Source: Lineus longissimus (taxonomy: Eukaryota > Nemertea > Pilidiophora > Heteronemertea > Lineidae). Taken from it: a stretch of 64,000 bases of DNA. The stretch is from the NCBI RefSeq assembly GCF_910592395.1, contig NC_088315.1, forward strand, positions 6,822,501-6,886,500. The letters run 5' to 3'. Shown in pieces: positions 1 through 64,000 of the stretch (the stretch's first letter is position 1; every line of letters starts with the position of its first letter). The position numbers were made by a program, and so were the translations under genes. Below the pieces are notes generated by a model. That model was not told the DNA's origin. It made no database searches and worked only from the letters and a program-made list of their open reading frames with translations.

Positions 1-2
1 AC

Positions 3-257
3 AATACCCCAGAAGAGGAATTTGTAACAAAACGACCTAGTATTTCTGGGGGTATTGCTCGGCGCCTGAATTCCTTAAAGCACCACGGTCCGTCCAAAAG
101 CTATGATATCGACGCCAACCCGCCAATGCTACCAGAAATCAGAGAGAGGCATGAAGCACCGGCAGAGAGTCAACAAGACGAATTTGTTTCAAATTTGCAG
201 CATGTTTCAACGGGGATTTCAAATAGATTAAACTCTCTGAAGCACCATGGTCCATAG
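3..257 (+). CDS. 3'-terminal exon of an unidentified gene entering from the left
   Basis: One frame is open from the window edge to a TAG at 255-257, giving 84 residues of a C-terminus. I do not recognise the family. The segment is hydrophilic, rich in Glu, Ser and Pro, with no membrane segment. It contains two copies of one motif: an acidic x-EFV lead, about a dozen residues, then GI-x-x-RLNSLKHHGP. The second copy ends exactly at the stop codon. The duplicated motif, open frame and coding-like composition make a real exon likely, but the upstream gene is outside the window. An AATAAA at 1393-1398 is the first obvious polyadenylation signal downstream and would imply a long 3'UTR. Confidence 0.5.
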   Translation, partial: NTPEEEFVTKRPSISGGIARRLNSLKHHGPSKSYDIDANPPMLPEIRERHEAPAESQQDEFVSNLQHVSTGISNRLNSLKHHGP

Positions 258-918
258 GTGTCCGGTTATATGCCTGACCCATCTGTCAAAACGGAGATAT
301 AGCCATAATCCACTACAAACTAACGGTGGAATTGAGGCCTCGTCTGAGGGGAATTAGGTCAATGCTGCAAGACATTCCGGTGTAGGAAGCTTCGATGACT
401 TGAAAAAACAACCTCACCATCGAAGATCAGGCGTACAACAGTCAAGTATTGCTGGTCGCCGCACACGCTACCCGCAGTGTTTAATCCTTTCCGAGTGATT
501 CTCCTTACGCAGTGGAAGTTGGCCCACCGGATGAAAACAAGCCCGCAAGTCCACTGAAAGTTATGACTTCGATGTAGATGTGGTAATGGGTTGTCAACGA
601 GAGACAAAATCAGTGTACAGGGCAACTCAATCGTATTATTAACTCCTAATTCAAAGACTATTAACTGCAATCATTCTGCAGCATCATTTCGATAACAAGA
701 TGAATTTAGTTATATTAAGATAGCTACATTGTGCTTGTACCTGAATGCAAAGATGTACATTGCCAAAGGGATTTTTTTACTTCCAAGTGAGACAATTCAG
801 TGTCACATATACATCTATATAGACTTTATAACCCCTCACCATTACATTAACCTGGTGCTTAATACATGGTAACGGGTAAGAAATATTGAGCTGTTCCTTT
901 AAGGATGCACGAATTCAT

Positions 919-1060
919 TTACGCAACCCTCGCAACGCTTTCATACTTAGTAGCACGAGGATTCGGGGTCTCGAACTCTTCGAAAACTTCCTCGATAAAA
1001 TTCCTTTACATGCCTCGTACTTTGTCGTTCGCGACCATTTCGCGAGGGTTGCGGAAACCT
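919..1060. mobile_element. Short inverted-repeat element (MITE-like)
   Basis: A perfect 12-bp inverted repeat (CGCAACCCTCGC at 922-933, reverse complement at 1042-1053) encloses about 110 bp. The interior word TTCATACTTAGTAG and the end word GGGTTGCGnAAACC recur in an element at about 54021-54165. A related tail occurs near 6618-6650 (GTAAGAGTTGTCAAACCAGCCTA). This fits a dispersed non-autonomous family. Target-site duplications are not clear. Confidence 0.4.
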
Positions 1061-1584
1061 ACCTGCCTATCGAATCCGATGTCAGATGGTTGGAACGAAA
1101 ATGACGTTCAGGCCGGGGGAAATGTTTTTATATTTCCGTGTTTGCAAAAAAACGAATCAAAATATCATGTTAAAATCCCGCTTCATGCCGGAGAGGTCTA
1201 TTTTTTCTCTCGAACCGTTGTCAGATTTTTAAACCATATCCAAAAAAGAATATCATTACCTCTGAGAAAATCAAGCTTCGCGTATCAACATATCTCTCGC
1301 GGCAGAGCGGCTGTGAAGGAGCAGAGAATATTTCGATTCAGAAATATTATGAGACGATAATTGTAAATTCTAAATGATACCATTGTTATACTAATAAAAT
1401 TATTTTTATACATTGAATTAATTTTGATTTACTTTTCTAAAATATACATGTGGGGCTTTAGGCTAACAGTTGGTACCCAAGCCAGGTATTAACTAATTGA
1501 TCAGAAGTATAAGTTAGTGAATGCTTTGGACACAGACATGACAGATACATGGATAGCGGATAGTACACACTCTCTTGTGATCAA

Positions 1585-2907
1585 TCAAATGTCTTTTAGC
1601 AAAACGTAGTCCACAAGATGACGTGGTAGTTGGATTGTGTGTGATCCGATATTTCCGCCGCCCATTCCTCTCCTGAGCTGGATGCGAGCGATTTCCTGTA
1701 ACGTGTAATAACCACACCTAAGAAATTTTTCAAGATATTGCTCAATTAAGATAAGATCTGTTCCTCGAACTTGAAGATGCAGACTACGTATTTCTGACCA
1801 GGTCATCAGACCTGCTTTTATATAAGTCCTAACAAGTTCGACTAGGCAGGGCTGTAGCGGAACCATCCAGGAGCAGAGGCGTCTACATAAAGGCATGAGG
1901 TACGATTGGAGTGATATGGAACGCAACGTCCCTCCAGCCCCAATTAACCTGCAGGCTATGCGCGTTAATATAGGCACAGAGTGTCCACACTGGTGCGGTT
2001 TGTTTTCCTCCGCGGCAAGTCTCAGTAGAGTTTCATCCAAAGGAGTCCTCCCATTGAAATATTGGGAGTTGACATCAGCGTCATTTAGCAGTAACAAGTC
2101 TACGATACGTATAGTGTCTTTGTTCAACCTGCCTAAGATTGTTATATGAATTACACCCATTCCCTCGCAGTTTGTTTGACGGACGTCCGCGCCCCTCGAA
2201 AGAAGTTCGTCAACTATGCGGTACCTCCCATACTCGCAAGCTTGCATTAGCGCAGAAGCAGCGCCCGCAAAAAACGGGTTACCCATCAGCTGATTGACAT
2301 CAGCTCCTTTGTCCAAGAGTATATTCACCATGTCAAGGTCATCCTGCATGACCGCAGCAATCAAAGGTGTACCCCAGAACTTCGTATATTTCGGCTCAAT
2401 GTTAACATTCGCACCGTGGTTGACGAGTATTTCAACCGCCGACTTTCTGCCTTTGCGACAGGCAAACACCAAGAGATTGATATCCCCCGCTTTGTCCGGT
2501 GAAGCCCCAAGGTTAAGAAGTCTCACCATAAGCCTTTTATCGTTAACACGAAGAGCTGTGATCATACAGTTTTCCAGTTCGTCCAAGTGCATTCGTTGCC
2601 TCAAACCACCACTATGTTCCGCTAGACGTTCAATCAACGAGTCCCGGATACATCGTTCCGTGAGGGCGATCCGGCTCGTCAAATCCCCGTGGACCTGGCT
2701 CCTGCTCTTTTTTTCCAGCTTTCCAAACTGTTCGGACAACATCTGCCCAATCCTGTTCGCTCGGCATGAAATAGGCTCTTTTGAAAACGTTGCACTCTCG
2801 AATAGGGCTTCCGAAATAATGTCTTCATCAGTTTCTGCGTCGACCTGGCAAACGCTTGATCGCTTCTGACCATCTTTTTCTGTGCACGGTGATCTGCTCA
2901 CAGCCAT
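1585..2907 (-). CDS. Ankyrin-repeat protein with C-terminal SOCS box (ASB-like)
   Basis: A 440-residue protein in one coding exon. Residues about 108-300 contain ankyrin repeats, seen as repeated L-x-x-GA-x-x-N/D and T-PL-x-x-A patterns (for example HGANVN, KGADVN, RGADVR). A helical segment follows, then residues about 401-437 match a SOCS box: TLQEIARIQL, a Gly-rich turn, and QLPRHLVDYVL. In ASB proteins the ankyrin face binds a substrate and the SOCS box docks Elongin B/C and Cullin-5, so a role as a ubiquitin-ligase substrate receptor is inferred. The BC-box cysteine is Ala and the Cul5-box LPxP reads LPRH, so docking could be weak. The ATG follows a good 3' splice acceptor (pyrimidine tract and CTAG, with the exon starting at 2913), indicating a 5'UTR intron further up. 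Family assignment is firm, orthology is not. Confidence 0.82.
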   Translation of the reverse strand: MAVSRSPCTEKDGQKRSSVCQVDAETDEDIISEALFESATFSKEPISCRANRIGQMLSEQFGKLEKKSRSQVHGDLTSRIALTERCIRDSLIERLAEHSGGLRQRMHLDELENCMITALRVNDKRLMVRLLNLGASPDKAGDINLLVFACRKGRKSAVEILVNHGANVNIEPKYTKFWGTPLIAAVMQDDLDMVNILLDKGADVNQLMGNPFFAGAASALMQACEYGRYRIVDELLSRGADVRQTNCEGMGVIHITILGRLNKDTIRIVDLLLLNDADVNSQYFNGRTPLDETLLRLAAEENKPHQCGHSVPILTRIACRLIGAGGTLRSISLQSYLMPLCRRLCSWMVPLQPCLVELVRTYIKAGLMTWSEIRSLHLQVRGTDLILIEQYLEKFLRCGYYTLQEIARIQLRRGMGGGNIGSHTIQLPRHLVDYVLLKDI

Positions 2908-2913
2908 TTGGAC

Positions 2914-2930
2914 CTAGCAAAGAAAAATAG
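2914..2930 (-). promoter_or_regulatory. 3' splice acceptor ahead of the ASB-like start codon
   Basis: On the minus strand a T-rich tract ends in TTTGCTAG, six bases before the ATG of the ankyrin/SOCS gene. It implies that a non-coding first exon lies at higher coordinates, which I could not place. Confidence 0.5.
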
Positions 2931-4203
2931 ATGATTTCGCCTTCTGCTTTAAAGGGAGATCTACAGTCTGAACACACGGGTTAATTAAATTAGGCGCGAG
3001 GGGGGGGGGCTAAGGCGAAAATAAATGCTTACTTCGTCAGTGTCATTGGCGCCTTTAAGTTCATCGTTCCCCTTTCTTGGAAGGCATGTTTGGAAAACAG
3101 AAATGCTGACCCGTCTTTCGCGAAACAACTTCAATGAGTGAAGGGACAGTGGTCGAGACGCATCACATTGCTTTATCATCGTTTCGACCGTGACCCCTGA
3201 ACTCTGGGCCGGGTCTCTGGCGAAAATATTGTCTTCACGTCCACGGCACAGTTAAAATGTGAGTGATGCATGTCTATTGTCACTTTGACTCGAGTTAGCC
3301 TACTTCTTGAACAACAGAAAAACTTTAATTGATAACTGCACATGTCCCTTTAACGTGTCGTGTCCCGGATGACAAGTATTTGTCTCAAGTACTAATGTAT
3401 CAGCCAAAGCTTATGAATGGACACGACACACGTCTTGCATATTGATTTTTTTTTTCAAAATACAATAAACACCTGAGGAATTGTCGTAAACACTTATTGT
3501 AAACTATACACTGTAAGTAATTCTGTCTGGGACAAAGTGATGGCCACTTCACATTGATTTATGGAGATGATCGGGCCACAAAAAACGATTAGTCATCTCA
3601 CCTAGTCGTGTCTGGCGGGAACTGTACAGGATATAGAAGAAAACACAAAATACGACACATACTGGTTTTAATGGGATGGTATAAAGCATTTATATGTGAC
3701 CAGTGATGTGCTGGTTACTGCCAATGCACTATGCAGACTGTGGTACATTTATGAACAGCGGATCGACGAAGTGCCATATCTTTCGATCAAAATATCATCT
3801 GTTACCTTAACACTACCTCAGAGCATTTTATTGCATACTCCAAGTGTACTCAACATGGCACGGAACCTACAAAAGTGGACTCTCAACCGCCTTGACCATT
3901 ATAAATCGATAAACGATAAATCAACTTGTCAAAGACAGCACCTCGTTTGAATAACGATTTGATTAGTTTCGTCAATACTTGAAGAAAAAAAGCAAAGATC
4001 GTCATGATGAGAGAAGGGAACCTTCATGTGAATATTATGCTCATATTAGAACGTGATAGAGTAGAGTTCTACATTGTGATTCAGTTGGTTACCCATAACC
4101 ACAGTAGGCTATCATACCTTGCCGAACGAACATTTTCGTTTATTGTGTCAAAATCACGGTGAACTGCAGAATGTGCGTTAATATTTGAATAGGAGGATTT
4201 TGA

Positions 4204-4319
4204 GCAGCCAGGTCGAGGCATGTAGGTTTTGGCAGTAGCTACATTGGCCTCATTATCTATAGCAGCCAAGGCGAGGCTTGCAGGTTTTGGCAGTAGCTGC
4301 ATTGCCCTCATTATCTATT
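4204..4319. repeat. Two-copy 58-bp tandem duplication
   Basis: Bases 4204-4261 and 4262-4319 are imperfect direct copies sharing the core GGTTTTGGCAGTAGCT and CATTATCTAT. No coding potential is seen across it. It lies just upstream of the astacin gene. Confidence 0.7.
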
Positions 4320-4561
4320 GCTGCTGCATACTGCACATAGGGACTTACACATCGATACGAAGTTGGTACCAATTAGCGAAACATGGTCACTTGTCATAGT
4401 TCTAACAGTTGTTTTATGCTCTGGCCTACTATCGAAATTCCGAAATTATAACCATCCTATCAAAAGCTCTTCAGTATTTACCAATTACATAAATTGTTTG
4501 TAAAGTTCATCAGAGTTCGATTATCATCTGCTGTTTTTGAATTAGACGACCGAGAAGGGAG

Positions 4562-7500
4562 ATGGGTAGAATGTTGTTACTTCTTCTGCTTGCCGCAGTC
4601 TTTCTAAAGGTTAGTATACACGTCTTGTACCTCTTTTAACAACAATCGATTTGTACGTTAACCAAACAGTAAGAACTGATTTTGGGAACGAGCTCTTCGG
4701 TTCAAGGAAGACTACAGTATTTTACAATAATATAGCCGAACGAATTTGCCGTGTTTCTATATTACAATTCACTCCTTTCGTTACAAGGTCAGATCAGATG
4801 AACCAGTCTGTAACGGCATTTGGTCACCTGGAGATCACTAGACCCCCAGACCCCTGCTTTATATCGTCCCCATAATATGTCATGTTAAACATATCAGCCT
4901 TTAATCACAAAGGTACGGATCGGAGGCGCGGATCCAAGGGGGGGGGGGCGCCCCACGTCAGTTTGTAACTGTTCTTAATCTCACGTACAGGCATCAAATG
5001 GACAATCACAGCCACAACAAACTATGGATCAACTAATCGCAAATGCTGCTGAATCGAGTATGTATAACATTTCCTAAACCAACTAATACATGTATTTCAA
5101 ATTTTCAATACGAAAGTCTTACACTAAGTACCATCAGTATTAAACGAGTATGCATGAATATAATGTTTGTCTGTGGGACAAGCCATACAACTAAATATGG
5201 TGTGCTACTCTGGCCCTGTTTTGGTCAATGTTGGCGAACTTCATTGCTATAGGGTTGGACAATCCTATCTTGATGAATCTAGGGCTTCACTCACTCCGTA
5301 TTTCGTGTCCGTGAGGAGGAATGCGAGCGAAACAGTTAGGCGAGTGCGATCGGCGACGACCTTGATAACTCACGGCAATGTCAGTTTCTAAAGAAATCGC
5401 TCAGAAAATTCTAACTGTCGGTTTTGAACTGTATCAGGCACAGCGATGGACTTCGTCCAAGGCAACGATGATGTGTTGGTTGAACTGGACATCAAGTACA
5501 AAAACGATGAATGGCAATGGATACAAGAAAAGTAAGAACAACCTTCAGTCTACGGTTTAGTCAGTGTTTCCTCTACTTAGTTAGGAAATCAAGTTTGGCC
5601 CTTGTGTTCCCTTCTCCTCTCCGGAGTAGCTGGGTCTTTGTCAACTAAAGAAATGCCATTGACCTCGTTTTGATACAAAATGTCATCCTGACTGACAATA
5701 CTAAAAGTGCAATACATAATGTCCAGTTGTTTACCGCAATCACCTGAAAATACTTAAATGTAACAATAATCACGTCATTAACAGGAAATGAAGTAATCAA
5801 AATAACTTAAGGCATTATTGAGAACAATCTCAATATTGATTGCCCTATGATTGTTGGCAATGCTATTACGATCCACTCAAAAATGATATCGCTTTTATAA
5901 TGGCTTGTTATTCATTGACAACAGAACTTTTTTTGCATCCTTGTTCTTTTTCCAACATCCCCATATAATAACTTTATAATGGTATAAACTTTTAAGGGCG
6001 ACATTGTTTGAAACAAATTTTACCAACTCTTTCGATAAGGCTACGTTTTATAACACCTCCTAGTGGCCAATTCCGTGCGCGTCTGGTCTCCGCCTGTCGC
6101 CGTTCTTAAAACTACATTGGTGCATATACACATTGGTCTATAACTACATACGTTGGCCCTTTGATCTTGGTCAGCTGCCCTCCTCTACCGAGGTCTCAAA
6201 TATGCTTGAAATGTCATCGACGAACCACAAAACGGTACCTTCTTCTGATTTTCGACGCCTTAAACGGACCTATTAAATAGTTAAAACTATGCAATTTATT
6301 TTGGGTCTTAAATGTTCCCCCCATAAGTTCACACCCTAATGATTTCGTTCTGTTATTTGCCAGTGGCCTTTACGAAGACGATGACTTGGATACTGGGAAG
6401 CGGAACGTGCGCACCAAGCGGAAAGCAATACACAACAAACGATGGACGAATAAAGCAGTCCCTTACATTATCTCAAACACGTTCTGTAAGTGTCGTGTGT
6501 GATGTTTCCAAATTTATTTGCTTTTAACGTTCTCTCAAACACGTGTGTGATGTTTCCAAGTTTTCTTCTTTTTGTTACGTTTTCTTAAACACGTTCACGA
6601 TAAGTTTTGTGTGAAGTTTCGTAAGAGTTGTCAAACCAGCCTAACGGTAGCATTGCTGAGACATTCAACGTGTACCACCATCGTGGTGTTGTCGTTCTAA
6701 ACTTTTTATTCGCCTCCTTTAATTTTTTCTGCTATACAGCATATAGCAATCGACAGACTGTCATGGCGGCCTTCAATGAATATCATAAGCACACGTGCAT
6801 ACGATTCAGGCAGGCTACCCGTAGAGACAGGAACAGGATTGTCATCCAAAATGGCGGTGGTTGCTCATCATATGTCGGGATGTCAGGTGGTTCGCAGAGT
6901 GTGTCGCTAGCTCGAGGCTGCCGAGTTGTAAGCATCTGATCCCTTTAATGACCAAACCAACAAGTACCATGTCATATATCTAATTACTTGCCTAGGTTGT
7001 GGTTGGGGTATAAAGGTGGTGGAGGTGATGGGGGGGGGGGGGGGGGGTGATGTCCGTAATAACCATGTCTTATCCCAGGTACCGATAATATTCCTCATAA
7101 GATTCTTAGTTCTTAGTTGGTACTCACTTGCGTAGGGACTACACATGTACATTATTTACGAGATTCTTGTAAGATTCTGTGTTGAAGTGTACAATCTTAC
7201 TGAAGTTTGTAAAGATTGTACATGTCTCGTACATGTATATACACGAATCTTATCAGCATTTTCGACCTGGGATCTGTCATTCCAACTCCTTTTACAGAAA
7301 GGCATCGTCATCCACGAGCTGGGCCACGCGGTCGGCATGCACCACGAGCAGACCAGGCCTGACCGCGACCAGTACGTGACCATCATGCGCCAAAACATAC
7401 CTCCCGGGGTACTCTTTAACTTCCAAAGATACTCTTGGAGTGTGATCAAGAATCTCGGGGTACCCTATGACTACACCAGCGTCATGCACTACGGTGGTAC

Positions 7501-10446
7501 GGTAAGCAGCTATCAAACTACAAGTAGCAGTGAACATAATGCGTGAAATGGCTCATGTAACCGAATACCAGTGAAACGGCTAAACGTGTTCGCACGATGG
7601 TCAACAGCACAGAAGAGTCGCACTGTCGTGACTCATAGTCACCGGTTACATCGGCGCGATAAGTGCAACAGACTGAGTGACGAGATCATTAACCCAAGTC
7701 TCAATGCTAAGTCTCATTTTGTTCTTGTAGACACTAAACTTTTCCTATACCTCAACTTACAGGCATTCAGCTACAACGGACGACCAACAATCATTGCCAA
7801 GGATAGACGCTACCAAAATAAAATGGGCAATAGACAAGGGTTCAGCTTTCGAGATGTCAAGACACTTAATATCATGTATTCCTGCAATGGTGAGTAAGTA
7901 GAGTTTGATGGTTCGAGACGGGATGGTACTTCGAGATGGATGTTTGTTATAGAGCGCGGATAGCTTTCTTTTCACGAATTGAGCAAGGTAGTTATCAATA
8001 AGAAATCACTCGATTATTAAACCGTCATCTAGGTCGACTCAAAGGGCAAGCTAGTATATAATAATTGTAATTTTCATACGAAATGTCGAAGTTCAGCCTT
8101 GGCTTCTTCAAAGAAATATCTATCAGATTCTTTGTGCAAGTATGCATATTCACAATCAAAAAGGAATCATTTTGGTTTAACCGTTATTTCGACAGTAAAT
8201 ATTGATCTCAAGAGAAGTTTGCGAGAAATGAGCCTTTTTTACGGAGTGCCATTTCTGGTCCTTGATATCATATCTGCCCGTTTATTTTCCCTTCCCCTCC
8301 TTATAATAGCGCCTTGCAGAAAAAAACTGAATTGCCCTGGCGAAGGATTCCAAGGAAAGGATTGCAAATGTTATTGCCCGAGTAGCAGTTCCTCTAATCC
8401 TGTTAAGTTATGTGGAACTGGTGGGACAGGAACTGGAGGCGGAACCGGTGGAGGAACTGGGACTGGAGGCGGAGGAACTGGGACTGGCGGCGGAGGAACT
8501 GGGACTGGCGGCGGAACTGGAACAGGTGGAGGAACTGGATCGGGTACGCTTTCTTAAAAACCGCCCCTGGCCGTTTGATAGTTCGCCCAGTGTAGATTAG
8601 ACCAGTCATAATTGGTACCGGCCAATCTGAATATGGCTTAAGCTTTTGATGAAAAAGCTTTCCGAATGATGTGGCGATCTATCATTCTTAAGCTCAAGCC
8701 TTCAAATTTATATCTTTTTATACAACACCTTTAGGGAAGAGGACACAGCCAATTATACAAACAATTCTATGGATCTCAATGTCAACAAATAAAACGCACT
8801 GCGGCATTATCAAACCATGCATATAGTTCCCAAACATCGTACATGTAGTGCGAATGGCACACATATGGGAATTACTATATGGTTTCTTCTTCTCTCTAGG
8901 TTGCAAAGACAAAAACCGTGACTGCGCTTCCTGGGCAGGACGAAGATACTGTACTACTGGTCGTTACACTGTCTACATGAGAACTAATTGCAAGAAAAGT
9001 TGTCGTCTTTGCGGCGGTGGCGGCGGTGGCGGAGGGGGTACAACAGGTACAGTTTGACCACCTCTGTAGGTCTGCGGCTGGCTTTCAGTGCCAAGTCACG
9101 ATAATTTAAAATTGTGATCTTAGTTCCTTTTCCCGCCGTAGCGACTTGCACATGCCGTTTTAAGGCCGGACAAGTCCCCTAGACGCGGGTATTCTATCAG
9201 GAGTAATACGCTACTTGAGCAACTTAGTCAACTTAGTCAATGCATATTGAAAGAAACCCATAGAGGAGGTTGAATGATTTATAAAAATAAGGCCGTCGAA
9301 AACACGCCGAATCCAAGCAACTAGTATGTTCCCCACTAAGGAAATTTGTTTATACTGAATGAGTGAATTCTACTTTTAGGCTCCTCTTGTTTCGATATGA
9401 ACGGTAACTGCAGATCATGGAGTACGAGGGGTGAATGTCGACGCAACCCCAGGTATATGTTGACCTACTGCAAGAAGTCATGTAACGTGTGTAGATCGGG
9501 ACATGGTACGTATCCACACTGCTTGACGTCCCAATTCAAAACAAGTACGCGTACACTTGTGTTCTTATCCCGTTCTGACATTCTACTGATGGTCTCTATT
9601 CATAGACGGTGGTGAAGGAGACAATTGATTTGGATAGATCTCCGAACCAGATCAAAAAGCAAGTACTGGTACCGGTATACGCCATCGTTCAGGATTACGA
9701 AGTTATACAGTCATGACAGTGTGTTGTCGCATCGATAAGGTTGTTTCAACAGCGTGTGTGATTATACGCTCAAAGATTTTTTGGCTTAGATAAAAAAATC
9801 GAAACATTAGGTATTGAAATCCTTTTTTCAAAGGCATGTAAATGGCATGTACTTTCTGTACACGCTTGCTTCTTCACCGTGTTCGGTACATCATATCCGC
9901 TTCGACAAAAGCAGTTTTAATAGGCTACTTGTACGTAGAATTGCAGGTGCGAGTATACATACAAAGAGCGTAGCGCTCTAAGAGTATCAAACTTTTCTTC
10001 TTCTTCTGCGCTCTCAATCCTAGATGGATAGTTTTGTTCTGCTGACAAATGCTGTAGTCTGTCTTAATTCTTCCTGGTCCTTGATCCAGGCTCCGGAGGT
10101 CCAGAACTCCTCTCTCAGGGCTGAAAGTTCTCGGTATTTTGTCAGGATGAGTTTGACAGCTGCGTTATAGTTATAAGCGCATTCGTGAAAGTATGTCGTT
10201 AGTGTGTATGTTTTTCGCCTACAGAATACGAAAAAAACCACTTTCTTAATGTTAGTAACCGTTATCATTTTCATTCCAGCCTACGCCCTTGCTACCAGCC
10301 AACGCCCCAGGGGATCGGGGTGCGCGGATAAGAGTACCCAGGCTTCCTTGTGCCCTGGCTGGGCCAGGATTGGAGAGTGTACAAGGAATCCAGTTTACAT
10401 GCATCTCTATTGTAAGCGTTCGTGCGGGATGTGTACTAGCGGTTAG
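4562..10446 (+). CDS. Secreted astacin-family zinc metalloprotease with three ShK modules
   Basis: Eleven exons join in phase: 4562-4609, 4991-5057, 5438-5531, 6364-6485, 6740-6927, 7298-7501, 7763-7893, 8320-8543, 8900-9046, 9380-9505 and 10280-10446 (505 residues). Order: signal peptide (1-16), propeptide, basic RTKR site at 86-89 suited to furin-type activation, then an astacin domain starting near KRWxxxxVPYxI. The zinc motif [19 protein letters not shown] begins at residue 179. The Met-turn SVMHY (Met236, Tyr238) and the four domain cysteines are present, and the domain ends in MYSC near 282. A Gly/Thr-rich hinge (about 311-359) leads to three six-Cys ShK modules, one per phase-1 exon. 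The catalytic residues are intact, so an active secreted endopeptidase is expected, as in hatching or matrix-processing astacins. The exon 7 donor was set at GTAAGT (7894) because only this keeps frame with exon 8. Substrate is unknown. Confidence 0.9.
8410..8540 (+). repeat. Coding minisatellite for the Gly/Thr hinge of the astacin gene
   Basis: Repeats of GGAACTGGGACTGGCGGC-type words within exon 8 encode a run of G-T-G-G-G units that links the protease domain to the ShK modules. Its tandem nature predicts length variation between alleles without loss of frame where units are multiples of three. Confidence 0.75.
10020..10205 (-). other. Antisense open segment in the last astacin intron (possible gene fragment)
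   Basis: On the minus strand about 60 codons read in a protein-like way (…[13 protein letters not shown]… through …RTKLSI, stop) after an AG preceded by a short pyrimidine stretch (TATTCTGTAG). I recognise no family. It may be a terminal exon or a decayed insertion, and it may be chance. Confidence 0.15.
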
Positions 10447-10547
10447 AAAAAGTATAAACCAGATATGTTCTTAAAATTATATTCGTACATGTAGTCTTGA
10501 AATCGCGTATTATGCATGAATCGATTCAAGAGAAGACGTTAAACAAG

Positions 10548-10553
10548 AATAAA
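10548..10553 (+). terminator. Polyadenylation signal of the astacin gene
   Basis: AATAAA 102 bp after the stop codon at 10444-10446, in AT-rich sequence. It is the first such hexamer downstream. Confidence 0.6.
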
Positions 10554-11229
10554 AGAGTAAGCCAAAGTCGAAAAGGTGTGTTGGTTAATTTTTAATTATT
10601 CCTTCAACCATTCGAATAATCAAAAGTTTCTGTCGAAACCTCATTCACAGGCGAGGTTTTTGGGTAACATCATCGGTAGATAAGATTTTTTAGAGTGGAA
10701 ACCTCATTCTGTGCGACGATCACATAATAAAATCGAGTAAAGAAAAGTAGTCCACAATCAGCTATCGTCATTAACTACATGTATTACTAATCAGTTGGCA
10801 TGATTGAAAATGTCCAATTCGTTGAGGTCAATCCCTGTGCTTTATCTAGGCAGCCTAATTTACAATTATGAGAATTCCAAGCTGGTAGATTCGATGTGTT
10901 CAATCGCAGTTGATATATATCCTAGCTAAGTAAGACACGTGCCGATTTCCGACTTTCTTTTTCCAATACAAAGACCGTTGCATTCATCTAGGAAGACATC
11001 TGTAAAAGCAAGGTTTCGGGACCTCATCCTTGCCATTGGAAGATGTAAGGTGGTCTAAGAAGGATACAGGTTATTCATACCAACTCCGATTAAACTACAA
11101 GCATTATTAACAAACGCTTTTTTGGCCTCGTACATTCTCTCAGCAGTGACAATCAGAATTACACGTATAGAAAGCGGATGAGATTTGTCGAATGCAATCA
11201 GTGAACAACTGCTCTTTACCTTTTAATTT

Positions 11230-12813
11230 ATGACGCTGGTAGCAATGGTGATCAATTGTGAAAAACGTGTTGTGATAGTGATGCTCTCTGCGCTGACGCT
11301 TTTTAATCGCATTCATGGAAGCACCACTAAAAAGGTATTGGTACTTGCTCCTTCTGCACGCAGCCACCTCATGCAGGCCAACTCCGTGACTGATGGCCTG
11401 ATAGACAGAGGACATGATGTACATACCATTGTTGACGTGAGATTGAAACTCCCAGCAGACTTTTTGCACCCCAAGGTCAAGGTCATCAACTACGATAATG
11501 GCGTCGATGTGATCTTCAATACACCGGAGTATCAGGTGGATCTCGTTGCGATGGGGCTGAAGGATATGTCAGTATTTGAAAGACTGAACCTTCTTTCGAA
11601 GTTGTATGGTTTATTAACGGGAGAGTGCCACAGAGTTCTCGGAAATGTTGATTTGTTTGACAAGTTACAAAGAGAGAAATTCGACTTTGTGGTCATTGAT
11701 GGATTCATGAAATGCTTTTCGATATTTCCACACAGGTTGGGCGTTCCTTTCGTTTCGTTCCAATCGTTCCTCCCTTTTGACATACCTCACGCAGCACTTC
11801 AAGGTCCTCTATTGATCCGTGGTCCATTCGATGGTCTGCTCACCGGTGAGGATTCACCGGCCCTCTTGGCAACTACAGCAAAGGTGTTTCTTGTTCTTGC
11901 TGGGATGGATGCTTCTGCAGAATACTATCGGTACTCGAATAAGACTATTCTTGAACTGCAGAAAGAGGCCAAACTATGGCTCTACGACAAGAGCCTTCTT
12001 GTGGACAGCCCAATGCCGGTTTCCCCCAACGTCATTCGAGTCGGCGGCTTGAACATCCGCCGCCCCAAGCCCCTAACGGAGGGTAAATTGAAACACTTCA
12101 CTGATTCGGCGGAGGATGGGTTCATTCTTGTGTGTTTTGGGAGCTTTGTCCAACACTTTCCGGATAAGGTGGTTGACACGCTGATCGAATCATTTAAGAA
12201 TATCAGGTACAAGGTTGTTTGGAAGTGGAACAAGTCGTCTTTGTTATCGCGAGAAGTGCCAAATAACGTGTTGGTAGTGGACTGGATCCCACAAAATGAT
12301 ATTCTTGGCCATCGCAACATAAAACTTTTTGTAACTCATTGTGGTGGTAGCGGACTGCATGAGGCTCTGTACAGCGGTGTGCCAATGTTGGCAATACCTC
12401 TTTTCGGCGACCAAGTAATGAACGCCAAAACGATTACCACACTACATTTTGGACTGAATATTAGAATGAAAGATTTAACAAAGAGCCTGCTAGTTTCAAG
12501 TATCAACTCTTTAGTATCTGATGTGTCGTTTTCACGAAAGATTGGAGCGGCTTCGAGAATATTCCGGGATCAGCCGATGGATCCGAGGCAGACAGCAGCA
12601 TATTGGATTGAGCACGTGATGAAATATGGCGCTGATCACCTTCAAAGCAAGACCAATGAAATGTCTTGGTTCAGAATCCTTATGATGGATGTATTGTTCG
12701 TCGTGTGTGTAGTGTTTCTCGTTTTGTGTGTGTTAATAGCTGTTGTGTGTCATATAGCGTTCAGGAAATGCTGCCTCAAGAGTAAACCCAAACTCAAGAC
12801 CAAGATACAGTGA
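11230..12813 (+). CDS. UDP-glucuronosyltransferase-like membrane enzyme (UGT), intronless
   Basis: A 527-residue protein, the usual UGT length, in one uninterrupted frame. The N-terminus has a hydrophobic signal segment (about 13-30) and the acceptor-binding half. His46 in RSHLMQ sits where the catalytic histidine lies in UGTs. Residues about 352-395 hold the sugar-nucleotide signature: WIPQNDILGH, FVTHCGGSGLHEAL and GVPMLAIPLFGDQ. A C-terminal membrane helix (about 486-510) is followed by a Lys-rich tail ending KTKIQ, a KxKxx ER-retrieval pattern. This is the classic type I ER topology with the active site in the lumen. It transfers a sugar from a UDP-sugar to small lipophilic acceptors; donor and acceptor cannot be read here. 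Starts at 11245 or 11281 are alternatives, and the 11245 ATG has the better context. Confidence 0.93.
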   Translation: MTLVAMVINCEKRVVIVMLSALTLFNRIHGSTTKKVLVLAPSARSHLMQANSVTDGLIDRGHDVHTIVDVRLKLPADFLHPKVKVINYDNGVDVIFNTPEYQVDLVAMGLKDMSVFERLNLLSKLYGLLTGECHRVLGNVDLFDKLQREKFDFVVIDGFMKCFSIFPHRLGVPFVSFQSFLPFDIPHAALQGPLLIRGPFDGLLTGEDSPALLATTAKVFLVLAGMDASAEYYRYSNKTILELQKEAKLWLYDKSLLVDSPMPVSPNVIRVGGLNIRRPKPLTEGKLKHFTDSAEDGFILVCFGSFVQHFPDKVVDTLIESFKNIRYKVVWKWNKSSLLSREVPNNVLVVDWIPQNDILGHRNIKLFVTHCGGSGLHEALYSGVPMLAIPLFGDQVMNAKTITTLHFGLNIRMKDLTKSLLVSSINSLVSDVSFSRKIGAASRIFRDQPMDPRQTAAYWIEHVMKYGADHLQSKTNEMSWFRILMMDVLFVVCVVFLVLCVLIAVVCHIAFRKCCLKSKPKLKTKIQ

Positions 12814-15431
12814 TTGAAATAATACGGTCCGGATGGCCAGAACTCTGCTTTTATTGAACCTTTAACGCAAATGAATACAACTATCATATAAAGGGTAACA
12901 GCTTGAATATATCGTATGCAGCCCTATCAGCAAGCATAATCGGGGACGCCTGTAGCCAGCACGGGGAACTTCTACGGGAGAAATGTTCTCATCTAGTATA
13001 ATGGCAATATGGAATCACTCGGTCATTTCGAGTGTGTCGCTTTATTTGCTTCGTTATATATACACTGATTGGCAAATTTTTTTTCGCAATTAAAAGGATG
13101 GCCTAAATCAGGTCTATAACAGGTCAACCAACAATCTTCTGTGGGTCATAATAAACTACACATGTATGTGATTGAATATACCAATCGATACACCGAATTA
13201 GCACAAGCAAGTTTACGTCTGTAGCTTTAAACTGATCATTATATGTCCAAATACGCTGTTCATTGAAATTCAAATATGTTACTGAAGTCATAAGTCGTGG
13301 TCATGGTGGTTTTTCTTTCTGTTTGACATTTTGCCACGGATTCTTAGTAATGTTCGATTTCAATATGATATATAAAGAGACAGCTTGCCATTTGCTCATT
13401 CATTTTCAACCTAAATCTCGTGCAATGACCGTCAGTTATATCATCGTTTCGAGACCACAGTTTTACAGATAGAATTCCGTTCTCGATAGATTGAGACCCT
13501 TTCTTCAGAAGACATCGTCATGAAATTTTAACAGATGAATAGATGATAAGGAGGCTGTATATTTGCAGCGAAGAGTACTCATGTTTTCGCAAATAAGCGT
13601 AGATGGGGACTGAAAAAGACAAGATTCGTGAAGTAACCGACGGTCACTACATGTACCTGCCTATACAGAGGTATTCTGCTGTCTGCGCTTAACTATCAGC
13701 TTGGAGGTGGGGGCTTCATAGGCTGCGTGCAGTATTAACCTCTGCAGCATAAAATGGTTATTGTTGCTTACTCTGGAGGTGCGAGGCGCTATTTATTTGA
13801 GGACGAAATAACACAATTCAGGTATTTTTCACACAACTGTTTCTTTATTGTGCAAAACAATAAAAAAGTGAGGAATAATTTAGTGAAACACTTATCAATA
13901 TACATGCACAGCATATGCCGGTGATAATACTGCTGATCTTGAATGAGAGTTTCAATTGAAAAAGCACACATCAGGGAGGCGGCCATCTTGAACGAATCGT
14001 CGCTTATAACACAGCACAAAAAAAATTAATATAAAAATTTAAACTATAGCTTCATGACAGACATTTTCATCGTTAGTTGGAAATTCATTATCAACCAAAG
14101 CAGAATCAAATTCTCTTATTTTTCAAGCAATAGCTTATTTAGTGAAAAGGGTGAATAAAAACGGTATAAAATGCTTTGTCCCTCAGCCTATGGTCAAATT
14201 AGGAGCCCATCGTACCTCTCTTAAGAAATGTAATAATTAGGCTGCTAGTTTGGTATGACTGTCCAAGCTAAACATTATGGCGTTTTTTAAGTAACATCAA
14301 TTCCTATTTAAATGACACCTCCATTCGAAATCTTGAGATACGATTAACAGGCCCCTAATGACCAGCTAAAGGCTAAATAGGCCCCAGAAATCCCGCTTAC
14401 CCACCAAGGCGGCCAGTCTATCATCGCCACTTATATACGCATCCATTCCCGAAACAAAAGCTAAGCAGAACCGGGGCCATTGGCATTGCGAAAGATGTAG
14501 ATTGACTCCAACTTCATATATACAATTTTAACGAACCACGTTAAATATCACAGCCTGGTAATTATACACTATATACAAAATTCACAAAAACAAAAGTGAC
14601 AAAATTGTGATGAAAGAAAAACGCCAGATAATACGAACAACCAGGATTAACCCGTAAAAGCTCAAATGTATTTTAAGACATTTTAACAGGTTATAAACTC
14701 AGTTATTAAAAACTGGCTGGTTTTACCAATTGTTTACTTTAGATGCATAATCACAAAATCAAATAATTAATTTGGACGGATTACTGATAGGGCAATATGC
14801 AAATTAGCAAACATTATTGGCACAACATTTTAAAGACCACACACCCCACGATATATCACAAAATGCTTCTGAATTTAAAGCTGATTACCACTTCAACGGG
14901 CCAAAAGAGTTGTTTGGCCCAATTTCAAAATTGTGTGAAATTTTCCCTCTCAATTATTGAAACACTCGACGCACTACTTGCTGCGCACAAATCAGCTTCA
15001 CACGTATTTTCACAAGCTACTACTTCAAAAGTTACACGTCTATTTCACAGAGACTACACAAAACTATAAAAAATCATGCGCAAAACAAACAATATCATCT
15101 CAGCGTAGAAAATGTTCATGAACGGTGATACGATTGTGTTTAACTCATACAGTGGACAGCAGATGGCCAATGTATCGAAAGCCATCTGTTATCCATTCTG
15201 GAAACAAGCTGTCCTTGTACGCGTATCAGCAGCAGTCCACTTGAAAAGTCTTAAAAATACCTGGTGAAGCAATAATGAAGATGAATCCTAACGTGCCTAT
15301 TCTCGGACGGAAGTGACGTATGTGAAATTACTACGTGACCTAGTGACGTTGGATGATACACTTGAAGAGACCGATCTCAACTCAAGTCCAGAATGGCAGG
15401 AGACGAGGGGATGACGTTAGACATCACGTGA
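12814..15431. other. Intergenic, AT-rich
   Basis: I see no convincing exon in this 2.6 kb between the convergent UGT and tektin genes. A candidate polyadenylation signal for the UGT (AATAAA) lies at 13150-13155. The segment ends in the 3'UTR of the minus-strand tektin gene. Confidence 0.6.
13150..13155 (+). terminator. Candidate polyadenylation signal of the UGT gene
   Basis: AATAAA 337 bp after the UGT stop codon; the first clear hexamer on this strand. Confidence 0.4.
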
Positions 15432-18400
15432 TCAATAAGAAAGCGGCATGTTGAAAATTGGTCCGACTTTTGGGTCCATTGGAAAACTTTTCCTGATTCC
15501 CATGCAGGCTTTCTGGTCGATTGCTAAACTGTTTTCCTTGATGGAGATGTCCTCCTCGAACTTAGCTCTTGCTTGCAACAGACGGGCCAAGGCCTGTTCC
15601 GAGAGACGCAGACGTTCCTTCAAAGCCCGGATGGAGTCACGGATCTCGGCGACCTCTCTCTGGAGTCTGTTGAGAAGAAGCGAATGTATTTTCATAATGA
15701 GGCCCAGGGAATTATACATACAACGATAGGCTATAAAAGGGATGTGGCTTGGTTACGTCACCGTTCAGATCGATCATGTTGATCCGTGATAAGCATACAC
15801 CCCAATGATATTTTTATCGGAAAGATCATCATGATAATACTTACGTCTTCATGACGGGGTCGTTGCAGCGCTCCACATTCAATCGTCTGCACCTCTCGTC
15901 AAGTCGGGTCTGTGCAACCTTCATCGGAGCTTCCTTATCGGCAATAGCTTTCCTTAGTAAGTCGATATTCTTCTGCATTTCAAAGATCTCTTGCATGGTC
16001 TGTAAAGCAGAATGTAAAATGATTTTATAGCGGATCTTTACAGCCTCTTAATCATTCAGTAGTTTAATGTTGCTGTTTTTGTGAACATTTCCATCAACTT
16101 GATCCTGTATGACTTCTTTTTCAACCGACGTTTCATTTTGCTGAGTTACGAACTATTGCTTGATTAGAAATGTTGCTGAATTGCAAAAATTCTTTGTTCT
16201 GATACGTCTATTTTCGTGGAACCTGCTTCCCATGATCACGGAATGCTGTTTGAGGCGGCACTTGTTGTCAAAAAGGACTGAAACTGGTTGATGCCTGTTG
16301 GCAGTTAACTTTTTTGGGACCAGCAATCCACAACCACGTACCACTCTTCTTTCCAGGAGACGGACATTACGACATTTTATTCTTTTTTTAAACAGATCAA
16401 AGGTACTTTGCAAAACAAAGGTCAGATGAAAGAAAAAACTTACCCTCTGGAGATGAGCCTGCAATTTGTTCCTAGCATCAGTTGTTTCCTTGATTCTCGT
16501 GTTAAACGAGTTGTTGACAGAGTTGAACTGGCTCCACATGTCGTTTGCGCATGCCCTGAGCAGAGCATCGATCTCGCCTCGGAGTCGTTCAGATGCCTCA
16601 CGCATCTTCTGAGATCTCGCAATATTCTCCTGGGAGAATCGTGCCCAGGATTCTGGGATGCTGATGCTGTAAGAAGAAAAACCATAAGCCGATTAGGATG
16701 ATTGAAATTCAAAAGGAAAAATTACTAAACCCATGTTAACTCTAAGTTTGTACTGTGCTGGGATTCCATAGGTTAATCAGAGACAAGCTTCAGCGACGGG
16801 TACTTCGGACATGCGCATCCGCACACGCTTGAAAATATGCGCATTCTTTAAACAGATAACAGGTTATTATTGCAACAGAAAACAAGTTATTTTCATCACC
16901 AAGGAGGTAAAACATTCAACCTCATGATTCATATATTGAAATATTTAACATGCTCGGAAGACTTATAGCGGACCTTCTAGACTAGTTGAATATCAAAAAT
17001 GCAACTTACGTGTTGTCAACGCCCTCAACGCCTGGATGATAACCAATCCCCATGGACGAGTTCCTGAGCGAGTGCATGCGGTCATCCAAACCGTGGGCGT
17101 GGTGCTTGTCCTTGGCATCCTTCTCGAGCTCGTGCTGGGCTGCTCGGTTGAGTCTGAAGAGGGAGACATCGAGTACATGTATATCATTCACGGAGATCGC
17201 CAAATATGAAAGATTATTTTTTTCCATCCGGTTTGAAATCAAACAGGATCATCATCACTGGGTCTCCCCGTCGTATAAGTAGCAACACCGACGGCCTGGA
17301 CAATGGAAATTTTGTTTTATATCTGTCTAACATTGGACCAGCCAGAAAAATCTTAAGTTAATTAACAATCTCTCGCAAGTGTAGAAATAGCTTGACCATA
17401 TGATGATGCAGGCGAATGCGCTAGTGCGCTATAGCAAGAGTCGAAATGGTATGCTTACTTGAGTTGAACAGCAGACTTCTCCAAAAGCCTCTTCATCTTG
17501 TCCTGGCACTTCTTAATGATGTCCACTTCCTGAAAAAGTAAAGTAAGTCTAGTTCATTTGTCAATTAGTTTTGTAGGGTACAGGTAGTTTGGCAGTGTCT
17601 TTTCCTTTGCCATGATGTTCTCGAAATATTCATACACAATTCCTCTGTAGAAAGATGGCATGGCGTGTGGGCACTGCAAGCTTCTGGCAATTCCATTGGT
17701 TTCCATTGTATATTGGGTAGTTTTCGGAATCTCTCCGTAATGTTTAGCCCGATGATCCAACTTTGGACAAGCTACAAATCAAGGCTACAAAATGCACATC
17801 ACCAATCACGACTGGGCTGCAATGAGTCAGGCATCTACTGCGCAGCCGGTTACTGGTGCTTTGCAAATTGAGTAGGTCCCCTTACCCTGACGAGGCTCTT
17901 CTCGACGTCATCGTGCACCATGTCAATTCCCCGACGCTTCTCCCTGTGCATCAGACACTCTTCAGCGATGTGGAAGGGGTTCTGGGTGTGTTGCAGGGCC
18001 GATTCCAAAACTCGTTTGTGCTCCTAAAAACAAAGAAATGATTCCAGTTTATTATCGTGTAATTTAAGCTGTCTTGTGCGCCTACGGTAACTAACGATGA
18101 TGCATGGCAGCCAGTATTGATATAAATACGTTTATGATGCATTCTATCAAACGAATGATGCTTTGCATAACTATCGGTTTTCAACTCATTCACGGCTTTG
18201 TTCATCAACATCTTAATCACGTTTGACATGAGTTGTAAGGAATATTTCAGAAGATAGATTCCGAGGAACACAAGAATATACTTATACGCGCTTCCAATTT
18301 GCGGTACCTGGTCTCTTCTGCATTGCCATTACCATTTGCTAAAGTGATTTGGTTATGTCGTATGTGAGACGCAATATAGTAATGAAATGCTAAGCATTTA

Positions 18401-21400
18401 ATGAGTCCCGATATTGTATCAGGTAATATAAATGACGGATGTCAAAATGGTAATAGGAAAAAAGAAAACTAAATTCGCCAAACAACAGTAATTAACAAAA
18501 CTAACCTAAACAAACAGACAAATAGGAGTATCACAAAGTGCAGTATGGTTGGTGATTTGTGTGAAAATTATGCTGCTGACATGCTGTAAGCAAAGGGTGT
18601 GCACTGACGTCGAACCAGGTTGACCTTCCGTCGAAAGTATAACATTGTAAGCAAAATCAACAGACAGTTATCAATTTAATCACATGAAGGTTGTAAAGCC
18701 GATCATTTCTCTGGCGTTCAAAGCTTTTTTTATAAAGTGCCTTACTTTTACCCATATCCATAGTAGGAAGGCTTTGAAAGGTGGCGTGTCAAGTGTATTA
18801 AGCGATAACCCGGCGATGATTGAAAGAATGGTGTAGATGTCACTCCCTTTTCCAAGCATGTTCCCCATTTGTTGCTCACTGCTAACATATCCTCTCGGAG
18901 TATGTCTGAGGTTCGACACGTATATAAAACACAGAACTTGAGTGGTCAAAACTGATGAATACAAAATAATGAGTTCCCAATTCTCTTAAAAGATCATAAC
19001 AAATTAAGAGTGAAAGAAAATGTGAATTTTGAATTGTGTGACCATGACGAATGTAAATGATGGACCAATTTATCAACAAACCTGAAGGTTTCCAATTTCA
19101 TTTTGCATACAGTCTGTTTCGTGGTGAACTTCAGTTTTCCAGTGGTTAATGTCGCTTACTCTCTCTCCTGTGCAAAGGGGAAATTAGACGAAACAGCATG
19201 AACACACTATGAGAAAAACTACGTGTTGGTTAAGGAGTTAGACAATACAACAACATGAAATGTTATAGGATGTGACGTTCTCGCATCTAGTGGTGCATCC
19301 CTAAATAATACAATATGTTTAATATGTAGGAGACTACTGTACATAGGAAACAACGCCAAACGAGAGGCCCCAGTTGGTGATTTCAGGAGCTCCTCATAAT
19401 CCAAGTTCCTGTGCTAAAATATCTTGGAAAATTACCTTAAGGGGGACATTTTTATGTTAGAAACTGTTAGAGCACAATCTTCGCCATTGCCTGATTTGTG
19501 AGTTAAACAGTGTAGTGGCGTCAGTAAGCCTAGGGCTAAAGAAAAAAAGTTTTTCCTATAGCGTCTATGAACTGATATCAAGGTTCTGCAGGTGGTGAGC
19601 GAATCATCCTAACCATGTTTTATAGTATAAACGTATAAAACTGGGGTAGGGGTAACTTATGAGTATAATGTTATAGAAAACACATGTTAAAAAAACAAAT
19701 TTTATGTCCAAAACACTCGCAGTAATTTTAAGTATTAATTAACCTTGACATTCTCAATCTCATTGGCCATCGCATTGATTTCATTGTGGACTTCCTGTTT
19801 CCAGAAGTTGATATCAGTCACCCTTTCACCTGTAAGTATGACAAGGTGTATGGCCGAAGGTTATTTTGAGTCTAAAAACAAGTTTTTCAGGACCCCTAAC
19901 TCTTTATCTAAGGTCCAAGCTACAATACTTTCGCCTCTTTTCTTCGACAGGCATTTGGAAATTCCAATCAGAAAAACCTCATGCTTTCTGCACCTACATG
20001 TATGTGATCGGTTAAATACATGAAAAGGAGTCCCACATTGCTGCTTGTAGAAAATGGCGAAAATGACTACTGAAACCACCAACTAGCTTCTCAGTCAACA
20101 AGTTCAAACTAAGCATATTGTTTAACCTGAACATTCTGGATTTCATTGGCCATAGCAGCAATTTCATTATGGACCTCTTGCTTCCAGAAATTTATATCTG
20201 TAACTCTTTCACCTAAAAACGGAGGCAAGTTAACTTAGTCATAGTCTAAATCATTGTCAAACTACTACGGAAGAAACACGTATGGGTCACCAAGACACCT
20301 ATGACTATTTTCTGAAATATCAAATATGTTAGAAATCTATGTTGAGTTGATTATTGCCTACGTGTCGCCTGAAAGTGAGGAGTAATTTTCGTTAAAAGAA
20401 GCATGCAATTTCAATTTGCTATTCAATTTCATTGACAGTGATCATGCAAGCTACTGCTATGTCATCGACTAGATGGTGCTCCAAATAGGTGTCCATGTTC
20501 AAAGACAAGTACCTTCTTGTCAAGGCCGATAGTGAGACTGTCGTTCAGAAGTCGTCTCGAAAAGACGATGAAAAAAATCAAGGCAAAGCTGTCACATTGT
20601 GGAGGTCAACTGTTTATTCTGTGTTTGTTTAAAAAGCTACGGATGCCGCAGTATGGCAATCGGCACATGGCACTCCGATTATGTTTAAGAAATGCCGTAT
20701 ATCCTTAAGAACGTTTTAAGGTGGTGGCCAAAACTTAACAAATTACTTGCTAGTTCTACAGGATCTATGGCCTTCTGTGTATAGGAACACGATTTAGAGC
20801 ACCTTCTGTCACGAATGTTATCATCGCTATTTAGGAGAATGAGACGCGAACCTCTAGACGCCCTGTTTCATCACAATTCAGATCTTTCTCTTTTATTAAT
20901 TCTTTTTTCCAAAAATGGATATCTTCAACTCTTTCCCCTGAAAGACATCATGCATAGTTGAGCGGGTCGCATGAGCTTTAAAAATCAGCTACTCTGTCCA
21001 TCATGCGATACGAAAGCACTCGCACACTGGTTGCTGAAATGCCTGGTTCGTTTAGCCAGGTATCTTTCAAATGTTTTTTTTCAAACTCTCTTTACTTAGT
21101 TCTTAGTTTTTTTAACTCTCAAGCTAGTTGTTAGCCACTTATCATGTATACTATTTTACCATGCCGTAAAGTGTTTGCCCGTCAGCTCAATAACATCACT
21201 TCATTTGGACCTTCAAAACGCCAATCTTTGCAACTCTTCTCCTCAGATGCAAATAAAGTCTAATACAATTAGCACAGCCTCTCTTACCTAATCTCTTGGT
21301 GACATCTGTTTGCCGATTCCTGGTCCTTGCATCTGTTGATTTCACTGCCCTCCAGCAGTCTGCACGAAGACGCTCGGCAAAGTTTCGCTCCTTGTCAGAA

Positions 21401-21858
21401 AGGCCAAACTGGGCATTGTTAGACGCTTTCCAGTCGCTTGGAGAAAATCTGGCATATAAAGAGTTCCTGGGGACGAAAGGAGCTAAATGTTAATGCTGTA
21501 TCGGTTGAGGGGAAATTGCAATCCATCTCATCAGTTTCACATCTCCGTTTAGGATATAGTAAGTTACGCTGTAACCACAGTTGCCATGCGTATAAAATCA
21601 GTTACATTACTTTTCACAGCCGTTTCAATGTTATAGAAACATGGTTAGCGATTCCCAATTTTCGTTGAGAAAAATAGTCTTAGTTTTTTACCTCGCGGGG
21701 TTGTAGTATGTTTTAGCATGACTGACTTCGTACGATCTGCCGAGTTGCTTGGCAACCGTTCTGTCGGCAATGACCGGAAGTAGTCGTGACATTTCCGGTG
21801 TCATGGGAGTGACACTACGTGTGCGCACAACTGGCGAAGCAGCGTAATAAGCCGACAT
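15432..21858 (-). CDS. Tektin (tektin-3-like) with four alternative third exons
   Basis: Coding exons on the minus strand, 5' to 3': 21858-21692, 21466-21288, one of four 86-bp exons (20937-20852, 20212-20127, 19829-19744, 19167-19082), then 18023-17886, 17529-17459, 17153-17010, 16666-16444, 15999-15845 and 15666-15432. Any single choice gives 465 residues with all phases agreeing. Tektin hallmarks: [75 protein letters not shown] and [17 protein letters not shown] near the C-terminus. The tektin nonapeptide RPNVELCRD reads RLNVERCND. Tektins are coiled-coil rods of the axonemal doublet microtubule lumen. Similarity in the rod favours tektin-3/5 over -1, -2 or -4. Constitutive donors are nearly all GTAAGT/G/C. 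The ATG lies one base after an acceptor (TTTTTCAG), so at least one further 5' exon exists. Confidence 0.93.
19082..19167 (-). other. Tektin alternative exon 3d
   Basis: An 86-bp exon with acceptor TTTGCACAG and donor GTTTGT, encoding [17 protein letters not shown] and a diverged remainder. It lies nearest to the constitutive exon at 18023-17886. Read out of phase it stops at the fourth codon. Confidence 0.85.
19744..19829 (-). other. Tektin alternative exon 3c
   Basis: An 86-bp exon with acceptor ACTTACAG and donor GTTAAT. Same phases as the other copies and nearly the same peptide as 3b. Read out of phase it stops at the fourth codon. Confidence 0.88.
20127..20212 (-). other. Tektin alternative exon 3b
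   Basis: An 86-bp exon with acceptor TTTTTAG and donor GTTAAA, encoding [18 protein letters not shown] and a variable end. It differs from 3c at only three of 29 residues, so these two copies are recent duplicates. Confidence 0.88.
20852..20937 (-). other. Tektin alternative exon 3a
   Basis: An 86-bp exon with acceptor CTTTCAG and donor GTTCGC. It encodes [15 protein letters not shown] followed by a variable half. It enters in phase 1 and leaves in phase 0. It is the most 5' and one of the two most divergent of the four copies. Read in the wrong phase (after another copy) it reaches a stop within 14 codons. Confidence 0.85.
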
Positions 21859-22170
21859 CCTGAAAAATAAAAAGGATGTCTGTGATTCATTCAGAAAATA
21901 TTATTCCCGTCTTGCTTCTAGATAAGATTTTCATCATGTCAAAAGTGCATTAGATACAAATTATGATAATGTTTTGCGAAATATTTATTTACGTTTGATG
22001 AATTTTCCTTTTTCAAAAATATTATTGTTGATGGGTCATCCAACGCACTGACCAACCCAACTCTCGCCTGGTCGGAACAAAGCAAAGATACATTTTATCC
22101 GCAAAATCCATGAATAGAACGCCCGCAATACTTTAGCGGTTTACAATATTATCAGAATAAAACTTAAAGT

Positions 22171-22214
22171 CATTAAGTATAATATATGTTTAAAAACACA
22201 TATTATACTTAATG
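22171..22214. repeat. Hairpin, about 16-bp arms
   Basis: CATTAAGTATAATATATG (22171-22188) is mirrored by CATATTATACTTAATG (22199-22214), with a two-base bulge and a 10-base A-rich loop. Possibly the core of a small palindromic element. No coding context. Confidence 0.7.
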
Positions 22215-25200
22215 TTTTGTATTGTCGCAAGCTTTTGTGCTACTGCAATAACAACTCACTAAATTGTGTCTGGTTATGATAGTTTGTTGCCATAACAGGT
22301 CTCAAGGGACCAATTAAAGCATTACTATTTTACCCAAATAGTTTACTTTCGCCAGTGTTGATAATTTATACCTATAATGGATATTGATCAAGAGTAATCT
22401 GTATTCGACCTTGTTTGTTTGGTTAAGGCTTTCACCAATCCTCCTCGGGCACACCGTCTACACAAGATAAAGAAAGTAAGACACTGTTTTCTTTGCCGAA
22501 CACGAAATCTCGTGCGCGATCGTCCAAGTTCACCCATTCTGAAATCTGCCGAATCAGCATTTTCAGCAATAAAGTTTAAACATATACCTACAATCCAATC
22601 AGAAAAATGTGTCTCAGATATTCATTGAATGAAAGAATACGTTTCAAATTGAACGTTTTCAGTGAACATCTTTATGTATAAACGCAATTATAACAATAAA
22701 AAAGTCCGTCTGTTTTAGTAACAGTATGTATGGTTACCCTGCATTGACCCATTTTCGATATGCCAGCGTGTCCCCTGTAATACACTACGGAAATGCATGG
22801 TTTATTGCGTACAAACTGTTAGCGTAACTGTGACCAACTGATTTTTATTGATTGTTACAAAAGGGTATCCTTGGTTGACGACAGTGACATGCGTCTTTGC
22901 ATGATTGTGTGAATGTTCGTAGTCGGTAAAAAAACATATATCATTACCAATAGGACCTGTAATTTCATCACGAAAAAGAAGATCGAAGGTGCGGAATATC
23001 AGCAGACGTATACCAACCCGTTGCTGGCAGATACGTTTCGAATTGAACGCTATTTCGCTAAATTACCAGACACTCTCACCAAATCTAGCCATGGCGCTAG
23101 ACATGCATCAACACAAGCAGTGCATTCCCAGATCTCTATTTCCCAGAGGGGCTGTCTTAGGATAGTCTATTCACATTGATTCATCGAGAACGATATTAAT
23201 GCAATATTTAGTACGTCTATGCTAAACTCGGCCATTTTCGCTTGCCTTTGCCAAGCGACAATGGCAAAGGTGTCGGCTAGTGACGTACATAGCGTGTTTA
23301 GACTCCCTGTTCGATGGCCATGCAATGCCTATTATTATATTAACCTCTTGTTCTTTATCATATTGTACTTTATTGCAATATGCGCCTGGAGGACTGGTGA
23401 CTTTTATGCTAACTGACAATATTCTTAGATTTTTCCCATCGCTAAACCACTGTTAACTATCTACTGACAGTCATGTGCAATATGTTAGGCAATGATCATC
23501 TATCCGATGTTCTAGATATTTGAAAGTACATGTACTGGTATTTATTTGAGTTGGCTTCCTTCCTCTGTGGTTTTGTACTTAATTGTTTCATGTATAGAAT
23601 AAATTTATTGCTCTGTCATTATTTTCATTGGAACAAAACATAGAATGCCATAGAGCGGAACCTGTTGGCTGTATCTGTCTGCTTAACATAGAGTATGACA
23701 GGTTTAATACTGTTAGGAAATTATTGTTGGCATGATATAAAAAAATGCTCGCCTTATAAATTTTTGATGATATTTATTGCGAATGTAAATTAGACTAGAG
23801 GAATAGAACAGTCGTGAGAAGTTAACTAGTAAATGAATTGTATACCAAAATAAACAGCAAATTATTTTTAAAATTGGACAGTCAGACAATAAGTAACAAT
23901 TGGACACCTCTGGTTTGAGTTTGGTTTATTAACTCATGTGTATTAGTATTCCTCTTCGGTGATAAATGAACATTACAAAAACGCGTCATTAAAAAGACTA
24001 GACGTTTAACAGCGGAGTCAACCTCTACATCAACACATATCATAAGCCATTCCATTTCTAAATATTTGCAGTCTTCAAAGGTTTCTGAATATTTTATGGT
24101 GGGTGTTAAGTGCCCCTTTAAAACGTCACCATGCGATGGAAGAGCTGTCAGAAGGGCCAGTGTCAACAAGGACAGGCAAAATGTCAATACATTAAGGCTC
24201 CATTCTTGCTGATAGGCGGAAATTTAGGCTAACAAACAAGTTAGACACTACACTCGTGTTAAATTTGTCTTGCTTGGTCAGAATCGTTGCCATTGATAGC
24301 TATCACGGATATTAATTTGCATCACACTGGGACTTACCATCCATGATCGTTGCATCAAAGCATATTTTTTCGGAGATATATATGGCAGTTGAGTATTATG
24401 AACAAATAAAATATATCAAACAGATTTTCGCCAAGTAATGGAAGACCCCTCTCATGCTGAACATGCTAAAAGGAGAGTTTGTTTCTACAATGAAAATTAA
24501 GTCAAACAAAAGACTGAATATCCTTTTTTGCTGTTCCGGATCAGGAAGTCCCTGTATCTTAGACATGAAATTTGTGGTCGATCACATGCAGAGTGTTTGG
24601 CTTGTATTTTAAAACATTAAGAGTCCATGACAACGTTTGATTTAATCTGTCTGTCTGTGTATACATTGCAATTATCAGTATCAAAAATGACAGGTAAAAC
24701 CATGTCTATTAAGCATACTAATACATGTACATGTCTATCAGCAGGCTTACTAAGGATTACCCAACCTGTCATTCCATTAAGCTCTCAATAGAATGCTTTT
24801 GTCATGATTGTTAGTGAGAACATTGAATTGAATATCAAATATCGATATGTAAGGGAGGTTTTGTATTAGCGGATGTTTCGCGCACATCCGCCGATATTTC
24901 GTTTGCGCAACTCAGCCATTACATTCACGTGGTTTCTAGCGCTACTAAATTAAATTTTTTCATGTATAATGATCCTGAATTCGTTCACTACCTCAATGTA
25001 CGAAATCGTGCACTAATATTATGGTGATTACCAGTCCTAAGCCAAGAGATCGGGAAGGGGGATCCCAAATTGCATGTGCGTTAGCAGTTATTAGCCAATT
25101 AGTATCAGAATCACATGTACCAACAGATCAAACTTCGTTTATTTGATGATATTATGCCGTGGAGAAAGGGGGACTTTATCATTCGAACCTATTCGGTATA

Positions 25201-26911
25201 TGATAATAGATTAAAGATATTCAATAACCTTTCTATTACCTGACATTCCCGTACCATGAAAGGGTTGAGACAAAGTAGCCTACTTCATAAATAATTAGGC
25301 TTCTTTAAAGAAGTTATTGATATTAAGGCTATTAGACATGGTCCCCCGCAGCCCTTCGGTAACAGTGAGCGCCAAGCTTTATCAATATTTGTCGAGTATG
25401 GCATAAAAAAAGAGCTATTGATGAATGCGTAACCAATTAGACCTTCATTAAGGATTCGATCGATTGTAGTTTATGGCTACCTGTTGCGGGCCTGATGGGC
25501 ACCAGTCAATGCCACTGGGACAGCAACACTTGTATCTTTGGAGAACGACACACAGGTCTCCGAGACCGCAAAATTCTTTCAACGAGCTTTTTTTGACAAA
25601 GATGAATATTTAGTTGGAGAAGGAAATATGACATTCTCATCGCCATCTTGGAGAATAGATTTTTAAGGTGAAATCATATTTGGATACCGATTATAAATTG
25701 AGGTTTTGGTTTAAGTGACTAACATTGTATGGCAAATCGAGCTGAAATATGTTTATCAACTGCAAAGGTCGTCGACGTGGTCAATTAGCGAGAGCAAACA
25801 AGGAGAATCGGTCAATCTAACATTTAGTAAAATTGAAGTAAGACGTCAATGTTTGTTATAACTTTAGTCCCCGAACAACCCACGCCACCCGCGATGTCTC
25901 CATGACTGCCTAGTGGTCGTAAGACCATACATATGGCTTATCACCTGATTATACATAGGCCCCGGGCATACGCCACTAATGCTACGTCTAGATTAACTTA
26001 TAAGTGCTACACAGGTCTAGAGAAATGGAAAATTATTATGATAACCACCTTAAGCGATACATAAAGTGAGAATGTATAGCCATGTTTTGATACCAGGCTT
26101 TTCACCACACTTGGAAATCCTTATTCAAACTAGGCCAACTATTCAGTTATTGATCAAAATGACAGATCTGTAAAAGGATATTTTTTATAAATGATATCGC
26201 TAAAATGGTGCGTGCTACGAGCTCGATTTTGTGATTGAACGAACGACAATGGTGCCCATCACGTCATCTTTCATATTGGCTCATCATATCAGCATTTGTA
26301 ACAATCAAGAAATGATACCTGATAAGAAAGTCAGAACCCGGGCACAGGTGGAATTTGTCGGTTTGTCAACTTCATATATTAACTTGCCTCACACTTGTCA
26401 AGAGAGTGTTATGTTACTTCCCATCCCTACTCCGAAGGCTTCGTGCATTTGGTTAGAGAGTGATACGATTGATGCACTGCCATTCACTATCATTAGGCTA
26501 GATGTAGCTCTGTTAAACACTGGCTAAGGATAGTCAAGCCACCTTGGTCGGGTTTGTAAACCTTGGGCGTGGTCGGTTAAAACTACCAAGTCATGCAAGA
26601 CGGACACTCCGTATTACAAATGTACGCAAAGTTTTGTTAATGATGCTTGCCCCCACTTAGCATTTTTAAATTGCCTTGAGTTAGCCGGCCGTTGCTTGTG
26701 CCACTATCTTCACTAATATCACAGACACCACTCTAGCTCTGTTTATCAGCGTCATTAAGTGGTAAAAGTTGCATCACATTCCTATAAGCTACTAGTATCA
26801 TATTTTTGTGCGGCCCCTGTCCAGCTTTTAAATATGGGTTAGTATATTAATTGACTGCGTACCATCCTCCCCGTTATAGTTACACTGTCTAACGGACGAA
26901 ACATTGCTTAC

Positions 26912-26999
26912 GGCCTTCTTCCACAGATACACTTCCCAGAGGTGCACCTTCTTCCGCCTGTCTTGTTTGCCGTTTCTGCCTTAACCGTAGCCATGACAC
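26912..26999 (-). other. Candidate upstream tektin exon (88 bp)
   Basis: On the minus strand the segment has an acceptor-like ATATGACTTTTAG and a good GTAAGC donor. It contains an ATG at 26994 in a fair context (G at -3, G at +4). The frame from this ATG stays open to the donor and, if joined to the tektin acceptor at 21859, continues in frame into MSAYY. This would add 28 residues (MATVKAETAN… RRP), including a short Cys/Arg cluster. Frame agreement alone has a one-in-three chance, so this is a hypothesis. The exon could also be non-coding or unrelated. Confidence 0.3.
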
Positions 27000-28564
27000 C
27001 TAAAAGTCATATCGATATTAATTTGCAGAGTTGTGGCCACTTATTTTCCCTTCAGTGACATAATATATGCACAAGTTTAACCACGGATGTAGAACAAACC
27101 TAACTTGGCATTATCGTCAACTAGATTTGGCGCTGTTTCTTTCGGTTAATTCCATCGATATTTTGGTAATGGTATAGTGTAAAAACGGTAGACCTGAAAC
27201 TACCCATCAGGCAAGATGACATCAGAGTCTCCATTCATGCTGGTTGTGCGTCGCTTTTCATCATCTTTACCGAACACCGAGTCTTGGCGAATATTTGAAA
27301 AGTTGTTTTGATGTAACGACCAATTTTGCTGGGTATTTACCTACAGATAGCATCCAATAAAGAGGCGATGACGCCGAAGTGTCTTCAACATCTGTTTCAA
27401 AAAGATGTCCTTAGTACACGAACTGTCGGCTACAAACTTTATACAACATTTGATTTCCAAAGAAAGTAAAGGTGTACCAATTACAATGCATTTAGAAATG
27501 TATTCAGCATTCACTATAAAAGAAACCAAACACTTTACCGTTATCTATATCATGATAATTTCTTATTAAGGCCCTAAGTAGGCCTATATGTCTTTAGGAT
27601 TAGCATGACCTGGTCCAATGATAGAGCACAAATCAACTGAAAGACGTTTTTGTAGACTTAAAGCCTTGGACAAAGGCGAGACAACGGCAATGGCCCAGAA
27701 CCTTCATAAGTTTTTCATGGGCGATATTCAACCCATGTGACATACCTAGGCATATGTTTGGATAAAATAATCTGCATTTAAGCAAACATAAAGGACGAAG
27801 TCCCATAGGATAGAATGAATTAATATAGGCGAACATGTATGAGGTCTCGAAAGAAGTCCAGAAAATTCTCTTAAGAAGCGAATAGGTTTCCTACCTGTGG
27901 TCTTATAGGTATCTCCTAGGTTTTCCTCAAAGGATCCTTGGTCTTTAGCGTACCGTTTGGCTCGGCTTCTCAGCTAGTCCTTCACCAAAGTGTGACCACG
28001 TTTGATATCCGGGGACTCGTAACTTTAAGCGTCGTTGTCATGGCAAACGCCTAGACGACTACTTGTCACGTGATAAGCCACAGCGCCCACTATAAACAAG
28101 CGGACGTGTGTTAAACTTCGATAGAACTTGTTGATACAACATTAAATATTTATCACATGGTTTTGGTTGATGTATTTTTCTCGCTGCTCATGTTAAGTAA
28201 TTACAAACCAAGTTCCTAGACTTTTCCATACTTTATTAAACTTATTTGATCATTTCAAGGAACACGATTTTTCAATCAGCAATAATTCGATATATATAGA
28301 TATAAGGACTGTTTTGGTGAATGAATTTGGGCAATTGTTTGCCAAAATGTGCGTTCGGCGATACATGTAATGAAATGTAATTAGCAATAAAAAAAAGATC
28401 GATACGGTCCTAGCAACCGCATATTTGACTGTTAACAGTAGAATAGGTTTAACCCGCACAAAACACGTCAGATGTTATCACACCAGTAGCGTGTGGACCC
28501 ATCAGGACGCTACAGACTGAGGAATCAAATATTAATCAGCCACTGTAATTACGCGAACCATCAT

Positions 28565-28584
28565 ACACACACACACACACACAC
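28565..28584. repeat. CA microsatellite
   Basis: About ten uninterrupted CA dinucleotides. Confidence 0.9.
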
Positions 28585-30408
28585 CAAAAAGCTAGCTACG
28601 CCGCAGCATATTGATGGAAAATTAAGCCAATTAAACTATTTTACATGTTGTACATGTTGGTCGTGGCGGTGCAAATACCAGTATTACCCAATCCCGTGTA
28701 GAGCTATAATTTTAACATTTCGATATGTGGACGTAAGTTGAGTATATTTGCATTAAGTAGGCCTTCTAGCCTTAAACGCTATAAGCTTATGTACAAATCT
28801 TTCGTGCTCATTAATCGGCATATTATTTTTAATATAAAGTAACATTCGGGGCTTGGGTAAATAATTATATTTGTTTGAAGGGATCAAAACATTTTGCTCT
28901 GAAAGTAAAATGTCCTCAAATAGAGATCACATTCGAAATATCAACTAAAAGTAATAAGTCACCAAGAGCAAGCGATGCAAAATATTAGAGAGACAGAGTG
29001 TGTGCTCGTGGCTATTAGCTCAGCCGGATCATTACGATTGTTGCAAAATAATTATACACTGTTTGCCTCATTTGCAGCAAATGAATCGGTAATCTTAAAT
29101 TTCAGGCCAACAGGGTGAGGCAAACTAGTCCAACTAATCTACCGTATATACATCTAATTCGCAATCATTTAGGCATCAAATCGAAATTTTGATACTTAGA
29201 TGATTGTGAATTTCATGAATGAACATTTGGTTACATAAATGTTGGTCTTTTTGTATGTATGGTTTCTTCGTGTCATCTAGTTTACCTTTAATTCTAAATG
29301 TCAAACTGGACATATTTAATCATTTAAGTTGGCACGTTATGCTGGGATTATCCCCAAGTGGTACAACTATAGCATTCTTGATCAACTACAGGCATGCGGT
29401 AGGCGCGTCGGGGTGGTAAAGTTAATATTCGGATTGTAATAATGGATAATGCAGCCAACGCTTAAAAAGTCACCAAAATATTCTGAAACAATTCAGATAG
29501 ACCGACTCTAAAATTTGTCCGGACGAAACATTTTCCCGTGCCTGGAAACTCCGGGAGGCGCACATTGAACTGGAATGGTTGTCTCGGTGGATGAAGCCGG
29601 TGTTTCGGTCTGTTCATAATGGAGCTTGATTATTGGTCCATCACTGTTGACTGCTGCTTTGGGCGCTTTGTTTCACGTAGCGCATGTCCAAACGTCCAAA
29701 TAAGGTGTCGATGCATGCCAAAAGAGAGGCGTGTTCGTAATTCCAGGCGTTGGAGGGGGGGGGGGGGTCAAGGAATGGACGAACAATAAATGTTTCTTTA
29801 CTTTCAAGATACCATTGATATGTTCCCTCTGCAAGCAACCGTGTCTGTAGTTACCTGTTGGCATCCCAATTTTGATAGGACGCATGGCGACATTGGCGCA
29901 TGTACTGTACAATGTTAGGAGTTTTCAAAACATCATTACTTCTGAGGGTATGGCTACTGCCAATCTCTCTCCTTTTACCATCGATTTCAATTTTCGATCC
30001 ACTATACCAGATCAATCTGACATTTTATCTGAACTTGAGAGCCGGATCCGGGGTAGCTTAAGGATGGCGCTCTGCCAGACCTCCATAGAAACGTGTAGCG
30101 ATTTACTCTTACATGTAATATTCAATGCCGCTAGTCTGTAACATTGTATAATCGAAATATGCTAGCATGGCTACCTGATTACAGATTTATGAAGTATGAC
30201 AAACTTTCTTATATGCACGATAGGCTTTTAATGAAGGTACAACATGAAATAACCTAAATTATGCATACCAGTAAAAGAGCTATACTGTATCTTTGAAGCA
30301 GTGTTTATATGCTGATAATGATTTTTCGTTTTTGTTTCATTGATATCAAAACAAAAAATCTCAAGACTTTTGTTCCCCATTTAGATTAACTTCACACATT
30401 ACACTTAC

Positions 30409-30497
30409 TTCTTCGGTCTGCACAACACGTTTTCTCGCCATTTTCGCAAACGAAAGTCATTTTCGTCTTGCAGTTCCCAAATTTCTTGCCTCATCAT
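30409..30497 (-). other. Exon-like segment with start codons and a strong donor
   Basis: On the minus strand, ATG codons at 30497 and 30441 open frames that run to a consensus GTAAGT donor at 30408. The inner one (MARKRVVQTEE) has a strong initiation context (A at -3, G at +4). The outer one is also protein-like (MMRQEIWELQDENDF…). I could not connect either to a downstream exon with confidence. Confidence 0.2.
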
Positions 30498-32372
30498 CTT
30501 TGCTGTGAATTAACTTCAGCTCATGTACATTTCGTTAAGGCATTGATATTGTGGTAACTGTTTAAAAGACAAATGTATGGTGTCATCTTGTCATGTAGAT
30601 TTATCGTTTGGAATGCATGTCTTTGTAGTGATGCAGTTCAGTGCTTTTGGTTTGAGTTTACCGGGCCAGCAGTATCTCCTAACTGGCAAATGAGGGATAT
30701 CAATTACTGGTAACAATAAAGTTGCTATGCTATGACGAAACAGGGTGAGGGATGTGGAGTACCACCTACTTTTGTCTGGCGATTAATTCGTCAAAATCAT
30801 TTTTTAAAGGATTACAGCGTAATGTGAAGTACATGTATATGTAGAATGATAAAGTGTTCAGCTTTATTTCATTTATCGAGATATTTTAGAAATGTCCTTG
30901 TATATAATGTGTGCTCCAGCCAAGTTATAAGTCCAATATTTGGACAGAGCCGCTTGTTTTAACATAGAACTGTCATTATGTGTTAACTACACGCGCTATA
31001 ACTTTCAACACTGCATTTATTGATGTATTTCACACAAAGCTGGTTGAAATGCTGTGCCAAACGGTGGGCTCTCCTATTTTGTCAAGACCATTTGTTGAAT
31101 CTGACAAATTTCACAGGAAGCCTTAAATCGGTAACAATTACAACTGTAGTAAGTGTGCATATCATGCGAGTTGCCTTTGAAGACGATACCATCCCATAGG
31201 CGTAAGTAAGGGATGGAGTCGTGAGGCGCGAACACCCAACTCCCATTTTGAGAAGAAGCTGTGAATTATACCGTTAAAAATCGGAATCAGGCGTGAACAT
31301 CGTATAAGTCATATGCGCACAGGCAGCAGCTCGTTAAAGGGACTTAGTTTGCGGTCACTGCCTAGCTTGGTGCGTCAAAAGTGATGTGTGAGTGAATATT
31401 GTTGATTTGTACATGGTCAATAACACACGAAAACAGATACCGCGTTGATCTTTAAGGGTTGGCGACCTAATTTAAAAGGCATGGTACTTTTCTTTCGAAG
31501 TTGTCATCTCAATAATGGAGAGTTAGTGACAAAGATAAAACTTACCTGATATTCCACGTGGATATTCTTAATTGTAAAACGAACTAACTGTGAAACCCTG
31601 GCGACCCGCTGTGTCCTTAAACGAAGTTTGTTGTTGAACGTAGGACGTGAAAGCTCTCTGTGAGGATTTCCTAAAGCGGCTTAAGGAGTCAGGCTGGCTG
31701 GAGCAACGCAAGACCTCTGACCATGCTATAGTAATCATATCGGCGAGATCGGTTTATATGGGGAAGGTGCTTGGCAATGGTGGCCAAAACAAAGAAACTA
31801 TGGGCGACAATCGATGTCCAATAATTTACTGGTTTCCTCTATCAATAGGGCGGTGTGGTGGAGTTGTTAACTGAGATTTCCTATAGATTATTTACACGCT
31901 CCCTAATACACGAGAAGCAATGTATGCATCTAAATAAAATAAGAAACATGAAATTGCTAGGATGTAAACTGTAAAACCCCGAATATCAGAGACACTGACA
32001 AACACATCCTTTGTAGCCCTGGGTTAATGAATGAGTGGAACACATAAAACGTGTCAATCTATCTTTCAGCGTTCCTAAACGATTAGGGGAGACACTCAGG
32101 AACGTTACACCGGCATCACATCCCAGCCTAAACACTTAAAATGAATTGGTAAAAATATCTGCACTGTATGTTGCAATGAGTAATTCATGAATAAAATGAT
32201 TTATCAGAAGAAAGATTGTCTTTGACTTGGTTATTTTAAGAGTGTATATGATATTGAATGGTTGTCTCTCCGCATGATCAATCCTGAATCCTTTGCTCGA
32301 TTGTATGGCGAGACAGGCATTGAATATGATATTCAAGCTATATTATATAGATATATACATTCTTGAGAACAG

Positions 32373-32879
32373 GGGTGGCTTTGAAAAGTTTATCATATCT
32401 GTCCTGCATCTTTGGTGATGAGAAGAAGAGATGGAGTATTATGATGGTGGTCTTGACCGCCCCTTATCGAATATTCAACCCACCATTCTCTGAATCAACA
32501 GGCTCTGCATCCACCACCACCAGTTCGAATAGTCTTATGGAAAAACCTGGTAATATTATCACGCTATGTTGCTCTCTATCAGAGAATTCCAAACTTTTGG
32601 AACAACTGTTTTGAAAATATCTGCCTCATGTGCCCTATTTTGTTTATTGCAGAAATTCAAGTTGACATGTCAAGTGACCAGAAACATCAACCTTACTCCT
32701 TCTCTTTGACGAAACTGCCTCTCACCAACCATAAATGGTGTCTGTTCTGGCAAATACTGGATTTGTCACTTCACGGCATGAGTGAGAAAGAGAATCTTGT
32801 CCGCATGCTCATCCCAAAGCTGTGTCTTGAAGACAAAGTCATCTTCATATTAGGAAAGGAGCACATTGACAGTTGCTGA
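32373..32879 (+). CDS. Two 3' exons of an unidentified gene
   Basis: Exon 32373-32549 (donor GTAATA) and exon 32653-32879 (acceptor TTTATTGCAG, stop TGA) join in phase across a 103-bp intron and give about 134 residues. The first part is basic then Ser/Thr-rich (FGDEKKRW…, STTTSSNSL). The second is more ordered (FSLTKLPL, WCLFWQILDLSLHGMSEKENL, MLIPKLC, VIFILGKEH). I recognise no family. The 32373 acceptor is AT-rich rather than pyrimidine-rich and requires an upstream exon ending in phase 1. A protein-like open segment at 31647-31730 (VKALCEDFLKRLKESGWL) might belong but its donor is not convincing. Could be a real orphan gene or a decayed one. Confidence 0.35.
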
Positions 32880-33748
32880 TGTTTCGCTTGACAACACATG
32901 CAACTACATGTATCAATGTTGACAAGTAAGCTACTGAGAAAACGGCCCCTGAGGATATTGAAATTTTGGGGGCCAAGATGTTGAGTGGATGGGGTGGGGC
33001 CGATCTTAAGGAAACAAAGCTAAGTCGCGCGACGATTATGCATACTTTTGTCAAATTAGGCGGTGGTCGTACTTCCGAATAGGTATTCAAAGATGTTGAT
33101 TCATAAACCATGATTCATTGCTTCAATAGACTTGGTAATAGGCATAGGCTTATTATTTCTTTCAACTGATATTTGATACCCGCATGGCTTAGCCTGCCCG
33201 CATGGCTTTCACTGCGGTCACAGATCGGAGTCACATGGATGAACGTGATTCGGGTGTGTATGTCTATCGAGTTACCTCATGATGTTCGTTACAAAATAAC
33301 TACCTCTGATTGGTCAATGATATGGCGCATGGTCACATGATATGACGTAAGAAGGCATATGCCTACGTGGCAAACAACGAACCTGGACCTTTTCGGCGGC
33401 CATTGCAACTTTTTGAAAACAAAATGCCGATTTCTCACAAATTTTGCAGAAGGATATCAATTAATTCTGGTAAGTGTTTATAAATATCACATAAATTTTA
33501 TTTATTTACGACTTGACGCGAAGTACATCCCTGTCTTCACCTTTATCAAGGTGAAAGTTGATGTCTTTCCAACATACGCCTTCTTCAAAATGCTTCACGA
33601 GTGTGTGTCAGTGAAGACGAAGAGTCCCAACTTTCTCCAAACTTCGATAGAGAAACCTTGTCACAGCTTAACTATGAAGGACGTTCGCCTGCAGACATTG
33701 AAGTGATTTCAATGTATTTTCGACAAATCGCAATGCCGGCATTTACTA

Positions 33749-34015
33749 CGGTACCGGTTTATTTTGAAAGCACGTGGTATTTTCAGCTTTGGACAAGACG
33801 GTTGACCGCCATTTTGGCTAGACCTCGAAATCCTAAAGCATAGGCCCTTTGCCAGAGAGTCTGGCGTCATTTACCGTGAAGATCTATTGTAAAGATGGTT
33901 TGTTGGTCCGACCCTAGGTGATACCGGCGTATCTGGCAAAGGGTCTGTTACCGGTTTATTTTGAAACCACGTGGCATTTTCAGCATTGGACAAGAAGGTT
34001 GACCGCCATTTTTTC
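33749..34015. mobile_element. 99-bp inverted-repeat element between two copies of a 65-70 bp repeat
   Basis: CCCTTTGCCAGA (33845-33856) and its exact reverse complement (33932-33943) bound a 99-bp element with further internal inverted similarity. It is flanked by two direct copies of a sequence starting TACCGGTTTATTTTGAAA (33752-33826 and 33950-34012), each also containing TTGACCGCCATTTT. Confidence 0.55.
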
Positions 34016-34404
34016 TTGGCATCTTTTTCAGTTAGTCGTCATTGAGTAATCCACCGTTATCTTTTACTAAGCCTTTTTCTGTTTTTATCGCCTTTTTAGT
34101 AATCACGATGCATGCCTCGCCTTCCGTTGTCCCATGATATCTGTAATGCCGACGCACAGCTTCTCACTGATTGGTATGGCTATCCCTGATGATGGTCCAA
34201 TTTCTTACAAACGGATACAGTTCCACATGCATGGTAGGTATTAAAACAATTCGAGTTTCAAAGATAGAAGGGAATTGTTTTAACATCGGCAGGAGCCGAG
34301 ATGACTGCCAAAGCAATGATATTACCGTGAAAGATTTGTACGGTTGTTCCTGGCCTAGTTTACAGTAAATCAGATCCAAAGTATAATGAGGTTGATTTTG
34401 AAAG

Positions 34405-35460
34405 GAATTGAACAAAATATACCTCTGTACGCATATCGCTAGGACAGTTGCATGCTGCCGTGTTGTTTTCCATTCGAATAGAAAACAAAGTTCTGACAGC
34501 TGTTTCAAATATTTCCTTTTCACCACAGGTTTCTAATGGCTATTTTATTTTTTTCTCCATATTACGCAACTGAGATGGGCTGTGTAGTCTGGATGCTGTA
34601 AAAGCGCTGCGGTCAGACCCATCATAGGAAATGCTGAAACGAAAGGACGATGGGCGTTCATTCAACATCAGACTCAATGTGTTCAATAGGACCATATGAA
34701 AAGGACGGGTAGAGCACCATTTGCATGGTAAGTATTTCATTTCGGACAAACTCCTCTTTTGTGTCCCTCGTCGAATCGACGGAATAAACGGAATGGAATG
34801 CCGCGGACCGACACAGAGTTACTGTTCAGATGACTGCACTTTCGCGGACATACACATGTACACCCCACAATGAAAGAATGTAGCGCAGAATGGTCCCGTT
34901 CTGCAAATATAGCTTTGCACGCTTGTTGTTCCTGACCGAGTTTACAGTTATTCGGATCCAAAATAATCTGTCGTTGAACTCGAAACTTCTTGTAACAAAA
35001 TATAGCTCTGTACGCATATCGCTGGGACAGTTGCATGCTGCCGTCGCAGCCGTGTTGTTTTCCATTCAAATAGAAACAAAGTTCTGACAGATGTTTCAGG
35101 TTGTCAAGTCGATCCTTTTCACCACAGATTTCTAATTGCTATTTGATTTCTTTTTTTTCCATATTACGCAACTGAGATGGACTGTATAGTGAGAATGCTA
35201 TAAAAGCGCTGCGGTCCGACCCAGCAAAGGAACGACGATGGTCTTTGATGCTCGGTTCATTCAACATCAGACTCTAGGCGTTCAGTAGGACCATATGAAT
35301 AGGATGGGCAGAGTACCATTTACGTGTGGTAAGTAAATCATTCCATTTCGGACTAACTCCTATTTGCTGCTGGCCTCATTGAATTAACGAAATGGATGGA
35401 ACGGATTGCCTGACCGACACTATTAATGATAGTATAGAGTTACTGTTCAAATGGCAGCAC
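34405..35460. repeat. Tandem duplication with a period of about 584 bp
   Basis: Two diverged copies (strongest about 34405-34835 and 34990-35460) share long blocks: TCTGTACGCATATCGCT, TTGCATGCTGCCG, ATATTACGCAACTGAGATGG, AAAAGCGCTGCGGTC, TTCATTCAACATCAGACTC and TAGGACCATATGAA. Copy 2 contains a perfect TATAAAAG (35199-35206), which is TGTAAAAG in copy 1. No open frame spans either copy. Confidence 0.75.
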
Positions 35461-36444
35461 TAGTATACATTTATCTTGTGAACAATAATTGTATTCCTGA
35501 ACCTTGTGCCAACCTACCGGTGTATATGTATGGCGCCCTCTCCACAGAAGCCACGTCATCTTCTCCCGCTGGTCCACCCATTAACTGGAAAACATCTTTA
35601 CGAGTGTTTTAGGTTTTATCATGTTCCATCATATTCCGTTCATTCCGTTCTGTTTCGTCAATTGAATGAGGTAGCATTCTAGATTATTCTTTCAATCAAT
35701 GCTTTAAGGCACGAAAGTACCACCTGCCAAAAAGCAAATGTGTTGCCTCAACAAAGTTACCCATTGTGTCACGTCGATTACGTTCTTCCTTCAAGTGCTC
35801 TAAATATTACTTTAACGCCTAAAAGGCCTATCTCAATTGTCTCTGTGTAGCTGACGTAGCCCCTCACAAGCGTCTATGCCCCCCCCCCCCCCCACCCAAC
35901 CACCCTCTTTTGACCCCGAGGGAAGAAAGCCATCGGAGATAGCTCTGAGCTTGCTGAATCAACAGAGAAAAGATAACTCTTCTCCCTAGCTGTGTTTTAT
36001 TTTGAAACTACCCCCTTTTCAGCGCAGCACTCGCCAACCCCCCCCCCCCCCCCCCCCAAAAAACACCTCCCGAAGTCATCAGAATGGCTTTGGTTAATAG
36101 AACGTATTGAAGGAGTCGGCTCCCTAAAGATGGCGTTTGAAGCCTTCAGAAGAGACAATTTCTGCTGGTGTGATATTGTAGTATATACTCTAAAACCTCG
36201 AATACAAGGTCTGATGCTCCGCCCCCATTGAACCCGAACTTTACAAACTGAAGATGATGATCTCACCAAAACTGAATACAACTGTTGGCCTATAATCTAA
36301 AATTTAGTCAAAAACCACCTTACAACACTGGCGAAAATCATTATTAGTGATCAGTCTTTAGTCTGTTGCTACATGAGGAGGCCCATGAGGTGAATAGGCT
36401 CATTGTCCTCCCGGTCAGCTGAATCCCACACCCACGTCGTCCAA

Positions 36445-38345
36445 GATGTGGTACAGATATTTAATTGAGTTACTAATTAACTAGGATAATGAAATGATTG
36501 GCTGACCCTGTTACCCAGATATGATACAGCAGTGGTTCAGTGATTTTCATTGAGTTACTGACTAACTAGGATAATGAAATGATTGGCTGACCCTGTTACC
36601 CAGATATGATACAGCAGTGGTACAGAGATTATCATTGAGTTACTGACTAACTAGGATAAAGAAATGATTGGCTGACCCTGTCACCCAGATGTGGTACAGC
36701 AGTGGTACAGAGATTATCATTGAGTTACTGCCTAACTAGGATAAAGAAATGATTGGCTGACCCTGTCACCCAGATGTGGTACAGCAGTGGTACAGAGATG
36801 ATCATTGAGTTACTGACTAACTAGGATAAAGAAATGATTGGCAGACCCTGTCACCCAGATGTGGTACAGCAGTGGTACAGAGATTTTCATTGAGTTACTG
36901 ACTAACTAGGAGAATGAAATGATTGGCTGACCCTGTTACCCAGATATGACACAGCAGTGGTACAGAGATTTTCATTGAGTTACTGACTAACTAGGATAAT
37001 GAAATGATTGGCTGACCCTGTTACCCAGATATGATACAGCAGTGGTACAGAGATTTTCATTGAGTTACTGGCTAACTAGGATAATGAAATGATTGGCTGA
37101 CCCTGTTACCCAGATATGATACAGCAGTGGTACAGAGATTTTCATTGAGTTACTGGCTAACTAGGATAATGAAATGATTGGCTGACCCTGTTACCCAGAT
37201 ATGATACAGCAGTGGTACAGAGATTTTCATTGAGTTACTGGCTAACTAGAATAATGAAATGATTGGCTGACCCTGTTACCCAGATATGATACAGCAGTGG
37301 TTCAGTGATTTTCATTGAGTTACTGACTAACTAGGATAATGAAATGATTGGCTGACCCTGTTACCCAGATATGATACAGCAGTGGTACAGAGATTATCAT
37401 TGAGTTACTGACTAACTAGGATAAAGAAATGATTGGCTGACCCTGTCACCCAGATGTGGTACAGCAGTGGTACAGAGATTATCATTGAGTTACTGCCTAA
37501 CTAGGATAAAGAAATGATTGGCTGACCCTGTCACCCAGATGTGGTACAGCAGTGGTACAGAGATGATCATTGAGTTACTGACTAACTAGGATAAAGAAAT
37601 GATTGGCAGACCCTGTCACCCAGATGTGGTACAGCAGTGGTACAGAGATTTTCATTGAGTTACTGACTAACTAGGAGAATGAAATGATTGGCTGACCCTG
37701 TTACCCAGATATGACACAGCAGTGGTACAGAGATTTTCATTGAGTTACTGACTAACTAGGATAATGAAATGATTGGCTGACCCTGTTACCCAGATATGAT
37801 ACAGCAGTGGTACAGAGATTTTCATTGAGTTACTGGCTAACTAGGATAATGAAATGATTGGCTGACCCTGTTACCCAGATATGATACAGCAGTGGTACAG
37901 AGATTTTCATTGAGTTACTGGCTAACTAGGATAATGAAATGATTGGCTGACCCTGTTACCCAGATATGATACAGCAGTGGTACAGAGATTTTCATTGAGT
38001 TACTGGCTAACTAGAATAATGAAATGATTGGCTGACCCTGTTACCCAGATATGATACAGCAGTGGTACAGAGATTTTCATAGAGTTACTGGCTAACTAGG
38101 ATAATGAAATGATTGGCTGACCCTGTCACCCAGATGTGGTACAGCAGTGGTACAGAGATTATCATTGAGTTACTGCCTAACTAGGATAAGGAAATGATTG
38201 GCTGACCCTGTCACCCAGATGTGGTACAGCAGTGGTACAGAGATTATCATTGAGTTACTGCCTGACTAGGATAAGGAAATGATTGGCTGACCCTGTTACC
38301 CAGATATGATACATCAGTGGTACAGAGATATTAATTGAGACACTG
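36445..38345. repeat. 85-bp satellite with 765-bp higher-order repeat
   Basis: About 22 head-to-tail units of 85 bp (core GAAATGATTGGCTGACCCTG … CAGCAGTGGTACAGAGATT). Unit starts at 36491, 36576 and 36661 confirm the period. Variant units recur at exactly nine monomers: AGGAGAATG at about 36909 and 37674, CTAGAATAATG at 37246 and 38011, and TTCAGTGATTTTC at 36536 and 37301. This shows a 9-mer higher-order unit of 765 bp, present about twice (36491-37255 and 37256-38020) plus a partial. Stops occur in all frames, so it is not coding. Confidence 0.95.
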
Positions 38346-41250
38346 ATTAACTAGGAGAAAGAAATTATGGACTGACCCTGTAACCAAGATGTGGTACAGC
38401 TATTTTGATTCAGTTACTTATTAACAACGACAAAACAATGATTGGTTGATCCTGCTGGCTAGATGTCAGATAGCTCTGATAATTAAGATACAAATTAACA
38501 AGCCCAAGGAAATCATTTGAACACCCTATTGCTCAGATGTCGTATGATTGGCTGATCCTGTTACCCAGATCTGGTACAGAGATTTTAATAGAGATATTGA
38601 TTAACTAGAAGAAATAATGATTGGTTGTCCCTGTTGCCCATCAGATCTGGTACAGCAGTGGTACAGAGATATTAATTGAGACACTGATTAACTAGGAGAA
38701 AGAAATGATTGACTGACCCTGTAACCAAGATGTGGTACAGCTATTTTGATTCAGTTACTTATTAACAACGACAAAACAGTGAATGGTTGATCCTGCTGGC
38801 TCGCCGTCAGATAGCTCTGATAATTAAGATACAAATAAACAGGCGCAAGGAAATCATTTGCACACCCTACTGCTCAGATGTCGTATGATTGGCTGATCCT
38901 GTTACTAAGATCTGGTACAGCAGTGGTACAGAGATTTTAATAGAGTTACTAATTAACTAGAAGAAATAATGATTGGTTGTCCCTGTTACCCATCAGATGT
39001 GGTACACAAAGACAATATACACATTAACAAGGGCCAAGAAATGATTTGCACACCCTATTGCTCAGATGTCGTATGATTGGCTGATCCTGTTACCCAGATG
39101 TGGTACAGCAGTGGTACAGAGATTTTAATAGAGTCATTAATTAACTAGAAGAAAAATTGATTTGCACACCCTATTGCTCAGATGTCGTATGATTGGCTGA
39201 TCCTGTTACCCAGATCTGGTACAGCAGTGGTACATAGATTTTAATAGAGATATAAATTAACTAGAAGAAATATTGATTGGTTGTGCCTGTTACCCATCAG
39301 ATGTGGTACAGCAGTGGTACACAAAGACAAGATACACATTTACAAGGGCCAAGAAATTATTTGCACATCCTATTACTCAGATGTCGTATGATTGGCTGAT
39401 CCTGTTACCCAGATGTGGTACAGAGATTTTAATAGAGTTATTGATTAACTAGAAGAAATAATGATTGGTTGTCCTTGTTACCCATTTACAAGGGCCAAGA
39501 AATGATTTGCACACATGTCGTATGATTGGCAGATCCTGTTACCCAGGTCTGGTACAGCAGTGGTACAGATATTTTAATAGAGTTCTTAATTAACTAGAAG
39601 AAATATTGATTGGTTGTGCCTGTTACCGATCAGATGTGGTACAGCAGTGGTACACAAAGACAAGATACACATTCACAAGGGCCAAGAAATGATTTGCTCA
39701 GATGTCGTATGATTGGCTGATCCTGTTACCGCAGTGGTACAGAGATTTTAATTGAGTTACTAATTAACTAGAAGAAAGAAATGATTGGATGTCCCTGTTA
39801 CCCAGATGTGGTACAGCAGTGGTACACAAAGACAAGATACACATTTAGAAGGGCAAAGAAATGAGTTGCACACCCTATTGCCAAGATGTCGTATGATTGG
39901 CTGATCCTGTCACCCAGATCTGGTACAGCGATTTTAATAGAGTTACTAATTAACTAGAAGAAAGAAATGATTGGCTGTTCCTGTTGCCCATCAGATGTGG
40001 TTCAGCAGTGGTACACAAAGACAAGATACACACTAACAAGGGGCAAGAAAACAAGGGGCAAGAAATGATTTGCTCATCCTATTGCCCAGATGTCGTAGAG
40101 TAGTGGTGTACATAGATTTTAATCGAGATGCTAATGAAGTGGGACAAAGAAGTTATTGTCTCATCCTGCTGTCAGACAGCAGCATAGCAGTATGGTGATT
40201 TGTATTCGAGTTAATCAACTAACAACACATAAATGATTGGCTGATTCAGCTGGCTAGAGGGTAGCGACCTTATTGGCTAACCCACATGCTGCGCCGATAA
40301 AGGACAGCAGTGGTACAGAGATTTTAATCAAGTTACTAATTAACTAGAAGAAAGAAATGATTGGCTGTTCCTGTTACCCAGATGTGGTACAGCAGTGATA
40401 CACAAAGACAAAACAATCATTAGCTGATCCTTTTGGCTATAGACGACAGATAGCTCTGATTTAGGTATTGTAATTAAGATACAAGTTAATGATATGCTCA
40501 CCCTATTGCCCAGATGTCGTAGAGCAATACATACATTTTAATCGAGTTGCTAATGAAGTGGGACAAATAAGTTATTGTCTCATCCTGCTGTCAGACAGCA
40601 TTATGGTGATATAAATCGAGTTAATCAACAAAGGACAAAGAAATGATTGGCTGGTCCAGCTGGCGAGAGATCAGAGAGCACTGGTTTCAGGATGTACTTT
40701 TTAACGAGGCCTTATTGGCTGACCCCCATGCTGCCCCGATAAAGGACAGCAGTGGTACAGAGATTTTAATCAAGTTATTAATTAACTCGAAGAAATGATT
40801 GGCTGTCCCTGTTACAGCAGTGGTGCACAAAGACAAAACAATCATTAGCTGATCCTGCTGACTATAGAGGTCAGATAGCTATGATTTAGGCATGGTAATT
40901 AAGATACAAATTAATGATTTGCTCAGATGTCGTAGAGCAGTGGTATACATAGATTTTAATCGAGTTGCTAATGAAGTGGGACAAAGAAGTTATTGTCACA
41001 AATAAATGATTGGCTGATCCAGCTGGCTGGAGGGCAGCGACCTTGTTGGCTCACCACATGCTGCGCCAATAAAGGACAGCAGAGGTACAGAGATTTTAAT
41101 CGAGTTACTAATTAACTATAAGAAGGAACTGATTGGTTGTCCCTGTTATAGCAGTGGTACAGATAATATTTTAATTGAGTTACTTATTAACTAGAGGAGA
41201 AAGAAATGATTCACTGACTGATTAACTAGGAGAAAGAAATGACTATCACC
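38346..41250. repeat. Diverged, rearranged continuation of the 85-bp satellite
   Basis: Satellite words (GATTGGCTGATCCTGTTACCC, CAGCAGTGGTACAGAGATTT, TTAACTAGAAGAAA) continue but units vary in length. They combine with new words (ACACAAAGACAAGATACACA, CACACCCTATTGCTCAGATG, GTTATTGTCTCATCCTGCTG) into composite repeats of about 230-350 bp. It looks like the older flank of the array. Confidence 0.85.
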
Positions 41251-41576
41251 CAAATGTGGTACAGCAGTTCCTCCCTTGACCCCCATAGCTTTGTCTCCAT
41301 TGATGCACCGTATGGCCATGTGTCCCTCAGTGGGAAGTTGCGGAGCATATGCTCGGGTGTCTGAGTTGCTGTGGCACCTTCCGGCCATGTTGATCCTCTT
41401 CAGGTCGGCTTTAAGTCTGCAGTGGCCTGACGTAAGACGAAATATGGTAGTCGCCTCTTTTCTGTCTACATCTAGGAGAAGTTGCATCTATGGTCCCCTC
41501 TTCTCTCTTGCCAGGTGTTTTTGTAAACCTGGCTTTTCAATAAACGTAAACAGTACATTTTACTCCATAAGTCACA

Positions 41577-42110
41577 GTGACTTGTGGCATTATCTATTGG
41601 CCTTAAGGGTTGACCATAGGCACCACCATTTCGGCTAGAACTTGAAGCAATCGGTTCTTCTTCAAAATGGTGTGAATGGCGATTTCAAGGGTATGATTCT
41701 GTTTTCTGTAAAACAAAGAACTGACTTTTATCCTTGATTTTGGCATTCACTTCGTTTTGATAGAGTAACTAATTGATTTTATCGAATTTCAAGTTCTAGC
41801 CAAAATTGTGGATCCTATGTTCAACTCTTATTTTGAAACAAAAAAACAAAAATGATCACCGGAAAATTTTTAAAAAAGATCTCGGTTTATTTTGACTTTC
41901 TTTGATTGCAAACCGCGTACGGGGTTCGAACTCACGACTTTGAGGAAAAGAAGGCTCGCAATCGTCGGCTCTAACCACTAGGCCACGACGCCCTCCGCCA
42001 GGTTGGGGCATGTCTTTCTGACTGATTCTTGGACAATTACAATACACGTACGTCATCAATCCTTGCATGGGCCTAGTGAAAGAAATGATTACGTGTGCCA
42101 TTCATGTCTG
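41577..42110 (-). mobile_element. Composite palindromic element plus tRNA-derived SINE, copy A (oldest)
   Basis: A degenerate palindrome (about 41577-41875) with words such as CCATTTCGGCTAGAA is followed by a tRNA-like head read on the minus strand (about 41997-41914). The head has A box TGGCCTAGTGG (41985-41975) and B box GTTCGAACCCC (41931-41921). A tail to about 42085 holds CTTGGACAATTAC and GTACGTCATCAA, shared with the other copies. Confidence 0.75.
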
Positions 42111-42319
42111 CATGCTTGGGTTGAGCGATGGTTATATCTCATGTCCAGGTTGTCCCTTAAAGTTAATATCAGTTAACCATTATACAGAAGACTCTTGACT
42201 GGAATGGTCAAGATTGACTCCACTAGTCTGAAAGTCCATACTTAACAGAGCGGTGTTAAAATATGACTTGTTTCATAATTATGGTCCTTCATCAACAGTG
42301 ATGACTCAGTGGGGCCTAG

Positions 42320-42480
42320 GGATCACCATTTCGGCTAGAATTTGAAGCAATCAGAACTTCTTCATAATGATGTGAATGGCGATTTTTGGTCAAATCAAGT
42401 AAAGATAAACTGACATTATCTTTTTAAAATATTTTTTTCGCCGATCAACATATTGTTTCAAAATAAGGGTTGACCATAGG
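42320..42480. mobile_element. Partial copy of the palindromic element (one arm)
   Basis: Repeats CACCATTTCGGCTAGAATTTGAAG, TGATGTGAATGGCGATTTT and AAAGATAAACTGACATTATC, ending in GTTTCAAAATAAGGGTTGACC. Only one arm is present, directly before copy C. Confidence 0.7.
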
Positions 42481-43075
42481 TCTCACCATTTCGGCTAGAA
42501 TTTGAAGTCCTGCAAAATGATGTGAATGGTGATTTTTACTCAAATCAAGTAAAGATAAACTGACATTATCTTTTTTTAATATTTTTTTCGCCGATCAACA
42601 TATTGTTTCAAAATAAGGGTTGACCATAGGTATCACCATTTCGGCTGGAATTTGAAGTCCTGAAGCAATGCGAACTTCTTCAAAATGATGTGAATGGCAG
42701 TTTCATCCACTTCGTTTTGAATGAGTTTTACTAATTGCTTTAGAATTTCAAGTTTCAGTCAAAATAGTGGAGCCTATGTTCAAGTCTTATTTTGAAACAA
42801 TATGTTGATTGGAGAAAAAAATAATAAAAAAAGATAATGTCAGTTTATCTTTACTTGATTTCAGTAAAAACCGCCTGCCTTGATTGGAAACCGCGTATGG
42901 GGTTCGAACTCGCGACATTGAGCTAAAAAACGCTCGCAATCGTCCGCCCTAACCACCAGGCCACTACGCGCTACGAAAAATAGGGGCATTTCTTTCTGAC
43001 CAATTCTTGGACAATAACCATAGACGTACGTCATCAAGCTTTGTGAAAGAAGTGATTACGTGCGCCATTCATGTC
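42470..43075 (-). mobile_element. Composite palindromic element plus tRNA-derived SINE, copy C
   Basis: Bases about 42531-42873 fold as one long imperfect palindrome. The left arm runs from TTTTTACTCAAATCAAG to TTTCAAAATAAGGGTTGACC and the right arm is its reverse complement, with a central part that is itself inverted. The tRNA-like head follows on the minus strand: A box TGGCCTGGTGG (42963-42953) and B box GTTCGAACCCC (42909-42899). A SINE tail runs to about 43075. Confidence 0.8.
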
Positions 43076-43530
43076 GGCTGGGTGACTGAATGCTTGGGTT
43101 GAGCGATGGTTATATTACTCGCACAAACATTATAATAGTTTCGATATACTGTGAGATAGGAGCGACCCGCTATCGACGACTTCATTTAAATGGCCATATC
43201 ATGATAACGACCTAGCTTGCCACAGTAATTGCTGAAATCTGATAACGATATTCGGTTTCAGGGAGGACTATTGTTACACCCCGTTCTAGAACATTGTTTT
43301 ATATTTGCAGTTGAAGGTGTTTTCCATTATCCTTTTTTAAAGGAAGGCAATTTTGAAACACTAGGATTTCTCATGTCCAATGTGCCAAAGAAATCAAGGT
43401 CTACCTGCAGCAAGAAGATACTAAGTTCCTAGCATATTTGAATAGACCATTTTAGCAATAATAAATGTCTAAAGTTTCTTCATGTTACGATTTCCAGGTG
43501 ACGTCTTCGCTTGGTCTCGGCAGATGCAGA

Positions 43531-43728
43531 TGGACACTCGACCAGTTTCGGGCAAGAGGAACAATTTGTGAAACTAATACGTGACATTACTCGATCTTGA
43601 ACAGCGAACGATAAACAGATAGGAGGCAGATGAACACTCGACCAGTTTCGGGCAAGAGGAACAATTCGTGAAAGTAATACGTGTGATACTCGATCGTGAA
43701 CAGCGAACGGTGAACAGATAGGACACAC
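43531..43728. repeat. Two-copy tandem repeat of about 100 bp
   Basis: ACACTCGACCAGTTTCGGGC recurs at 43534 and 43634, followed in both by AAGAGGAACAATT, AGTAATACGTG- or CTAATACGTG-type words and GAACAGCGAACG. No coding signal. Confidence 0.8.
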
Positions 43729-43764
43729 TTGTCTCGTATGCTAAATCATCAACAGTGAGGCTTT

Positions 43765-44358
43765 AAGGGATCACCATTTCGGTTAGAATTTGAAGTCCTG
43801 CAAAATGATGTGAATGGTGGTTTTTACTCAAATCAAGAGTAAAGATAAACTGACATTATCTTTTTTTAATATTTTTTTCGCCGATCAACATATTGTTTCA
43901 AAATAAGGGTTAACCATAGGTATCACCATTTCGGCTGGAATTTGAAGTCCTGAAGCAATGCGAACTTCTTCAAAATGATGTGAATGGCAGTTTCATCCAC
44001 TTCGTTTTGAATGAGTTTTATTGATTGCTTTAGAATTTCAAGTTTCAGTCAAAATAGTGGAGCCGATGTTCAAGTTTTATTTTGAAACAATATGTTGATT
44101 GGAGAAAAAAATATTAAAAGAAGATAATGTCCGTTTATCTTTACTTGATTTGAGTAAAAACCGCCTGCCTTGATTGGAAACCGCGTATGGGGTTCGAACT
44201 CGCGACATTGAGCTAAAAAACGCTCGCAATCGTCCGCCCTAACCACCAGGCCACTACGCGCTACGAAAAATAGGGGCATTTCTTTCTGACCAATTCTTGG
44301 ACAATTACCATAGACGTACGTCATCAAGCCTTGTGAAAGAAGTGATTACGTGCGCCAT
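43765..44358 (-). mobile_element. Composite palindromic element plus tRNA-derived SINE, copy D
   Basis: Nearly identical to copy C over about 550 bp, so one of the two is a recent duplicate. Palindrome about 43819-44164, A box at 44253-44243, B box at 44199-44189. Small indels separate the copies (for example an extra AG in the left arm). Confidence 0.8.
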
Positions 44359-44589
44359 AATAGTTCTCATTGTATATCAAAAGCCTTTGAACTGTTTGTT
44401 CCTGTGCCAAAAATAAAAGTTGATGCTTGAAATGTGATCGTAATATATGTTGGTGTTAGAACCGAACAGAAAAGTATAGCATGCGAGGCCCAAAGGAAAC
44501 TTGTGGTCCGTCCGCGTGTGGAAATCATTCACGCTTTTTCAACCCTTAATGGCAGTTGTCCCCCCCCTTCCGGTAATAGGAACAACTTG

Positions 44590-46870
44590 TGTCATCCATG
44601 CCCCATTATAACCTGCCACGGGTTGAACTTGTGTAGGAGTCCAAAGATGTATGAGTGGCTCAGAACAATAGTGTCATGTTTTTTTTGTTTTGAGGAAATT
44701 GACTTTGAAATAAATTGTAAAACTTTTTATATTGGACTAGAATGTTCTGAGCCCCTGATATATCCTTTGGCACAGTTGATTTTGGTTGTTAACATTCATC
44801 CATGTTCAATCAAAACTATTGCAGGTTGATGGGTACATGTTGACATCCATGCCAGGCTTTGTTGAACTTGTCCAGGACTCGAGAGACATATGAGTGGCTC
44901 AGAACAATAGTCTAATATTGGACTAGAAATGTTCTGAGCTACTGATATATCCTTTGGCACAGTGGCTTCGATTGAACATTGATGAATGTTATGAACAAAG
45001 ACTATTGTAGGAATATCCTGGGTCATCCATGCCCTGTTCAACTTGTGGTTCAGAACAATAGTCTGATGTTTCTTTTAATTGATTGACATTGGACTAGAAT
45101 ATTCTGAGCCACTGATATATCCTTTGGCACAGTTGCTTCGATTGAACATGGATGAATGTTAAGAACAAAGACTATTGCAGGAATATCCTGGGTCATTCAT
45201 ACCGCTCTGTTCAACTTGTGGTTCAGAACAATGTTTCTTTTGACTTTTAATTGATTGACATTGGACTTGAGAGGAATATCCTGGGTCATTCATGCCAGGC
45301 TCTGTTCAACTTGTCCACTTGTGGTTGAGAACAATGTTTTTGTTGACTTTTAATTAATTGATCGACAATGGACTTGGAATATTCCTGGGTTATTTATGCC
45401 AGGCTTTGTCCAACTTGTCCACTTGTGGTTGAGAACAATGTTTTTGTTGACTTTTAATTAATTGATCGACATTGGACTTGGGTCATTCATGCCAGGCTCT
45501 GTTCAACTTGTCCACTTGTGGTTGAGAACAATGTTTCTTTTGACTTTTAATTGATTGAACTTGTCCACTTGTGGTTGAGAACAATGTTTCTTTTGACTTT
45601 TAATTGATTGATATTGGAATATTCCTGGGTCATTCATGCCAGGCTCTGTTCAACTTGTGGTTGAGAACAATGTTTCTTTTGACTTTTAATTGATTGACAT
45701 TGGAATATCCTGGGTCATTCATGCCAGGCTCTGTTCAACTTGTGGTTGAGAACAAAGTTTCTTTTGACTTTTAATTGATTGACATTGGAATATTCCTGGT
45801 TCATTCATGCCAGGCTCTGTTCAACTCATCCACTTGTGGTTGAGAACAATGTTTGTTTAATTGATATTGGACTTGAAGAATATCTTGGGTCATCCATGCC
45901 AGGCTCTGTTCAACTCATCCACTTGTGGTTGAGAACAATGTTTCTGTTGACTTTTAATTGATTGCCATTGGAATATTCCTGGTTCATTCATGCCAGGCTC
46001 TGTTCAACTCATCCACTTGTGGTTGAGAACAATGTTTGTTTAATTGATATTGGACTTGAAGAATATCTTGGGTCATCCATGCCAGGCTCTGTTCAACTCA
46101 TCCACTTGTGGTTGAGAACAATGTTTCTGTTGACTTTTAATTGATTGCCATTGGAATATTCCTGGTTCATTCATGCCAGGCTCTGTTCAACTCATCCACT
46201 TGTGGTTGAGAACAATGTTTGTTTAATTGATATTGGACTTGAAGAATATCTTGGGTCATTCATGCCAGGCTCTGTTCAACTTGTCCACTTGTGGTTGAGA
46301 ACAATGTTTCTGTTGACTTTTAATTGATTGCCATTGGAATATTCCTGGGTCATTCATGCCAGGCTCTGTTCATCTCATCCACTTGTGATTGAGAACAATG
46401 TTTGTTTAATTGATATTGGACTTGAGAGGAATATCCTGGGTCATTCATACCGCTCTGTTCAACTTGTGGTTGAGAACAATGTTTCTTTTGACTATTAATT
46501 TATTGACATTGGACTTGAGGAATATCCTGGGTCATTCATACCGCTCTGTTCAACTTGTGGTTCAGAACAATGTTTCTTTTGACTTTTAATTGAGATTGGA
46601 CTTGAGAGGAATATCCTGGGTCATTCATGCCAGGCTCTGTTCAACTTGTCCACTTGAGAACAATGTTTCTTTAATTGATATTGGGCTTGAAGAATATCCT
46701 GGGTCGTTCATGCCAGGCTCTGTTGAACTTGTGGTTCAGAACAATGGTGTAACGTTTCTTTTAATTGACATTGGACTTGAGGAATATCCTGTCCAACAGA
46801 AATATGAGTTGTTTAGAAGAATAGGCGACAGGTAATTAGAACATCCATGCCAGGCTCTGTTGAACAATGT
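44590..46870. repeat. Second satellite: 85-93 bp monomers with a 183-bp dimer
   Basis: The core words are GGTCATTCATGCCAGGCTCTG, TTCAACTTGTGGTTGAGAACAA and TTTGACTTTTAATTGATTG. GGCTCTGTT at 45642 and 45727 shows an 85-bp monomer; monomers with an extra CATCCACT-type insert are longer. Between 45779 and 46327 a two-monomer unit of 183 bp repeats three times almost exactly. Copies before 45200 are more diverged. There is no similarity to the 36-41 kb satellite that I can see. Confidence 0.9.
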
Positions 46871-47151
46871 AATTATTGTTGTAATGAATTAATAAAGTGA
46901 TTTGAATAGAAAGAGAGAGTCTTTTTAAGTATATTGTATGGTTGTCTCCTGTGGACAGGATATGTGTTGGACCACGATCATCGGAGGATATCATGGGTTG
47001 TATCCTGTGGACGGGTCCATCATGGAGGAAGTGAAAGGGATACGAGGAGAAATTTTTTGGTGGATTTGCAGAGAATATAAGTGTTGGCACCTGCCAAAAA
47101 AAATTTTTGCGTGGATTCGCTCCGTAACTTTTGCAAGTATTTCGAAGTAAC

Positions 47152-47462
47152 GAGGGGGTGGTTAGAGGGTTTGGTAGAGGAAGAGAGGAATGGGGAGGGG
47201 GTTAGAGGGTTTGGTAGAGGAAGAGAGGAATGGGGAGGGGGTTAGAGGGTTGGGTAGAGGAAGAGAGGAATGGGGAGGGGGTTAGAGGGGTGGGTAGAGG
47301 AAGAGGGTGATGGGGAGGGGGTTAGAGGGTTTGGTAGAGGGAGAGAGGAATGGGGAGGGGGTTAGAGGAAGAGGGTGATGGGAGGGGGTTAGAGGGTTGG
47401 GTAGAGGAAGAGAGGAATGGGGAGGGGTGGGTAGAGGAAGAGGGTGATGGGGAAGGGGAAAG
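47152..47462 (+). repeat. G/A-rich 40-bp minisatellite
   Basis: Unit GGGGGTTAGAGGGTTTGGTAG plus AGGAAGAGAGGAATGGGGA, seven to eight times with a 40-bp period (for example starts at 47161 and 47201). One strand is almost pyrimidine-free, with many G runs. Confidence 0.9.
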
Positions 47463-47800
47463 AAATGAAGACTATTTTAATTCATGATGTTTAATGGAAA
47501 TCATACAGAAATTGGAAATTGGAAATCGGGCTGCAAATCATACGACATCTGTCGCGAGGGTGAGGACGTCACCCTAGGGGGTTGGTTGGACCTGAAACGA
47601 CACAAAGAAAAACAGACTAAGTTCAGGCAAAGTAAAACCGAGCAGCGAATGAACCAAAAAAACTATTATAAGTATGTTGAAACTCGCTAATGTTTAAAGC
47701 CAATTCAAAAAATCTCTTGTATGACCTATCCATATCGAGTTTGCGTATAATGTAGGAAATTTGTGACGCTAAACAATTAGAGAGGTTCAGATTTTGATCC

Positions 47801-47873
47801 GAGAGCGAGAACGAGAGCGAGAACGAGAGCGAGAACGAGAACGAGAACGAGAGCGAGAACGAGAGCGAGAACG
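47801..47873 (+). repeat. GAGCGA/GAACGA hexamer tract
   Basis: About twelve alternating GAGCGA and GAACGA hexamers, nearly all purine on the + strand. The minus-strand frame reads Ser-Leu/Ser-Phe repeats, which I take as a by-product. Confidence 0.9.
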
Positions 47874-47952
47874 ACAGAAATCTAGGAAAGGGCACATTCT
47901 TCCATGACCAGTGCACATCTTGGCTCTTATGAACGGATATCCAACATTCGAT

Positions 47953-47981
47953 GATTCAATTCAATTCAATTCATTTCAATG
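47953..47981. repeat. CAATT pentamer tract
   Basis: CAATTCAATTCAATTCA and related pentamers. Confidence 0.7.
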
Positions 47982-48239
47982 TATTAAAATCCAAGATCAA
48001 CTATAAAAGGCCTATTACAGAAAGGTATACAAACTCATTTTGTTTATTAGGCAACTGCAGTTAACCATTACATAAAATATTTTCGAGGACAGAACCTTAC
48101 ATCATGCAAATCACCTATTGAATTGTCAACTTACCATCTATAACCAAAGAGAGAGACGTTCCCCATCTTCAACAACTCCTAGCTAGACTCCAGGGGCAGT
48201 ACATTGCGTCACCCGAGTCATCCTAATTGAGTATCCCTC

Positions 48240-48500
48240 GATCCCTCGATCCACTCGCACTGCGCCCGGCAATTAATGTCCTTAATAAGCGACAGCACTT
48301 CCCCGATCCACTGCGCCCGGCAATTAATGTCCTTAATAAGCGACAGCACGGGGCTAGTCCACTATGTCTGGAGTGTACTCATCATATTTGAGTCTCCTTA
48401 ATTGGCAACAGCACTGAGTCCGGAGTGTACACATCCTAATTGAGTCTCCTTATTTGGCGATAGCACGAGGCCGATCAACTGCGTCCGGAGTGTCCTCCTC
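48240..48500. repeat. Degenerate tandem repeat, period about 51-60 bp
   Basis: Four to five units sharing CTGCGCCCGGCAATTAATG, GTCCTTAATAAGCGACAGCAC and, in later units, TGGAGTGTACTCATC and GAGTCTCCTTA. The first two units (48260 and 48311 starts) are close to identical. Confidence 0.8.
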
Positions 48501-49580
48501 GCAAGACAAAGTTTTTAGACGTCTCAGTATATACAGTGGTCGTCGGTATGATATCGTCCCTGAAAAGAAATCGACAGAGATCTTTAATGACATGACTAGA
48601 AAGTGACATGGATTTAATCACAACTATCAAAATTACGCCATTTTGTCATGCCCTTGACAGGCATGATAATTACCATGACATAAAGGTAATTTTTTTCAAA
48701 ATATCAGTAACATTGGAAAGGATGGACAGCTTCAAGTAAATCGCTTTATATTGCAAAATCTTGGTAAACTATACGTTGCGTGAGAAAAGGGGTTAACAAA
48801 ATGGCCGAAAGATATTTAAGCTTTTTTCAGATTTATGACTAAAAAAAAAAGGGGTTATTTTCCTTTTTATTTTAGGTCGTAATGCGGCGGTTTGACAAAG
48901 CCCAAATTACTGAAACAGGAATGTCGCACTTCGGGCAAGTTTTTTTTAGCTCAGGCAGGAAGGGTGCAACGGGTAGGCATACGGACATGTTTGGAGGAGA
49001 AACCGCCATGACACCCATCGACGGAAAAAAATTCAAAAAGCAAGTTTTACAGACTTTACTTGGGCGAATTGCCATTGGGTTCAATTCATCCTCAAGTCGA
49101 ACATAATAGTTAACTTAATGATAAAGACTTACCACTGCAGCTGCAAGCTTTTCCGAGATATGGATTTGAACAGATCAACACACGCGGAGCTTCGTGTCCG
49201 ATGGCCGACTTTTTTGCTCCTGAGGTCATGTCATGTGACCAGGGACAATGACAGAATGTTTCAGCGGTAACGAACATGGGTGATATTCACTTAGGCCTAC
49301 AGCCCACATGCAGAAGAAGCGTCGATTTCGAGCATTGAAACCTTTTTAATCACAAGTTTAAAGTCAACAAAAGGAAAGTTACATGTTTTGAATGGGATGG
49401 GGGCAATAGGGTGGTCATTTTCACGCATCCAGCCAACCCGGTTAAGCCACTTGAAATATGCAACATAATAATCATTTGAATAGTCCTATCCTGAATTTGC
49501 ATGAGCATACAGCATGGCCGTCTCGTTTCGTCATCATTTACATACACATATGCATTTGTGTTGCTGAAGTATTTATATTT

Positions 49581-49829
49581 CGTTAGCCTCATGGCATTGC
49601 CTAAGTCTTATTTTGGCCAAAATGTGAAAATTAATTGCCTATGTCACTTTTCTGTGTTATTCAAGCATATGTTACTTATTTAATGGTTTTAAAAATGTTG
49701 AGACATCTGCAATAAGTTATTGCTAAAGTTTGAATAAAAATTTCCTAAGCGTTTTCTAAAAAATTGTTTTCTTTAATTTTTCTCAAAACCTTCAAATATG
49801 AGATAGGCAATTATGCTATGAGGCTAACG
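49581..49829. mobile_element. 249-bp MITE with inverted termini and ATTT target duplication
   Basis: Termini CGTTAGCCTCATGGCATTGCCTA and the reverse complement of CATAGCATAATTGCCTAT-type sequence match over about 22 bp with one 2-3 base indel. The element is flanked by ATTT on both sides (49577-49580 and 49830-49833). The interior is AT-rich with no open frame. This is a non-autonomous DNA transposon; superfamily not assigned. Confidence 0.75.
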
Positions 49830-50873
49830 ATTTGGGGAAGGAATCTCTTCCGACAGTCGATTAATAATGTGACCTCTGGGAGGTTGTGGTAATTTCCCTC
49901 CTCCGAGCAGTGACGGGCTGGTGGGCTGGTTCACAGCCCGCGGCGACGTACACGTCGTTCGCCGCGTTCTGTAAATGATGTACAAGACTCGACACATTGG
50001 GCTAACCCACTCAAATCATACTGAACTTCCAGCGCTTTTGCCTCCGTCTACGCTCGCTGTCTGGCAGTTGAGCAGTCTCAATCGGCAGTCAGGGTCAAAA
50101 TAATTCAAATAGGCTCCAATCCACTACGCTGCACTCTTGTTATGGAGCCGCCCAGACTGGTCTTACTCATGATAACCCCCTCCCCAGCAAGAAGACGCTA
50201 TCTCTTCTTCATGACTATTTGCTGATTACGAGTCAGCCTGTAGCAGACACAGATGCCTTTGATGGCAACAGATGGGAAAATGAAATGGTGCCCCCGGCTC
50301 CTGTGATGTCAGCCAAGGATGATGACAAGAGGCCTCGCCAATCACGGTTCGGCGCTGTTGGGTTATTTTGCAAAACCAGGACTCCGTTCAGGGATGTGCA
50401 TTTGCTATAATGAGGTAAACTCAGGCTTCAGCTTAATAGGCTTCATCCCTTCCAAAGAGGTAGTAGTGGACCAGCCTCGTCCTGTCGTTCGGTACGGAAA
50501 GACAATCATATTCTCATCAGAGTTTTTAATCGGCTAGATATTTTTAATAACGACACCAAAATAAAATTCGGTGACTCCTCATGAATTGTTTTTTTATTGA
50601 ACTTATTTCGGCTGTACATGGATAGCGAGAAAGAGCTTCAATTGTGCCCTGAAATAACGATGATCTTATAGATTTTCCCCGTCGTTTCGTGACACCATTT
50701 CAGCCGCACAGAGACAATTGACAGAGGGAATCCCCAATTACGGGTTGTGCGTAGAATGTGGAATCATCAACCTAAAATGGCCCGTGATTTATATGCGCAA
50801 AACGGCATACTTCATAGACTTAACGTCGAAAATGTACAGTGATCAGGGCCTAGTGATTCAAAACCACCTTTTT

Positions 50874-50948
50874 CACTAACGTTGGCGTTAACTTAGCATA
50901 GCGTTATCTCCTTCACATAAGCATAAGACTTAACGCCAACTTAAGTGA
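50874..50948. repeat. 75-bp inverted-repeat element
   Basis: CACTAACGTTGGCGTTAA is mirrored by TTAACGCCAACTTAAGTG with three mismatches over 18 bp, separated by about 40 bp. Probably a very short MITE or its remnant. Confidence 0.5.
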
Positions 50949-53162
50949 CAACAGCTGTTTTTAACAACTGGGCCCAGATATTTGATCAATCCTAAATGTT
51001 TTTGTTTTCGTTTCTTTTGTTTCATAATGACGGAGTAAAGGGCGAAAATCCTGAGTAAAAACAATACTCACCACGCCACTACGTGGTGACGTAGTCATAT
51101 GATCTTTATTCTTTAAAACTCCAATAAAACTACAGTTTCCAAAAATTGCAATTAACACTCAAGCGAATTTCCAAAGAATTTTGTGAAAATAACACCTTTT
51201 AAAAACTATGTTGAAGAAAGTGTCTTCTTTCTTCAAAATTTCAGCAGACCATTGCTATTAACACTTGACTCATGAAGTAAATGTATAAAGAGAATTTCGT
51301 GACAGTAAAGATCTTCAAAGGCATTGGGTGATATGAATAAAGACTTCAATTCCTTAATCTGAAACTCCAGGTACATTTACAAGAAGCCTTTTTGTACAAA
51401 ATTGAAGTGTACACTGAAAGCATTATGCTAGTCTTTATTTATAACACCGAATATTTACATCGTCTACACACTGGACACTTCAACAGCTGGGTATCAAATT
51501 CATAAGCAAGATGACATCTTCTTCTTTTGGGTGTCACATTGCGAATGTCATTCTCAGATCTGATGCACTTTCAAATGGACTCATGGTGTTCAACTAAGCT
51601 AAACGTATCGTTCTCTACACGAATACCCCATAACATTTTGTTGGGTTAGGGCGCAGGTGTTCGTGGATTTAGAATGATGCCACTCAATGTCAACCTTTGT
51701 CACATGGGCGCTGCAGTCGCAACGTGCTTTTTGCCAAAAGCCACTACCCTTGTTGATGATGAGTGCAGAACAGGCTGGCTTCGCTGTCATGGCGTCGTGC
51801 TATTGAAAAATCCAGTGAGTAGGCGTTACACTGTGGTACATAGTGGAGTCGTCGTGATCATTTTGAGACCGTGCCTCTAACAGCGATTTTCAGATCAAAT
51901 AACTGCGTAAAAAAGCGGTTTATCTCATTATTTGTTACATTTCAGGAGGATATCGCTCAACATAGCCAAAATTACATTCGTACAAACAGCTGTGTTGACA
52001 CGTAAAAACTGCACTAAGAATATTTAAGAATGCTATGGATATTTACCAAGGATCTGGGTAGGTACAGCTGTCGTAGAAAGAGGAAACCTGGGAAACACAC
52101 CGTTATATCAATTGCAAAAACTATCATAACATCAGGACTACATATGGACTACAGAATTATTACTCGGCAACCAAATATATCTAAAATATTCACCAGGCCA
52201 ACTGACACTTAAATTAACATTTCGACTAAATTCCTACTTCAATTAGTTACTTCATCCTCTGTGAATAAGACGGTTGTTCCCGAACTATTAGTATAGATGA
52301 AGTAGCCATGTGCTTGCTGTTTAAGAAATTTCGCCATCCAAGTTTAACAATGTTTGGTTCATCCAAGAACCGCAACAAATTGTATAGCATTGTGTTAAAG
52401 ATTGTGCAAAATAGAAAAAAAGAAGAAGTTTATTAACACCCTCCAAGACATATGAAGTTCTAAGATGAAGTCCGTTCAAGCCCCCCCCCCCCCTCCGCTA
52501 AATTCATGCATGTTAACAATTTTGCGCAAGAGACACAAAATAACAATTTGATACCAACAACTTTAACGAGAATCGAAAACGGTTTTCAAAGTTACAAACA
52601 GCAAACTACTCGATAACTGCACGATATGAACTAAATACGTCATAATACAGATAACCAAGCTTTGTGGAACCGAACAATCATGAAACCAAATAAGAATTCC
52701 ACTTAACAGAAAAAAACCTAAAAAATGGAATTTGCACCAACATCGAAATAGTTAAGCTGCACAACACATTTTAGTAAAAACAATTTACAGATTGTATTTA
52801 CAAAGTTAGATTTAGGAGGACAGGGTTATATTATACAACATAGATATTTGGGATCAAGCATAACAATAACATGTCTGTACAATTTGCTAGTCAACAGGTT
52901 AGAATCTCTCATCCCGGCAATCGCCAGCGGTGGTCGATGGTAATATCCTCCTCCCAAACCAAGCTGGCGCGAAATACTACAGGTATTAATTTTCTAGCTT
53001 AATAACTGACGCAGGTCTCTGAATCATGTCAGCGTTAACTACATGAACAATCATCAAAGCAAAGTATATGCTTGTACACCTAAAAATGTACCCTTTGTGG
53101 TGATATTTGCGTCCAAAGCTGTTGAAGGACTTGTCATGAGCTCCACGTTGGGACGATTTATC

Positions 53163-53198
53163 CATGGAGGTATTATCAATAATGATGATACCTCCATG
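53163..53198. repeat. Hairpin, 16-bp arms, 4-base loop
   Basis: CATGGAGGTATTATCA, loop ATAA, then TGATGATACCTCCATG: one mismatch in 16 pairs. It may be a compact palindrome of a foldback element. Confidence 0.8.
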
Positions 53199-54020
53199 AT
53201 TCATCTTACTCAGGTTCTTCTTCTGGTTTCTATTTCTTCCACCACTGGCATTTATTTAAGGAGCTAGTCTAGCCAGATTGATGAATAAACATCACCCCAG
53301 GCCAATCTGATCCATGGGCTACCACACAAAGATCTGCGAAATTCTCACCATTTCCATGACATTTTTGGCTTTTGCCGTGGAAGATTGAGACGGTTCTTCC
53401 TGTCGTGTCAAATTATGCACTGGTAATATTTCACGCCAGACTTAGATTAATGCCCCGTCATGACCACTAAAGTATGGCCAGTCCCGTTAACACACCCACC
53501 CTTTACACTTCTGAAGCTGGGAGCACAGAGAACAAATGTCTGCAAGATCGTGTCTCTTCTCCATCTTTTCATAGAAAAACGAAGTTTTTAATTTGTGGCA
53601 CGTGTTGTCTATAAGTATAAGGTCGTAGCAACACCAACAAAACAAAGGGTTCATTTGTTTTGATGAATCAAATATTAAGGATTTTTTAGTCACATGCGCT
53701 ATGAACTCTTAGGCATTAACCTCGGTGTGCTCTCAGCTTTCACGTTTCACGTTCACTTATATACATCGATGATATTCAACACAGTATTTACATTACGTAT
53801 TTGTAATTTAACTATTCACATGAGAAAAACACTGAGATTCAATTTACATTATATTATCATTATATACAGACGAGTATTATTCCTGCATAGGCCTATGGTT
53901 TATAATCTGCGATATATCCGGTGGGCAGGATATCAAAAGTGTAATTAGAAAGGTTTCACATCCCTTACAAGCGACGAAAAACAAAAGTCGGTGGTCGCAT
54001 CAAGTCCTACCCGATTTCAG

Positions 54021-54165
54021 TTACGCAACACACATGAATCGGCTTCATACTTAGTAGTAGTAGGCATTTGGGAAGCCTAAAGCGTTGCGGATAAGATACA
54101 TATATGTAATAGTATAGGCATCTCGGACTCAATCGTTCAGAGTTCTTCGTAAGGGTTGCGAAACC
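54021..54165. mobile_element. Second copy of the 919-1060 element family
   Basis: Begins TTACGCAAC, contains TTCATACTTAGTAG and ends GTAAGGGTTGCGAAACC, matching start, interior and end words of the element near 919-1060. The terminal inverted repeat is more decayed here. Confidence 0.4.
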
Positions 54166-55807
54166 AGCCTATAGTCAATCACTCGGTTAATGCACTTGTG
54201 CATGTTCTACCCCTGCAAGTACCTTCTACAGAATATCAGTATTACATACAACAAAGCAAGTAAATTTAGTTTAGCAAACCATTTGGCTACTCCCCCCCCC
54301 CCCTTGAGCGCTTTGTTACGTCATAATAGCCCTGGTGTAATTCTGAAATCTCCAGTAAAGCAACGAGATATTCATCATTAGTGAAACACGCGTTAATTCA
54401 TATCATCAGCTACAGAATACTGCCATATTTTTCTTTGAAACATTTTCAATTTCACATTGGTCAAGCCTTGCAAAATACTTTGCCTGTTTTATTCAGTTCG
54501 ATAATACAGTCAACTGTTTTTATACTGCAGCCAGCCATCAAGTATAAGATACATATCAAACACCTAGCGATGGTCTCCTCGCAAAGCTTCACCTTAGCAA
54601 TGTTCAGCTTGCAGGGGTAGATCAAAGTGCCAGTGACTCTCAACGTGTTTTACAACATATCAATGCAAGGTGAGAATGCATAGAAATTATTAGTACCTAC
54701 ATTATTTTACCAACAACACCACCTTTATCAGGTACTATGTACTAAATGAGTTTTGAGATTGTTTTTATAAACGAATGTCAAGTTTAACAGTGCGATAACT
54801 ACAGTGTGCTTTCAGATGTTTATATCAATGGCCCTCCGTATCATGAGAGTCCGTATTGTTTATAAATCACCTCGTCTAAAGAAAAAAAAGGGAAAAGAGT
54901 GAGGTTCGGAAAGCAATTCTACATGAATTGTACGAGACAGAATTACGTTTGATAAGAGAGGCCGACTATAGTGTCCTATTTGAGCATAATACAGCCCTAC
55001 ATCAAGATGTTTCTGTTTCTCTGTCTGATCCAACCACTTAATAATAACTTACTATTGTTTATGTGCTATATTAAATACTATACACGATGTACTTGTGTTA
55101 AACTTCTGAAATTACCATCGAGAAAGATCTATTAAAGGAAACGAGGAGAAACTAGTAATTTTATTTTGTTTCAAAATTATTGTGCTGGTAAAAAAGTGAT
55201 CAAAAAGCGTAATGGAAACTAGATAAAATCTCAAAAAGAATGAAATGCTGTTAAGTCTATGTATGTACATGCAGAATGTTCTTAGAGAAAGAAAAATATC
55301 TACAAATATGATATCAAGTACTCCTTGATGAACGTTTGTCAACGTTTTGTCAACATCTTTTTTTACATCATTCTACTAATGTCGTGATAGCCTAACTCAA
55401 ACAAACGGCCAAAATGAACCAACCAACGAAAGAGATGGCTCAATGCTTCACAGGTACATAACGTGTTTGCCAACATACACACATGGCTGTCAGTAATACA
55501 GCACTTCTTTTATCTTCCAAAGTCAAATTGGGGCTTTACTAGTACCTCTTAGGCCACGTGCTAATCACAAAATGATTCACTTCACGCATGTCATCTTTAG
55601 TTACAACCAAAACAAGCGATAACCTTAATCTTCTGAACAAATCAGCCTGCTTAACATTAAAATCAGGAATTCAAACCATTAACAATCGGTCGTGTACAAA
55701 ATAAATATCACATTCCTGTAATCGAAACAACCAGCAGAATCCACCTGGGCCCTTTCTTTTATATTCCTGCATCTGTAACTTTAATCACGTCAGCTTTATG
55801 GCTTCCT

Positions 55808-58800
55808 TCATTTTCCTTTCTTGTTGCGTTTCTTAAAGCTCTGAAAAGAAGAATGAAATTGCCCATGAAGTGAAGAACTGATTTTGTTAATAGAGTTCGT
55901 CTCTTCAGGGAAAACTAAGATGATCACTTCAATTGATTAAATAAGTTACATTAACCCGAAGGTAACCCACGGCCTAATGATTTTCTCTTGATACATTACA
56001 AAATTATGTTACCTCTCAGTGTTACTTGCGCCTCGGACATGTTGATGTATTTTGTACCTAACACATTTCTGCCTTACCTTCTTGCTACTATAAAGGAAAT
56101 CTGTCGTAGAGAATCTCCGAGATTTCAATATCTTGTCATCTTTGCGATTGTCACCATCGCTCTCACCAGTCTCTGCATAACTCTCATCACTGATTGCGCC
56201 AAGGTCGATGTCCACAATGCTGTCGTTCGAATTTCTGAAAACAATGCAACATGTACCATAGATTACAAAAGAATTAAACATTTGCAATAAAATGAAGTGA
56301 AGTGAGCCACGAGAAGAAAAATATCGCTCGAAGTTGAGCCATCAAAAGTAAGATATCGTTTAAAGTGGAGGTAAATATATTTATCCATCACTGATACTAC
56401 GTTCACACTGAGAGAGTGGCCTCCGGAAAAGGGTTTGATTTAATCGCTTTCAAGCCGGTCGCGATTTTTTGGACCTTCGTGGTCAATTTTAGCATTTCCG
56501 CATTGAGGTTTTGCCTACGCCAATGAAGGCGCATGATACACTACCTCGTAGATGCAACGATTGTAACAGATATACCCAGATTGCCCGACCCGGTTTTCGC
56601 ACAATTTGACACTTGCAAGCCATACCTACCTCCTCTCCAATGTAGGACTACCACTGTCATCAAAGCTGACGGACCCACAGCTGATCTCGATGCTGTCTGT
56701 ACCAGACACCGTGGAGACCTTCCTGTCCCTGTGGCAGTTTCCATTCATGTGAACACTGTGGTTATTGTGGTTCGTGTACGCTGGTTCTTCTTCTATGCCC
56801 GGCATTAGTTCATTTTCAACCTTAAGAGAACGCAATTCCGTTTAAGAATTTTAAGTGCGTTTGCACTTAATAAATACTAAAGCTCATGAGCTAGGACACA
56901 TAAGAGGTAAATGTCTTCGATATCATGTTGCAAAGGTCTTTAAAACCTTTGAATAGATGCAGGACGTTTTATGGCATCGTGCCATATTACGATCTTAAAA
57001 ACTCCGCTGTCTTACATGTATTCTTCATATAATGAAGCTAGCTAAACGCGATATATTCAACTGCCGCCTCATGGTGAAGTTGACGGAACGGAGTAGAACT
57101 CCAATCTCCATCAACATTGAAGACAATTTTGAATCTAAATCCCACCTCTGCCAATTCGTCCAGCTCATCCTCGTCCCTTTCATCCAAAGTGTCCAAGTCA
57201 ACATCCTCGATATCTGCTTCTTGTCGCGGCATGTGTGGATCGTTGCCTATCACACCAATTAGAGCCAAGGATGCCATTGTTGACATGGCGTTCACCGGAA
57301 GACTAGATTTGCGACGGCGGGATTCTACAAGGGAGAGCTGAATGTATTACGCACGGAGGACAGAAGTTATGTGCAGCATCAGTTTACGGTAACAAATATT
57401 CAAGCGCTAAGTTCCAATCTGACAATACGGTTGGCGTGTGGTCGCAAATGTAAGATTCAAAATAGCAATAATATACCTCTGCTACCAGGAGACACTGCTA
57501 GGCAACCTGGAACATGACGCTCATCGTGACCTTTGATAAAGTACTCACCAGTAAATACAAATGCACATGCATTAATCTCTCTTTCCTCAGCCCCATGTTT
57601 TCTGCACAGACCTTTCAGCGACTTTATCTGGCGCTGGAAATGGAGAAAAAAATAGTTGCAGTATTAAAATATGATCTTGGCAGATTTTCACCTTATGATA
57701 TGATACATCCATGCATATAATGATAGGCTAAGGAAATCATTTTTACCACTGAGTGTATCTTACAGGGGACTGAGCCATGCAGGAGCGGTCTCTATTGACT
57801 TATCATATATATGAACAGAAAGTGTCTGGTTTACTTAATGATGAAAGTGTAAACTCTGTCGATGTACTGTGAAATAAGCAGCAGAGATACCTATTGGTAA
57901 CATCGTGTAACTTAATCTGGCCCCATGGCTCCTGCCTATCGCCTCCCTTTAATTCTATGCGTGGGGGAAGTCGTACATTTATCTTATACCATGTGAATTG
58001 AATTCTACTCTTTCTAATGTAGGTGTTACGAGCTTCCGTGTGAAGCAAGTTGCACTATGATCGTGAAGCGCGTTTCCCTCGAATACTACAGGTACGAACC
58101 TTCAATCTCTCTAAGTGCTTCTTGAAGAGTTTGACTTTTTTCTGAGCTTTCCGTCTGGCGTGCTTCTGTAGTTGCATCCGTATATAGTGGCGTTGCTTCA
58201 TTGTCATCACAAAGCCTGGAGAACAAAGAATGATGCGTTTATATCGGGAGAAACTCGCGGGGCGTTGGTAGCATTCTCCACTAAGATATAATACATGTAA
58301 AATCAAATATCTCGGCCACTAATGGCGTCCCTCGCATGAACTAAACACACAAATTTACGCAGCAATAATGCTCTGAACAAAATGCCGTAATGTGGCGATT
58401 TGATAGTAAAAAGTTTCGTGTCAGTCGTTATATATGAAACCCTGCTTAATAGAACGGTGAATATTTATTTCGGTTTTAAAATTGTTTGAAGGCCCAAAAT
58501 TAACTTCGCTTCATATCATCATCTGCACAAAAAAAACCTCTGATCACACAGCAGTTTTCCATACGCTATGAAAATAATTTGCGTAATGAGTTCCAAATGA
58601 CAGAGACAGTTGCGAAGAGACAACACGCATACTGGAAACCGAGTGAATATTATTATACTCACAGTTTACTATACGTATGACCCTCCAAGGTAAAAGACAC
58701 ACCAGAAATAAGGCAGCATCCTTCTCGGCTGTAGACCATATGCCTTGTAGAAAGACGATGTCCAGAATGAGAGATGATACCACCACGAAGGAATCAAAGA

Positions 58801-61800
58801 TCTGGAAAAAGTTGAGAAAATGTGTAACTGTACCGCCTATTTATTTTGCGAGTTCTGCGAAAATAATCCTTTGAAAACGAACGGAATTTTGGATAGGTTC
58901 TTTGGATAAATCGTAACCAAAAAGGAAATTTAGCGCTGGACCCACTGCCCCAAGAGTTTGGTGAATGACTATTTTGTGAGTCATATAGGCTTATCATGTT
59001 TTACAAAGACACTTGTTAGGGTTATCCTAGTGTGAGAACCATGCAAGTGATTTCCACGTATCCACAGTGCATGCGAATGATCCGCAATTTACCCTCTGCT
59101 ACTATTCACGGGGCTGGATAAGCAAGCTTTATCCATACAACACGACAGGTTAAGAGGGCAATTCATCTATTTCTTCAGACCTACCTCCATTTTTTTCTTC
59201 AAGAAGACCTCTCCCACGCACAATCCTTTCATAAATTTCTGTAAAATAAAGGTCAACTTATTAAAAGTATTCCATTTTGGTTCAAAAACGTACTATCTGA
59301 CAACAGTAAATTTGAGAAATTCGATTACACTAAACCGAAGTTTGCAATTAGTTGCTAAGGGTATTGCAGTGAAAGAGCCCTGTTTTTGTTTACAGTCCAA
59401 TCAGCTGAACAGAACACACCGACCTTTTCCCTGAACTCTGCCCTTATCCAAGTCTCCCAGATGGCTAAGGGCAAACAATTAGAGGTGCAAATGTAACATG
59501 TCACATCAGATCAGAGATGTGAATGGTCGTTGGGTTAGGTTTGCTTGGGTTCATAGTCGGAGAGTGTGCAGATATATGAATCGAATTTAAAACAACGTCT
59601 TTGTTTTCAACAGAGCCTGTCGATTTCTACTCATTGTCAATGCATTCGCTTCGAGTTTTATCAGCGTCAAAAAGATAAAGAAGAAGAGGAGAGACCAAAA
59701 ACAGCCCAAAGAAGAGCCACAGATCACCATGAAAGTATTTTGGACTCGACTAGTTCAGAGGGAGGGAGTGCCTTAAGAAAATCAAAAGTGGCCAGGAGAA
59801 ATTCTGATCAGCCAATATCATAGTCGGGGTAGGAGGGGGTGGAAGGAAGGAAGCAACCTTCATATGACTTACCTCTAACGTCATCAGCGTCAATATACAT
59901 AAGCTTGCAAGATGAAAGGAGTGGGCTATTTCCATCATTAGATGGTCATGATGATCACAGACACACTTATCAGTAGAATTACCATCAAACACACAATCAC
60001 AAGTTGTCTTATTCCCAAGTTTCGAATCGGAGTAATCCGTTTGATTGGGTTCGTTATCACTATACATAGATACATTAGGCACAGTATAACCTGTGAGACG
60101 GACACCATGGCCGCCATTATCCCGAGAATTGCCACCATCTTCGTTTACAGCACCACCTCTCGGTGGATTTGTTTCATGACTTATCACAGCGGCAGTGTGA
60201 GGAAGGGAGGTAGTCCGATGGTTCGAAGTAGCTCCAATAGGGGTGGTTACCCTTGCATTTATCCTCGGCGTAGCTGAATCAGAACCAGTCGGTAAAGTAT
60301 TCCGTGAACTTTGAGACCTCCCCTCCCCGGACGTTGAAAAAATGGGCGCACCAGTGACGTCATCAAACGTCTCCCTAATTCTACTTTCCCCTCGTTTTCG
60401 TTTTCTTCTATTCCGATGAGATGTGTCCCGTTTTCGTTTGTAATTCCACATCTGTCGCGGTAATCCAGATTCACTCAATAAATTCTCACTTGATGGCGCG
60501 TGATTCTCGTTCACTGGTGCCTCTCGCGCGATTTGCTTGTCATGCGTGAGCCTTATGTGTTGTTGCTGTCCGTGTTCGATAGCGTGAAGTAGGTCTTCGA
60601 TAGTGTTAACTTGAAAGCTGTCTATAGATGGGTAGTCCTTACGCAGTATACCGACAAGATGGAAAAGGGAATCTTCGGCTTTAGCAAATTTTTCTGAAAT
60701 GATTAAAATCACCAATAAAAAGGGTGTGTTAATAAGGAGAGGCACCCATAGTGCTAGAAATGTCATAAAATTGCATTAATATTGGGCTATTATTGGGTCA
60801 ACAAGGAGATGTAAAAAGACAGGTGGTCCAGCATGTTTGAGCAGCTGAATCGTTGAGTTGCTGTATAAAGTTGGTATATTGTTTATCGACTTATCAAGTG
60901 CGAATCAAAATGGCCGAGTTTCGATACAGAATCGGAATTCCACTCAAAACCGGCAAAGATTAAAAAAATATTCAGCACTTCTTTCAACAGGATACTGTGA
61001 GAATATCAGCTAACCTTATTCAAATGAAACTTGACCGCAGTAAACATGGAACCATTCCTCCCGACGAAACTACGAAAAGAATTTCGGCGCACTCACTGTA
61101 ACAAGTTTTTAACTACGTGGCAATCACATTGATATTCCTTTCCTTGAAAACTTAGTCTAAATTCAGCATAAGTATTCTTGGATCACCGTAACATGATGTA
61201 CCGCAAATCAATCAAAATGCACTGAAGTTTCAATATCTCACCTTGAGATCAACTCCTGATATCTACGATCAGTTAATAATGAATACCGTAGATATCATTA
61301 ACTGCTTTGTTATGATGCGTTGAAGTTCAGAATGAGCATGATATCGTTGAAGCTATCGAAATACACCAATCCTAGATTTTGAACCGAGTGTGATTCCAAG
61401 GACCGAATTTTTCGTGATTGTTGTGAATGGGGATGGTTCTATCTTGAGTTAATGGATGCCTTTAGTTTTGTTGCATCTGTCCCTTTTAGTTGCGGTTCTG
61501 CTGTTATTCTCAGCGAAAAGCTTCTAAGAGTCAAAACTTCAGCTTCTGTTAACCCCTTCCTGAGCGTAAAGCGTGGTTATTACCGTGATAGGTACGAGGC
61601 GACCTCCTGAAGCCATATATTACCAAGTCAACAGGGCCCCGATTCCTTTGCGGTCATTGGTTGCTGAAACGGAACAATTTAACAAGGCGTATTCTGCCAC
61701 AAATATCACTACACTTCCATTGCTTACCTCTTATGATGTAAAGGTCTATCATGAGCTGCCCTATAACCATTGCGGCGTCCAGGACTACCAGGACACAGAT

Positions 61801-62663
61801 TATTATCAAGACATGGTGGCTGTTGAGGAATCGAAGTATCCGGCGTCTGAGACTGCAAATAGAAAAACAACAAAAGTTGTAAACTACTTGCCAACTAAAA
61901 CCCTTTGATGGATGTGACACGCCCAAAAAATGACATGAAGTATATAAAATATCAAAGAAGTATGGAAATGTGTAGGACAACGGCTCGTTAGGTCACCGCT
62001 TGTTAACATACTTCTGAAAATGGCAAAGACAAATTAAAGATATGTTACAGAATTGAGGACATTGTTTTCTAACGACTCATCCCAGCCAGGCTAGGGATGA
62101 TAATGCTGAAGGCGTGTGATTATATCACTTTTTCTTTATCGTTGAAGAAAAAATACCACAAACGTCAGAGCAACGAACAAGAGAATGTTTGTAGGCAGAA
62201 GAGGTGAAATATGGCGGCGGGGGGGGGGGGGGGGACGGGGGCTACGCAACCGGTACGTGTGTTATACATTTGTGAACTACATGCCAGAGTAGTTTCACAC
62301 GTATTCCTCATCAGTGGCGGAATACACAGTAAGGTACAGTGATATCATCCGCCAAGCGATCACAATACGGCTACCGCTAGTGTATCGCAAAAATAGACTA
62401 TGACAATCAAGCACAATTAACTAGAATGACACCACACATTGGGGACATTACCGTTGGACAGGGCCTAATTTCTTCGGAGGCAGCGTTATCGCCGGTAGCT
62501 CCTTCACTTCAGCATTGCCCTCCCCAGAATCCTTCTCTTTTGCCTCATCTTCCAACTGGGTATCCACAGAGAAACAATCATCCAGTGTCGCGCTGACTAT
62601 GGGAGTTTCGTCCTCTTTGGTTCGTATCAGAACAGACTCCACAGAAGAATTACTGCCGTCCAT
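55808..62663 (-). CDS. Voltage-sensor-domain protein of the Hv1/TMEM266 type with giant S1-S2 loop
   Basis: Eleven minus-strand exons join in phase (703 residues): 62663-62452, 61852-61728, 60693-59873, 59238-59185, 58801-58663, 58215-58100, 57633-57549, 57324-57146, 56820-56630, 56234-56078 and 55840-55808. S1 (about 84-110) has VVLDAA with Asp96 aligning to the Hv1 selectivity aspartate. S2 (about 370-396) has SFHLASL…LEKFMK, keeping the His, Glu386 and Lys390 positions. S3 is FDSFVVVSSLILDIV (Asp407, Asp418). S4 is LLPWRVIRIVN, keeping two arginines of the Hv1 RxWRxxRxxN pattern. A basic coiled coil (about 456-500) and a roughly 200-residue acidic/Ser-rich tail follow, more like TMEM266 than the short-tailed proton channel. 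A single exon inserts about 255 residues between S1 and S2. No pore domain is present. Expected in the plasma membrane as a coiled-coil dimer; whether it conducts protons cannot be read from sequence. Start ATG at 62663 opens a hydrophilic N-terminus. Confidence 0.87.
59873..60693 (-). other. Large exon encoding the S1-S2 loop and most of S2
   Basis: 821 bp, acceptor TTTAATCATTTCAG, donor GTAAGT. It encodes residues 113-386. Features in order: amphipathic start (AEDSLFHLVGIL), a basic cluster KRKRDTSHRNRRKRKR-type at about 198-213, Ser/Thr-rich linker, four N-x-S/T sequons (319, 329, 340, 351), CxC pairs at 344/346 and 356/358, a DHHDH cluster (359-363), then S2. The sequons agree with an extracellular location for this loop. 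Confidence 0.85.
61258..61296. repeat. Short hairpin in the first long intron of the voltage-sensor gene
   Basis: GATATCTACG (61258-61267) and its reverse complement CGTAGATATC (61287-61296) around a 19-base loop. Confidence 0.6.
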
Positions 62664-64000
62664 TTTGTAAGTTATTTAGTTCTAATCACTGTCGATGCTC
62701 TTAAATACCATTGTTGGTTTTTAGCATGATAATTCGTGACAGCCTAAAAGTAATGCAATATTTTACTGCACTGTATCACATTCAAGAGGAATTAAATCAG
62801 TGATGAAAATGTTATGATGTTACGAAATACGCAGAGAAAACTCATACCATGCTGAGACTACAGAATTCTTTAGCGGCTTTATACTTGGCTACGAGGAAGC
62901 TGTCAAAAGTTAAAATACACTGGGCAAGCCTCGTGATTCGCCAACCGATCGCAGCAAAACTTCCTGTTTGAAATGTTTACATCGTTATCACAAAGTATGA
63001 AAGATAAAACCGATTCCTGTAAAATGAACAGCATCCTGAATCTTCCATCACTATATTGACCACTTGAAAGAAAACTTCAACGAAATGATTTGCCGGCCAA
63101 TACCAGTACCTTAATACGGAGGCTGAATGATGTAGCCAAAGTTAATTCGATACTTCCTGCTCCTAAAATATCGAAGTTCCAATGAAATGAACACGATGTA
63201 TCACGTCCGCTTCAACAAGTCTGTCGCCATTTTGAAATCTATATATAAACAACCAATGCGTACCCTAAATTAATTCATCGAACTGTCGGCAGAGAAAAGA
63301 TCAGAGTACGAAATTGCTGATCATCTTAAGTATTTACTTTTAGGAAATATAATCTAAAAAACATCATCTATCGACTAGGTCACGATAATCCGTTAATCCG
63401 AACAGTTGTACCACGGCACAAAACACTCAAGTTCTATAAATATACGTTTGTCTGTTGCCGCTTTGGGCTTCTGATTTGAAAGTTGATTATTCCATTCGTT
63501 GCCATCAATTAGGTACATCGCCCTTTCATCAATTCCAACGAGTAGAATCCATGATGCCACTGCACAGTTGACACTTGAATATTCACCAACGAACACCAAT
63601 TTATCATGCAGATTTGTGAATACAGAACGTCTTTAAATGCCTTTCATTTCATTGAAATGTGCCTAACATTCTGATAGCCAGAATGCTTCTGAGCCACATG
63701 TTACAGCGTACACGAGTAGCGCCACGAATGCGTCTCATCCAGAAAGTCGTACACCATTGGAAGCCTTATATGGAACGAAAACAGCACGCAAATAGAATGG
63801 CGTCTATTAATAGCGTTACGCATTTACAATCGTATTCCTATTATAGTTGTAGCTTCCTTTTCGAGATTTTCGACTCTTCTGCAATGATTCAAACTCTTGG
63901 AAAATATCGAAAATACGTGTACTCCGTAAGCTGTAAGCTGTTTTGCCAAATTCAACAGTTTTTCCTATCATCTACAGTATATGACTCCTTTTTTAGATTT
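62664..64000. other. Upstream flank of the voltage-sensor gene
   Basis: Expected to hold the 5'UTR and promoter of the minus-strand gene. I see no clear TATA box or initiator. A minus-strand open segment at 63393-63599 is protein-like in part (WILLVGIDERAMYLIDG) but has no recognisable family or splice partner. Confidence 0.4.

Follow-up and report, generated by a model that had tools for sequence, protein, structure and literature searches.

Whether a single gene can supply more than one version of the same ciliary rod is the question raised by a tektin gene of the nemertean Lineus longissimus. Tektin bundles stabilise ciliary doublets. In the 64-kb stretch of DNA analysed here (the window), this gene carries four homologous copies of one exon in tandem. 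It is highly probable that these tandem duplicates are mutually exclusive exons and that the gene, apparently tektin-3/5B, can give four rods that differ in helix 1A.

Structure of the gene and its identity

The gene lies on the minus strand and is complete, with exons 1-9 rebuilt from position 21858 down to 15432. An additional 5' exon (exon 0) was located with the help of a database protein, P0001, which is described below. The coding features are:

26912-26994, minus strand: exon 0, coding part; 27/27 residues match the N-terminus of P0001 (tblastn), donor GTAAGC after GCC, spliced translation verified
21692-21858, minus strand: exon 1, from its own ATG; the acceptor AG ends at 21860
21288-21466, minus strand: exon 2, constitutive, leaves in phase 1 (reconstruction)
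20852-20937, minus strand: alternative exon 3a, 86 bp; the copy carried by database isoform X1
20127-20212, minus strand: alternative exon 3b, 86 bp (frame and substitution comparison)
19744-19829, minus strand: alternative exon 3c, 86 bp; of the four, nearest to the mollusc major segment
19082-19167, minus strand: alternative exon 3d, 86 bp (frame and substitution comparison)
17886-18023, minus strand: exon 4, constitutive, enters in phase 0 (reconstruction)
17459-17529, minus strand: exon 5 (reconstruction)
17010-17153, minus strand: exon 6 (reconstruction)
16444-16666, minus strand: exon 7 (reconstruction)
15845-15999, minus strand: exon 8 (reconstruction)
15432-15666, minus strand: exon 9, including the stop codon (reconstruction)

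The product containing exon 3b matches the Pfam tektin profile (PF03148) over its full length, with profile positions 1-383 of 383 aligned to residues 68-450 (E 5.3e-139). Among solved structures, it comes closest to tektin-3 chains from ciliary doublets (E 1.1e-124). A protein search scored 8000 candidates, 498 of which were significant, and the best 120 of these 498 are numbered P0001-P0120. Six further proteins (P0121-P0126) are the new ones among the best 120 of 475 significant matches to the annelid Ridgeia protein P0040. The top match of the first search is P0001, 'tektin-3-like isoform X1 [Lineus longissimus]'. The 3a product equals it at 465/465 residues, so that the window comes from L. 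longissimus or from an animal that cannot be told apart from it here. P0001 has 28 extra residues at the N-terminus. This extension results from splicing of exon 0 to base 21859: residues 1-27 of P0001 are encoded at 26994-26914, and exon 0 continues to 26912, where it ends at a proper donor. Exon 0 is located ~5 kb upstream of exon 1, and the extension is basic and contains a cysteine. P0001 is the only Lineus database protein among the matches listed and holds exactly one copy, 3a; it represents a cluster with 7 member sequences, of which the representative alone was compared.

According to the available text of a tektin survey, 3/5A and 3/5B are both ancestral in spiralians, and L. longissimus is among the keepers of the ancestral spiralian tektin set (PMC6357514). 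We placed the gene in a quick unrooted tree from the columns outside the cassette, with 123 rows (the window gene and 122 of the 126 fetched proteins, four being too gappy). A separate group of 10 rows (P0108, P0113-P0120 and P0126; support 100) was taken as 3/5A, no row being so labelled. We call the gene tektin-3/5B because both it and P0072, a Platynereis protein named tektin 3/5B, fall outside this presumed 3/5A group. It thus appears to be the 3/5B member of the spiralian pair.

The reading frame admits one copy per message

Exons 3a-3d are homologous, each exactly 86 bp long, preceded by AG and followed by GT, and each enters in phase 1 and leaves in phase 0. A first-pass annotation of this DNA had proposed these exons, and their coordinates, splice dinucleotides and phases are exact to the base, as are the constitutive flanks at 21466-21288 and 18023-17886. 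Spliced translation confirms that the cassette encodes residues 116-144 of the 465-residue product. All four single-copy splicings yield an intact 465-aa reading frame. A premature stop occurs in every one of the 12 other combinations, whether two copies are joined in order (6 combinations), three (4), all four or none. The annotation had claimed this for the joining of two copies and the skipping of all four, with stops at the 4th codon for 3c and 3d, the 7th for 3b and the 14th for 3a when read in that frame. These positions are correct, and the rule extends to triples and to all four copies. The locus has two features of a cluster of mutually exclusive exons: the homologous copies lie in tandem with a common length and phase, and their combination or omission breaks the frame.

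In tblastn searches of the 64-kb window, the exon peptides recovered the other copies with E values from 1.5e-14 (3b-3c) to 7e-4 (3a-3b), a likeness that exceeds chance. No fifth copy was found in the window, as the next-best match elsewhere has an E value of 0.57.

Conservation of the four copies

Between 3b and 3c, 14.0 of 14.4 synonymous sites differ versus 4.0 of 69.6 nonsynonymous sites (pS 0.97, pN 0.06), and the encoded residue is the same at 25/28 positions and different at 3/28. Synonymous sites are also saturated in the 3b/3d and 3c/3d comparisons (pN 0.24 and 0.23). Exon 3a is the most divergent copy, with pN values of 0.36 to 0.38 against the others. Relative to 3c, it alters 5 of the 12 positions taken as core, compared to 2/12 in 3d and 0/12 in 3b. 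All four copies keep an open frame, the exact length and the splice sites. Judged by these substitutions, the copies look old and under constraint. Decayed copies would not be expected to show such a pattern, in what is a short segment.

Mollusc proteins vary at the same segment

Seven labelled mollusc species have two database proteins each that are identical over rod residues 58-115 and 145-451 and differ in the segment, where identity is 43-71% (residues 117-144). The pairs are:

Crassostrea angulata X1/X2: P0005/P0024, within-species pair by label
Ostrea edulis X1/X2: P0011/P0032, within-species pair by label
Saccostrea cucullata X1/X2: P0012/P0021, within-species pair by label
Haliotis asinina X1/X2 and X3/X4: P0019/P0038 and P0018/P0037, within-species pairs by label
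Mytilus edulis X5/X4: P0044/P0042, within-species pair by label
Potamilus streckersoni: P0009/P0052, both under a single locus tag
Magallana gigas: P0005/P0028, P0005 being assigned to M. gigas by its UniRef label

They come from a scan for proteins with at least 97% identity over residues 58-115 and 145-451 and less than 82% inside the cassette. The scan gave 44 pairs among the 120 proteins (best 120 of 498). It was repeated on the 126 fetched proteins, of which 121 were scannable (P0105, P0109, P0112, P0122 and P0124 were left out as incomplete), and gave 44 pairs again, none with a new row. Identity outside the cassette is 100% in 17 of the 44 pairs, and some of these 17 link two species or rows without a label. 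The oysters C. angulata and M. gigas are near-identical, have P0005 in common and are hardly independent. In C. angulata, M. gigas, O. edulis, S. cucullata and both H. asinina pairs, the whole proteins differ solely inside the segment, at 9 to 16 residues. The Potamilus and M. edulis pairs contain further differences at the N-terminus, before residue 23. Other isoform-labelled mollusc rows have no within-species partner of this kind among the matches listed. The mollusc 'X' isoforms are, we assume, largely automatic software models.

The first-pass annotation had proposed a search of related species for repeats of the exon. Molluscs show protein variants at the segment; among the labelled annelid, brachiopod, bryozoan and flatworm rows no within-species pair is found (121 of 126 proteins scanned, many rows being unlabelled). 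When the protein search was limited to the region of exon 3a (residues 108-152), 13 candidates came back, with P0001 alone at E <=1, so that 3a-type exons elsewhere are not countable in this way. Taken with the Lineus cluster, the mollusc pairs suggest that these animals may vary their ciliary rods by splicing. The mollusc isoform entries are already in public databases; the variation across seven species at a single 28-residue segment is a new observation.

Two Nucella lapillus models, P0013 and P0020, each contain two homologous segment copies in tandem at the cassette point within one protein. The models are doubtful because the frame rule of Lineus excludes two-copy products, and they are likely annotation errors if the mollusc exons obey the same rule. 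Correction of both models would follow.

Alternatives to mutually exclusive use

The copies could owe their presence to the assembly, as an artefact or as haplotypes stitched in series. We give this practically no weight: just 51-79% identical in DNA, the copies are too divergent for haplotypes, a repeat search finds them alike only across the exons and ~10 flanking bases, and molluscs vary at the identical segment. A more substantial objection is that one copy supplies essentially all functional protein, while the remaining copies are rarely spliced leftovers. The oyster data lean in this direction, with 582 contigs for the major-segment protein P0005 and 1 each for the minor P0024 and P0028. 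The minor mollusc segments are also less conserved, with a mean identity of 18.0/28 against 25.5/28 for the major segments (21 pairwise comparisons among the seven labelled species, in which one major protein stands for both C. angulata and M. gigas), and the sole Lineus protein among the matches listed carries 3a. It is possible that the minor variants are rare, tissue-restricted or less constrained. However, all four Lineus copies have retained frame, length and splice sites, and among 3b, 3c and 3d the amino acids are largely kept in the face of synonymous saturation, long before which dead copies would presumably have decayed. The copy in Lineus X1 (3a) also differs from the one that comes closest to the mollusc major segment (3c), hence more than one type has been retained. 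We consider it improbable that three of the copies are leftovers.

The frame rule could alternatively serve as an off switch, in which two-copy and zero-copy messages are degraded and thereby control the amount of tektin, the peptide differences being incidental. The early truncation of the protein in all non-single combinations is what such a switch would produce. A poison exon, however, needs one exon and not four conserved coding copies, and the differences between major and minor mollusc segments recur at positions 4, 15, 25 and 28 in 6/6 species. The odds of an off switch are accordingly slim. The proposal of the first-pass annotation, mutually exclusive exons in a tektin-3-type gene, is instead supported by the frame logic, the selection on the copies, the Lineus isoform with 3a only and the mollusc pairs.

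Age and relationships of the copies

Exon 3c is the best match of the mollusc major segment, with 20/28 identical residues and a BLOSUM62 score of 106 (Crassostrea, Haliotis) versus 53-99 for the other copies. P0002, unlabelled and encoded on a 3.3-kb contig, lies near Lineus in the quick tree and is also closest to 3c (21/28). Exon 3a resembles the segment of the flatworm Macrostomum (15/28, BLOSUM62 79) and is grouped with it in the segment tree (97/89), apart from 3b-3d. The Haliotis minor segments resemble 3d by BLOSUM62 (82 to 84), a grouping absent from the segment tree. With 28 columns and 33 hand-picked rows, this tree rejects none of five groupings (p-AU 0.10 to 0.42), and a clade of all four Lineus copies is not rejected (p-AU 0.12). 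As 28 columns are too few, we assert no copy-by-copy orthology except for 3c, which the best-match argument suggests to be orthologous to the mollusc major segment.

We favour a cassette that predates the split of nemerteans and molluscs. The chance that the two cassettes arose independently, by repeated duplication of one exon, is nevertheless considerable, if somewhat below even. The segment tree places the Lineus and mollusc minor copies apart, with the five groupings left standing, and the labelled rows of the other four groups lack within-species pairs among the 121 of 126 proteins scanned. Against this, the variation affects the same gene and the same segment in both phyla, and the mollusc major segment has its nearest match in 3c. 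Exon 3a joins Macrostomum and not 3b-3d, although an all-Lineus clade is not rejected. A derivation of 3d from tektin-3/5A was considered, given 17/28 identical residues with the Lingula protein P0115 (presumed 3/5A). The idea was dropped because an Owenia protein fits equally well, with 17/28 and a higher BLOSUM62 score.

Segment position 20 is an asparagine in 8 and a methionine in 82 of 103 distinct segments. The asparagine is found in 3a, P0058, P0060, P0078, P0079, P0082, P0099 and P0101. Apart from 3a, these are the Macrostomum protein P0078, three unlabelled members of its group and three rows of the Platynereis/Ridgeia group. The residue possibly marks a second old class of the exon.

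Position of the cassette in the rod

The structure prediction for P0001 (53 sequences) has a mean pLDDT of 79, a pTM of 0.54 and pLDDT values >=90 at 251 of 493 residues. The predicted helices span residues 93-199, 211-274, 295-401 and 412-475, with lengths of 107, 64, 107 and 64 residues. This is the four-helix pattern of the published tektin rod, in which, according to the text available, helices 1A and 2A comprise ~108 residues, twice the length of 1B and 2B (PMC8595878). The 50 solved structures listed as the best fold matches of the model are all doublet-microtubule entries. In P0001 the cassette corresponds to residues 144-172, a stretch that runs from near the midpoint of helix 1A into the C-terminal half (predicted block means of pLDDT 87 to 95). 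The structural placement called for by the first-pass annotation thus puts its residues 116-144 inside the predicted rod helix 1A; aligned to bovine tektin-3, they correspond to residues 147-175.

Variability along the segment follows a helical period. At 100 degrees, the p value is 0.0001 for the entropy over 102 distinct segments and 0.0085 for the four Lineus copies, which give 0.0016 at 102.9; all these values are rough, the sequences being related. Single pairs show a weak signal (p 0.04 to 0.17), and the six mollusc pairs give a low value at just one of the two angles (p 0.094 and 0.0076). Across 103 distinct segments, positions 2, 6 and 16 never vary, and positions 5, 10, 12, 13, 23 and 27 are nearly invariant. 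Mapped on the predicted helix, the variability would lie mostly on one face. The most likely effect of exon choice is an altered set of side-to-side rod contacts in the A-tubule bundle.

Splice signals and the mechanism of exclusion

The donors of all four cassette exons start with GTT (GTTCGC, GTTAAA, GTTAAT and GTTTGT), whereas the other donors of the gene start with GTAA in 8/8 cases and with GTT in 0/8. The GTT donors fit weak, regulated splice sites; the four copies share ancestry and hence do not count as independent. It is also possible that the common GTT was plainly inherited from one ancestor.

Steric exclusion is judged on the basis of minimum intron sizes. The introns between the copies measure 639, 297 and 576 nt, and with at least 297 nt they leave room for splicing, so that simple steric exclusion is unlikely. 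As an alternative device we considered docking/selector pairing. The five introns of the cluster were searched with 24-base probes from the first and last intron (step 8, 25 dinucleotide shuffles) for one docking site that could pair with every other intron, a coarse search in a single species. The best pairings, -17.0 and -16.6 kcal/mol, are no better than the shuffle means of -17.7 and -17.4, and at this resolution a structure may still be present. The GTT start of the cassette donors is, as we understand it, unlike the U12-type consensus. None of the known exclusion devices (short intron, docking/selector pairing, U2/U12 mismatch) was thus found, and such devices do not define the class. 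Rfam gave 0 matches in the window at gathering thresholds.

Because steric exclusion is unlikely and no docking site was found, we favour regulated weak donors, presumably controlled by splicing factors, with nonsense-mediated decay as a probable clean-up step. In this scheme, the spliceosome would join exon 2 to one of the copies 3a-3d and the chosen copy to exon 4. Owing to the 86-bp length and the change from phase 1 to phase 0, any other product would be frameshifted or stopped early and therefore give no rod, and would probably be degraded. The outcome would be four rods whose difference is limited to 28 residues of helix 1A, largely on one helix face. Within the A-tubule lumen of the cilium, these rods would form head-to-tail polymers that differ in their sideways contacts. 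Under this scheme, 3b, 3c and 3d would all enter messages, faulty products would be removed, and cell or cilium type would govern the choice.

Relation to known systems

Mutually exclusive tandem exons are a known kind of splicing (PMC9013439, PMC9741552), which includes Dscam-type arrays (PMC6071210). As described in the available parts of these sources, they resemble the Lineus cluster in having homologous exons of equal length and phase, one of which is used per message to swap one segment. Compared with such arrays in general, the tektin case is new to the open-access literature searched, and no competing RNA structure was found in Lineus. The exon clusters of insect muscle myosin heavy chain (Mhc) likewise use exon choice in one gene to make cytoskeletal isoforms that elsewhere come from a gene family (PMC2257972, in the sections available). 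Mhc is, however, a muscle motor protein, while the Lineus gene encodes a ciliary rod protein and has one cluster of four.

No description of alternative tektin exons of this kind was found in the open-access literature, a scope to which subscription papers and bioRxiv preprints mostly do not belong. This agrees with the first-pass annotation, which knew of no tektin with such a cassette, although the mollusc variants already exist as database isoform entries. The accessible portions of PMC6357514, PMC9803972, PMC8595878, PMC10663601, PMC5368703 and PMC11834534 give no account of alternative tektin exons. The main text of the tektin survey, with 0 occurrences of the words splice, isoform, exon and intron, differs in this from the exon choice in Lineus (PMC6357514). 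In the available text of an abalone Iso-Seq paper, tektin-1 is the only tektin named, as a male marker.

Variation of the tektin-3/5 rod by cilium type has a precedent in mammals, where a separate gene, tektin-5, gives sperm a tektin bundle of different make-up from that of other cilia (PMC8595878, PMC10663601). According to the available text, tektin-5 appears to be expressed only in sperm cells (PMC8595878) or in testis (PMC10663601). The mammalian case rests on separate genes and not on exon choice, and its differences are expected to spread over the protein. We propose that exon choice could play a similar part in worms and molluscs. The ideas of the first-pass annotation that the choice could tune cilium or sperm type and that all four Lineus copies are used reach further than the data. 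The fuller reading, in which different cilia build different tektin bundles under a splice code that goes back at least to the split of nemerteans and molluscs, is put forward tentatively, as one we think rather unlikely. If spiralians do switch a 28-residue tektin face by splicing, no new genes are needed for the cores of cilia to differ, and what that face does by itself becomes testable in animals with many cilium types.

Other features of the window

Four further coding features lie outside the tektin gene:

1585-2913, minus strand: ankyrin-repeat protein in a single open frame of 442 codons
7136-8557, plus strand: astacin metalloprotease exon; the open frame after it holds a glycine-threonine-rich repeat (21-bp unit, 8446-8515)
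11227-12813, plus strand: intronless open frame of 528 codons, UDP-glucuronosyl/glucosyltransferase-like (Pfam UDPGT, E 2e-77)
61654-61992, minus strand: open frame with no Pfam match and a weak match (E 3e-4) to the solved ion channel chain 3wkv, which we take to be a voltage-gated proton channel

The window also contains two tandem-repeat arrays. The array at 36448-40050 starts with 23 copies of an 85-bp unit (95% match at 36448-38400) and continues with longer units. The second, at 45214-46791, has periods of ~53 to 183 bp.
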